Assembly (NCBI GenBank): GCA_020432105.1
Contig: JAGQGZ010000004.1
Coordinates: 1 to 43,060, forward strand
Length of the DNA: 43,060 nt
From: Dehalococcoidia bacterium
GTDB taxonomy: Bacteria > Chloroflexota > Dehalococcoidia > Tepidiformales > Tepidiformaceae
Direction: 5' to 3'
Within the stretch, counting starts at the first letter, position 1. Each line of letters opens with the position of its first letter. The notes under the pieces were generated by a model. The model worked only from the letters and a program-made list of their open reading frames with translations, was not told the origin of the DNA and searched no databases. The position numbers and the translations under genes were made by a program. Positions 1 to 43,060 of this stretch are shown here, piece after piece.

Positions 1-67
1 GTACTTCAATGCCTAGCATCGTTGGCATCGGCTGGCGCCGCGCTCAGTGCCCGACAGTGAATACGAG

Positions 68-1288
68 ATGTGGTGGATTAGGCGCGCCCTGACGTTTAGT
101 GACCGGATTGCTGGGGCAGCCCTAGTGGCGGTAGCCGTCGTCGGTTCTTCATGCGGCTCGCCAGCAGGCACTCGGTCAACTCCGGCCTCGGGTGTTACGG
201 CTGCTCCTACTTCGCGCGCAGAAGGTACCACGGTGGCGCCAGGAACGCCGGTCAACCTGGGGATTCAGGGCCTGTTTACGGAGCCACGGGAAAGGGCAGT
301 GGATGAAGAGATCGTGATCGACGGCGAGACCCAGTTTCCGCCATGGACGCCTGGCATGGCTGTGATCTACGACCTGGCAGGCGGCCGACTCTTCGAACTC
401 GGCGCCGGAACTGTTCCAGTCTTTAGTTCGGACGGGGCCCGAGCGGCATACCTGGCGGGCGAGGATGCCCTGAACACGGGAGGACAGCTAACGGTGGTCA
501 GCCTTGCGGACGGTTCGAAGGACGTTCTGGGGACCACCGGAAATGTGGTGCGGTGGCTGGATCGGGATGCACTATTGGTCCGCGAGACCAACAATGAGTG
601 GCTGACCGTACACTTGGACACGGGGCTGAGCGAACCAACACTTCCGCCGACTCCGAGCCCAACATCCGAAGCTGATCACGGGTATGTGCTGCGGGACGTT
701 GAGCACGTCGGACACCGTCTGCAGCGCGGCGGGAACTCCAGAACCCGCTACGAAGCTCGCTTTACCAACGGGGCACGCATCTCCTTCGAAGCCTATTGGG
801 CCATTCCTTACACGGACTCGTCGGTAATCCTAGCGACGGAGCCTCAGGATGACTCGTTGGCCACCAATCTCTTCATCGTTCACCTGGGCACGGGCGAGAC
901 AGAGTTCCTTGTGAGTACACTTTCGTCCTCGCCGAACTGGCCGATCAGCGCTGCGGGGGCAAGCTTGCTCTGGACAGAGCGGTACTGCGCGATTGTCGAC
1001 GAGGACACGAACATCGTTGAACGCTCCGGAGACGTCATGTTGCTGGACATCGATAGCGGTCGGTTGACCCGGATACGCTTTACCGGCCTCGATCAGGAGC
1101 CTTCGGAGGGAGCCTACGTCACACTCGTGGATGAGGACACCTTCCAGGTGGGAGCTTTCGGCATCCAGGCGGTTGGCTCCCTGCAGACGATGACTCTCAC
1201 TGCCGTGCTGCCTACGGAGGCGTCATGGACCGACGATTGGCGCTACGCCGCCACGGGGCAGACATCCGGTCACGGCAGCCTCTGCTAA
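68..1288 (+). CDS. Putative lipoprotein with beta-propeller-like body
   Basis: About 406 residues. The first start (ATG at 68) gives an n-region with Arg pairs, a hydrophobic stretch (IAGAALVAVAVVG) and a Cys in VGSSC, which resembles but does not perfectly match a lipobox, so export as a lipoprotein is likely but unproven. An in-frame GTG at 47 would add seven polar residues; the frame is closed by a stop at 14-16. After a Ser/Thr/Pro-rich spacer the body shows repeated strand-rich units (for example GGQLTVVSLADGS and DVMLLDIDSGRLTRI) that recall WD40/TolB-like propeller blades. I do not recognise a specific family, and no catalytic motif is visible. It stands alone, with 45 bases to the next gene. 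Confidence 0.6.
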   Translation: MWWIRRALTFSDRIAGAALVAVAVVGSSCGSPAGTRSTPASGVTAAPTSRAEGTTVAPGTPVNLGIQGLFTEPRERAVDEEIVIDGETQFPPWTPGMAVIYDLAGGRLFELGAGTVPVFSSDGARAAYLAGEDALNTGGQLTVVSLADGSKDVLGTTGNVVRWLDRDALLVRETNNEWLTVHLDTGLSEPTLPPTPSPTSEADHGYVLRDVEHVGHRLQRGGNSRTRYEARFTNGARISFEAYWAIPYTDSSVILATEPQDDSLATNLFIVHLGTGETEFLVSTLSSSPNWPISAAGASLLWTERYCAIVDEDTNIVERSGDVMLLDIDSGRLTRIRFTGLDQEPSEGAYVTLVDEDTFQVGAFGIQAVGSLQTMTLTAVLPTEASWTDDWRYAATGQTSGHGSLC

Positions 1289-1333
1289 TCCTCGGGACCC
1301 GGCCAGCAAGGCCCCGCAGGTGCCACCCCGCGC

Positions 1334-2551
1334 GTGCTGCTGGAACCGCCAACCGGTAGATTTCTGGCCGTGGACGAATTGAGCCGGGACGATGCAAAGC
1401 GGCTTGCGCTGCAGGGACAGGGATTTGGCCGGCCCCGACCGGTGCAGGTGACGGCCGCCGATTTCGCCTGGAGCGTGGAGCGGACGAAGCTGGTGCAGAT
1501 CGACTCTGTGAACGTAGTGGAGCGGGCCCACTACATGCCGTTCTTCGCCCGGCTCGGGCCGTTCGACAGGGCAGCGCTCGACCAGTGGATCTACGGCGAG
1601 CGGCAGATGTTCGAGCAATGGGCCCACGTTGCCTCTCTGGTGCCGATGGAACACTACCAGTGGCTGGGCCACCGGATGGAGACGGGCCGGTCGTGGCCGC
1701 TCATCGAGCGGATAGGGGAAGAGGAGCCCGGATTCCTGGACCGGGTGATCGAGGAGATCCGTGAGCGTGGACCGATAGTAGTCGGAGAGCTCTCGGCCGG
1801 GGGCAAGTCGACGGGCCCCTGGTGGGGATGGGGGAAGGGGAAGGCGGCGTTGGAGTGGCACTTTCGGCGAGGGAACCTGGCAATCCGCGAACGCCGAAAC
1901 TTTGCGCGCGTCTACGACCTGGCAGAACGAGTGATCCCGGCAGAAATGCGGGCTGGGGAGCCCCTGCCACGCCAGGGGGCCGAGCGTGAAATGATGCTGG
2001 CGGCGGTGGATGCGCACGGCGTAGGTACCGTCCGCGACCTCGCGGACTACTATCGGCTGAAGGTTGCAGATGCGAGGGCTCGACTGAACGAACTGGTGGA
2101 TGCAGCCGCAGTTGAGCGTGTATCCGTGGAGGGCTGGAAGGAGCCGGGGTACGTCGCGGCCGGCGCGGTCGTGCCAGGCAACCTGCATGCCCGCGCACTC
2201 GTCTGCCCCTTCGACCCGTTGGTTTGGGAACGAGACCGGACGGAGCGGCTCTTCGATTTTCGCTACCGGATCGAGATCTACACGCCGGCCGCAAAGCGCG
2301 TGTTCGGCTACTACGTCTTCCCGTTTGTGCTGGGAAACGACATCGTTGGCCGGGTTGATCTGAAGGCCGACCGGAAGAACAACGTGCTCCTCGTCCGCGG
2401 GACACATGTGGAGGAGGGGCACGACGAGAGCAAGGTCGCAGCGGCGCTCTCGGATGAGCTGGACGAAATGGCACGCTGGCTTGACCTCTCGAGCGTCCGG
2501 GTGGGGCCAAGGGGAAATCTCGCGAGGGCGTTGCGGAGGGCGCGGCGCTAA
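1334..2551 (+). CDS. Winged-helix DNA glycosylase of the YcaQ/AlkX (HTH_42) family
   Basis: A protein of 405 residues, the usual length for HTH_42 glycosylases. Members of this family excise alkylated bases; Escherichia coli YcaQ unhooks interstrand crosslinks. The family catalytic signature is Gln-hydrophobic-Asp/Gln, and here residues 55-57 read Q-I-D in the context LVQIDSVNVVERAHYMPFF, which matches the YcaQ version rather than the QxQ version of AlkZ-like proteins. Three winged-helix segments are expected; the C-terminal part (FDPLVWERDRTERLFDF and the GYYVFPFV segment) is also typical. The GTG start at 1334 is preceded by a GCAGGTG-like sequence; a GTG at 1370 is an alternative. No partner genes point to a dedicated operon. 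Confidence 0.85.
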   Translation: MLLEPPTGRFLAVDELSRDDAKRLALQGQGFGRPRPVQVTAADFAWSVERTKLVQIDSVNVVERAHYMPFFARLGPFDRAALDQWIYGERQMFEQWAHVASLVPMEHYQWLGHRMETGRSWPLIERIGEEEPGFLDRVIEEIRERGPIVVGELSAGGKSTGPWWGWGKGKAALEWHFRRGNLAIRERRNFARVYDLAERVIPAEMRAGEPLPRQGAEREMMLAAVDAHGVGTVRDLADYYRLKVADARARLNELVDAAAVERVSVEGWKEPGYVAAGAVVPGNLHARALVCPFDPLVWERDRTERLFDFRYRIEIYTPAAKRVFGYYVFPFVLGNDIVGRVDLKADRKNNVLLVRGTHVEEGHDESKVAAALSDELDEMARWLDLSSVRVGPRGNLARALRRARR

Positions 2552-2595
2552 GGGCGTCCGTATAGTTCTGCTCAAACGCCAGGGAGCCCTCGCTG

Positions 2596-3423
2596 ATGAC
2601 ATCGCCACAAGAAATCGAGATTCCGCCGCCTTCGCTGGACGATGTGCTGTATGAGCGCAAGGAGAACTTTGCGGTTATCACGCTGAACCGGCCGGTGGTG
2701 CTCAATGCGGTGAACTGGTCGATCCTGCGTCGCCTGGAAGCGGCCCTGGACCAGGCAGAAGCTGACGATGAGGTTGGCGCTGTGGTGCTCACCGGGGCGG
2801 GACGGGCGTTTTGCGCGGGCGGCGACATCCAGTCAACGCCGCCTGAGGATGATCTGCCGACACCGCGGGGGACGGACCTCTACATGCGGATGTGGAACAT
2901 GCCGAAGCCGTTCATCGCGGCCGTTCGTGGCTTTGCCGTGGGGCAGGGCAGTGAACTTGCGGCGATGTGCGACATGACGATCGCTGCCGACGATGCGGTG
3001 TTTGGTGAGCTGCAGATCCGGCATGGATTCGGACCGCCAATGCTGATTGCGCCGTATACGGTGGGCATCAAGCAGGCGAAGGAAATGCTGCTCCTGGGCG
3101 AACGGATACCGGCCGAGGATGCCCTGCGGATGGGACTGATCAACCGGGTTGTGGCAGGCGATCAGCTGATGGAGGTCGCGGAGGACTGGGCGCGCAAGCT
3201 GAGCAATCTGCCGCGAAAAGCGGTACAGGGTAACAAGCTGCTGGTGAACCGCGTGTATGAACTGGCGGGATTCCTCCAGGGCATCGACTACCGGGAGGAT
3301 GAGGTGTGGAAGGCGACACAGGCCGGCGGCGACGACCTGAATGCGCACCTCAAGGTTCTTCGTGAGAAGGGGTGGGAAGCTTTTCGCGACTCGCGGGACT
3401 CGATGTATGGGAGGGACCGCTAG
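2596..3423 (+). CDS. Enoyl-CoA hydratase/isomerase (crotonase) family protein
   Basis: 275 residues with the crotonase fold signatures: oxyanion-hole segments AFCAGGDI (residues 71-78) and AVGQGSELAAMCD (114-126). Glu120 corresponds to the catalytic Glu144 of rat mitochondrial hydratase. Twenty residues on, the position of Glu164 is Gln140 (FGELQI instead of FGQPEI). The protein should bind an acyl-CoA and stabilise its enolate, but classical two-Glu hydration is doubtful; isomerase, hydrolase or decarboxylase activity are alternatives. The ATG has an AGGGAG sequence about 12 bases upstream. The next gene begins three bases after the stop, so the two are probably co-transcribed, perhaps with the hydrolase acting on the product. 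Confidence 0.88.
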   Translation: MTSPQEIEIPPPSLDDVLYERKENFAVITLNRPVVLNAVNWSILRRLEAALDQAEADDEVGAVVLTGAGRAFCAGGDIQSTPPEDDLPTPRGTDLYMRMWNMPKPFIAAVRGFAVGQGSELAAMCDMTIAADDAVFGELQIRHGFGPPMLIAPYTVGIKQAKEMLLLGERIPAEDALRMGLINRVVAGDQLMEVAEDWARKLSNLPRKAVQGNKLLVNRVYELAGFLQGIDYREDEVWKATQAGGDDLNAHLKVLREKGWEAFRDSRDSMYGRDR

Positions 3424-3426
3424 CGA

Positions 3427-4146
3427 ATGACGGGTGAGCTTTCGACCAGCGAACGGGCTTTCGACGGGATTGTCGAGGTGCGGATCTCGCTCGATGTCGA
3501 CGGCGAACGGGTACCGGGAGTGCTATTCATGGCCGAAGGGCTCGACGAACCCTCGCCGCTCGTCTTTATTCAACACCCGGCGACGAGTTCGAAAGACGAT
3601 TTCTTCGTTCGCGACCCATCGATGCTGTGGTGCCGCAGAGGTTGGATCTGTGCCGGGTTCGACGCTCCCTACCATGGTGACCGCGATGACCACGACCCGA
3701 TGTCGGTCTTCCAGGGTGAGCGGCGAGAACAGGTGGTGGCCCAGTTTGGTCGAGAACTGAGCTGTCTCGCGGATGCCCTGATCGACGCGTACCCGGTGGA
3801 CCCCGGGAGACTGGGCTACGTTGGCTATTCGATGGGCAGCATGTTGGGCGTGCCTGCGGTGGCGCGCGATGGCCGATTCAAGGCAGCAGCATTCTGTCTC
3901 GTGGGCGAAGGGGGCATGGTTGGGCCTGCCGACGGCGACGAGAGTGTCATTCCATTGCTCGAAAGGGTTGCCGTTCGGATCGTCGGCAAGGAGTCAGACG
4001 AACTGATCCCGAAGGCACGGACGGAGTCCCTGTACAACGCCCTGCCAGGGGAAAAGGACATCGTCTGGCTACCCGGCGGGCACTACACAATCGGCCCTGA
4101 TGTCATCGATGCGGCCGGTTCGTGGATGGCGGCGAAGCTGGGCTAG
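3427..4146 (+). CDS. Alpha/beta hydrolase (dienelactone-hydrolase-like)
   Basis: 239 residues with an alpha/beta-hydrolase nucleophile elbow G-Y-S-M-G at 133-137 (Ser135) and a C-terminal GGHYTIG that supplies the likely catalytic His. The segment FDAPYHGDRDD after the third strand is typical of small esterase/DLH-type enzymes. No signal peptide is present, so it acts in the cytoplasm. It follows the crotonase gene by three bases and has a GGAGGGA ribosome-binding site inside the end of that gene, so the two likely form an operon. The substrate cannot be told from the sequence; a thioester or ester related to the crotonase product is a guess. Its stop codon shares a CTAG with that of the convergent CBS gene. 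Confidence 0.8.
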   Translation: MTGELSTSERAFDGIVEVRISLDVDGERVPGVLFMAEGLDEPSPLVFIQHPATSSKDDFFVRDPSMLWCRRGWICAGFDAPYHGDRDDHDPMSVFQGERREQVVAQFGRELSCLADALIDAYPVDPGRLGYVGYSMGSMLGVPAVARDGRFKAAAFCLVGEGGMVGPADGDESVIPLLERVAVRIVGKESDELIPKARTESLYNALPGEKDIVWLPGGHYTIGPDVIDAAGSWMAAKLG

Positions 4147-4586
4147 GCAGGCTGGCGACCCGAGATGTAGTCGCTGAACTGCCCGATCTCCGCCTCCTGG
4201 TTGAGGAGCACCCAGCGCAACAGGTCACCGATGGAGACCATGCCAACTAGTTGACCGTCCTCCATGACCGGTGTGTGACGAACGCGAAGCCGGGTCATCA
4301 TCTCCATCGCCTGGTCGGTGTGGGTACCGGGGGTAACCGTCACCAGGTCTGTCGTCATGACATCACGCACCCGGGTGGTCTCGGGTGGCATGTGGCGATC
4401 GAGGACACGGCGAAGGACGTCGCGCTCGGTGAAAATCCCAACCGGCTGGCCGCGGTGGAGGCAAAGCACGGAGCCGACGCCATGCTCATTCAGGCAAGCC
4501 ACCGCATCGGCAACCGAGGCATCGGACTCGACCGTGAAGACGTGGCTCCCCTTGTCGCTGAGAATGTCGCGGATGAAGCCGTACAT
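4143..4586 (-). CDS. CBS-domain-pair protein
   Basis: 147 residues made almost entirely of two CBS domains (a Bateman module). The first covers roughly residues 8-65 (VADAVACLNEHGVGSVLCL, GIFTERDVLRRV) and the second 72-130 (VRDVMTTDLVTVTPGT, GMVSIGDLLRWVL). Such modules bind adenosine nucleotides and usually regulate a partner; no partner domain is fused here, so the target is unknown. A near-perfect AGGAGGA site lies 5 bases before the ATG. The gene follows the minus-strand PPOX gene by 43 bases and could be read with it or from its own extended -10 promoter. It overlaps the convergent hydrolase gene by four bases. Confidence 0.9.
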   Translation of the reverse strand: MYGFIRDILSDKGSHVFTVESDASVADAVACLNEHGVGSVLCLHRGQPVGIFTERDVLRRVLDRHMPPETTRVRDVMTTDLVTVTPGTHTDQAMEMMTRLRVRHTPVMEDGQLVGMVSIGDLLRWVLLNQEAEIGQFSDYISGRQPA

Positions 4587-4614
4587 AGGATCCTCCTATC
4601 GAGGAATCTTATCA
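4587..4614 (-). promoter_or_regulatory. Extended -10 promoter and ribosome-binding hairpin for the CBS gene
   Basis: On the minus strand TG-A-TAAGAT (4614-4606) is an extended -10 element. No good -35 is seen, which such promoters do not need. Closer to the gene, TCCTC-GATAG-GAGGA (4605-4591) can fold into a 5-bp hairpin that includes the AGGAGGA ribosome-binding site. If transcription starts just after the -10, the 5' arm of the hairpin is at or before the 5' end, so only read-through transcripts from the upstream PPOX gene would hold the full hairpin. Read by eye only. Confidence 0.35.
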
Positions 4615-4629
4615 CAATCACAGTCCAGC

Positions 4630-5109
4630 CTAATTCCGGGGAGTGATCTTGTGATTATCCCAGGTGACCTGCCGCTCCGGGTGGACAACCACCCAGCGCC
4701 AATGGCGACCACGAGCGGTGGACTCGTTGCGGCGGGGTTCGGATGGTTCGCCATGCCCGCCCGCGTACTTGGCGCCCATCTGCAGGCGGATTTCTTCGAG
4801 ATGAGGCTCGGCGGCTTCGTCTTCGGCAGTTTCGAGGACAACTGCCTTGCCCTGGAACATGGCCCCCTGGAGTTCGGGGAATCGCTCGTTTCGATCGACC
4901 AGCACGGTGACGGCGGGATTACGCCGGAGATTGACCACCTTCTGGCCACGGCAGTAGGTATAGATCTTGCCACCGGCCCAGCCGAACCAGAGTGGCGTGA
5001 GGTTGATCCGCTCGCCGGGGCCCACGCTGGCGATACGCATGTTCCACGAACTGAGCATCATTTCGTCGAGCTGTTCGGGGGTAAGGGAGAGTTCTTTGGG
5101 GATCGGCAT
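4630..5109 (-). CDS. Pyridoxamine 5'-phosphate oxidase-fold (PPOX / F420-type) protein
   Basis: 159 residues. The split-barrel flavin/F420-binding pattern is visible: SSWNMRIASVGPGERINLTPLWFGWAGG, then IYTYCRGQKVVNLRRNPAVTVLVD. The Lys-Val-x-Asn-Leu-Arg-x-Asn-Pro segment is typical of PPOX proteins, where it contacts the cofactor phosphate. I chose the ATG at 5109, with a GCAGG sequence 9 bases upstream; the frame also has a GTG three codons earlier but without a good ribosome-binding site. The enzyme should be a cytoplasmic oxidoreductase using FMN or F420; the substrate is unknown. A second PPOX protein of the same general kind lies at 8624-9118. The CBS gene follows on the same strand. Confidence 0.8.
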   Translation of the reverse strand: MPIPKELSLTPEQLDEMMLSSWNMRIASVGPGERINLTPLWFGWAGGKIYTYCRGQKVVNLRRNPAVTVLVDRNERFPELQGAMFQGKAVVLETAEDEAAEPHLEEIRLQMGAKYAGGHGEPSEPRRNESTARGRHWRWVVVHPERQVTWDNHKITPRN

Positions 5110-5192
5110 ACGGCGCACCTGCCTATGAAGGTGGAGGGAATGATACGTGGTGGCGGCCGCTTCACTGCCGCCACCCGCCTCACCAACCGTGT

Positions 5193-5978
5193 TCAGGCCC
5201 CGGGCTTTTCGGCCATGGTGACGATGTAGGTCGGGGCGTACCGATTGATGCTCGGCGCCCTTGTGTCCGTGCGCTTCGACTCATAGAGACCGGCGATGAT
5301 GAGGCCCGCATCGATCTGGCCCTGGATGATGTCCTCGAGGCTGTGGCTCCAGGTGAACACCATCTCCCCTTGAACGGCGAGTGCAAGGTCGTGTTCATCG
5401 AGCGACTCACTCTCCACGTAGGGAAGGCGATGCACCACTGTGAGGCCCTTGCCATCTTCGCCTTCGTTCTCTTCGAAGAGGTACAAGAGCGGATTGATGG
5501 AACCGGCAATGAGCCGCCCGCCCGGGGCAAGGACGCGAGCGGCTTCCCGCCACGCCTGCCTTACGTCGCTGATGTACGGATTGGAGACCGGGTTGACGAT
5601 GAGGTCGAACGAGGAAGAGTCGAAGCGAGAGAGATCGGTCGTGGTTCCCTGCTCGATGCGCACATCGAGCGCATGACGGGTACAGACTTCCCTGTCGAGT
5701 GCGAGCTGGGCGTCGGAGATGTCAAGCAGGGTTACGCAATACCCCGCAGCTGCGAGCACCGGCGCTTGCTGACCCCCGCCCGCTCCGAGACAGAGCACCG
5801 ATTGTCCGGACGGTTCGCCGAGCCACTCTCTTGGGACTGCCCGAGGGCCGGCGACAGTGATCTCGAATTCACCACGGCGGGCGGCAGCGATCCGATCGTC
5901 ATCGGCGGGAATGGACCACGGGCAGTGCGGTCCGCTGAGCCGATTCCATGCACGGCGATTGTGCGCCTCCTCAGGCAC
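5193..5978 (-). CDS. Class I SAM-dependent methyltransferase
   Basis: About 261 residues. Motif I is VLCLGAGGGQQAPVLAAAG, followed by an acidic-strand VTLLDISDAQLALD, then FDLIVNPVSNPYISD and the late ARVLAPGGRLIAGS strand, all as in class I methyltransferases of the UbiE/Methyltransf_11 type. The reading frame stays open far upstream, through the tRNA-Gly antisense, so the start must be internal. I place it at the GTG at 5978, giving an N-terminus with the usual NRRAWNRL helix; a GTG at 5990 is possible. Neither has a strong ribosome-binding site. The C-terminal part (ESESLDEHDLALAVQGEMVF, SLEDIIQGQIDAG) forms the substrate-side cap. Substrate unknown. Confidence 0.8.
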   Translation of the reverse strand: MPEEAHNRRAWNRLSGPHCPWSIPADDDRIAAARRGEFEITVAGPRAVPREWLGEPSGQSVLCLGAGGGQQAPVLAAAGYCVTLLDISDAQLALDREVCTRHALDVRIEQGTTTDLSRFDSSSFDLIVNPVSNPYISDVRQAWREAARVLAPGGRLIAGSINPLLYLFEENEGEDGKGLTVVHRLPYVESESLDEHDLALAVQGEMVFTWSHSLEDIIQGQIDAGLIIAGLYESKRTDTRAPSINRYAPTYIVTMAEKPGA

Positions 5979-6044
5979 GTGGCGGCACACTCGATGACGC
6001 GGGATGTGTCGTTGGACTTGGCAGAGCCACGGGTAGATCTCAGC

Positions 6045-6072
6045 TTTGCGGATGTGGGCAGCATGATACGAT
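6045..6072 (+). promoter_or_regulatory. Possible promoter of tRNA-Gly
   Basis: TTTGCG (6045-6050), a 16-base spacer and TACGAT (6067-6072) form a plausible sigma70-type promoter. Its start site would lie about eight bases before the mature tRNA 5' end at 6087. Matches are only 4 of 6 in each box, so this is tentative. Confidence 0.3.
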
Positions 6073-6086
6073 GCGTGTCCGCGCGT

Positions 6087-6160
6087 GCGGGCGTGGTTCA
6101 ATGGCAGAACGCGACCTTCCCAAGGTTGAGACGAGGGTTCGATTCCCTTCGCCCGCTCCA
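6087..6160 (+). tRNA. tRNA-Gly (anticodon CCC)
   Basis: Acceptor arms GCGGGCG (6087-6093) and CGCCCGC (6150-6156) pair fully. The D-arm is GTTC-AATGGCA-GAAC. The anticodon stem CGACC/GGTTG encloses the loop TTCCCAA, so the anticodon is CCC and reads GGG codons. The T-arm is GAGGG-TTCGATT-CCCTT with one G-T pair. Discriminator T6157 is followed by an encoded CCA (6158-6160). A strong hairpin terminator begins 14 bases later. Confidence 0.95.
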
Positions 6161-6173
6161 ATTGCGCAAACGT

Positions 6174-6204
6174 AAAACGCCCGGTCCAGTGAGCCGGGCG
6201 TTTT
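6174..6204. terminator. Bidirectional intrinsic terminator
   Basis: AAAACGCCCGG (6174-6184) and CCGGGCGTTTT (6194-6204) are perfect inverted repeats around a 9-base loop. The flanking A and T runs let it work on both strands. It lies between tRNA-Gly on the plus strand and the end of the GGDEF-like gene on the minus strand, so it can end both transcripts. Confidence 0.9.
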
Positions 6205-6222
6205 CTGCGTCTGTGGGAAGGG

Positions 6223-7008
6223 CTACGAGGCCTTACGGAGGATCCGTCCGGGGTCGTTGTAGATTGGTCCGCTACCGCGGGCGCGATTCTCGGCGAGATC
6301 GCGCTGGCCGCGGCGGAGGAAGTCTCGCACTTCGAGTTCGCCCTGGTAGCCGGTGACGGAGACGACAGGGTTGAGTGTGGTGGCCATATCGAGCGGCACG
6401 GCGGAGCCGAGAGCGGTGATGAGCGCATCGGCTTTTTCGGCGGCCGAACAGTCACGCTCATCGAGGACGATAGCAGCGAAAACGGGGCCCTGGAGGCGCC
6501 CAAGGAAGTCGCCATCACCGAGAGACTGGCGGAGGGCACGAGTGGCCTGATGGAGGAATTCGCGTTCGTGGGCGCCGATCGAGTCCCAGCCGATGACGTC
6601 GGTGAGGACAAGCGCGAAGCCACGGCCATTGCGGACCGAGCGCATCATCTGGCGGCGGAGTTCGAAGACGAAGTGGCGGCTGTTGGGGAGGCCGGTCTGG
6701 TCGTCTTCGTAGATCCGGCCACGCATCCGTTCGACCGCATGGTGGAAACGCCGGCCCTGCTCACTATCTTCGTACCAGTATTGGAGGTGGACGCCGGCGA
6801 AGAGTGCTGTGGAAAGGCCGAGCAACAGCCAGCTGACCGACTCTCCACCAGAAGCGACGGAGACAGCCTGGACACAGAACACGACGAGCCAGAGACCGAA
6901 GGAGAGGGGCCGCATGATCCGGAGTGCCGGAGGTGATTCAACGCTCCCCAACTCCGTCGTTTCCGATGACGGAAAGAGGAAGATGTTCAGGCTCTGCGGT
7001 TTGTTCAC
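6223..7008 (-). CDS. Membrane protein with degenerate GGDEF domain
   Basis: 261 residues. Residues about 32-80 contain two hydrophobic segments (PLSFGLWLVVFCVQAVSVAS and SWLLLGLSTALFAGVHL), so it is probably membrane-anchored with its C-terminus in the cytoplasm. The following EDDQTGLPNSRHFVFELRRQ is the conserved start of a GGDEF domain. The active-site loop, however, reads RLQGPVF where a diguanylate cyclase has R-x-GG-D/E-E-F, so cyclic di-GMP synthesis is unlikely. It may be a receptor or scaffold. It uses a GTG start, and its GGGAG ribosome-binding site sits inside a hairpin arm. It is the last gene of a minus-strand series ending at the 6174-6204 terminator. Confidence 0.75.
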   Translation of the reverse strand: MNKPQSLNIFLFPSSETTELGSVESPPALRIMRPLSFGLWLVVFCVQAVSVASGGESVSWLLLGLSTALFAGVHLQYWYEDSEQGRRFHHAVERMRGRIYEDDQTGLPNSRHFVFELRRQMMRSVRNGRGFALVLTDVIGWDSIGAHEREFLHQATRALRQSLGDGDFLGRLQGPVFAAIVLDERDCSAAEKADALITALGSAVPLDMATTLNPVVSVTGYQGELEVRDFLRRGQRDLAENRARGSGPIYNDPGRILRKAS

Positions 7009-7057
7009 TTTGGGCTCCCGGGCGAGGTCTCTGTATTGAGATACGGGTACCCGGGAG
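7009..7057 (-). promoter_or_regulatory. Hairpin sequestering the ribosome-binding site of the GGDEF-like gene
   Basis: On the minus strand CTCCCGGG (7057-7050) pairs perfectly with CCCGGGAG (7022-7015) across a 27-base interval, which itself can form a small TCTC/GAGA stem. The 3' arm contains GGGAG, the only ribosome-binding site for the GTG start at 7008 (spacer CCCAAA). Formation of the stem would block translation, as in translational riboswitches or RNA thermometers. No known riboswitch consensus is recognised. Confidence 0.5.
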
Positions 7058-7100
7058 AAGCTCAGCAGGGTGCCGGTGTAAAACGTCTGTAAATCATTGG

Positions 7101-8543
7101 CTATCGCGGCTGGGGAAGCGACTCGAGGTATTCGATGATCGCCTCGGCGGCGCGACGGCCGTCGGCAAGAGCGGTAACGACAAGATCGGCGCCGTTAACG
7201 TTATCGCCACCGGCGAACACGCCGCGCCGGGACGTACGGCCGGATTTATCGATCTCGATGAGGGCCTTGCCGGAAGCCCGGAGGCCCGAGGTGGTTGTCG
7301 GCACGAGGGGATCCGCCCCGTAGCCGATAGCAATAGCAACGGTGTCGGCGGGAATGATGAACTCGGAGCCCTTGATTGGGATGGGCCGCCGACGCCCGGA
7401 CTCGTCGGGTTCGCCGAGTTCCATTTTTCGGCATTCAACACCGGTAACTCTGCCGGTTTCATCACCGATGATGCGTGTGGGGTTGGTCAGCATTTCGAAG
7501 CGGACACCCTCTTCGCGGGCATTCTTGCGTTCTTCAGCGCGGCCAAGCATTTCGGCTTCGGTGCGACGGTAGACACAGGTTACGTTCTCAGCGCCGAGCC
7601 GAACGGCTGTCCGGACGCAGTCCATTGAGGTGTCGCCACCACCGATGACGACGACGTTGACGGGCTTTGGCAGCGGCTCCCGCAAATGCTCAGGGAGTTC
7701 CTCTGGCGGGAGATTACCCCTGACGAGGAAATCGGTGGCGGCGTGGACACCCTGGAGGCTCTCGCCTTCGATCTCCATCACGTTACCGACACCGGCACCG
7801 GTGCCGAGGAAGACGGCATCAAACTCGCCATCGAGCATCTCGTCGATGGTGATATCGCGGCCAACGTAGGTATTGCAGCGGAACTCGACGCCGAGCCCTT
7901 CGAGATGGTCGATGTATTCGTCGACGATCTGTTTCCGCATTTTGAAGTTGGGAATGCCGTAGACGAGGACTCCGCCGGGTTCTGGCCAGGCTTCGAAAAC
8001 ACGTGAGCCGTGACCACGAACCGCGAGTTGCTCGGCAACCGCAAGTCCGGCCGGCCCGGCGCCAATGACCGCGACTTTGCGACCGGTCTTTTCGGCCGTA
8101 CGGGGGAGCGGGTAGCCGCCGAGTTCGTTGCGCTGGTAGTCGGTGCAGAACGATTCGAGCTTGCCGATAGTCACGGGCGGCTCGTTGCGGCCGTCGGGGC
8201 GGATTGCGAAGCCGACGACGCAGGCACCTTCGCAAAGGCTCTCCTGTGGGCAGAGGCGACCGCACATTTCGGGCAGGTTGCTTGTCTGCCTGAAGACGTC
8301 GGCGGCGCCAATGATGTCACCCTCTTCGAGCAAGGCGAAAGCTCCCGGGATGTCGTTGGCGACGGGGCAGGCTTCCTGGCATGGCGCGGAGGGGCACTGA
8401 ATACAGCGGGAGGCTTCGATCCTGGCGGCGTTGATATCGAACCCGAAGTAGGTCTCGTCAAAATTCTTCTTGCGGTCCTCGGCATCCTGCTTGGGGACGG
8501 GCTGCACGGAGACGGCAAGACGGCGCTGGACGGAGTTGGTCAT
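7101..8543 (-). CDS. gltD: NADPH-dependent glutamate synthase small-subunit-like oxidoreductase (GltD family)
   Basis: 480 residues, the usual length of GltD. The N-terminal iron-sulfur segment has Cys47, Cys50, Cys55 and Cys59 (CIQCPSAPCQEACP) and a second cluster CGRLCPQESLCEGAC. An FAD dinucleotide motif (VIGAGPAGLAVAEQL) and an NADPH motif (VIGGGDTSMDCVRTA) follow, and the C-terminal GVFAGGDNVNGADLVV is typical of the FAD site. It should pass electrons from NADPH through FAD to Fe-S clusters. No glutamate synthase large subunit lies in the window, so it may serve a distant GltB or act as a stand-alone electron-transfer subunit; the symbol denotes the family. ATG at 8543 has GGAG 10 bases upstream. 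Confidence 0.88.
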   Translation of the reverse strand: MTNSVQRRLAVSVQPVPKQDAEDRKKNFDETYFGFDINAARIEASRCIQCPSAPCQEACPVANDIPGAFALLEEGDIIGAADVFRQTSNLPEMCGRLCPQESLCEGACVVGFAIRPDGRNEPPVTIGKLESFCTDYQRNELGGYPLPRTAEKTGRKVAVIGAGPAGLAVAEQLAVRGHGSRVFEAWPEPGGVLVYGIPNFKMRKQIVDEYIDHLEGLGVEFRCNTYVGRDITIDEMLDGEFDAVFLGTGAGVGNVMEIEGESLQGVHAATDFLVRGNLPPEELPEHLREPLPKPVNVVVIGGGDTSMDCVRTAVRLGAENVTCVYRRTEAEMLGRAEERKNAREEGVRFEMLTNPTRIIGDETGRVTGVECRKMELGEPDESGRRRPIPIKGSEFIIPADTVAIAIGYGADPLVPTTTSGLRASGKALIEIDKSGRTSRRGVFAGGDNVNGADLVVTALADGRRAAEAIIEYLESLPQPR

Positions 8544-8623
8544 TCTGTTCTTATCTCCGAGCTAGACGCTGGGGGCGCCAAGACGAGGGTGTGCCATTGA
8601 TCGTAAGGGGAGGGCTGACGGTG

Positions 8624-9118
8624 TCAATTGAGCGTGCGCTGCTGCTCCTGGAACTCCCGGTCGGCACGTTTGCCCTGGTAGACGCGCATGTCGATCGCCC
8701 GCCAGACAGCCGGCTCCAGCCGAAATAGCAAGCGCGGTTCAGTCTGCATGTTGGCAAAGAAGCGATCGACATCGGGTTTGCGAGCGGGATCACCACGGCC
8801 GACGTACTTCTCGGCGAGTTCGTGCGAAATCGGCCAGATGTCGGTTCCCGGCAATTCGACGGGATAGGCGTCGCCGTCGACCTCCACATGGCCGGTGACC
8901 GGAGCGCTGGCTTCGATGCAGAGGGATACACGGGAGTCGTTCATGATCTGCTTGCACCAGACGCGCGAATAGGTGCCGGTGAGCCAGATGTGGGGATCTT
9001 TCCAGAGCCACCAGATCGGGACCGTGTAGGGGCGCCCGTCCTTGCGAAGGGTGGCGATGACGCCGGTGTGGGGCTGCTGGAGGAATTCAGCCAGCACCTC
9101 GGGCTTCATCCGCGGCAT
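8624..9118 (-). CDS. Pyridoxamine 5'-phosphate oxidase-family (PPOX) protein
   Basis: 164 residues. The start TGVIATLRKDGRPYTVPIWWLWKD followed by IWLTGTYSRVWCKQIMNDSRVSLCIEA is a PPOX split-barrel with a cofactor-binding strand pair; cofactor FMN or F420. I chose the ATG at 9118, two bases after the stop of the MBL gene, because AAGGA lies six bases upstream; a longer open frame to 9169 would overlap that gene. The tight spacing implies translational coupling with the MBL hydrolase. The C-terminal segment RLLFRLEPAVWRAIDMRVYQ is also typical of the family. Substrate unknown. Confidence 0.82.
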   Translation of the reverse strand: MPRMKPEVLAEFLQQPHTGVIATLRKDGRPYTVPIWWLWKDPHIWLTGTYSRVWCKQIMNDSRVSLCIEASAPVTGHVEVDGDAYPVELPGTDIWPISHELAEKYVGRGDPARKPDVDRFFANMQTEPRLLFRLEPAVWRAIDMRVYQGKRADREFQEQQRTLN

Positions 9119-9120
9119 CG

Positions 9121-10104
9121 CTAGTCCTTCGCCGAGCCAACGAGCTGATACTTCGGCGGCACCTTCCACTCATCGGTAGGAGGGTTTTCCTGGCGGGCAA
9201 TGAGTGCCCGAGAATCCTCAGCCTCGTATCGCTTGCCAAGCTTGATGACCTTTTCGCGGCTGCGGGCATGCTCGACATCCTTCGTCGATCGGGACTTCTT
9301 TCGACGCTTGCCAGGTTCGACGTTCAGCCGTCCTTCGGCCTCGAGCTGGGCCAGGTGGACGCGGACGTTGTTGTCTGCGGCGCGGCGGAGACGTTTATCA
9401 ATGTCGGGATAGAGCTTGCGCATGATGTCCCAGCTGGAGATGGGCTTGCCCTTAGCCAGCACGTCGACGATCTGGCGCTCGCGCATGTTCCGATGATCGA
9501 TATAGGACTGCAGGCGTTCGCGCGGGTCATGGACGAGCGGTCCGTGGCCAGGGCAAATGACCTTGAGGTTGGGGAGGGCGACGAGACGCTGCAGGGTCTC
9601 GCGGTAGTCCTTCAGGTTATTGACGGTCGTAGTCGAACTGCCAAGCAACGTATCACCACTAAAGAGGACACCCTCCTCTTCAAGGTAGAAGCAGATGGAG
9701 TCGACGCTGTGGCCGGGTGTGCGAAGCACCTGGAGGCAGGGACCACCTTCGACGTGGAAGTCCGTCTCCGTCTTGAGCGTTTCGACACGCTTCTTCGGCA
9801 GCATCCCCTTGAGGAGCGGCCTGGCCTCGGAGGTGACCGTGATGTCTGCGTCGAGAGCCTTGCGGATCCATTTCAGGTTGCCGCTGTGGTCAGAATGGTG
9901 GTGGGTGATGGCGGCAGTGGCGATTTCGACGCCCTCGGTGGCGGCAAGGTAGCCACGCAGCATCCAGCGGTAGCGCTCAACAGCTTCGCCGGAGTCAATA
10001 GAGAGGACGTTGGTGTTACCAACGAGATAGATGGGCGTGAAGTCGGGGTGCATGGGGTTTTCGTCGGGCACCTGGACGGCACGGACACTGGGAGAGACGC
10101 GCAT
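9121..10104 (-). CDS. MBL-fold metallo-hydrolase with C-terminal winged helix (LACTB2-like)
   Basis: 327 residues from the ATG at 10104, which has a GGAGGT site four bases upstream; an in-frame start at 10158 lacks one. The metallo-beta-lactamase zinc motif H-x-H-x-D-H is at residues 68-73 (HHHSDH). Further ligands are the His in RTPGHSVDS, the Asp in LFSGDTLLG and the His in CPGHGPLV. The region near residues 215-275 (RERQIVDVLAKGKPISSWDIM and following) fits the winged helix of LACTB2/RNase Z-like hydrolases. A Lys/Arg-rich tail (RRKKSRSTKDVEHARSREK) is unusual and may bind nucleic acid. First gene of the minus-strand series that includes the PPOX and GltD-like genes. Confidence 0.85.
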   Translation of the reverse strand: MRVSPSVRAVQVPDENPMHPDFTPIYLVGNTNVLSIDSGEAVERYRWMLRGYLAATEGVEIATAAITHHHSDHSGNLKWIRKALDADITVTSEARPLLKGMLPKKRVETLKTETDFHVEGGPCLQVLRTPGHSVDSICFYLEEEGVLFSGDTLLGSSTTTVNNLKDYRETLQRLVALPNLKVICPGHGPLVHDPRERLQSYIDHRNMRERQIVDVLAKGKPISSWDIMRKLYPDIDKRLRRAADNNVRVHLAQLEAEGRLNVEPGKRRKKSRSTKDVEHARSREKVIKLGKRYEAEDSRALIARQENPPTDEWKVPPKYQLVGSAKD

Positions 10105-10320
10105 TACCACCTCCGGGATGCCATCGTGCGGCCCGGGGAAAGGAATGACAAGGGGCACCCGGTTGCGGGCATATTTGCGGCACTAGCGGGGCGGACGCCG
10201 AGGGCAATTGCACGGGCGGAGATCTGCGCGTGAGACGAGCGGAGGGAACCTCGTATGAGTGAAATACATGCTCCCGAGGAATCCAGGGCGATAGTATAGT
10301 CAGCGGCGCGGAGGTGCAGC
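10105..10320. promoter_or_regulatory. Divergent 216-base intergenic region with a possible start of the injection-system operon
   Basis: This is the largest gene-free stretch and separates the minus-strand MBL series from the plus-strand 30-kb array. TATAGT at 10295-10300 resembles a -10 box and would give a short leader before the PAAR gene. The matching -35 position (TCCCGA) is poor, so the promoter may need an activator. GGAGGTG lies just before the ATG at 10321. No clear minus-strand promoter was recognised. Confidence 0.35.
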
Positions 10321-10710
10321 ATGGGGCAGGTAGTCTGCAACGGGGCGATGATGATGTGCTCATTTGGGGTCGCTCCGTCGTCGCTGATAGTGACCCCGGA
10401 GAACACGACGATGGCATCGAAGCAGCCAGCCGCGACGATCATGGACAACGTTCCCAACAAGAACATCCTGCCGTTCGGCATGTGTTTATCGCTGGCGAAT
10501 CCGCAGGTGGCCGCAGCTACATCGGCGGCGCTGGGTGTGCTCACTCCGCAGCCATGTATACCGGTGACGGTGGCACCGTGGGTGACTGGTTCTCCCACGG
10601 TGCTGATCAAGAACAAGCCGGCCCTGACAAACACATCGACGCTGATGTGCAACTGGGCCGGTGTGATCACGTTTACGCAGCCGGGCCAGTTCACCGTTAT
10701 GGCGCCCTGA
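10321..10710 (+). CDS. PAAR-like spike-tip protein (DUF4280 family)
   Basis: 129 residues matching the DUF4280 pattern throughout: MGQVVCNGAMMMCSFG at the start, then QPAATIMDNVPNKNILPFGMC, GVLTPQPCIPV and a final STLMCNWAGVITFTQPG. DUF4280 proteins are PAAR-like: small cysteine-rich beta folds that cap the VgrG-type spike of contractile injection systems and may carry effectors. It would be the CIS10 counterpart for the particle encoded downstream, although it lies about 25 kb from the VgrG-like gene rather than next to it. Five Cys residues are spaced in the usual way for metal or structural bonding. Excellent GGAGGTG ribosome-binding site. Confidence 0.88.
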   Translation: MGQVVCNGAMMMCSFGVAPSSLIVTPENTTMASKQPAATIMDNVPNKNILPFGMCLSLANPQVAAATSAALGVLTPQPCIPVTVAPWVTGSPTVLIKNKPALTNTSTLMCNWAGVITFTQPGQFTVMAP

Positions 10711-10720
10711 GCCAGACCAA

Positions 10721-11479
10721 GTGCCGCTTTTTACTGTCGGTCAGAACCGGTTCGTTGCAGGGGTCTTCCTGAGCGTGGCTGTATTTGCGGCGAGCCTTGC
10801 CGTGGCCACGAGCCTGGCTGCTGAGGATCCGGGAAGGTCCAAGAGCTGGGACTACGTTGAGACTCAACACGACGAGTTGCGTTCAATTGCCGTGCAGGCC
10901 TGCCGCTTCAATGCGGAGAGCAACACGACAGTCCTCACGGTCCTGCGCCAGGACTATGCCCGCACTGCCGCTGCCTACGACAGCGGAGTGAGGGGCCGGT
11001 TATCAGCGGGACTTGCCAGGCCACAGGGCCTCGGCGTCGCCGCCCCGTCGTTTGAGTCATCGCTGGAGCGACTCTGCCCGGAGGTCGAGCGTGGCAACCT
11101 CAACGCTTCGCTTGAGCCGATACCGCCAGCATTCGTGGATTCGGGGACGGACATCCTGTCGTGGGACGAGCTGGACGCCGCAGCATTGGCGGCAGGCTGG
11201 CCCATGGAACCGGGCTGGTGGCCCGAGATGCGCCAGATCATCCAGTGCGAGAGCGGCCGGAACCGGTTCGCTTACAACGGGTCGGACCCAAACGGCGGCA
11301 GCTACGGGCTGACGCAACTCAACGGAACGCAACACTTCGATAAGTCTGGCGAGAGCTTCGACCTCCGCTTTGACCCGGTCGTGAACCTGCGAGTGGCGCT
11401 GTGGCTGCGAACGGTTCGCGGGCATTTCGGAGGCAGCGGAGGCTGGAAGATCTGCTCGGAGCGATACGGCATCCAGTAG
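10721..11479 (+). CDS. Exported lysozyme/transglycosylase-like protein
   Basis: 252 residues. An N-terminal hydrophobic stretch (FVAGVFLSVAVFAASLAVA, residues 11-29) followed by AED suggests export or membrane anchoring. Residues about 170-250 fit a lysozyme-like/SLT fold: catalytic-type Glu177 in IIQCESGRNRF, then GSYGLTQLNG and a closing GGWKICSERYG. It should cleave peptidoglycan at or outside the membrane. The central region is helical and of unknown role. The GTG start is 10 bases after the PAAR stop, so co-translation with the spike tip is likely. It may open the wall for the injection system or remodel it; a cargo role is less likely given the signal sequence. Confidence 0.7.
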   Translation: MPLFTVGQNRFVAGVFLSVAVFAASLAVATSLAAEDPGRSKSWDYVETQHDELRSIAVQACRFNAESNTTVLTVLRQDYARTAAAYDSGVRGRLSAGLARPQGLGVAAPSFESSLERLCPEVERGNLNASLEPIPPAFVDSGTDILSWDELDAAALAAGWPMEPGWWPEMRQIIQCESGRNRFAYNGSDPNGGSYGLTQLNGTQHFDKSGESFDLRFDPVVNLRVALWLRTVRGHFGGSGGWKICSERYGIQ

Positions 11480-11705
11480 CCAGGGCAGTTACCTTGCCGG
11501 GCGGTTCTTTGTTCTTACCACGTCGTTATGAAAATCCGGGACATCACGCGGTGATTACCGTTCGTATGATGCGCCGTGCTGGTCCCCTGCATGGGGAGAC
11601 GGCCTGAACCCTGACGGCATGAGCCGCAGGAAAGGGCCAGGGCATCGCCGGGAGAGCCTGTCGAGGGGCGTCCGGGGATGTGCCGGCGATGTGAGGTGTC
11701 TGCAA

Positions 11706-14498
11706 GTGGGGCGGCGTAGAGTGCGGCGGGGCCACAGTTGGCGAGTTGTGCTCGTCCTGGCGGCGCTTGCGATCGTTCTCGGTGTCGTGGGACAGGCCAA
11801 GCCTGAGCGCGCAGTTGCGGCGGGTGCGGGTGTCTTTGCCCTGGACAAGCCGGAGTATTTCGTGCAGGAAGGGGCCGCGGTCGGTGTGACGATCCTGCGT
11901 ACCGAGGGCACGACACTCACCAACGATGTGACTGTCACCCTCGAGCTTGAGGGCGGCACGGTGAACGAGGACTACCCGGCTTCGACCATTACGCAGCTAG
12001 CGACCTTCGTGAAGGGATCGAATCCCACGCAGGTGACGGTGTTCTTCCAGACGCTGAACCAGGCGCGGATAAGCCACAACACGGGCGAGATCCAGATCTT
12101 CCTGCGCAGCGTCAGTTCGGGCTCTATCGGGACGATCGACTCGGCACCGCTGACGATCTACGGGAACGGGGCGCCACGGGTTTTCAGCGTATCCCCTCGA
12201 AGTGCCTCGCCGGGCACCACCATCACCGTGCAGGGCGTCAACTTCATCACGAGCGGGACGACGCAAACATGCGTCCACGAAATCTTCTTCGAACCAGAGT
12301 TTGGTGGGGTTCCACCTGCACCGCTTGGAACGTTCACCGTGGATGCGCCCAACCGGCTCCGATTCACGCTTCCTGCTGCCGGCGGCCTTGAACCCTACAC
12401 AACGTACGACGTCCCCTATCACATACAGGTTGTTACCGCCCTGGATACATCACCGGACGGATCTTGCGTGAAGGACCTCAGCGAAACCGGAGCGAGTCTA
12501 CTCACCGACGACGACACGCTGGTCCCCGTTGACCCTGGCGATCCGACGGTGATTGCGCTAACGCCAAAGAGCGGCCCTACGTCGGGCGGAACCGCCGTTC
12601 GACTCTTCGGTTCCAATTTTGATGCGGACGTGTGCAGTCTTGGCGTTATGTTTGGCGGTGTACCCGCCCCCTCCTGCGTGGTGGTCAGCGCCACCGTAGT
12701 CGATGTCGTCACCCCGGCTCACGCCGTCGGCACCTTCAATGTCATCGTCAATAACGGAAGCGACACGAGTCCGCCGACACCGGAGAACCTGTTCACCTTC
12801 GCCGGGGCCCCGGTAATTACGTCGGTGACCCCGAACCTGGGGCCCAACACGGGGGGAACGTCGGTGACAATCGTGGGCTCGGGATTTGCGACGCCGGGCG
12901 GAACGATCACCGGCGTGAAGTTCGGGGGCGATAACGCGACCACATACACGATGGTGAACAACACCACGATCACTGCGGTTTCGCCGGTTCACCTGGATGG
13001 CGGGACGGTGCAGATCACGGTCGTGCATTCGCTCACTGGCGTAAGCGGATTCACGACCGCAGCCAACTTCACCTATGTCGTCGGCCCCCTGGTCCAGAAC
13101 CTCTCTCCGAATATCGGCTCACCATCGGGCGGGACGACGGTGACGATCAGTGGCGTGGGCTTTGCGCCGGGGGCGGTGGTGACCTTTGGGGGGGTCAACG
13201 CCCTGTTCGTGTTCGTGAGGAGCCAGACCCAGATCGAGGCGACGAGTCCTCCGGGCACGGGAAACGTACAGGTCATTGTGACGGTCGGCAGCACCTCGAG
13301 CCCGGTGAGTCCTGAGAGCGAATTCACCTATTCGGGACCGATCGTCCAGAACATCACACCCAACGCCGGGCCAACGGCCGGAGGGACAAAGGTACTCATC
13401 GAGGGCAACAACTTTACCCAGGCTGCGGTAGTGAAGTTCGGCCAGGTCGATGCGGCAGAGATGACCTATATCTCGCCAGCGATGATCGAGGCGACAGCCC
13501 CGGCATCGCCCAATGGCTTCGCCGAGGTGCACGTGACCATCACCACTCCATCGGGGACGAGCGCGACGAGTGAGCAATCGCTCTTCACCTATACCGATGG
13601 TCCAATCGTTGAAGGGGTGAACCCCCAGAAGGGCCCCCTCAGCGGCGGCACGATCGTCGTGATCACCGGCAAGAACTTCGACAACGGCGCCAAGGTGATG
13701 TTCGGCGCCACTGAGGCGCTGGCCTTCAACTTCAACAGCCAGACGCAGGTAACGGCACTGACGCCGCCTGTGGCGGAAGCCGGCGTTGTCGCCGTTCGAG
13801 TGACGACCGCGGTCGGGATCAGCCCCGTCAGCGAGCTATCGGAATTCCTCTACGAGTCGGGGCCGCCAGTTGTTGCTGCGGTGACACCCAACACCGGCAC
13901 GGTGTTTGGTGGTGAGACCGTGGTGATTTCTGGACGGGGATTCCTGGGGACGCAATGCCCCGGCGGTGTGATCTTCGGCACCGCGGAAGTGCCGAGTTGC
14001 ACGGTGATCAACGACACGACGATGACCATTGTGACCCCGGCGCAACCATCAGGAGCAGCGGTGGTGGTGGTCCAGACGGCCTACGGGTCGAGTGAGATCG
14101 TGGAGCTGTTTACCTACTTGAAGCCCGGCCAAACAGGACCGCCCGACGGTGGTGGCGGCGGTGGAGGCAGTGGTGGTGACGATGATGGCATCCCCGTGCC
14201 TCCAACCGGGAACGGGATTAGCTACACGCTTCAACCGACCTGGACACTGATTGTCTGGAGAGGTGCGGACGAGGTCCCCGTGCGCGATGCGCTTCAGAGC
14301 ACCAGCGGCCAGGACCTCAGTGCAATCGTCAGCGCCGTCTATACCTACGACCGGAGTCAACTGCGCTGGATTGGGTATTTCACCGGTGCTGAGGACATAC
14401 CGGGAGCCAACGATTTCACCGTGCTGAGCAAGGACCGTGTGTACTGGATTGCGACCACGGTAAACGTGCCCGTCACCTGGCAGACCGTCGACAACTGA
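11706..14498 (+). CDS. Secreted IPT/TIG-repeat protein with Calx-beta-like N-terminus
   Basis: I place the start at GTG 11706 because GAGGTG lies 7 bases upstream and it gives a compact signal peptide (short Arg-rich start, VVLVLAALAIVLGVVG, cleavage near AVAAG); a longer frame opens at ATG 11619. The mature protein begins with a Calx-beta-like segment (FALDKPEYFVQEGAAVGVTI). About seven IPT/TIG repeats follow, each opening like ITPNAGPTAGGTKVLIEGNNF. A Gly/Asp-rich linker leads to a C-terminal module (GISYTLQPTWTLIVWRGADE to the end) with Trp-rich strands. It has no sorting motif or anchor. A cell-surface or matrix adhesin role is likely. It lies between the lysozyme and FHA genes of the injection-system array. 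Confidence 0.8.
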   Translation: MGRRRVRRGHSWRVVLVLAALAIVLGVVGQAKPERAVAAGAGVFALDKPEYFVQEGAAVGVTILRTEGTTLTNDVTVTLELEGGTVNEDYPASTITQLATFVKGSNPTQVTVFFQTLNQARISHNTGEIQIFLRSVSSGSIGTIDSAPLTIYGNGAPRVFSVSPRSASPGTTITVQGVNFITSGTTQTCVHEIFFEPEFGGVPPAPLGTFTVDAPNRLRFTLPAAGGLEPYTTYDVPYHIQVVTALDTSPDGSCVKDLSETGASLLTDDDTLVPVDPGDPTVIALTPKSGPTSGGTAVRLFGSNFDADVCSLGVMFGGVPAPSCVVVSATVVDVVTPAHAVGTFNVIVNNGSDTSPPTPENLFTFAGAPVITSVTPNLGPNTGGTSVTIVGSGFATPGGTITGVKFGGDNATTYTMVNNTTITAVSPVHLDGGTVQITVVHSLTGVSGFTTAANFTYVVGPLVQNLSPNIGSPSGGTTVTISGVGFAPGAVVTFGGVNALFVFVRSQTQIEATSPPGTGNVQVIVTVGSTSSPVSPESEFTYSGPIVQNITPNAGPTAGGTKVLIEGNNFTQAAVVKFGQVDAAEMTYISPAMIEATAPASPNGFAEVHVTITTPSGTSATSEQSLFTYTDGPIVEGVNPQKGPLSGGTIVVITGKNFDNGAKVMFGATEALAFNFNSQTQVTALTPPVAEAGVVAVRVTTAVGISPVSELSEFLYESGPPVVAAVTPNTGTVFGGETVVISGRGFLGTQCPGGVIFGTAEVPSCTVINDTTMTIVTPAQPSGAAVVVVQTAYGSSEIVELFTYLKPGQTGPPDGGGGGGGSGGDDDGIPVPPTGNGISYTLQPTWTLIVWRGADEVPVRDALQSTSGQDLSAIVSAVYTYDRSQLRWIGYFTGAEDIPGANDFTVLSKDRVYWIATTVNVPVTWQTVDN

Positions 14499-14522
14499 CC
14501 ACCGTTCGCCGATGGTTACAAT
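14495..14522 (+). promoter_or_regulatory. Possible promoter of the first FHA gene
   Basis: CTGACC (14495-14500), a 16-base spacer and TACAAT (14517-14522, 5 of 6 to TATAAT) resemble a sigma70 promoter. It overlaps the end of the IPT gene and would give a leader of about 100 bases before the GTG at 14626. Confidence 0.4.
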
Positions 14523-14578
14523 GGGGAAGCGCAGTTCAGCGGGCTGCCCGGCCTGCTGACGAATCTCGATGGAATAGG

Positions 14579-14609
14579 AGACGCCGGGGCCGTACGGTGT
14601 CCGGCGTCT
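14579..14609 (+). promoter_or_regulatory. Leader hairpin before the first FHA gene
   Basis: AGACGCCGG (14579-14587) and CCGGCGTCT (14601-14609) form a perfect 9-bp stem with a 13-base loop. GAGGGG, the ribosome-binding site for the GTG at 14626, starts directly after the stem. There is no T-run, so it is more likely an RNA stabiliser or translation-control element than a terminator. Confidence 0.45.
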
Positions 14610-14625
14610 GAGGGGTGACCAACCG

Positions 14626-17600
14626 GTGAGTTTTGGCGCGCTCCTTGTGACTGGTGCAGATGGCACGCAGCGGGAGATCGCGCTCGATTCCACCACGGCC
14701 CTCGTCGGTCGCTCCGCGGCCAACTCCATTGTCCTGGACGAAATTTCGATCGCGCGACGCCACGCCCGGATAACGGTCGACTCCGGCCGCCTCTTTGTCG
14801 AGGATCTCGGGTCGGCAACCGGCACGTTCATTAACGAGGAACGGGTCGAGCCCCATGTACCATCGCTGGTGAAACCGGGAGACGCACTCCGGTTCGGCGA
14901 GGTCGTCGCCTATTTCACCGATGCAATTGCTGCGGTGGAGGAACCTTCGTCTGAAGGCGGCGCCATCGTCTCGCGGGAGTTCGCTTCGACCGTGCGAGTT
15001 CTCCTGACTGCACCGGCTGCAGCCATCGTCCCCGGCGGCGAGCCCGTTACCGCGATGATGGCCGTAACGAACACGGGCCACGTCGTTGACGAGATTACCT
15101 TCGAGATCAGGGGGTTGGCCGCGCCCTGGGTCCACATGAGCCAGGCATCGGTGGTGTTGCTGCCGGGCGACACGCGGGAGGTTGGCTTCGCGATTCGGAT
15201 CCCGAGGGAGCCGGAAGCTTCCGCCGGTGTCCACGAGATCTCGGTGGTCGCGACCTCGCAGCAGACCGGCCGCGAAGCACTCGCTGCGGGCAGTATCCAG
15301 GTGTCGGAGTTCGAGGATACGGGGGTGGAGATCGGACCCCGGCGGGCACGGAAGAACTTCAAGGTCTTGCTGGCCAACCGCGGCAACAGCCCGGTGGCCT
15401 ATCAGCTCGCGGGCAGCGATGAAGAAGAGGCCTTCCGCTATCGCTTTGACGAGACCGACATCAGTCTGGTCCCGGGCGAAACGCGCGAGATAAAGCTCAG
15501 GATCAAACGGCCACGACGGTGGGTTGGGCATACGCATACGGCCCCGTTCAAGGTCATTGCCACTCCCCAGCATCGGAGCGGTGAGGCGCCGCAAGGCGAA
15601 GCACAGTTGCAGATTCGGCCGGTGTTTGGGTCTGCCAACTTCTCGCCGGCGACGATCATGCTCGTTTTGCTCGTGGTTGGAATTGGCGCCTACTTCTTCT
15701 GGCCGCGCGACGACGGCATCGGGCCGCGGAGTGCAGAAGCGGCATTCGATGGTGTCCACCTTTGTGACAAGTCCTCCGAAGAGCAGGAGGCCGCGGCCAC
15801 GGCAACAGAAGCGTCAGATGCCAATCAACCGGGTGAACCCGGATTCCAGGGCGCGGTGAGCGGTGGTCCCTTCTACGCGCAGAACGACCCCCAGTGGGCC
15901 GATGTGGAATACGCCCGGGCGAAGGATCCAACCTTCGGGCCCGACTGGTGTGGCTCCACCATTGCCCAGTGCGGCTGCGCGATGACCTCAGTCGCGACCG
16001 TGCTGGCGCTCTATTCGCTGGTCGAAATGCCGGATGGTGCGGACCTTTCGCCAGAGACGCTGAACGCCTGGTTCAATGGCAACGCTCGGCTGACGGAACG
16101 GGGCTGGGTGAGCCAGGGATACATCTATGGTGACGTGATCTGGACGGCGGCAAACCAGTTGTCGGCCGAGATGCACGCCATCGATCCGAAGTTCCCGACC
16201 ATTCGCTTTGTCCGCACAGGCAGTGGCTCCGAAGCCGAGATCCGGAGTGAGCTCGAGGCAGGGAGACCGATCATTCTCGAGGTGCCGGGGCACTGGATAG
16301 CCGCCGTGGGCATTGAGGAAGAGACAGGGCGGATCCTCATCAACGACCCCTTCTATCGTGACCGCACCCACCTGGACACGGCGTATCCGGACCTCGTGAA
16401 GAGCAGCGTCCTCTTCGAGCCATCGGACGACCTGAGTGCCGTAGTGTTCACAGCGCCAAGCGACGTGCGGATGCGGATCACCGACAAGCAGGGCCGCGTG
16501 GTGGGGACCCTGAACACCGGCGCCGCGGAGGACGCGGAGTCGGGAGCGGTTATCGGTATCCCCGGCGCGTCCTACAGCTCACGGCAGGCGTGGCGAGATC
16601 CGACTTGTATTATGTCTCCTCCTCCAGAGGACGCGGGGACAAACCAGATCATCCTCCCGGGCGGGGCTGACGATTACACGCTCGAGATCATCGACACGGC
16701 CGGCAAACCGGCGAGCGTTGCCGTGCATACGTACGGGCAAAACGGTGAGACCGGGATCAGCACGATCGAGACCGATAAGCCCGCCGTTGCCGAGGTGGCA
16801 ATCGCCGAAGATGGTTCCGGGGCGAAGGTGACTGTCCAGGAGGGCCGGCGCCCTACACCAGAACCAGAAGTGACGGCCCAAAACCAGGAAGAGGAGACGC
16901 CGGGGAGTGCCACGGCGTCGGTTAGTCCCACAGCAAGCGCCCCTACACCGACGCCGACACCGCCGCCGCTCGAAACCGCGCTCCAGCTACCGGCGGAGGC
17001 CGGCCAGGAGCGATTGGAGATCGCCAGCAACGAAGGGTTCTTCGTCGGCGACACGATCGTGATCGACCCGGGAACAGCGATCGAAGAGACGAACACGATC
17101 ACCGGTTTCGGCTCGTTCATCCTTGCCAGCCCCCTGCGCTTCTCGCACTCAGCGGGCGCGGTCATCGTCCGGATCAGGCAGGCACCCCCGAATCCCGATG
17201 GCTCGGCGCCACAGGGGCCACCGGAAGGCGAATCGCCACCGCTCCTTCCACCCGACAACGTGGGCGTCGGCTGCTCGACCCTCTACAACTCGAATCCGAA
17301 GAGGGCGACGGTGATCTGCGGCGCCACGATCGAGGGCGAGTTCACGACGATTCGCTGGACCTCTAACGGGACGATCATCAGCGAAGCGGCGAACAAAGAA
17401 AGCCTCTTCCTTTCGTTCACCGAGGATACAAGCACGACGATTGTGCTCACGGTGTGCAACATCACGATCTGCCGCTCCACGTCGGCGCTGGAGGCGATCC
17501 GTTTCCCGGTGGTCGCAGCCGCCGCAGGGGCACGCGGCGGCACTGGCGCGGGGCCAGGTCAGCCGGTACCACCACCGCCACCAACCCGGGGCATCGTGGT

Positions 17601-20600
17601 TTCCTGCGCTACCGGGTTCGACTCGCTGTCCGGCGTAGCAGTGGTCAACTGCATCGCCGTGTTCCCGGATGGAACGCCGTACACGTCCATTACGTGGTCG
17701 GCCCCAGGGGGAACCCCTCCAGGCAAGACGTCGCAGAGTGACACCTTCACGACGACAGTTCCCAATCCCGATACCGCACTTCGGATCACCGCGACGCTCT
17801 GCAATTTCAGTGACTGCGAAACCTCCGAGGTCTATGAACTCTCGTTCGGTTCGACGGTTGTGGAGCTTGCAACATTCCCATCCGGAACGGGCGACTACCC
17901 CCAGTTCCAGGAGATAACGCTGACGGCCACAGTCCGGGGGCCCTCGCCACCCGTGGGCGGCCAGGTGATATTCATGTCCGGCACGACCGAGCTCGGCCCT
18001 GCGGCGCTGATCCCTGCGGGCGACTTTGGATTCGCCTCCCTGACGGTTACTCCGAACAACGACCCTCAGCAGCGGATCGGCATCGACCTTGGGCCGCGAT
18101 CGCTCACGGCTCACTACACCGGTGGCGCCACCCTGTTCCCGGGCACTTCCGACGCGGTAAACATCAACATCGTGATGGGCAATCCCGACGACTGCGACTC
18201 CGTTGACAACGACAACGACCTATCGCTGGACGAGGACTGCGAACACGACGTCAACCCGAAGTCGGTGGGTGGCGGCACGGTCGTTAACGACCTGACCATT
18301 GCTGTTGGTACGGGATTGCCGATTGGATCTTCGGCGGTGGCGGCCCCGGGAGAGATCTTGACCTCCTACGCTACCGTGAACCGAACTGCGTACTGCCCCG
18401 GCTGTATTCGCCAGGTATACATGGCCCTGGCTGAGAACCCGACCGCAAACAGCCCTGCCACGGTCCCGGCGCAGGGCCCCGTGTGCCTGCTGTCCGCGGT
18501 GCTGTCCAGCGACCGGGTTATTTTCAACCAGTTCACGGCGCCGGACTTCCCGGGCGTCTACTACATCCGCCTCACCGGATCGCTGCAGTATTCGTGCGTC
18601 GTAGTCGGGGTCGGATCGCCCGCCACATCAGCCGGCAGGGTCGTTGTCCAATCAGACACGGCAACGGCCGTAACCAGCAGCATCTCTTCGAATGCATTTG
18701 GTTCCACGAGCCCGGTGACGTTCACGGCGACCGTGAGCCGCCTGCAGGGCGCCGCCGGCATCCCGGAAGGCCGAGTAGCGTTCACGGGAATCAGTGGAAT
18801 GAGTTGTACGATCGCCGGGAGCGCCGGTGTCCCGGCCAACAACAATGTGCCGATTGACCTCGAGGAGGGAAGCGCCTCCCTCGCGATAGATTGCGATACC
18901 TCGGGCCTGGCGGCAGGGCCATACAGTGTCGGAGCGGCGTTCACGGGGCGCCAGCAAGTCGACGCCGGAAACCCCAACAGCGGCAAGTTCTACGCCGACT
19001 CCACGGCTCCAAGCATCCCCTTCAACATCAATTACCCGGCGCCCCAGTTGAGCGCGACAGGCAACCCGCTATCGCCATCTTCGGTGACCGCTAATCCCAC
19101 ATCTGCTGTAAACCTGCAGATCACGGGTTCGAACTTCTTCAGCGGTGTGACGACCGTCGAGTTCGACCCGGACGGGCCAGGTGGCGTTGGCGCAACGCCG
19201 TTGACCACCTCATCGATAACGAACACGCAGATCCAGGCGACAATTCCAACGGCCCTGCTGACCACCGCGAATACGGCCACCGTGACGGTGCGAAATCCCT
19301 CTCCAGGTGGCGGTTCGGCGTCCGCGAACTTCACGATCAACAACCCGGTGCCCGGTGCGGGGAGCCTGAGCCCAACGAACACCAACGTGGCCGGCACAGC
19401 CTTCACGCTCACGGTGAATGGATCCAACTTCATTAGCGGCCGTTCGACCGTCAGGTGGGGGGCAAACAACGGGTCGGCGAATCGGGCGACGACTTTCGTG
19501 AGCAGTTCACAACTGACTGCCCAGATTCTCGCGACCGACATCGATACGGCCGGATCGTTCAATGTCTATGTGCATACGACAGGCCCGGGTGGCGGTGATG
19601 CGGGGCCATTGACGTTCACGGTCAACAAGGCAGCGACCTCGACCGGACTGAGCATCACCGGGAACCCTGCGGCACTCGGCGGCACCCTCACGTTTACCGC
19701 TACCATCAGCTCCGGGACGTCGGCAGGCTCAATTTCGGGGACGGTGAACTTCTGCGTGGCGGGTACGGGGCCCAATTGCTCGGGTGGAAACCTGCTCGGC
19801 ACGGATACTTCGATCTCGGGCGGACAGGCACAGATAACCCGCAACAACATCGGCGCCGGCAGCTACAACGCCACGGCGCACTATCTCGGCAATACCAACT
19901 ATGCCGCGTCAAGCGCGGCATCCACCGGATATTCGGTCAACAAGGCGAACGTGACGGTAAACCTGACGGCGAATCCGACAACGGGGCCTTACGGGACGCT
20001 GGTTACGCTGACCGCCGACGTGAACGACACGGTCTCGGGCTTCACGCCCACCGGCACCGTCACCTTCCGGCACTCCCCATCTGATTCGACATGTAGCGCC
20101 GGAACCCTGCTCGGGACGGACACCATCGATGGCTCGGCAACGGGCGAGACGACCTCGACTGTCATCCCAGCAGGCCTCCCGGCCAATGCGATCTGCGTGC
20201 GCTACGAAGGCGACACAAACTTCAACGCCGACGCGGATACAGCGACGGTGACGATCACGGCCAACACGACGACAACGTCCATCACCCAGCCATCGGCCGG
20301 TGCCAAGAACTTTGGTGAGACCATCACGTTCTCGGCGAACGTGACCTCGGCTGTCAATCCTCCTCCGGGGAGCGGCGATGGCCAGGTCCAGTTCCTCTAT
20401 AACACTGGAGGCACCGACGTCCTCATCGCGACTGCCTCCAAGACGGGCAGTTCGTGGACCACATCGACCACGACACTGGGCGTGGGCAGCTACAACGTCT
20501 TCGCAAAGTTCGTCCCCACAGCAGGGGAATACTCGCAGAGCCAGTCGACGACGGTGGCGATCACGGTGAATGCATCGTCTACGACAACGACGATGACCTC

Positions 20601-21495
20601 ACCGGCCAATGCAAGCTCCCACACCTGGGGGGCGAACATCACCTGGACGGCAACCGTTTCGCCGACGACGGCGAATGGGACTGTGACGTTCTACCAGGCC
20701 GGTGGAGCGGTGCCGATCGCTATCACGACAGCGACGGTCTCCGGAGGAACGGCGTCGACAATCGCCCCGGCCCCGGCAAGCATGCCCGCTTCCGGAACGG
20801 CATACACGGTGTTCGCGGCGTTCTCCCCGTCAAACACGAACTTTGCGAGTTCGCAATCACTGAATCGCACAGTGACGATTACTCCGGCAGCAACGTCGAC
20901 GTCGCTCTCTGCTTCGCCGAATCCGGTTGTCAGTGGGAGTGCCACCACCCTCACGGCCACCGTAACCTCGAGCGTGGCGGGAACTATCACCGGGACCGTG
21001 AACTTCTGTGTCGACGGGACGGGCCCTAACTGCACGGGCGGAAACCTGCTTGGGACGGACACAACCATCGTGGCCGGAGTGGCCTCTGCCGGATGGACGC
21101 CCACGTCGGCCGGCACGCCCGTGGTGCGAGCCTACTACCTGGGTGGGGGGAACTACGGAGCGTCCTCGGGAGCGGTAACCGTCACCGTGAACAATCCCGT
21201 GCCCACTATTAGTGACGTGAATCCAGGCACGGTGGCGAGCCCGGGTGCAGCCACTGTGATATCCATCGATGGGACAGGCTTCGCGGCAGGGGCGACGGTG
21301 TCCTTCGATGCCGATGGGGCGGGGACAGGTGCGACCCCCCAGACGCTGTCGGGAGCCGTGGTGGTGAGTCCGACGCAGATCACGGTGACGATACCCGCGA
21401 ACCTGCTGACGACCGCCGGCACCGCCCACATCCTGGTGACCAACCCGACACCGGGCGGCGGGACGAGCGGCACGTTTGACTTCGTCATCACATAA
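14626..21495 (+). CDS. Giant FHA - membrane - C39-like peptidase - Ig-repeat protein
   Basis: 2289 residues. FHA domain at about 1-100 (LVGRSAANS, SIARRHARI, DLGSATGTF). Two Ig/NEW3-like domains run to about 330. One membrane segment lies near 340-362 (IMLVLLVVGIGAYFFW). A C39_2-like cysteine peptidase domain starts near 414, with probable Cys451 (CGCAMTS), His556 (PGHWIAAVG) and Asp574 (ILINDPF). Next come a conserved WRDPTCIMSPPP module, Thr/Pro linkers, two Cys-containing Ig-like domains and a calcium-type Asp/Asn motif near 1190 (CDSVDNDNDLSLDEDC). Then about 1000 residues of Big_3-like and IPT-like repeats follow. Predicted topology is FHA inside, peptidase and repeats outside. FHA domains bind phosphothreonine; partner unknown. 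It is the longer paralog of the next gene. Confidence 0.85.
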   Translation: MSFGALLVTGADGTQREIALDSTTALVGRSAANSIVLDEISIARRHARITVDSGRLFVEDLGSATGTFINEERVEPHVPSLVKPGDALRFGEVVAYFTDAIAAVEEPSSEGGAIVSREFASTVRVLLTAPAAAIVPGGEPVTAMMAVTNTGHVVDEITFEIRGLAAPWVHMSQASVVLLPGDTREVGFAIRIPREPEASAGVHEISVVATSQQTGREALAAGSIQVSEFEDTGVEIGPRRARKNFKVLLANRGNSPVAYQLAGSDEEEAFRYRFDETDISLVPGETREIKLRIKRPRRWVGHTHTAPFKVIATPQHRSGEAPQGEAQLQIRPVFGSANFSPATIMLVLLVVGIGAYFFWPRDDGIGPRSAEAAFDGVHLCDKSSEEQEAAATATEASDANQPGEPGFQGAVSGGPFYAQNDPQWADVEYARAKDPTFGPDWCGSTIAQCGCAMTSVATVLALYSLVEMPDGADLSPETLNAWFNGNARLTERGWVSQGYIYGDVIWTAANQLSAEMHAIDPKFPTIRFVRTGSGSEAEIRSELEAGRPIILEVPGHWIAAVGIEEETGRILINDPFYRDRTHLDTAYPDLVKSSVLFEPSDDLSAVVFTAPSDVRMRITDKQGRVVGTLNTGAAEDAESGAVIGIPGASYSSRQAWRDPTCIMSPPPEDAGTNQIILPGGADDYTLEIIDTAGKPASVAVHTYGQNGETGISTIETDKPAVAEVAIAEDGSGAKVTVQEGRRPTPEPEVTAQNQEEETPGSATASVSPTASAPTPTPTPPPLETALQLPAEAGQERLEIASNEGFFVGDTIVIDPGTAIEETNTITGFGSFILASPLRFSHSAGAVIVRIRQAPPNPDGSAPQGPPEGESPPLLPPDNVGVGCSTLYNSNPKRATVICGATIEGEFTTIRWTSNGTIISEAANKESLFLSFTEDTSTTIVLTVCNITICRSTSALEAIRFPVVAAAAGARGGTGAGPGQPVPPPPPTRGIVVSCATGFDSLSGVAVVNCIAVFPDGTPYTSITWSAPGGTPPGKTSQSDTFTTTVPNPDTALRITATLCNFSDCETSEVYELSFGSTVVELATFPSGTGDYPQFQEITLTATVRGPSPPVGGQVIFMSGTTELGPAALIPAGDFGFASLTVTPNNDPQQRIGIDLGPRSLTAHYTGGATLFPGTSDAVNINIVMGNPDDCDSVDNDNDLSLDEDCEHDVNPKSVGGGTVVNDLTIAVGTGLPIGSSAVAAPGEILTSYATVNRTAYCPGCIRQVYMALAENPTANSPATVPAQGPVCLLSAVLSSDRVIFNQFTAPDFPGVYYIRLTGSLQYSCVVVGVGSPATSAGRVVVQSDTATAVTSSISSNAFGSTSPVTFTATVSRLQGAAGIPEGRVAFTGISGMSCTIAGSAGVPANNNVPIDLEEGSASLAIDCDTSGLAAGPYSVGAAFTGRQQVDAGNPNSGKFYADSTAPSIPFNINYPAPQLSATGNPLSPSSVTANPTSAVNLQITGSNFFSGVTTVEFDPDGPGGVGATPLTTSSITNTQIQATIPTALLTTANTATVTVRNPSPGGGSASANFTINNPVPGAGSLSPTNTNVAGTAFTLTVNGSNFISGRSTVRWGANNGSANRATTFVSSSQLTAQILATDIDTAGSFNVYVHTTGPGGGDAGPLTFTVNKAATSTGLSITGNPAALGGTLTFTATISSGTSAGSISGTVNFCVAGTGPNCSGGNLLGTDTSISGGQAQITRNNIGAGSYNATAHYLGNTNYAASSAASTGYSVNKANVTVNLTANPTTGPYGTLVTLTADVNDTVSGFTPTGTVTFRHSPSDSTCSAGTLLGTDTIDGSATGETTSTVIPAGLPANAICVRYEGDTNFNADADTATVTITANTTTTSITQPSAGAKNFGETITFSANVTSAVNPPPGSGDGQVQFLYNTGGTDVLIATASKTGSSWTTSTTTLGVGSYNVFAKFVPTAGEYSQSQSTTVAITVNASSTTTTMTSPANASSHTWGANITWTATVSPTTANGTVTFYQAGGAVPIAITTATVSGGTASTIAPAPASMPASGTAYTVFAAFSPSNTNFASSQSLNRTVTITPAATSTSLSASPNPVVSGSATTLTATVTSSVAGTITGTVNFCVDGTGPNCTGGNLLGTDTTIVAGVASAGWTPTSAGTPVVRAYYLGGGNYGASSGAVTVTVNNPVPTISDVNPGTVASPGAATVISIDGTGFAAGATVSFDADGAGTGATPQTLSGAVVVSPTQITVTIPANLLTTAGTAHILVTNPTPGGGTSGTFDFVIT
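19741..21063 (+). repeat. Diverged Ig-module repeat within the giant FHA protein
   Basis: Two units, 19741-19809 and 20995-21063, are about 1.25 kb apart and clearly related at DNA and protein level. Both encode GTVNFCV-x-GTGPNC-x-GGNLLGTDT, with a conserved Cys pair inside Big_3-like domains. This indicates internal duplication of Ig modules. Confidence 0.8.
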
Positions 21496-21572
21496 CTCAT
21501 TGGGAAGTATTCGACGCCGGTGACACCGTTTCAGCGTCGCGCGTATCCTCTGCGGACAGGGCGGAGGCGTCA

Positions 21573-24500
21573 TTGGCTGATGTAGCGGCGAGGTTCGGTT
21601 CGCTGGTCGTGGCAGATACGGATGGTCGATCGCGGGAGTACGCGATCGACCTGGCTTCGACGACGATCGGGCGGGCGGAAGGCAGCGCGATCGTCATCGA
21701 CGATCTATCGATATCGCGCCGACACGCGCGGCTCACGATCGAGGACGGCAGGCTCCTGGTCGAGGACCTTGGATCGGCAGCAGGGACGTTTGTTGCGGGG
21801 CGGGCCATACCGCCGCATACACCGAGCCTGGTGGAACCGGGCGATGAGGTGCGGTTTGGCGAGGTCGCGGGCTGGTTCATCGCCGCAACGGATTCCCCGA
21901 GCGAGGACAGGCCGGTCGATACGGGCGACCCGATCGCGGAAGCCCCGGCGACGATCCGGGCAACGCTGCAACCGCCGCTAGAACCGATCGAACCGGGGAC
22001 GACGCCCGGAATCGCGACACTGCAGGTGCAGAACCGTGGCCGCATCGTCGACCAACTCGATATCGAGGTCCGGGGTATTCCGGCCGAATGGGTGAGAGTG
22101 GGCACGCCTGCTCCGGTCCTCGTGCCGAACGACCAGGCGACCGTGAGCATCGTTATCCAGCCGCCACGGAGCTCCGAGGCACGGGCGGGTGATTACGACA
22201 TCTCGGTTGTCGTCACCTCGCGGGAAACGGGCCGTGAGGTGCTCACGGCAGCGAGGATCACCCTCCAGCCTTTCGAAAACACGCAGATGCTGCTGCACCC
22301 GATGCGGAGCAGCAAGCGGTTCGACCTGATTGCCCGCAACCTGGGAAATGCGCCGCTGACGTACGACATCGCCGGGCGCGATGACGAAGAAGCGTTCTAC
22401 TTCAACTTTGGTGAAGACACGGTGCACCTGGAGCCCGGTGAAGAGCGCCGGATCGCGATGTCGGTGCGGAGCAAGACGGCGCGACTCATCGGCGCGACCC
22501 AGACAGCACCGATCGAGGTGCGCGCGGTGCCGGTCGGCGGGGGCCTGGTGGAAGCGCGGGCACTGGGACAGTTGCTTGTCCGCCCGCCAATGCAGCGCTT
22601 CGTGTTTCCGGCCTTCCTCCTGTTCATGGTGGGCGTTGCGGTGCTCGCGGCCGAGGCCTACATTCTGCGGCCGGTCTGGCCCTTCGTTGACGACCGGTCG
22701 GTCTTCGTGCTCGACCGCTTCCTGGTGTGGCTTGCACTCGGGGCCGTTGGTGGGGCGCTGCTATCGCCGATCCGGCCGCTGTGGACGCCTGACGACGACT
22801 GGCCAAGGATGACGTTCGCGGTCTTCGTGGCGCTCCTCCTGGTGCTATCGGCCGCGAGCACGATCGACTACTACTTCGCCCCCGGCTGGCCGTTTGCGAC
22901 GATGGACGGCCGTTCAACCCTGCATGAGACCCTGTTGGCGCTCTCCTGGGGAGTCGGCGCTGCCCTTGTCCTTCACTTCTTGCGGCTTGTGTGGTGGGCG
23001 CAGGGCGACAGAACGGCACTGGCAGCCCAGACGTTTTCGCTGTTCACGATGGTGGGTGCAATTATCGGAGGGGTCTCGTACGTCGCTATCGATGTGTGGC
23101 CGGATGACGGCGAACCGACGCGGGCCGAACTTGAGGCGTATTACGCGGGCGTCCACATGTGCGACCCCGACGGCGGCCCGGCGGATGGGGCTTCGGATGC
23201 GGGTGGACGGGACTCAGTCACTGACGACACCAACCCAACGGAGTCGCCGCTGTTTGCCCAGAACAATGGTCTCTGGGCGAAGGCGCCCTACGCTCGGGCC
23301 GACGACCCGGACACGGGACCGGGAGCCTGTGGCGAAAGCATCGAGCAATGTGGCTGCGTCCTGACAACGGTGGCGACGGTAATGGCGATGTACGAGCTAC
23401 TGGAGCTTCCCGACGGCACGGAGCTAACGCCGGAATCACTCAACGCGTGGTTCAACGCGGACGCGACACGGACGGCGAGCGGATGGGTGAGCCGGGGGTA
23501 TGTATTCGGCGACGTCGTCTGGACAGCCGTGAACGAACTCTCAGGTGAGATCGCGAGGCGAAATCCAGGGACGGAGCCACTCCGCTTCTCACGGACCGGC
23601 ACGGGTTCGAACGAGGAAATTCTGACTGAGTTGCGTTCCGGGCGGCCGATCGTCCTCGAGATCCCGGGGCACTGGATCGTCGCGTACAAGATCGACGGCG
23701 GCGACATCCTTATCAACGACCCTTACTACCGGAACAGGACGACGCTGGCCGACTACACCGACAACGGCGTGCCAATCCTGAGCAGTGTGCTCTTCGAACA
23801 CAGCGATGATCTGAGCGCGGTGGTGATCACGGTGCCACGCAATGCACGGGTGCGGGTGACCGACAACGAGGGCCGGGTGGTGGGCACGCTTGACCTGGAA
23901 GAGGACGCCGATACGGCAGCAATGAATGCGCAGGAGGGAATCGGCGGCGCCCAGTACAACACACGCCGGGCCTGGCGCGATCCAACCTGTGTGATGTCGC
24001 CGCCGCCGCTTGACGCGGGCACAAACCAGATCATCCTGCCCGGCACCGCCGCGCAGTACGAGATCGATGTGCGCGGACCCGAAGGCGAGGAGATGGCGGT
24101 CGCGATCCACGAGTACGACGCCAACGGCGTGTCGAAGCTGACCACGCAGGAGTTCAGCGACCAGTCGCAAACAGGCGTTGAGTACGACCCGGCCCAGCCG
24201 AACGCCACCGTGACCGTAATCCCGCCGACCACTACGTCGACACCAGACCCCGGGGCCGGAGGGGGAGGCGGTGCGGAAGTGACACCAACGGCAACACCGG
24301 AGGAGACGGCCACCCCGCAAGACACGCCGACGCCCGTGCCGACACCCACGGCGACGCCACCGATTCCACCATCGAACGTGGCTGTTGCCTGCGAAGTGGA
24401 ATACGAGGACATGCCGAAACGGGCGACGGTGACCTGCAAGGGCACGGTGGAAGGCAACTACACGCAGGCCACCTTCCGGATCAACGGCGTTGTGGCCGCC

Positions 24501-24965
24501 GCCGATGGGCTGGTCATGGATGCGGTGTTCGACTTCAACACGACCCTCAATGTGCAGCTCAATGCATGCAATACGACGGCCTGTGCCGCATCGACGGCGG
24601 CAGTGGCGGTGGAGTTCCCGGCGGTGAGCCCAACACCAACGCCCACACCCACGGCGACGTTGCCCGGGGGGCCGACATCAACTCCTACTCCTCCCGCGCC
24701 GGCGATCGACGCTAGCGTCGTTTGCAATGCGGTTTCGGACGGCAGCCAGTGGCACGTCGGCTGCGCTGCGTCCTTCAACGGCCAGTGGACGTCAATCCTC
24801 TGGTCGGCGCCGGGGGCCACACCGAATTCAGCGGAGACGACTACGAAGAACTGGCAGTTCACCGTGCCCGGCGCGGGGCTGCCGGTTACGGTTGCCGCGA
24901 CCGTCTGCAACTTCGACACGTGCACGGGCGCCCCGATAGTCATTGTGAACCCGGAGGGGCCGTAG
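21573..24965 (+). CDS. FHA - five membrane segments - C39-like peptidase - Ig protein
   Basis: 1130 residues from TTG 21573, with GGAGG six bases upstream. The layout follows the preceding gene: FHA at about 5-110 (TIGRAEGSA, SISRRHARL, DLGSAAGTF) and two Ig/NEW3-like domains. Then come five membrane segments, near 342-364, 382-400, 412-433, 450-472 and 487-508, where the paralog has one. The C39_2-like domain has probable Cys595 (CGCVLTT), His700 (PGHWIVAYK) and Asp716 (ILINDPY), followed by WRDPTCVMSPPP. Thr/Pro linkers and two Ig-like domains end the protein. An odd number of membrane segments again puts the FHA inside and the peptidase outside. Peptidase C39 relatives cut after Gly-Gly leaders or act as general cysteine peptidases; substrate unknown. 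The ATPase gene follows with no gap. Confidence 0.87.
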   Translation: MADVAARFGSLVVADTDGRSREYAIDLASTTIGRAEGSAIVIDDLSISRRHARLTIEDGRLLVEDLGSAAGTFVAGRAIPPHTPSLVEPGDEVRFGEVAGWFIAATDSPSEDRPVDTGDPIAEAPATIRATLQPPLEPIEPGTTPGIATLQVQNRGRIVDQLDIEVRGIPAEWVRVGTPAPVLVPNDQATVSIVIQPPRSSEARAGDYDISVVVTSRETGREVLTAARITLQPFENTQMLLHPMRSSKRFDLIARNLGNAPLTYDIAGRDDEEAFYFNFGEDTVHLEPGEERRIAMSVRSKTARLIGATQTAPIEVRAVPVGGGLVEARALGQLLVRPPMQRFVFPAFLLFMVGVAVLAAEAYILRPVWPFVDDRSVFVLDRFLVWLALGAVGGALLSPIRPLWTPDDDWPRMTFAVFVALLLVLSAASTIDYYFAPGWPFATMDGRSTLHETLLALSWGVGAALVLHFLRLVWWAQGDRTALAAQTFSLFTMVGAIIGGVSYVAIDVWPDDGEPTRAELEAYYAGVHMCDPDGGPADGASDAGGRDSVTDDTNPTESPLFAQNNGLWAKAPYARADDPDTGPGACGESIEQCGCVLTTVATVMAMYELLELPDGTELTPESLNAWFNADATRTASGWVSRGYVFGDVVWTAVNELSGEIARRNPGTEPLRFSRTGTGSNEEILTELRSGRPIVLEIPGHWIVAYKIDGGDILINDPYYRNRTTLADYTDNGVPILSSVLFEHSDDLSAVVITVPRNARVRVTDNEGRVVGTLDLEEDADTAAMNAQEGIGGAQYNTRRAWRDPTCVMSPPPLDAGTNQIILPGTAAQYEIDVRGPEGEEMAVAIHEYDANGVSKLTTQEFSDQSQTGVEYDPAQPNATVTVIPPTTTSTPDPGAGGGGGAEVTPTATPEETATPQDTPTPVPTPTATPPIPPSNVAVACEVEYEDMPKRATVTCKGTVEGNYTQATFRINGVVAAADGLVMDAVFDFNTTLNVQLNACNTTACAASTAAVAVEFPAVSPTPTPTPTATLPGGPTSTPTPPAPAIDASVVCNAVSDGSQWHVGCAASFNGQWTSILWSAPGATPNSAETTTKNWQFTVPGAGLPVTVAATVCNFDTCTGAPIVIVNPEGP

Positions 24966-27056
24966 GTGCGGGAAACGGCGGCAATGACGGCAGCGATTAA
25001 CGATGTCGTCCGCCAGATGCTTGCGCGGGAAGTGGAGCACATGCGCGCCCAGGGCATTGCGGTCGGCGACGACGACTACCGTGGGCTTTACACATCCGAT
25101 GGCGAAGCCGCTCGCCTGTTGGAAGCAGACCACGCGGAGCCCGACAGCGGCGTTGCCGAGCTGGCAAGACAGCTGGTGGAGGTAGGCAGGCGGTATCCCC
25201 GAGGGATGCGGCTTGCGGCACTACCAGGCCTCAGCGACTTTGACGTGGGGACGATGCTGTTCTGCTTCGCCACCGAGGTGGACCTCGGACTCGAGCGCCT
25301 CGTCGGATACGTCCAGGACGATGTCACCAAGCGGCGGCCGCGGGTCGAGATGATCGAGCGACTGTTTGGCTGCAACGAGGAAGCGGGTGCGGGGGCGCGT
25401 CACTTCGGACCCGAGGCCCCACTCATCCGCCTCGGCCTTGTTGCACTTGGCGCCGAGCCAGGGCAGCCGCATACACCGTTGTCGGCGGAGTACCTCTGGC
25501 TGACTCCGCGAGTCGCAGCCTACCTCCAGGGCGACAACCAGGTGGCCGTCGAACTTGTGGACCATGCCACTCTCCTGCCACGGGAAGAGGTGATGCAGGC
25601 GGCACTTGGAGGGGCGAGGCTCGAAACCGTCGAACGCCTTCGCGACCTGCCTGCGACGCAACTCCGGCCACCGGTCGTCGCGTTGAGCGGTCCGGACGCG
25701 AGAGAGCGTGAACTGGCTGCGCAGGCGGTGGCAGCGGGCGCTGATCTCGGGATCCTTCGCGTGCAGTTCGCACCGGTGGTTGCGGAACGGGGCGTGAAGG
25801 ATGCGTACCGACTGGCCGCGAGAGAGGCTTATTTGCAGGGGACTGCCCTGGCGCTGGATGGGCTTGATGGTGTGAGCCTTGAGGATCGCCAGAGCCTGCT
25901 TGCCACAATTCGCGCGGAGAGCGTGGCAGACCTGGTATTCCTGCTCTCGAACGCGCCGATCGCGTGGCCGGGGATTTCGGTGGCACTGGAGGCCCTCGAT
26001 ATCGAGTGGCTACTTACGCGCTGGGAACAGTTCCTGGAGCCACATGCGACGACGACCGATGCTGAAGCGATTGCCCGCCTGGCCGGAAAGTTCAAGCTAG
26101 GGAGCGGCCAAATCGGTGGCGCGGTCGATGTAGCGGCGGGTATTGCGAGGACCCGCGACCCCCGCCAGCCGACCATAACGATCGATGACCTTTATGCAGG
26201 CGCGCGGACCCAGTCGACACCGATCCTGAACGAGCTCGCCAAGAAGATCACGCCCCATTACTCCTGGGACGACCTGGTGCTGCCAGCCGACCCGCGTGCC
26301 CAGTTGCGAGAAATGAGTCTCTTCGTGGAGCACCGGCACCAGGTGTACGACACGTGGGGGATGGGCGGTCGGTTGGCCATGGGGAAGGGCCTGATGTCGC
26401 TATTCGCGGGAAACTCGGGCACGGGAAAGACCATGGCGGCGGATGTGCTGGCGGGTGAACTGGGTCTCGACCTCTACAAGATCGACCTCTCCGGCGTCGT
26501 GAGTAAGTACATTGGCGAAACAGAAAAGAACCTCGGGACGATTTTCCAGGAGGCGGAGACTTCGAACGCGATCCTGTTCTTCGACGAGGCGGATGCGCTG
26601 TTTGGAAAACGCTCCGAGGTGAAGGACGCTCACGACCGCTACGCCAATATCGAGACGGCCTACCTGCTCCAGAAGATGGAGGAGTATTCGGGTGTAGTGA
26701 TCCTTGCGACCAACTTGAAAATGAACCTGGATGAGGCGTTCTTGAGGCGACTGCACTTTGTTGTCGATTTCCCGATGCCGGAGGAGGACGACCGTCTGCG
26801 CATCTGGCGGACGACCATCCCATCCGAACTACCGCTGGCGGACGATGTCGACCTCGCTTTCCTGGCGCGACAGCTGAAGATCGCGGGCGGGAACATCCGC
26901 AACATCGTTCTCGCTGCCGCCTTCTTCGCTGCTGATGAGCAGACGCCAGTGACCATGGCCCACCTGGTTCGAGCGACGCGCCGGGAGTACCAGAAGCTGG
27001 GCCGGATGGTTACCGAGGCCGAATTCGGTGACTACATCACGGTGCTCAGGGATTAG
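24966..27056 (+). CDS. AAA+ ATPase of the contractile injection system (CIS15-like)
   Basis: 696 residues. The C-terminal AAA+ module has Walker A GNSGTGKT (482-489) and Walker B ILFFDE (536-541). Arg-finger/sensor residues lie in the NLDEAFLRRLHFVVDFPMP segment, and an AAA lid follows. The first 400 residues resemble the N-terminal and degenerate ATPase regions of eCIS-associated ATPases (Afp15/Pvc15), whose exact task in assembly or loading is unsettled. The GTG start is the base right after the preceding stop, with GGAGGGG eight bases upstream; an ATG at 24984 is possible. Its coupling to the FHA-C39 gene suggests joint expression of a membrane module and the particle's ATPase. Cytoplasmic. 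Confidence 0.9.
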   Translation: MRETAAMTAAINDVVRQMLAREVEHMRAQGIAVGDDDYRGLYTSDGEAARLLEADHAEPDSGVAELARQLVEVGRRYPRGMRLAALPGLSDFDVGTMLFCFATEVDLGLERLVGYVQDDVTKRRPRVEMIERLFGCNEEAGAGARHFGPEAPLIRLGLVALGAEPGQPHTPLSAEYLWLTPRVAAYLQGDNQVAVELVDHATLLPREEVMQAALGGARLETVERLRDLPATQLRPPVVALSGPDARERELAAQAVAAGADLGILRVQFAPVVAERGVKDAYRLAAREAYLQGTALALDGLDGVSLEDRQSLLATIRAESVADLVFLLSNAPIAWPGISVALEALDIEWLLTRWEQFLEPHATTTDAEAIARLAGKFKLGSGQIGGAVDVAAGIARTRDPRQPTITIDDLYAGARTQSTPILNELAKKITPHYSWDDLVLPADPRAQLREMSLFVEHRHQVYDTWGMGGRLAMGKGLMSLFAGNSGTGKTMAADVLAGELGLDLYKIDLSGVVSKYIGETEKNLGTIFQEAETSNAILFFDEADALFGKRSEVKDAHDRYANIETAYLLQKMEEYSGVVILATNLKMNLDEAFLRRLHFVVDFPMPEEDDRLRIWRTTIPSELPLADDVDLAFLARQLKIAGGNIRNIVLAAAFFAADEQTPVTMAHLVRATRREYQKLGRMVTEAEFGDYITVLRD

Positions 27057-27121
27057 GGGACCGCGATCGTATTCCATCGCTTTCGCCGAGAGGTCTATGA
27101 TGAGCCCGCCGGAGGTGCGCT

Positions 27122-27802
27122 ATGGCCGATAACCGACTAGCCCAACTGATGAAACACGACGATTCCTCTCGGAAGCAGGGGGAGGACTCGATGGCCGAAG
27201 CCGTCCGTCAGCACCCGTTGGTCGACATGCAGAAGGCGGTAGGAAACACCGCGGTTGCCCGGATGATCGCCATGCGCCAGGCGGAAGAGGAGGAGATGCA
27301 GGCGAAGCATGATCCGGCCCTCCAACGCCAGGAGGAGGAAGAAGAGATGCAGGCGAAGCATGACGATGGCGCACCGGTTGTCGGCCTTGAAGGTGGTGAG
27401 GTGGGAGAGGAGATCTCCAGCAGCATCTCGGCCGAGCGGGGCAGCGGCTCCGGCCTTTCCAGTCCCGTTCGGGAGAAGATGGAAGGCGCCTTTGGCACAT
27501 CCTTCGCTGATGTACGCGTCCACGCAGACTCGACGGCTGATGCCCTGAATCGCCAGGTGACAGCCAAGGCGTTCACGACCGGGAACGACATCTTTCTTCG
27601 CAACGACAGCAGCGCGGGTGACGAGAAACTGATGGCACATGAGCTGACGCATGTGGTGCAGCAGCGTTCGATGAGTGGAGGCGGAGGCGGGAGCATGCAG
27701 GTTGGCGCGGCCGGCAGTGAGCATGAACAGGAGGCCGATGCCGTCGCCCACGAGGTGACGTCGGGTGGCCAGGTCGCACGCCACGGCGAGGAACAGTCAT
27801 AG
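27122..27802 (+). CDS. DUF4157 (eCIS core) zinc-peptidase-like protein
   Basis: 226 residues. Residues about 113-185 are a clear DUF4157 domain: SPVREKMEGAFGTSFADVRVH, AKAFTTGNDIFL and MAHELTHVVQQ. The HExxH zinc motif is at 173-177, and a possible third ligand sits in EHEQEADAVAHE. DUF4157 is strongly associated with eCIS loci, usually at the start of a larger toxin. Here no toxin domain follows, so it may be a particle-associated peptidase or a loading/processing factor. The N-terminal half is charged and disordered, with a 17-residue repeat (EEEEMQAKHD). A QKAVGNTAVARM segment typical of DUF4157 proteins is present. Ribosome-binding site GGAGGTG. CIS16 follows. Confidence 0.9.
   Translation: MADNRLAQLMKHDDSSRKQGEDSMAEAVRQHPLVDMQKAVGNTAVARMIAMRQAEEEEMQAKHDPALQRQEEEEEMQAKHDDGAPVVGLEGGEVGEEISSSISAERGSGSGLSSPVREKMEGAFGTSFADVRVHADSTADALNRQVTAKAFTTGNDIFLRNDSSAGDEKLMAHELTHVVQQRSMSGGGGGSMQVGAAGSEHEQEADAVAHEVTSGGQVARHGEEQS
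27293..27363 (+). repeat. Tandem repeat of 51 bases in the DUF4157 gene
   Basis: A 20-base block occurs identically at 27293-27312 and 27344-27363, 51 bases (17 codons) apart. It encodes the core of the repeated EEEEMQAKHD peptide, so the repeat unit is 17 residues. Confidence 0.9.
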
Positions 27803-27837
27803 CGTTCCCCGGATAAGGGGACCGGGACCGGACCAAG

Positions 27838-28653
27838 ATGTTCAACGATGTCGATGAGTCACTGCGCGCGCTGCTGATCGAAGATATGCCCATTGAGCGG
27901 AACGAGATCGACATCTCGTTTGACCGCCCGACGCGTGAATGGTCCGGCCGCCTTTCGAAGCCGACTCTCAATCTCTTTCTCATGGATATGCGCGAGCATC
28001 CGATGCTGCGCAACGATGTCCCGAAGTTAGTGCGCCAGGCCGACGGAACCGGGGTACAGCACATTCCAGCCCGCCGGATTGACCTGACGTACGTGGTGAC
28101 CGCCTGGGCAAGGGAGGCCTCGGACGAGCACCGGATACTGTCGCGGGTGCTGGCAACGATGTTCCGGCGGGACACAATCCCGGAAGAGCACCTTGCGGGC
28201 CAACTTCAGCACGCTGATAAGAATGTGCTGGCCCGGATCATGCCGCCGGATCACCTGACAAAGCCGGCGGATTTCTGGGGAGTGATGGACAACGAGCTCC
28301 ACTCCAACCTCACGTGGGTAATCACGGCGCCATTGAACGCATTTGCCCCGATCGAGGGTCCCCTGGTCCGCACTGCTGAATTCCGGTTCACCCGACCCGA
28401 CTCCGACTGGATGGAGAACACCTTCCACATCGGTGGCCGAGTACATGTTGCGGATGACCCCGAGGCCGGGATCGGTGGTGTCCTTATCGAGGTGTTGGGG
28501 ACAACGCTGCGCGACACCACTGGAGACGATGGGGCCTTCCTGTTCCAGGGCATGCCGGCGGGAGAACGAACCTGGCGGATCACGCCGCCGGAGGCAGAGG
28601 CACGGGAACAGACCATTCAAGTCCCGTCTGAGAACTACGACATCCACGTTTAA
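27838..28653 (+). CDS. DUF4255 protein (CIS16-like) with a regulatory-like beta-sandwich tail
   Basis: 271 residues. The N-terminal ~190 residues fit DUF4255, the Pvc16/Afp16 family: MFNDVDESLRALL, KPTLNLFLMDMREHP, RIDLTYVVTAWAREASDEHR and LWGVMD-like FWGVMDNELHSNL. Afp16 ends tube and sheath polymerisation at the top of the particle. Residues about 198-271 form a carboxypeptidase-regulatory-like module (GGVLIEVLGTTLRDTTGDDGAFLF), an addition some DUF4255 proteins carry. The upstream ribosome-binding site is weak. It is the first clearly structural gene of the particle; the sheath gene follows after 119 bases that are richer in A+T but contain no convincing promoter. Confidence 0.9.
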   Translation: MFNDVDESLRALLIEDMPIERNEIDISFDRPTREWSGRLSKPTLNLFLMDMREHPMLRNDVPKLVRQADGTGVQHIPARRIDLTYVVTAWAREASDEHRILSRVLATMFRRDTIPEEHLAGQLQHADKNVLARIMPPDHLTKPADFWGVMDNELHSNLTWVITAPLNAFAPIEGPLVRTAEFRFTRPDSDWMENTFHIGGRVHVADDPEAGIGGVLIEVLGTTLRDTTGDDGAFLFQGMPAGERTWRITPPEAEAREQTIQVPSENYDIHV

Positions 28654-28772
28654 CCGGCGGGCCGACAAAAAGTTAGCTTGCTCTTGACCCGAGATCCCCT
28701 CGCCCAATGCACTAAGAAGCTGTTAGTATCGCCGCGGCTTAGAACTGGCTGAACGGACGAGGAGAGAATCAC

Positions 28773-30302
28773 TTGGCAACTGCGTATTTGACGCCTGGCG
28801 TTTATGTAGAGGAAGTATCAGGAGGAGCGAAGCCGATCGAAGGGGTCGGTACCGCGGTCGCCGCCTTTCTTGGCATCGCCGAAAAGGGACCGGTGGGCAA
28901 GGCCACATTAGTCACGAACTGGACTCAGTTCACGGACGCATTCGGGGGATTCATCCCGGGTGCATACCTGGCGCACGCTGTGTACGCTTATTTCAACAAT
29001 GGAGGTGGCGTCTGCTACATCGTCAGGATTGGGAGCGAGGACGCGGGCGAGGTGAAGCCGGCACTGCCCGAGGCTTCCCTGTCGGCGGCGACCTCGCCGG
29101 ACCAACCGACGATCAAGGCTATCGCCAAGAGCGAGGATGTCACGGACATCACCCTTGAGGTGACACCGGCCGACGAAGGTTTCGACCTGACGGTGCGCGG
29201 CGGCGGGCAGGAAGAGAAGCACGAAGGCCTGACCTTCGCCCGCGGCGCGAAGAATGTCTTCGACGTGGTGAACAAAGCTTCGAAGCTCGTCACGCTCGAA
29301 GAAGTGAAGACGAATATCGCGGTGGCAGAGCGGGCGCCGGCGGCCGGCCAGTACCCGTTGGCAGCGCCGACAACGATGTCGCTGTCGGCGGCCGATACGG
29401 CCCCGGCAGTTTACGAAGGCAACACTTCGGACCGCACCGGGATGGGCGGGCTGGAGGCGATTGACGAGATCACGATGGTCTGCGCGCCAGACATCATGGC
29501 CGGGTACCAGGCGGGCGCGCTCGACATGGACGGCCTCAAAGCAATCCAGCTGGCGATGATCGCCCATTGCGAGCGCATGGGTGACCGGGTGGCCATTATC
29601 GACACACCACCGGGCCTAACCGCGCAGCAGGTGCTCGACTGGCGGATGAACACCGCCGGCTACGACTCCAACTACGCGGCGATGTACTACCCGTGGGTCC
29701 AGGTTGCGAACCCGACACCAGGGGCAGCGAGCACATCGATGATGATGCCGCCTTCCGCCCATATAGCCGGGATCTGGGCCCGCAGTGACAGCGAGCGCGG
29801 CGTCCACAAGGCTCCGGCGAACGAGGTTGTCCGCGGGGCTCTCGGGCTCGAAATCAACGTGACCCACGGCGAGCAGGGACTGCTCAACCCGCAAGGGGTC
29901 AACTGCATCCGGGCCTTCCCTGGCCGGGGCATTCGGGTCTGGGGCGCTCGCACCATCTCAAGCGACCCCGAGTGGCGCTACCTGAACGTGCGGCGTTTGT
30001 TCAACTTCGTCGAGAAGTCGATCGAGGGTGGCACGCAGTGGGCCGTGTTCGAACCCAACGACTACATGCTCTGGCAGAAGGTGAAGCGGGACGTTGGGAG
30101 CTTCCTTACGAATGTGTGGCTGAGCGGCGCGCTTTTCGGCCGGACCCCGGAACAGGCATTCTTCGTGAAGTGCGACGAGGAGAACAACCCGCAGAGCACC
30201 CGAGATGCGGGTCAGCTCATCGTCGATATCGGGCTGGCACCGGTGAAGCCCGCCGAATTCGTCATCTTCCGCATCGCCCAGTACACACCGGGCGCTGAGT
30301 AG
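28773..30302 (+). CDS. Contractile tail sheath protein (CIS2-like)
   Basis: 509 residues with the phage tail-sheath layout. The N-terminus ATAYLTPGVYVEEVSGGAKPI is the interlocking strand region. The core includes IDTPPGLTAQQVLDWRM, and the C-terminal sheath domain runs from GVNCIRAFPGRGIRVWGARTI to the end (EWRYLNVRRLFNFVEKSIE). It should polymerise around the tube and contract to drive injection. It uses a TTG start with GAGGAGA seven bases upstream. Afp and PVC particles carry several sheath paralogs, whereas this locus has one, as in simpler eCIS. An insertion near residues 90-195, with little family signal, probably faces outward. The tube gene follows 14 bases later. Confidence 0.95.
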   Translation: MATAYLTPGVYVEEVSGGAKPIEGVGTAVAAFLGIAEKGPVGKATLVTNWTQFTDAFGGFIPGAYLAHAVYAYFNNGGGVCYIVRIGSEDAGEVKPALPEASLSAATSPDQPTIKAIAKSEDVTDITLEVTPADEGFDLTVRGGGQEEKHEGLTFARGAKNVFDVVNKASKLVTLEEVKTNIAVAERAPAAGQYPLAAPTTMSLSAADTAPAVYEGNTSDRTGMGGLEAIDEITMVCAPDIMAGYQAGALDMDGLKAIQLAMIAHCERMGDRVAIIDTPPGLTAQQVLDWRMNTAGYDSNYAAMYYPWVQVANPTPGAASTSMMMPPSAHIAGIWARSDSERGVHKAPANEVVRGALGLEINVTHGEQGLLNPQGVNCIRAFPGRGIRVWGARTISSDPEWRYLNVRRLFNFVEKSIEGGTQWAVFEPNDYMLWQKVKRDVGSFLTNVWLSGALFGRTPEQAFFVKCDEENNPQSTRDAGQLIVDIGLAPVKPAEFVIFRIAQYTPGAE

Positions 30303-30316
30303 ACCAGGAGTAATAC

Positions 30317-30784
30317 ATGGCAACGGCACACAACGCAGTCGACACCAGTCGAGAAGATCCTCTAACTGGATTTCACTTCCAGGTGGAAGTCCAGGGGATC
30401 ATCACCGGCTACTTCACCGAGGTCTCGGGACTCGGCAGCGAGAACGAGGTGATCGAACACAAGGTCATCAACGAGAAGGGCACCGAGGTGGTCATGAAGA
30501 TTCCAGGCCGTCTCAAGTGGGAGAACATCGTGCTGAAGCGCGGTATTACTTCCAACATGGATATCTGGGCCTGGCGCAAGCTGGTCGAGGACGGTAATGT
30601 CGCGGACGCCCGTAAGAACGGCACGATCACGATGTACAACCAGCAGCTGGCGGCAGTGGCGCAGTGGAGCTTTGAGAATGCCTGGCCAGTCAAAGTGACC
30701 GGTCCGTCCGTCAAGTCTGACTCGACCGAGCTCGGGGTCGAAGAGCTTACGCTCGCGCACGAGTTCATCGAACGTACGTCGTAG
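30317..30784 (+). CDS. Inner tube protein (CIS1-like, gp19 family)
   Basis: 155 residues of the T4 gp19 / Hcp-like tube fold. Diagnostic segments are TGFHFQVEVQGIITGYFTEVSGLGSENEVIEHK, shown here only in its outline, then KIPGRLKWENIVLKRGIT and the final EELTLAHEFIERTS. It should stack as hexamers within the sheath. The ribosome-binding site is AGGAG seven bases before the ATG. The gene is followed by two hairpins and then the remaining baseplate genes, so it and the sheath can be made in excess. The second tube-like gene at 31412 is only distantly alike and is likely a baseplate-proximal ring. Confidence 0.95.
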   Translation: MATAHNAVDTSREDPLTGFHFQVEVQGIITGYFTEVSGLGSENEVIEHKVINEKGTEVVMKIPGRLKWENIVLKRGITSNMDIWAWRKLVEDGNVADARKNGTITMYNQQLAAVAQWSFENAWPVKVTGPSVKSDSTELGVEELTLAHEFIERTS

Positions 30785-30792
30785 CTGTCCAA

Positions 30793-30856
30793 ACCCCATC
30801 GCGGGGTCGACGGTACTACCAGGACGAGACGGAGTCGCGAGCCTCCGTCTCGTCTT
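30793..30856 (+). terminator. Double hairpin after sheath-tube genes (likely partial terminator)
   Basis: A small stem ACCCC/GGGGT (30793-30797 with 30803-30807) is followed by a perfect 12-bp stem. Its arms are GACGAGACGGAG (30823-30834) and CTCCGTCTCGTC (30843-30854), with an 8-base loop. The T-tract (TCTTCATCT) is broken, so termination is probably partial. The position after the two most abundant structural proteins suits a stoichiometry attenuator. Confidence 0.7.
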
Positions 30857-30873
30857 CATCTCAGGGATAGGCG

Positions 30874-31242
30874 ATGGCTGAACTACAGACTGAGTTCCCG
30901 TTTACGCTACCGCGTGGTTATGTGGACGATGAAGGACAGGTTCACAAGACCGGTGTTATGCGGCTCGCGACGGCGATGGACGAGATTGCCCCGCTCCGGG
31001 ACCCCAGGGTGCAACAGAACGAGGCCTATCTTGTGTTGATCCTGCTGTCGCGGGTGATTACCCGGCTGGGCTCAGTCACGCAGGTCACACCAAACGTCCT
31101 GGAGGCAATGTTCACAGCCGACCTGGCCTACCTCCAGCGCTTCTATGGCCAGATTAACGAGCAAGGCACTTCAAGAGTGGTGGTGCAATGCCCAGAATGT
31201 TCGAAAGAGATGGAGGTCGACCTCTCCAGCCTGGGGGGGTGA
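30874..31242 (+). CDS. Phage tail assembly-type protein with a CPEC knuckle
   Basis: 122 residues. The opening EFPFTLPRGYVDDEGQVHKTGVMRLATAMDEI and the helical LRDPRVQQNEAYLVLILLSRVITRLG segment, of which only key residues are cited, match the small tail-assembly proteins found in eCIS loci between the two tube genes. A single Cys-Pro-Glu-Cys near the end could bind zinc with a second copy in a dimer, because no second CxxC pair is present. Its role is probably chaperone-like or as a small structural ring. An AGGGATAGG site precedes the ATG. Its stop codon overlaps the start of the DUF6760 gene (GTGA), so the two are translationally coupled. Confidence 0.75.
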   Translation: MAELQTEFPFTLPRGYVDDEGQVHKTGVMRLATAMDEIAPLRDPRVQQNEAYLVLILLSRVITRLGSVTQVTPNVLEAMFTADLAYLQRFYGQINEQGTSRVVVQCPECSKEMEVDLSSLGG

Positions 31243-31409
31243 TCGGCTACCCCCTCGATCGTCTCTACGAGGAGGTAGCCTACCTCGCCTACCACTTCCA
31301 CTGGGACCAGGGGACGATACTCGATATGGAACATGCAGACCGGCAACGATGGGTGGGCGAAGTGGCGTCGATCAACCAACGAATGAATGAAGCAACCGGG
31401 GGCGCCTGA
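31239..31409 (+). CDS. DUF6760-like micro-protein of the injection system
   Basis: 56 residues from a GTG whose last two bases form part of the preceding TGA stop (GTGA overlap). The sequence GYPLDRLYEEVAYLAYHFHW and then DRQRWVGEVASINQRMNE matches the short DUF6760 proteins that sit beside tail genes in eCIS loci. It is a compact helical protein with Trp and His residues. A longer frame from 31188 exists but would overlap the upstream gene more, so the short form is preferred. Function is unknown; the conserved position next to the assembly protein suggests they form a complex. Two bases separate it from the second tube gene. Confidence 0.75.
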   Translation: MIGYPLDRLYEEVAYLAYHFHWDQGTILDMEHADRQRWVGEVASINQRMNEATGGA

Positions 31410-31411
31410 CG

Positions 31412-31864
31412 ATGACTTCTGCGGCGCACCGCGATACCTACACCCAGCACCAGTTTGGCATCGAGATCGGTGGCGTGGTCAACGCCGTCTTCGACGAGAT
31501 ATCGGGCCTTGGCGCCAAGATGGAAGTGTTTGAGGTGAAGGAAGGCGGATTGAACGGGTATGTGCACAAGTTGCCGGGGCGCGTGAGCCACGGCAACATC
31601 ACGTTGAAGTGGGGCTCCGCATACACGACCGCACTCTACGAGTGGTATGCCAACGTTGTGTCCAAGGCAGACAAGACGTCGGAGATGAAGAACATCTCGA
31701 TCATCCAACTCGACCACCGGCGTGAAGAGATCCGCCGATGGAACCTGACCAGAGCCTTCCCAGTGGACTGGAAAGGGCCGGCTTTCAATGCAGCCCAGAG
31801 TGCAATCGCCGTTGAATCTGTGGAGATCGCCTATTCGAACCTTTCCATGGTGAAGCGGGGATAG
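31412..31864 (+). CDS. Second tube-like protein (CIS5-like, gp19 family)
   Basis: 150 residues with the same gp19-type plan as the main tube: YTQHQFGIEIGGVVNAVFDE, then a KLPGRVSHGNITLKWG strand pair and a final AVESVEIAYSNLSMVKRG. In Afp/PVC particles such a second tube protein forms the ring between the baseplate hub and the main tube (Pvc5/Afp5). Its position before the LysM and VgrG genes agrees with that. No strong ribosome-binding site is seen, so expression probably depends on coupling with the overlapping genes upstream. Low sequence identity to the main tube supports a distinct position in the particle rather than redundancy. Confidence 0.9.
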   Translation: MTSAAHRDTYTQHQFGIEIGGVVNAVFDEISGLGAKMEVFEVKEGGLNGYVHKLPGRVSHGNITLKWGSAYTTALYEWYANVVSKADKTSEMKNISIIQLDHRREEIRRWNLTRAFPVDWKGPAFNAAQSAIAVESVEIAYSNLSMVKRG

Positions 31865-31870
31865 TGGCAG

Positions 31871-34800
31871 ATGGCCTGGTGGTGGCCGTTCGGCCGTAGA
31901 GGAAATGGGACCGACACTCGCGGCGAACAGCCGGTGGGACCTGGCGAGTCGCCGATTGTGACGCAGAGCGACCGAGACCTGGACACCGACGAGCCTCGTG
32001 GCCTTGCGGGCCTGCGGCCGGGTCCCGAAGGGACCGGAGCATCGCTCCTCCGCACGGTAGCCCGACCGATCGCGGAGAGCGGGTGGAGCGGGCCTTCGCT
32101 TGCCCGCGATGCGGGCCGATTCGGCCACGGCCGGGGGTTCGAATCCTTCGCTCTACGGATTATCAATCGGCATGGTGCCGCATCAGACGAGCCGCGCCAC
32201 GCATTCGTTCGTTCGCTGCCGACGCTGATGAGCTACGAACCGGCGACCGGCATGCCGGCTCCATCGGCACCAGCGGGTGGCCCGACAGCAGTGCAGCGTG
32301 CCGAGGTCCCGGGGCAAGGAAGCGTACAGGACGCGATAGCGGCGGCGGAACGTTCGGCGGCTCCGACACAAAGGCGAAGCATGGGCGAGTCGGACATGGA
32401 ACGCCTGCGCCGGATCATGGCGATGCACGAAGCCCAGGGAACCGGCGTGGCAGGGCGCCGTCCTGCTCCTCCCGCTGCGCCCACGCGAGCAGCCGCAGGC
32501 ACGACGATTTCCCGCCGGGCTCCGGCCACGCCCGCCGATGTCCCGCGATCGACACCCGCTCGCCGCACGCGCGTGACGGAAGGTATCAGCCGGAACGAAC
32601 CCCCTCAGCTGGTGCTCACGACGCCGCCACCGGCGCCAGACGCGGCGGAAGGTGACGAGGGAAGCGGGGCCGCCCCAATCGAGCGGGCTGTCCTCCCGCC
32701 GCCCATACGCGCCCAAGCGCTGCCACGCACTCAGTCGGGGGGCGTTAGCCGAGACGCCCAGACCGGGGCGGCCGATCGGACCCCCGCACGATCCTCAGCC
32801 ACGGCGGAAGTTCGCGAAACCGCCACGCTTGAGCCAACCGCAGACAAGGATTCGGGGCCAACTCCAAGTGCCGGTGATGCCGGGGCGTCCGATACCGATG
32901 AGGCAATTCGGCGAGCCATCGAAGCGGCTGAGCGTCCCGCAATGCGAACCACCGACGACGAGCCGGATGATGATCGAGGCATCGGTGCCGGGCCACAGAC
33001 TCCCAGGAAAGACCCACCATCGACTCCGGGGGCACCGCCATCGTCCCCGCCGCCGCTGGCCCGAACCTCAACCGAACCGCCGTCGGTGACAGGGGGAGAC
33101 GCTGGCCGCGAAGTCAAGAATCCCACGGACCCGACAGGCGAGGCGACTCAAGCAACGCTCTCGCCCGGAACCAGTGACGAGATCACTCCTCCCGGACCGC
33201 CACAGATGGTGCTACGGGAAAGGCCTTCAGCCGTTGGGGGAGCTTCGGACGAGCCGGGCGAGAGTATCGCTCACGACCCGACCCCAAACCGCAATGCCGA
33301 CGCCACCGCTACGCGGGCACCAGCGATGCCCGCGCAACCTCTGCAGCAAGCATCAGCCCACCCAGGTCAATCCATGCGACTGCCGGCGACACCAGTTCCC
33401 GGCCCGGATACAACAACGCCGGCCAGGGTGCGGCCGGGACGAGCAGAATTGCCGGGTATCACCGCCCCGTCCTTAACACTGGTTGAGCGGCATTCGTCGC
33501 CGGGGCGGCCCGATGTTCGGCCGGATACGGCTGCGGGCGCTCCTGCGGTGCCTGCTGACGCCGCAAGTACAGGCACTCCGATTACCATTCGGCGCGTTCC
33601 CGTGGATTATTCTCCGGCGGGCGAAGCGGCAAGTACGGATAGCGCCGGGGCGGCCCACGTTGAGCGGGCCCAGCCCGTGGGTACGGATCCTGATATGAGC
33701 GCTGCCGCTCCTCAGTCGACTGATCGGCCCGGTGCCCAAGAGGTACCAGACCCGGCGCGCGCCGTTGTTGAACCTGTCCGGGAAACGGATACACCGGCCA
33801 CGCCCGTAACGCTCACGCTAGCAGGGCGCGTCGCGGCGATGAGCGTTGAGGTCCACCCAGAGGGTGAAGGAGCTCCGAGCATCCCGACCGGTGCAAGCCC
33901 CACCACGCCGGTCGATTCGGATGCTTCAGCCGTCCCTCCAGGCCCCCGCGCTACCGCCGCCGAGTCGCTACCCACAAGCGAAGGGCGTCCCGAGGCGGTC
34001 CAGCCTGCGGCCGAACAAGCCCGAACAACCTCGCCCTCCACTGCCGCGCAACCGCCGCGCACATCTGTGCCACAGGCAGCAGCAACTCCGCCGGCGGTCC
34101 TGGCGCGAACACCCGCGCCCCCCGGGAATCGCCGGGAGGGCCGCTCGCTGCCCCTGGTGCAGCCTGTACAACCGGGCCAGCCATCGAGCACGATGCGGCG
34201 TGGTACCGAATCTGCAGTGGCACCAGAACCGCCCAGGATTGGCGGGAGCGCCGGCCCAGCCACGCAGCCGACAGTAAGGACGCCCAAGCCGGTGTTGGGG
34301 ATGCAGAAGAGCAGCCCGGTGACCGAACATGGTGCGGATCGGCGGGTTGAGTCCGGTATCGCACGAACAGGCTTCGCTGCAAGCCCTGCTGAAGTTGTCG
34401 TGCCGACGTCCACAGCTTCGCTGGCGAGGAAAGAAACAGCGGCAAGTGCGGACATCGCCCGGCCGCGGCTGCGCGTGCAGCCCACACCTGGGCCGAACCA
34501 GAGTCCACGGCTGGGGGCCGTGCTCCGGAGGTCGACCCCAGTGACGGGCGTTTCGCGCGTCCGTGCGCCTGCCTCAGCGGAAGCGAGTTCGCGTGCGGAA
34601 TCAATGGTTGATCGAGTCGCCGGTAGTGGCACACCGATCTCGCCAATCCCGGGAGTGGCAGCCGGCCAACAGACGGCTATGGCAACACTCGTGAGGGCAA
34701 GCAGTGGCGTGGACCTCCAGCGGCCCACCCTGGATGCGGTGGAGATGACCAGCCCAGTCCGCCCGATGATTGCACCCGGACCCTCGTTCGCGCGGATAGC

Positions 34801-35248
34801 GGCCGCGGCGACCACCTTGCACCGGCTTGAAGTTCCAATGCGTCTGCCAGGTCAGAGGCAACCGGCGTACAGCGACCGGGTGCGCGAAAGGGGTCTCCAT
34901 CCAGGGACCATGTCACCCCTGCCGGTTAGCTCCCGAATGCAGCGGGCGCCCGATGCGGGCGGCATTTCTCAGCCAGACGTCTCTGTCGCCATTCAGCGAG
35001 CTGTGTCGAAAGGGCCTGAGCTTGCCCTGGTTGCTCCCCCACGTACCGGAAGTGAGAGCAACACTGTTCAACGAGTTCCGGAGAGCGACATCGCCGTCGC
35101 AACGGATGTCTCGGCGGTTGGGGGAAGCAAATCCGCGGAGGCACCGTTCGACATCGAGAAGTATTTGCCCAGGATTGCAGATGCGGTCTGGAACGAATTC
35201 CGGAGGCGATTGCGCAGCGAGCGTGAACGTGGCCGGGGAAGGCTCTAG
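31871..35248 (+). CDS. 1125-residue Pro/Ala/Thr-rich disordered protein with conserved-type C-terminal helix
   Basis: After a basic start (AWWWPFGRRGNG) nearly the whole protein is low-complexity Pro, Ala, Thr, Ser, Arg and Glu. Strand-like linear motifs are set into it: PPQLVLTTPPP (near 32602), PPQMVLRERPS (33193), PSLTLVERHSS (33466), PITIRRVPVDY (33577) and PVTLTLAGRV (33802). VQR/IQR tetrapeptides occur at both ends (TAVQRAEVP, NTVQRVPES, VAIQRAVSK). The last 35 residues form a charged helix (FDIEKYLPRIADAVWNEFRR, ending RSERERGRGRL). That helix resembles the C-termini of shorter proteins found before the LysM gene in other eCIS, so it may be a CIS6-position protein. It lacks the coiled-coil heptads of a classical tape measure. 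Function unknown. Confidence 0.7.
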   Translation: MAWWWPFGRRGNGTDTRGEQPVGPGESPIVTQSDRDLDTDEPRGLAGLRPGPEGTGASLLRTVARPIAESGWSGPSLARDAGRFGHGRGFESFALRIINRHGAASDEPRHAFVRSLPTLMSYEPATGMPAPSAPAGGPTAVQRAEVPGQGSVQDAIAAAERSAAPTQRRSMGESDMERLRRIMAMHEAQGTGVAGRRPAPPAAPTRAAAGTTISRRAPATPADVPRSTPARRTRVTEGISRNEPPQLVLTTPPPAPDAAEGDEGSGAAPIERAVLPPPIRAQALPRTQSGGVSRDAQTGAADRTPARSSATAEVRETATLEPTADKDSGPTPSAGDAGASDTDEAIRRAIEAAERPAMRTTDDEPDDDRGIGAGPQTPRKDPPSTPGAPPSSPPPLARTSTEPPSVTGGDAGREVKNPTDPTGEATQATLSPGTSDEITPPGPPQMVLRERPSAVGGASDEPGESIAHDPTPNRNADATATRAPAMPAQPLQQASAHPGQSMRLPATPVPGPDTTTPARVRPGRAELPGITAPSLTLVERHSSPGRPDVRPDTAAGAPAVPADAASTGTPITIRRVPVDYSPAGEAASTDSAGAAHVERAQPVGTDPDMSAAAPQSTDRPGAQEVPDPARAVVEPVRETDTPATPVTLTLAGRVAAMSVEVHPEGEGAPSIPTGASPTTPVDSDASAVPPGPRATAAESLPTSEGRPEAVQPAAEQARTTSPSTAAQPPRTSVPQAAATPPAVLARTPAPPGNRREGRSLPLVQPVQPGQPSSTMRRGTESAVAPEPPRIGGSAGPATQPTVRTPKPVLGMQKSSPVTEHGADRRVESGIARTGFAASPAEVVVPTSTASLARKETAASADIARPRLRVQPTPGPNQSPRLGAVLRRSTPVTGVSRVRAPASAEASSRAESMVDRVAGSGTPISPIPGVAAGQQTAMATLVRASSGVDLQRPTLDAVEMTSPVRPMIAPGPSFARIAAAATTLHRLEVPMRLPGQRQPAYSDRVRERGLHPGTMSPLPVSSRMQRAPDAGGISQPDVSVAIQRAVSKGPELALVAPPRTGSESNTVQRVPESDIAVATDVSAVGGSKSAEAPFDIEKYLPRIADAVWNEFRRRLRSERERGRGRL
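32074..32157 (+). other. tRNA-like element inside the disordered-protein gene
   Basis: GGAGAGC (32074-32080) and GCTCTAC (32150-32156) would form an acceptor stem with one mismatch. GGGGG-TTCGAAT-CCTTC (32133-32149) is a canonical T-arm with two G-T pairs. The 83-base length suits a long-arm tRNA. However, no sound D-arm exists, and the best anticodon hairpin lacks U33. It may be a decayed tRNA absorbed into the reading frame, or chance. Confidence 0.25.
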
Positions 35249-35257
35249 GAACAGATC

Positions 35258-35923
35258 ATGGACAGCGGACAGCTCGTCAAGGCGAGCATCACCAACCTCG
35301 ATACGAACGAGACCATCACGTTCGAGTTCAACCCGGCGGAGTATTCGATTTCGAAGACCAATAACTGGGCAACGTCATCGACGGTTGGCGAGAATGTTGG
35401 CGAGCTTGAATTCAGCGGCGGCAATCCGATTGAGTTGACGATGGCGCTGATCTTCGACACAAGTCTCAGCGGCGAGGACGTGCAGGGAACCTATACGAGC
35501 AAGCTCTGGAAGCTGGCGATGGTTAACCAGGACAACCTCGACCCGACGACCAACCGGGGGCGGCCTCCCCGTTGTGAATTCCGATGGGGGGGCAACTGGT
35601 CGTTCCAGGCGGTGGTGACAAGCATCACCGAGAAGCTCACCCTCTTTCTTCCGGACGGGACGCCGATCCGAAGCGATATCAACCTGACGTTGAAACAGGC
35701 ACAGGATGAGGGTGACTTCCCGTTCCAGAACCCGACGAGTGGCGGGACCGTTGGTCATCGCTCACACATTGTCCGGCAACGGGAGACGCTCGACGGAATT
35801 GCCGCTGCTGAATATGGACAGGCGAGACACTGGCGATTCATCGCCGAGGTAAACCACATCGACAACCCGCTAACGCTGCGCCCGGGGCGAGTCCTTCGCC
35901 TGCCGCCGCTACCGGAGGAGTAG
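35258..35923 (+). CDS. LysM-containing hub adaptor (CIS7-like)
   Basis: 221 residues. The N-terminal ~165 residues (LVKASITNLDTNETITFEFNP, the SISKTNNW strand and LELTMALIFDTS-like region) match the Pvc7/Afp7 adaptor. Residues about 170-221 are a LysM domain (HIVRQRETLDGIAAAEYGQ, HWRFIAEVNHIDNP, RPGRVLRLP). In contractile particles this protein, related to T4 gp53, clamps the hub to the baseplate wedges; the LysM is structural rather than secreted. AGGA lies eight bases before the ATG. It is three bases from the VgrG-like gene, so the hub proteins are probably made together. Confidence 0.92.
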   Translation: MDSGQLVKASITNLDTNETITFEFNPAEYSISKTNNWATSSTVGENVGELEFSGGNPIELTMALIFDTSLSGEDVQGTYTSKLWKLAMVNQDNLDPTTNRGRPPRCEFRWGGNWSFQAVVTSITEKLTLFLPDGTPIRSDINLTLKQAQDEGDFPFQNPTSGGTVGHRSHIVRQRETLDGIAAAEYGQARHWRFIAEVNHIDNPLTLRPGRVLRLPPLPEE

Positions 35924-35926
35924 CCG

Positions 35927-37639
35927 ATGCCCAGCGCACGGAACGACCTCACCCTTTTCCAGATGATGGTCGGGGGATCCGATGTCACCCCTGATACGTA
36001 CGCCGACATCATATCCATCAGGGTGGAATCCCGGCTCGACATGGCTGCACAGGCGATTGTTGAACTTGTCGACAATCGCCTAGCGCACCTTTCCGGCACT
36101 ATGTTCGACATCGGCAAGGCATTGAAGGTGCGGATGACGGGAGTGGGGTCCCAGTCTCTTGCCGACTTGTTCGATGGCGAGATTACTGCCCTCGAACCCT
36201 GTCTCGATGCCCAGGGGAGCGCATCGCTTCGCATCGAGGCCACCACCAGAGTGCACCGTCTTTATTCGGGCGCGAAGTCGCGAACATGGTCAAACTCGAA
36301 GGACTCCGACGTGTTCCGCACTATCGCAGGTGAACACGGTCTATCGAGCGATATCGAATCAACGCCGGAGACCTTCGACCACATTTCCCAGGCGGGCCAG
36401 ACCGATTGGGAGTTCATATCGGAACGTGCGCGGCGAATCGGGTACCTCGCATTTGTGAGCGCGAACAAACTCTATGTCAAAAAGCCGGACTACTCGGCCG
36501 GGGCTTCCGTCGAGCTCAAGTGGGGAGAGAACCTCAGGGAATTTCGCCCACGCGCAACCGCCGCGATCCAGCCGTCCTCGGTAGAAGTTAGCTACTGGGA
36601 CATGAACGGGAAACGGGCCCAAACCGGGACGAATGAAGCGACCAATGCTATCCCCAGCGTGGGGCTCAACGGCTCCACCCTGGCGAACTCCTACAGCCGT
36701 GATGCGACCAGGCTTGTCCGGTGGCCGGCTGTGAGCCAGACGGATGCCAATGCCGTCGCTGCCGGTGCACGGGCAGCGCTGTGGTCCGGCCTGATCCAGG
36801 CTGAAGGGGTGTGCGAGGGCACACCCGCCCTTGTCGCGGGGGGCAAGGTCAGCGTTTCGAATATCGGCAGCAAGTTCGGTGGCGACTATATCCTCTCGCA
36901 GGTACGGCATGTTCGTGACGTTGACGGATACCGCACTGAATTCGAAGTCCGCGGCCTTCGGTCAGAATCGTTCAGTGATCTCGTGGCCGGTGGGGTAGCG
37001 GAAGACGGGTTTGGCTCGTCCAGGCGGTGGCCAGGAGTGGTGCCGGGAGTTGTGAGTGACAGCAACGATCCGGAGGGGCTGGGCCGGGTGAAGGTGGCGT
37101 TCGCATGGCTGGCTAACGACTACGTGAGCAATTGGGCACGTATTGCTGTTCCAATGGCCGGCAACGAACGAGGGGTCTGGTTCGCACCTGAAGTCAACGA
37201 CGAAGTCCTGGTCGCTTTCGAACACGGCGACATCGGTAGTCCTTACGTCGTTGGCTTCCTCTACAACGGTCAGGACAAACCTCCGCAAAACGCGGTGGTG
37301 GGCGGCACAGTCAATGAGCGTGTGATCGTCACGACTTCGGGCCACCAGATCATCCTCCGCGATCAGAGCGGCAACGAAGCCATCGAGATCATCGATAAGA
37401 CCGGCTCCAACAAGGTCACGATAGACTCGTCGTCGGGCCTCATCACCGTTGAAGGCACCGATATCGAAGTGAAGGCCAGCAACAACATCAAGCTCGAGGG
37501 TACAAACGTCGAGATAAAGGCGAACGCCAATTTCAAGGTCGAGGCAAGTGCCAACATCGACCTGAAAGCGAACGCCCAGTTGAATGCGCAGGCGAGCGGC
37601 CCGGTGGCCGTGAAGGGTGCCGTCATCAACCTGAATTAA
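35927..37639 (+). CDS. VgrG-like hub/spike protein (CIS8-like, gp27-gp5)
   Basis: 570 residues. The N-terminal ~345 residues follow the phage late-control D/gp27 plan (ISIRVESRLDMAAQAIVEL, FDGEITALEPCLDAQGSASL, WEFISERARRIGYLAFVSANK). Residues about 360-450 are the gp5 OB-fold (GVVSDSNDPEGLGRVKVAF, ARIAVPMAGNERGVWF, NDEVLVAFEHGDIGSPYVVG). The end, from about 480, has short strand repeats such as NNIKLEGTNVEIKANANFKV that build the triple beta-helix spike. It should form the central trimer on which the PAAR-like tip sits. No C-terminal effector domain is fused. Good GGAGGAG site. Confidence 0.95.
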   Translation: MPSARNDLTLFQMMVGGSDVTPDTYADIISIRVESRLDMAAQAIVELVDNRLAHLSGTMFDIGKALKVRMTGVGSQSLADLFDGEITALEPCLDAQGSASLRIEATTRVHRLYSGAKSRTWSNSKDSDVFRTIAGEHGLSSDIESTPETFDHISQAGQTDWEFISERARRIGYLAFVSANKLYVKKPDYSAGASVELKWGENLREFRPRATAAIQPSSVEVSYWDMNGKRAQTGTNEATNAIPSVGLNGSTLANSYSRDATRLVRWPAVSQTDANAVAAGARAALWSGLIQAEGVCEGTPALVAGGKVSVSNIGSKFGGDYILSQVRHVRDVDGYRTEFEVRGLRSESFSDLVAGGVAEDGFGSSRRWPGVVPGVVSDSNDPEGLGRVKVAFAWLANDYVSNWARIAVPMAGNERGVWFAPEVNDEVLVAFEHGDIGSPYVVGFLYNGQDKPPQNAVVGGTVNERVIVTTSGHQIILRDQSGNEAIEIIDKTGSNKVTIDSSSGLITVEGTDIEVKASNNIKLEGTNVEIKANANFKVEASANIDLKANAQLNAQASGPVAVKGAVINLN

Positions 37640-37703
37640 GGGACTCTCATCAACAGGCAGCGGGGTGTAAGCTACGCCTCCCGCATCACGAAATGGGTAG
37701 TGG

Positions 37704-38111
37704 ATGGTTCGCAACGAACTCATAGGCAGGGGTTGGGCTTTCCCGCTGCAGCCAGACGGCAGCGGCGGCATTGCCATGGCTGATGGCGCCACCGACATAG
37801 ACGAGGCGATCACCCTGATCCTCGGCACCAGCCTGGGTGAGCGGGTGATGAGGCCCGATTTTGGGTGTCGCATACATGAACTTGTCTTTGCCCCCGTGAA
37901 CGGCGAGACGATGGGTTTGGCACGGCGATATGTCGAAGAGGCGTTGGGCTGGTGGGAGCCACGCATCGATGTCGAAGCAGTAGAGGTGACGGTGGACGAT
38001 CGCGAGGCGGCGCTTGGCAAGTTGCTGATTGCAATTTCCTACGTGATAAGAGCAACGAAAGATGAGCGAACGCTTGTGTACCCCTTTTACCTGATCCGGG
38101 AAGAGGAGTAG
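37704..38111 (+). CDS. Baseplate wedge protein of the gp25/GPW family (CIS9-like)
   Basis: 135 residues with the gp25 core: the GWAFPLQPDGSGGIAMADGATDIDEAI start, the ILGTSLGERVMRPDFGCRIHELVF motif with its conserved Glu-Arg pair (key residues only), and a C-terminal strand VEVTVDDREAALGK. In T4 and Afp this protein starts sheath polymerisation from the baseplate. A 64-base gap precedes it and contains no clear promoter. It lies directly before the baseplate J gene, three bases away, as in most eCIS. PAAR is often encoded between this gene and baseplate J but is absent here. Confidence 0.93.
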   Translation: MVRNELIGRGWAFPLQPDGSGGIAMADGATDIDEAITLILGTSLGERVMRPDFGCRIHELVFAPVNGETMGLARRYVEEALGWWEPRIDVEAVEVTVDDREAALGKLLIAISYVIRATKDERTLVYPFYLIREEE

Positions 38112-38114
38112 GAG

Positions 38115-40085
38115 ATGCCGCTTCGCGACCCGAAGCTTGATGATCGCTCGTTCCAGGAGATCGTCAACGAGACGAAGAAGCTGATTCCCAAGTACACGCC
38201 GGAGTGGACGGACCACAACCTTTCAGACCCGGGTGTCACGCTGATCGAGCTCTTCGCGTGGATGACCGAGCTCATGCTCTTCCGGCTCAATCGGGTGCCA
38301 GACAAGACATACATCCGCTTCATGGATCTGCTCGGGATTGAGTTGAAGGAGGCAGTGCCCGCCCGCACAATGCTGACCTTTCGGCTATCGGCGCCACAGA
38401 CGGGGCCAGTCCGGATCGCTCGTGGGACGGAAGTGGCGACGATCCGGACGAATGAGCAGGAAGCGATCGGATTCACGACCGACGAAGGGCTGGTGATCAC
38501 GCCACCAACCCTCGAGCAGTTTCTCTTCTCAGCCGACGATGTGACCTATGTGGACTACATGGATCGCCTTGGCATTCGGGATGAGTACTTCGACGCCTTC
38601 CAGGAACCGCCACTACCGGGCGATGCGCTGCACCTGGGATTCGGAGAAGATCTGTCGTCGCACATGCTTGAGCTGCGCCTTACCTGTCTTGTGGAGGGTA
38701 TCGGCGTGGATCCCGACAACCCACCGCTCTCGTGGGAAGCCTGGTGCGGTGAGGTGCGAGGCTGGGTCGCGGCCTCCGTGGTGCTGGATGAGACGGGCGG
38801 TTTGAATGAGTCGGGACGGGTTCACCTGGATCTTCCGCCGGGGCTGCAGCAGCGGACAATTGCCCGACGGACGGCCTACTGGGTTCGGCTCCGAGTAGTG
38901 CAGCCGGGTTCGCGCCAGCCGATGTACTCCCAATCGCCACGAATCAACACGATTGATGTTGCGTCGATTGGTGGAAGCGTGGCCGCGACACATTCAGACC
39001 TGGTGCAATTCGAATTGCTTGGCTCGGTGTCCGGTGCACCGGGAGAGACCTTTGAGTTACAGCACACACCCATCCTCGCCCGGCTGCCTGACGAATACCT
39101 CGAAATCGAGACTGAAGATGGTTGGACGAAGTGGAGCGAGGTGAGCACGTTTGCGGCTTCGGAGGAGAGCGACCTCCATTATCGGCTGGATGGTGTGACA
39201 GGTGAACTCTCGTTTGGACCGGTGATCCGGGATATGCATGGAGATGAGCGTGCGTACGGGGCACAGCCGCCGCGTGGTGCGAGTCTCCGTATGCGCCGCT
39301 ACCGGCAGGGTGGAGGGCTCGTCGGGAATGTTGGGGCGGGGACGCTGTCGGTGATCAAGTCCGCAATCCCGTTCGTGTCTTCGGTGACCAACCGGCTGCC
39401 GGCGACGGGCGGTCTCGATGCCGAATCGCTGGACGCCGCGAAGCTTCGAGTACCGGAGGCACTGGCATCGCAGGAGCGCGCGGTGACCGCTCGTGACTAT
39501 GAGTACCTGGCGAAAGAGGCATCGCGGCGAGTGGCGCGGGCCCGGTGTATTGCCGTGCGGGGGAGTGCCGCGACAAGTTCCGTACCGCCCGGCACTGTAG
39601 AGCTTCTCATTGTCCCGACTTTGCCTGCCGACACGCCTCGCACGCTGGACTTCCTTCAGCCTCCACCGGACCTGCTGGAGGAAGTACGGAGCTACCTGGA
39701 CGAGCGACGTCTGCTGGGCACACAGCTGGCCGTGGACGGTCCGGCTTACGTTGGAGTAACGGTGGAAGCTTCTATCGTTGTCCGAGCGGGGCTAAACCGT
39801 GAGAACGTGCGGCTGGATGCAGAACAACGCATCACCCGGTACCTCGACCCATTGCTGGGAGGCACGGAGGGCCGCGGGTGGCCATTCGGACGCCATCTGT
39901 ACCTGTCGGAAGTGCAATCGGTGTTGCAGGCTGTACCCGGCGTTGAGTACGCGCAGGACGTCACGATCTACCAGGTGGATCTTCAGACCAACCAGGCCCG
40001 AGCGGCCGGACAGCGCATTACGCTCGCGGATGATGTCCTGCTCCTCTCAATCGACCATCGGGTCTCGGCGACGAGTGGCACATGA
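38115..40085 (+). CDS. Baseplate J-like wedge protein (CIS11-like)
   Basis: 656 residues, close to the length of Pvc11/Afp11. The start LRDPKLDDRSFQEIVNETKKLIP followed by WTDHNLSDPGVTLIELFAWM, with its key Asp-Pro-Gly, is characteristic of gpJ/gp6-type baseplate proteins in eCIS. The central domain includes VTNRLPATGGLDAESLDAAK and the SQERAVTARDYEYLAKEAS segment, typical of the baseplate_J family. Two copies should pair as the wedge core that triggers sheath contraction. GAGGAGTAGGAG gives a strong ribosome-binding site. The following tail protein I gene overlaps it by four bases (ATGA). Confidence 0.95.
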   Translation: MPLRDPKLDDRSFQEIVNETKKLIPKYTPEWTDHNLSDPGVTLIELFAWMTELMLFRLNRVPDKTYIRFMDLLGIELKEAVPARTMLTFRLSAPQTGPVRIARGTEVATIRTNEQEAIGFTTDEGLVITPPTLEQFLFSADDVTYVDYMDRLGIRDEYFDAFQEPPLPGDALHLGFGEDLSSHMLELRLTCLVEGIGVDPDNPPLSWEAWCGEVRGWVAASVVLDETGGLNESGRVHLDLPPGLQQRTIARRTAYWVRLRVVQPGSRQPMYSQSPRINTIDVASIGGSVAATHSDLVQFELLGSVSGAPGETFELQHTPILARLPDEYLEIETEDGWTKWSEVSTFAASEESDLHYRLDGVTGELSFGPVIRDMHGDERAYGAQPPRGASLRMRRYRQGGGLVGNVGAGTLSVIKSAIPFVSSVTNRLPATGGLDAESLDAAKLRVPEALASQERAVTARDYEYLAKEASRRVARARCIAVRGSAATSSVPPGTVELLIVPTLPADTPRTLDFLQPPPDLLEEVRSYLDERRLLGTQLAVDGPAYVGVTVEASIVVRAGLNRENVRLDAEQRITRYLDPLLGGTEGRGWPFGRHLYLSEVQSVLQAVPGVEYAQDVTIYQVDLQTNQARAAGQRITLADDVLLLSIDHRVSATSGT

Positions 40086-40669
40086 CGAGCGAGGCTACGT
40101 CTCCAGCGAGTCGTAACGGACACAACGCGATCTTTCCACCGGGGCTGCTGGGCGAGGCAGTGACGCCTGTGCGCAGCCGGTTGGTCGAATATCTGCCAGG
40201 GGTTTTTCACCGCAACGAATTCCTCGGGCGTTTTCTGCTGATTTTCGAAGAGGTGCTTGGCCCTCTCGACCGCCAAATTGCGAACCTCCCGGCGTTCTTC
40301 GACCCGGACACGACAACCCCGGAGGTGCTCGATTGGCTGGCCAGGTGGGCAGGGATCGTGTTCGATGACCGGGTACCCGTGGCGCAGCGCCGGCAGGCCG
40401 TCAACAACGCCGTGAGCATCTACCGGCGGCGCGGAACGGCCCGGGGCCTGGCGGATTTCATTGAGTCGGTAACGGGTGTTCGGCCGGAAATCGTCGAACC
40501 AACGCTGGCTGAAGTCAGCCGTGATGCGGCGCTGACGTTCACGTTCACGGTGCAATTGAGGGTGCCCGCCGATTCGCCGATAGAGGAAGACCTTGTCCAG
40601 CGAGTGATTGATATCGAGAAGCCGGCGTTTGCCGCCGGTACGCTCGTGTTTGAACGCTCTGAGGCCTAG
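40082..40669 (+). CDS. Phage tail protein I family wedge protein (CIS12-like)
   Basis: 195 residues matching P2 tail protein I / phage_tail_2-type wedge proteins: SRLVEYLPGVFHRNEFLGRF, LGPLDRQIANLPAFFDPDTT, VLDWLARWAGI and YRRRGTARGLADFIESVTG. It partners the baseplate J protein in the wedge. In PVC and Afp the CIS12 protein is much longer, so this is the short form, possibly lacking the fibre-attachment part. Its ATG overlaps the J stop (ATGA). It ends the plus-strand array, and no fibre gene follows. Its TAG stop sits in the CTAG shared with the convergent FHA-SH3 gene. Confidence 0.9.
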   Translation: MTSEATSPASRNGHNAIFPPGLLGEAVTPVRSRLVEYLPGVFHRNEFLGRFLLIFEEVLGPLDRQIANLPAFFDPDTTTPEVLDWLARWAGIVFDDRVPVAQRRQAVNNAVSIYRRRGTARGLADFIESVTGVRPEIVEPTLAEVSRDAALTFTFTVQLRVPADSPIEEDLVQRVIDIEKPAFAAGTLVFERSEA

Positions 40670-42141
40670 TTCTTCACCTTCATGAACCTGTCGCCGGTGC
40701 CATCCGTCTGACCTTCGGCCGCCCAGCCGGCCAGGCCGTCATCGGTTGCGACCTGCCACCACAGGAAGCCGTCAGATTCGACCGGGCCATCGGTAATGTC
40801 GACGACCTGACCATCACAGATCCGTCCGACGATCGCGCTCTGGGGATCACCGCCGGCGAGCGTGGGACCCTGGCGGACGCGCAGGCAGTCCCCGGTGGGT
40901 GAGTTGATAATCTCAGCACTGCCCCCCACGTGGAGGCCGTCGGGAGTCGGCGTGGGCAGGGCTGTTGTCGGCTCAGTGGTTGTGTTGACAGCAACGGTTG
41001 GCGTGGGGCTCGAGCCACTACCGCCGAACATGTCGGGCAAACTGCCCGCACGTGCCATCAATGCTCCTGCGCTGAGCACGGAGATCCCGAGGAAGGCACC
41101 GAGGAAGTACTTCCAGTTCTTCAGAGGGGCTGTGTAGCGGAAGTTCGCACTCGCATTAGCGGGATTGCCGCCGGTGGCAGGCCTCGCTGTGGACGTGAAG
41201 CGGTAACTCCGGTCTCTACCGAAGGGATTCTTCTTTTTGGGAGCGACCTTGAGCACAAGGTTCCGTTCTTCGCCCGGGCCAAGCTGGACCGATTCGTCAG
41301 CGAGCTCGTAGTCCAGCTCGTCGTCGTCGTCAGCGACTGAGACGTTGTAGTCAGCGGGGGCGTTGCCGAGGTTCTGGAGGCTGATCGTGTACTGGCTCTT
41401 GCCCTGCGGGCCCTTCATCGCGAACTTGAAGTCGTCGAACGGAAGCATGGTGAATCGGCCGAGGACCCGAACTTCCCGGCCTTCGGAGGACGTCGCAGCT
41501 ACAGCGAATTCATGCTCCCCGGCGGTTGATTCCGACCTCTTCGGTGGCTGGAGCACGATAGTGACTTCGTCCCGGGCGCCGGGAGCGAGTGACAGTGTGG
41601 GGCGGCGCACCTGCACCCACGCGGCGGGCAGGTCGGGAATACTCAGGGCAACCTGGTCGACGGTCTTGCCCCGGTTGTGGACGGTCACAGTCGCGGTTGT
41701 GGCTGAGCCGGGGCTAATTGGCTGGGAGGGTGAGGCGAGTGAGACCGCAATAGTCGGTTGCCCCTCAGCACCAGTGACGACGGAGGTTGAGGTCCCTTCC
41801 GGCGCAGTCGCCTCAGTGAGCCAACGGGCTTCGCAGTCGCCAAAGCGCATGACCTGGCTCCCGGCAACTGCGATAAATTCGGTGGTGCCAACACGCTGGC
41901 TGCCGACAAAGGTGCCCGTGGCCGAGCCGATGTCCTGGACCTGCAGTTTGCCATCTTCGATCTTGAGGTGGGCATGACGTCGAGACACGGAGACATGATC
42001 GACGGTGATGCCGTTGTCGAGTGACCGGCCGAGGGTCAATGAGGGGTTTTCGATGGGGTACTCGCGGACCTGACCGTCCGGAGTTGTTACGCGAAGAATG
42101 CCGTATTGCATGTACGCCGGGCGCGGTTGCCTGCGCGCCAC
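40666..42141 (-). CDS. FHA - membrane - SH3 protein
   Basis: 491 residues. FHA at about 14-110 (TLGRSLDNG, SVSRRHAHL, DIGSATGTF). Two NEW3/Ig-like domains follow (TVTVHNRGKTVDQVALSIPD and YTISLQNLGNAPADYNVSV), as in the two large FHA genes. A single membrane segment lies near 340-360 (YFLGAFLGISVLSAGALMA), then a Thr/Pro linker and an SH3_3-like domain (TGDCLRVRQGP, GRICDGQVVDITDGP, LWWQVATDDGLAGWA). Predicted topology is FHA inside, SH3 outside, where it may touch peptidoglycan. The start is uncertain: GTG 42141 directly follows GGGAGG, and ATG 42111 is an alternative. It shares a family with the large FHA proteins and overlaps the last baseplate gene by four bases. Confidence 0.85.
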   Translation of the reverse strand: MARRQPRPAYMQYGILRVTTPDGQVREYPIENPSLTLGRSLDNGITVDHVSVSRRHAHLKIEDGKLQVQDIGSATGTFVGSQRVGTTEFIAVAGSQVMRFGDCEARWLTEATAPEGTSTSVVTGAEGQPTIAVSLASPSQPISPGSATTATVTVHNRGKTVDQVALSIPDLPAAWVQVRRPTLSLAPGARDEVTIVLQPPKRSESTAGEHEFAVAATSSEGREVRVLGRFTMLPFDDFKFAMKGPQGKSQYTISLQNLGNAPADYNVSVADDDDELDYELADESVQLGPGEERNLVLKVAPKKKNPFGRDRSYRFTSTARPATGGNPANASANFRYTAPLKNWKYFLGAFLGISVLSAGALMARAGSLPDMFGGSGSSPTPTVAVNTTTEPTTALPTPTPDGLHVGGSAEIINSPTGDCLRVRQGPTLAGGDPQSAIVGRICDGQVVDITDGPVESDGFLWWQVATDDGLAGWAAEGQTDGTGDRFMKVKN

Positions 42142-42216
42142 CTCCCGCTGGTTGTGGGAAAGGATACGTTCGACGATGGCGACAGGCTATGGCAGAACGC
42201 AATCGCCTGCGGCCCG

Positions 42217-42236
42217 GTTCTTGATCGTCCTTGATC
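42217..42236. repeat. Short tandem direct repeat upstream of the FHA-SH3 gene
   Basis: GTTCTTGATC (42217-42226) and GTCCTTGATC (42227-42236) match at 9 of 10 bases and sit one helical turn apart. They lie about 75 bases upstream of the FHA-SH3 start on its 5' side. A regulator-binding site is possible; chance is not excluded. Confidence 0.35.
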
Positions 42237-42322
42237 GGGGTAGTGGTCGTGCCCACGCTGTGAGGCAAGTGGGGACTGATTGGGTGGAAATGAGGCGGTA
42301 GAGTGAGGACGCTTGTAGATGC

Positions 42323-42398
42323 GCCCCCGTAGCTCAGTGGACAGAGCAGCGGACTTCTAATCCGAAGGTCGCAGGTTCAAATCCTGCCGGGGGTGCCA
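42323..42398 (+). tRNA. tRNA-Arg (anticodon TCT)
   Basis: Acceptor arms GCCCCCG (42323-42329) and CGGGGGT (42388-42394) pair with one terminal G-T. The D-arm is GCTC-AGTGGACA-GAGC. The anticodon stem GCGGA/TCCGA (outer pair G-A weak) holds the loop CTTCTAA, giving anticodon TCT for AGA/AGG. The T-arm is GCAGG-TTCAAAT-CCTGC. Discriminator G42395 precedes an encoded CCA (42396-42398). Confidence 0.95.
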
Positions 42399-42557
42399 GA
42401 TTCCGGGAGTTCGAGAAGGATGGCGAGCCTGGGGGATTGGGGGGACTCCCCTCGGCAGGACGTGACTCGGGTCTCCGGTAGATCTGCCGGTGCTTGGATC
42501 CCGGGGGATTGAATCGGGAGGCTCCTGCTTCGGGGACACCAGCAAGTGCCTCCAATG

Positions 42558-43060
42558 TCACTCGGAGTAGCTTCCGAGCGTGGTGTTGACGTTGATGGTC
42601 GCGGGGCCTGTGCCAGTGGCTACGCCTGAAATTGTTCCACTGGCGTTGAACGGTGCCGGCGGCGGGAGTTGGTTCTGACTCAGGCAGCGTGGGTCGGTGA
42701 AAGGCTTGGCCAGTGTGTATGAAGTCGTGCCCGAAATGCTTAGTCCTGCGTTGTACGGTCCTCCCGTCGTGGATATCGCGCCAGAAAACCCGGTTGTGAA
42801 GGACGACGTGGCGACCGCCTGCGCATCATCAATCTGAGTACTCCCCTCAAAGCAGGCGTTCGACAGGATCTCGCTCCTGCTTCCCGAGAGGGTCCCCGTC
42901 ACGGTGCCGGCCCCAAAATTGATGGTCAGGGTCAGCTGGGCGCTGAAGGAGCCGAGGACAAAGCTCACAGCACGCGACTCGGTCGGCGGTACGCTCACCG
43001 TGTTTGTGGGGACGGGTGTGTCCGTTGGCGACGGTGTAGCTGTTGGCGGCGACATTGGAG
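42558..43060 (-). CDS. Partial Thr/Pro-linker protein with beta-rich C-terminal domain
   Basis: The frame is open to the window edge, so only the C-terminal ~165 residues are seen. An ATG at 43055 lies inside a Thr/Pro/Ser linker (SPTDTPVPTNTVSVPPTE) and is unlikely to be the true start. The rest is strand-rich (FSAQLTLTINFGAGTVTGTL, SGTTSYTLAKPFTD, INVNTTLGSYSE) with two Cys (NACFEG and DPRCLS) that could form a disulfide. The linker is of the same style as those in the FHA proteins, which suggests a membrane-anchored or secreted protein, possibly another member of that group. No family was recognised. Confidence 0.6.
   Translation of the reverse strand, partial: PMSPPTATPSPTDTPVPTNTVSVPPTESRAVSFVLGSFSAQLTLTINFGAGTVTGTLSGSRSEILSNACFEGSTQIDDAQAVATSSFTTGFSGAISTTGGPYNAGLSISGTTSYTLAKPFTDPRCLSQNQLPPPAPFNASGTISGVATGTGPATINVNTTLGSYSE

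Follow-up and report, generated by a model that had tools for sequence, protein, structure and literature searches.

What is the task of two adjacent genes in a member of the Dehalococcoidia (Chloroflexota) whose products are predicted to join a cytoplasmic FHA domain to a peptidase-like head outside the cell? The genes lie in a window of 43,060 nucleotides, by which we mean the whole stretch of DNA analyzed, from contig C344 of a 3.08 Mb assembly. The original prediction, made from these letters, was of a tandem paralogous pair forming an inside-out signalling or processing unit that had diverged in its membrane part. The pair itself is real: P1 and P2 are encoded by two adjacent open reading frames (Table 1) and are 52% identical over their C39-WRDPTC part. 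The shared domain order is largely as predicted, with FHA, two Ig-like domains, membrane part, C39 fold and WRDPTC module in both proteins. The ending in two Ig-like domains applies to P2 only (about two), as P1 closes with a long repeat array in which Big_3_5 matches seven times, some 1,200 residues more.

The FHA domains of P1 and P2 pass the Pfam cut-off (E 2e-17), and the Pfam Yop-YscD_cpl model also matches over its own cut-off. The Ig pair between FHA domain and membrane in P2 is modelled with high confidence by AlphaFold. A third paralog, P3, is encoded on the opposite strand; neither P3 nor the genomic setting of the genes was part of the original prediction.

The pair lies in a complete contractile injection system cluster

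A contractile injection system (CIS) is a phage-tail-like syringe. P1 and P2 are part of a CIS cluster and lie on the 5′ side of its ATPase gene, which opens a complete CIS gene set at 24966-40669. Pfam matches over cut-off identify in this set the AAA ATPase, the cap, the sheath, tube, hub and spike proteins, and gp25, baseplate J and Tail_P2_I of the baseplate. The 54% identity of the sheath to the Streptomyces sheath extends over 99%. Judged by its gene set, the cluster belongs to the CIS of the eCIS lineage. It may be a cytoplasmic CIS (type IId), for which kinship with the Streptomyces/Roseiflexus CIS and lack of a tail fibre would be expected. The slot of the Pro/Ala/Thr-rich protein is filled by a similarly sized protein in relatives too. 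No tail-fibre family was found in the CIS cluster by the Pfam scan, no Ser/Thr kinase is encoded in the window, CIS cluster included, no T6SS membrane complex genes were seen, and there are no T3SS genes among the window proteins scanned.

Table 1 Coordinates of the FHA proteins, their domains and the neighbouring CIS genes in the window
Feature	Position	Strand	Remark
DUF4280 PAAR-like protein, SLT-like transglycosylase (N-terminal TM), TIG-repeat surface protein	10321..14498	+	5′ of P1
P1: FHA - Ig - Ig - one TM - C39 fold - WRDPTC module - Ig pair - long Ig-like/Big_3_5 array	14626..21495	+	2289 aa
P1 FHA domain	14704..14898	+	SxxH Ser replaced by Ala; NG Asn replaced by Thr
P1 paired Ig-like domains (FixG_C/NEW3-like)	14980..15639	+	
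P1 single TM segment, aa 339-361	15640..15708	+	predicted dG -1.6
P1 C39 fold and WRDPTC Ig-like module, aa 377-735	15754..16830	+	
P2: FHA - Ig - Ig - five TM - C39 fold - WRDPTC module - Ig pair	21573..24965	+	1130 aa
P2 FHA domain	21660..21860	+	NG Asn replaced by Ala
P2 five-helix membrane part	22593..23093	+	not seen in relatives
P2 C39 fold and WRDPTC module, aa 526-890	23148..24242	+	
CIS AAA+ ATPase with WHD domain	24966..27056	+	first base right after P2 stop codon
eCIS_core (PF13699) protein	27122..27802	+	
Pvc16_N cap/terminator protein	27838..28653	+	
Contractile sheath	28773..30302	+	54% identity to Streptomyces CIS sheath
Tube protein, conserved 122-aa protein, second tube protein	30317..31864	+	
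Pro/Ala/Thr-rich protein, 1125 aa	31871..35248	+	no Pfam match
CIS_tube/LysM hub protein and gpD/gpV spike protein	35258..37639	+	
gp25, baseplate J, Tail_P2_I baseplate proteins	37704..40669	+	no FHA domain on Tail_P2_I
P3, third paralog: FHA - Ig - Ig - one TM - SH3	40666..42141	-	convergent to end of CIS operon

The association recurs in relatives. We surveyed 38 genomes of the order, 15 with a CIS sheath and 23 without; here and in all comparisons below the genomes share phylogeny, and the P values overstate their independence. Strong matches to FHA-Ig-Ig occur in 14 of the 15 sheath genomes and in none of the 23 others (Fisher test, P = 2e-9), and the C39-WRDPTC module in 13/15 and 0/23, respectively (P = 2e-8). 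The one sheath genome without an FHA match (G405) is a fragmented assembly. Gene order is kept in relatives, running from TIG through P1, P2, ATPase, eCIS_core and cap to the sheath, and from tube, 122-aa protein and second tube through the large protein, hub, spike, gp25, J and P2_I to, in some cases, P3. Some relatives have one C39 protein in place of two.

Across the phylum, we counted matches covering the Ig-Ig part in 400 Chloroflexota genomes (86 with a sheath, 314 without). The module is found in 54 sheath genomes and in six of the others (P = 3e-37), and 46 of the 48 matches located on sheath contigs are at most 30 kb from the sheath. Another 32 sheath genomes have no detectable Ig-Ig, and 22 of these have weaker sheath matches that are perhaps from phages or tailocins. 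In 33 annotated clusters the scaffold consists of the Ig pair, one TM segment (single in almost every case) and a variable outside part, sometimes with an FHA domain or Ser/Thr kinase in front. The C39 head is confined, within the phylum sample, to this order and one relative from another family; other CIS clusters carry an SH3, PLAT, Calx-beta or DUF7452 head on the same scaffold. By these matches, Ig-Ig-TM goes with CIS clusters throughout the Chloroflexota.

Membrane part, head and FHA pocket

Based on DGpred, P1 and P3 have one TM segment each and P2 has five. AlphaFold2, run on P2 with 27 homologs, also returns five helices (341-365, 374-400, 410-435, 449-477 and 482-507), of which only the first has good support and the rest are of low confidence. 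Two P2 segments are marginal, at 0.9 and 1.2 kcal/mol, and the count falls to four at a cut-off of 1.0 and to three at a cut-off of 0; the number five is a joint reading of hydropathy, model and the topology of relatives, and rests on all three together. At this main reading the contrast of one and five segments noted originally holds, as does the odd parity, and the predicted topology of both proteins agrees with an inside FHA domain and an outside C39 domain. An even number of added helices keeps the C39 domain outside.

The proposal that the pair diverged in its membrane part did not survive comparison with relatives. A lone confident TM segment is seen in 17 of 18 further C39 homologs, and the remaining homolog adds a marginal one. 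Because of this, we read the single pass as the rule and the five-helix part as peculiar to the P2 of the window. An old divergence of the pair into one-pass and five-pass forms is rejected, since the relatives of P2 are single-pass. Separate trees of the FHA-Ig part and the C39 module, a check proposed with the original prediction, have many weak or open forks and do not fix the date or the number of P1/P2 duplications.

Peptidase_C39_2 is recognized by Pfam in P1 (31 bits, cut-off 24), and no Pfam C39 match is found in P2. The AlphaFold model of P2 residues 526-890 (mean pLDDT 74) has a C39 peptidase fold, with Z scores of 9.9 to PCAT1, 9.8 to the ComA peptidase domain, 9.7 to a C39-like protein and likewise 9.7 to the pseudomurein endoisopeptidase PeiR; the surface-layer protease Cwp84 is more weakly similar. 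These scores come from a second structure aligner, which alone placed the fold clearly: Foldseek with the C39 model gave no match at E < 0.001, and the C39 profile gave no meaningful match among PDB sequences. By the Pfam match in P1 and the model in P2, the head has a papain-like C39 fold, as originally predicted, and the proposed catalytic residues, Cys451/His556/Asp574 in P1 and Cys595/His700/Asp716 in P2, sit at those positions.

The 19 aligned homologs share an invariant Gln, an invariant Asp and four further invariant cysteines, which we would expect to form disulfides outside the cell. Nearly all 19 retain the catalytic Cys and His. In the P2 of one relative (G400) the Cys is replaced by Ser and the His by Tyr, and because of this loss catalysis is dispensable in at least one P2. 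The "processing" half of the original prediction is unproven, and the head may be an envelope enzyme or a sensor.

The Gly-Arg and His positions are near-universal across the FHA domains we compared. The Asn-Gly (NG) motif has its Asn in 29 of 34 FHA domains from kinases and baseplate proteins, in 4 of 11 from other membrane FHA proteins of the order, and in 1 of 19 from C39 proteins. This Asn is replaced in P1, P2 and P3; P1 has lost the Ser as well, and P2 and P3 retain Arg and Ser. The residue set expected for phosphothreonine binding (Gly-Arg, Ser, His and Asn-Gly) is therefore incomplete in the FHA domains of the window, and the FHA fold itself is present. Arg and Ser of the T6SS Fha protein bind the phosphothreonine of TssL (PMC3953482). 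In PrgH of the T3SS the phosphopeptide positions are poorly conserved, and mutating them left secretion unaffected (PMC3635987). Because the cluster contains no kinase and the pockets are partly decayed, docking through the FHA domains of the window is probably phospho-independent.

Relatives with a kinase look different. Here, in a CIS clade of the Roseiflexus/Deinococcus type, the paralogous proteins have the form kinase-FHA-Ig-Ig-TM, that of a transmembrane Ser/Thr kinase. This protein occurs together with an N-terminal FHA domain on Tail_P2_I in 13/13 Chloroflexota clusters, whereas Tail_P2_I carries an FHA domain in 0/18 clusters without the kinase. Because most of the kinase-bearing systems share a single clade of the sheath tree, where several "no kinase" labels belong to short contigs with the slot out of view, this link is weak as independent evidence. 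Plasmid CIS of Deinococcus aquaticus and D. psychrotolerans have both proteins; that of D. grandis has the kinase-FHA-Ig-Ig-TM protein and a short annotated Tail_P2_I open reading frame. A putative Roseiflexus-like cluster (G166) encodes FHA-Tail_P2_I and several FHA/kinase-Ig-Ig-TM proteins. In the plasmid CIS region of Streptomyces cadmiisoli, none of the models for FHA, Ig-Ig, kinase and C39 has a match.

A candidate family of CIS membrane adaptors

Based on their position in the cluster and their co-occurrence with CIS, we favour, with some reserve, the reading that P1, P2 and P3 serve the CIS as its own accessory proteins in the membrane, adaptors or sensors with a task like that of CisA. 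Membership in a CIS changes the meaning of the FHA domain. Each of the three proteins has a predicted cytoplasmic FHA domain and Ig pair, followed by one membrane part and by an outside head that can be exchanged (C39 with Ig-like domains in P1 and P2, SH3 in P3). The cytoplasmic part would bring a CIS particle, assembled and floating free in the cell, to the cytoplasmic membrane from within, and the outside head would report a signal, or would have opened the wall, before firing is permitted, as CisA does in Streptomyces. In systems of the Roseiflexus/Deinococcus type the docking is probably gated by phosphothreonine, with the kinase on the scaffold and the FHA domain on Tail_P2_I. In the window this gate appears reduced because there is no cluster kinase and no FHA domain on Tail_P2_I, and because FHA pocket residues are replaced; here the FHA domain would probably be a phospho-independent docking domain, as in PrgH. 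Overall, we infer that the CIS is docked and triggered at the membrane, under phospho-control in relatives and in a reduced or phospho-independent version in the window.

For the kinase-bearing clade of Chloroflexota/Deinococcota we suggest, tentatively, that CIS are docked and fired under a built-in phosphorylation switch. The membrane-spanning Ser/Thr kinase, which combines an FHA domain with a sensor outside the cell, would phosphorylate a threonine, and the FHA domain of Tail_P2_I would read the phosphothreonine. The FHA-C39 pair of the window would then be a branch of the same receptor family that has no kinase and bears a head of peptidase fold.

The free-standing inside-out signalling pair of the original prediction is rejected: the genes belong to a CIS cluster, and within the order FHA-Ig-Ig is limited to sheath genomes. 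The same strict co-occurrence, the conserved place within the cluster and the direct adjacency to the ATPase gene make it very improbable that P1 and P2 are surface adhesins or sensors that merely lie beside CIS genes, despite the resemblance of the long Ig-like arrays of P1 to surface proteins. More weight is due to the idea that the C39 heads act outside the cell as cysteine peptidases or isopeptidases, cutting the wall or surface layer for CIS release or outward firing, with FHA-Ig only coupling them to assembly. The nearly equal similarity of the model to PeiR and to PCAT1 and ComA fits such a role, as do the retained Cys and His of most homologs and the SLT-like transglycosylase gene upstream. 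We nevertheless consider it unlikely, given the narrow distribution of the C39 head, its exchange for other heads in other clusters and the double substitution in the G400 P2.

A further alternative concerns the gate: the FHA domains of the window might still read phosphothreonine written by a kinase whose gene lies elsewhere in the genome. In its favour, contig C122 has two strong matches to Ser/Thr kinases beside other FHA genes, and P2 and P3 keep the FHA Arg and Ser. The near-absence of the NG Asn from C39 proteins, the additional Ser loss in P1 and the kinase-free window argue against it, and we regard this alternative as doubtful.

Among the closest known systems is that of CisA of Streptomyces coelicolor (SCO4242), a bitopic protein with N-in/C-out orientation whose gene lies just 3′ of the baseplate genes (PMC12237407). 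P3 and the kinase-FHA genes occupy this same slot, and P1 and P3, with one predicted TM segment each, would also be bitopic membrane proteins of a CIS cluster with an outside C-terminal domain. The Streptomyces CIS, like the cluster of the window, is without clear tail fibres. In contrast, the cytoplasmic part of CisA is largely unstructured where FHA-Ig-Ig is found here, P1 and P2 precede the ATPase gene, and the membrane part of P2 has five segments.

P1-P3 also recall PrgH/YscD/MxiG of the T3SS, which combine a cytoplasmic FHA fold, one TM segment and folded outside domains, and in PrgH, as in P1, the phosphopeptide residues are not kept (PMC3635987). The outside part differs, being C39 and Ig-like here rather than made of ring-building domains, and we do not assign the proteins to that family. 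On the TagH model (TIGR03354) P1 and P2 score 27.0 and 32.4 bits, far below the cut-off of 120.25.

Roseiflexus and Deinococcota CIS are described as intracellular, and close cisA homologs as absent in Roseiflexus, in a study (PMC12998442) whose text mentions neither FHA nor kinase genes. We found no published description of FHA proteins or Ser/Thr kinases with CIS in the open-licence papers searched. FHA/kinase-Ig-Ig-TM proteins fill the CisA-like slot in Roseiflexus/Deinococcus-type clusters. For the problem of how intracellular CIS beyond Streptomyces find the membrane and fire, a candidate adaptor family can now be named, whose position and Ig-Ig-TM core are conserved while the outside heads vary, and the docking question becomes directly testable by gene removal. 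The kinase-bearing relatives resemble the PpkA/Fha/TagH pathway of the T6SS, in which a Ser/Thr kinase and an FHA protein serve a membrane-bound contractile machine (PMC3953482). They differ in belonging to the phage-tail-like CIS lineage, in having kinase and FHA domain on one bitopic protein and in a baseplate with an FHA domain of its own. The combination of kinase and baseplate FHA in these relatives, Deinococcus species included, would link phosphothreonine signalling of the T6SS type to another CIS lineage.

Proteins without an assigned family in the contractile injection system (CIS) cluster

The 122-aa protein of the window is conserved in nearly all CIS clusters examined, and no match to it was found in Pfam or NCBIfam. 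The slot of the Pro/Ala/Thr-rich protein is occupied in relatives by proteins of 1,100-1,700 aa, and in other Chloroflexota the protein of the same slot, as in the example tabulated, carries an eCIS_core domain.

Coordinates of the features discussed
Feature	Source	Position
122-aa protein	window	30874-31242
Pro/Ala/Thr-rich protein, 1125 aa, between second tube and LysM hub	window	31871-35248
eCIS_core protein	other Chloroflexota	L098:12445-15060
C39-WRDPTC protein	G305	L091:1583-3511
Tail_P2_I with Ig-like part	G153, G209	L128:13536-14846, L129:14221-15186
Second FHA locus (L001, L002, L005, L006, L115, L116)	genome of the window	C122:7964-21555
ORF directly 3' of baseplate genes	Streptomyces cadmiisoli	L140:18477-20870

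Ig-like and C39-WRDPTC proteins in other genomes

In three Roseiflexus-like clusters (L096, L097 and L099), FHA/kinase-Ig-Ig paralogs are arrayed consecutively, four to six in each, and one paralog of these arrays apparently has no transmembrane segment. In the baseplate protein Tail_P2_I of two genomes, the place that FHA takes in other Tail_P2_I is occupied by an Ig-like part, to which the Ig-Ig model matches. A C39-WRDPTC protein with an N-terminal transmembrane segment and without FHA is encoded in G305, from another family of the class; its short contig shows no CIS genes, and a sheath is present in the genome.

Candidate kinase source and possible CisA

At the second FHA locus, a number of FHA genes lie together with two strong matches to Ser/Thr kinases; the locus may supply a kinase that acts on the CIS proteins. 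The Streptomyces cadmiisoli ORF, with zinc ribbons, one transmembrane segment and an F5/8 type C-like end, is possibly the CisA of that plasmid CIS.
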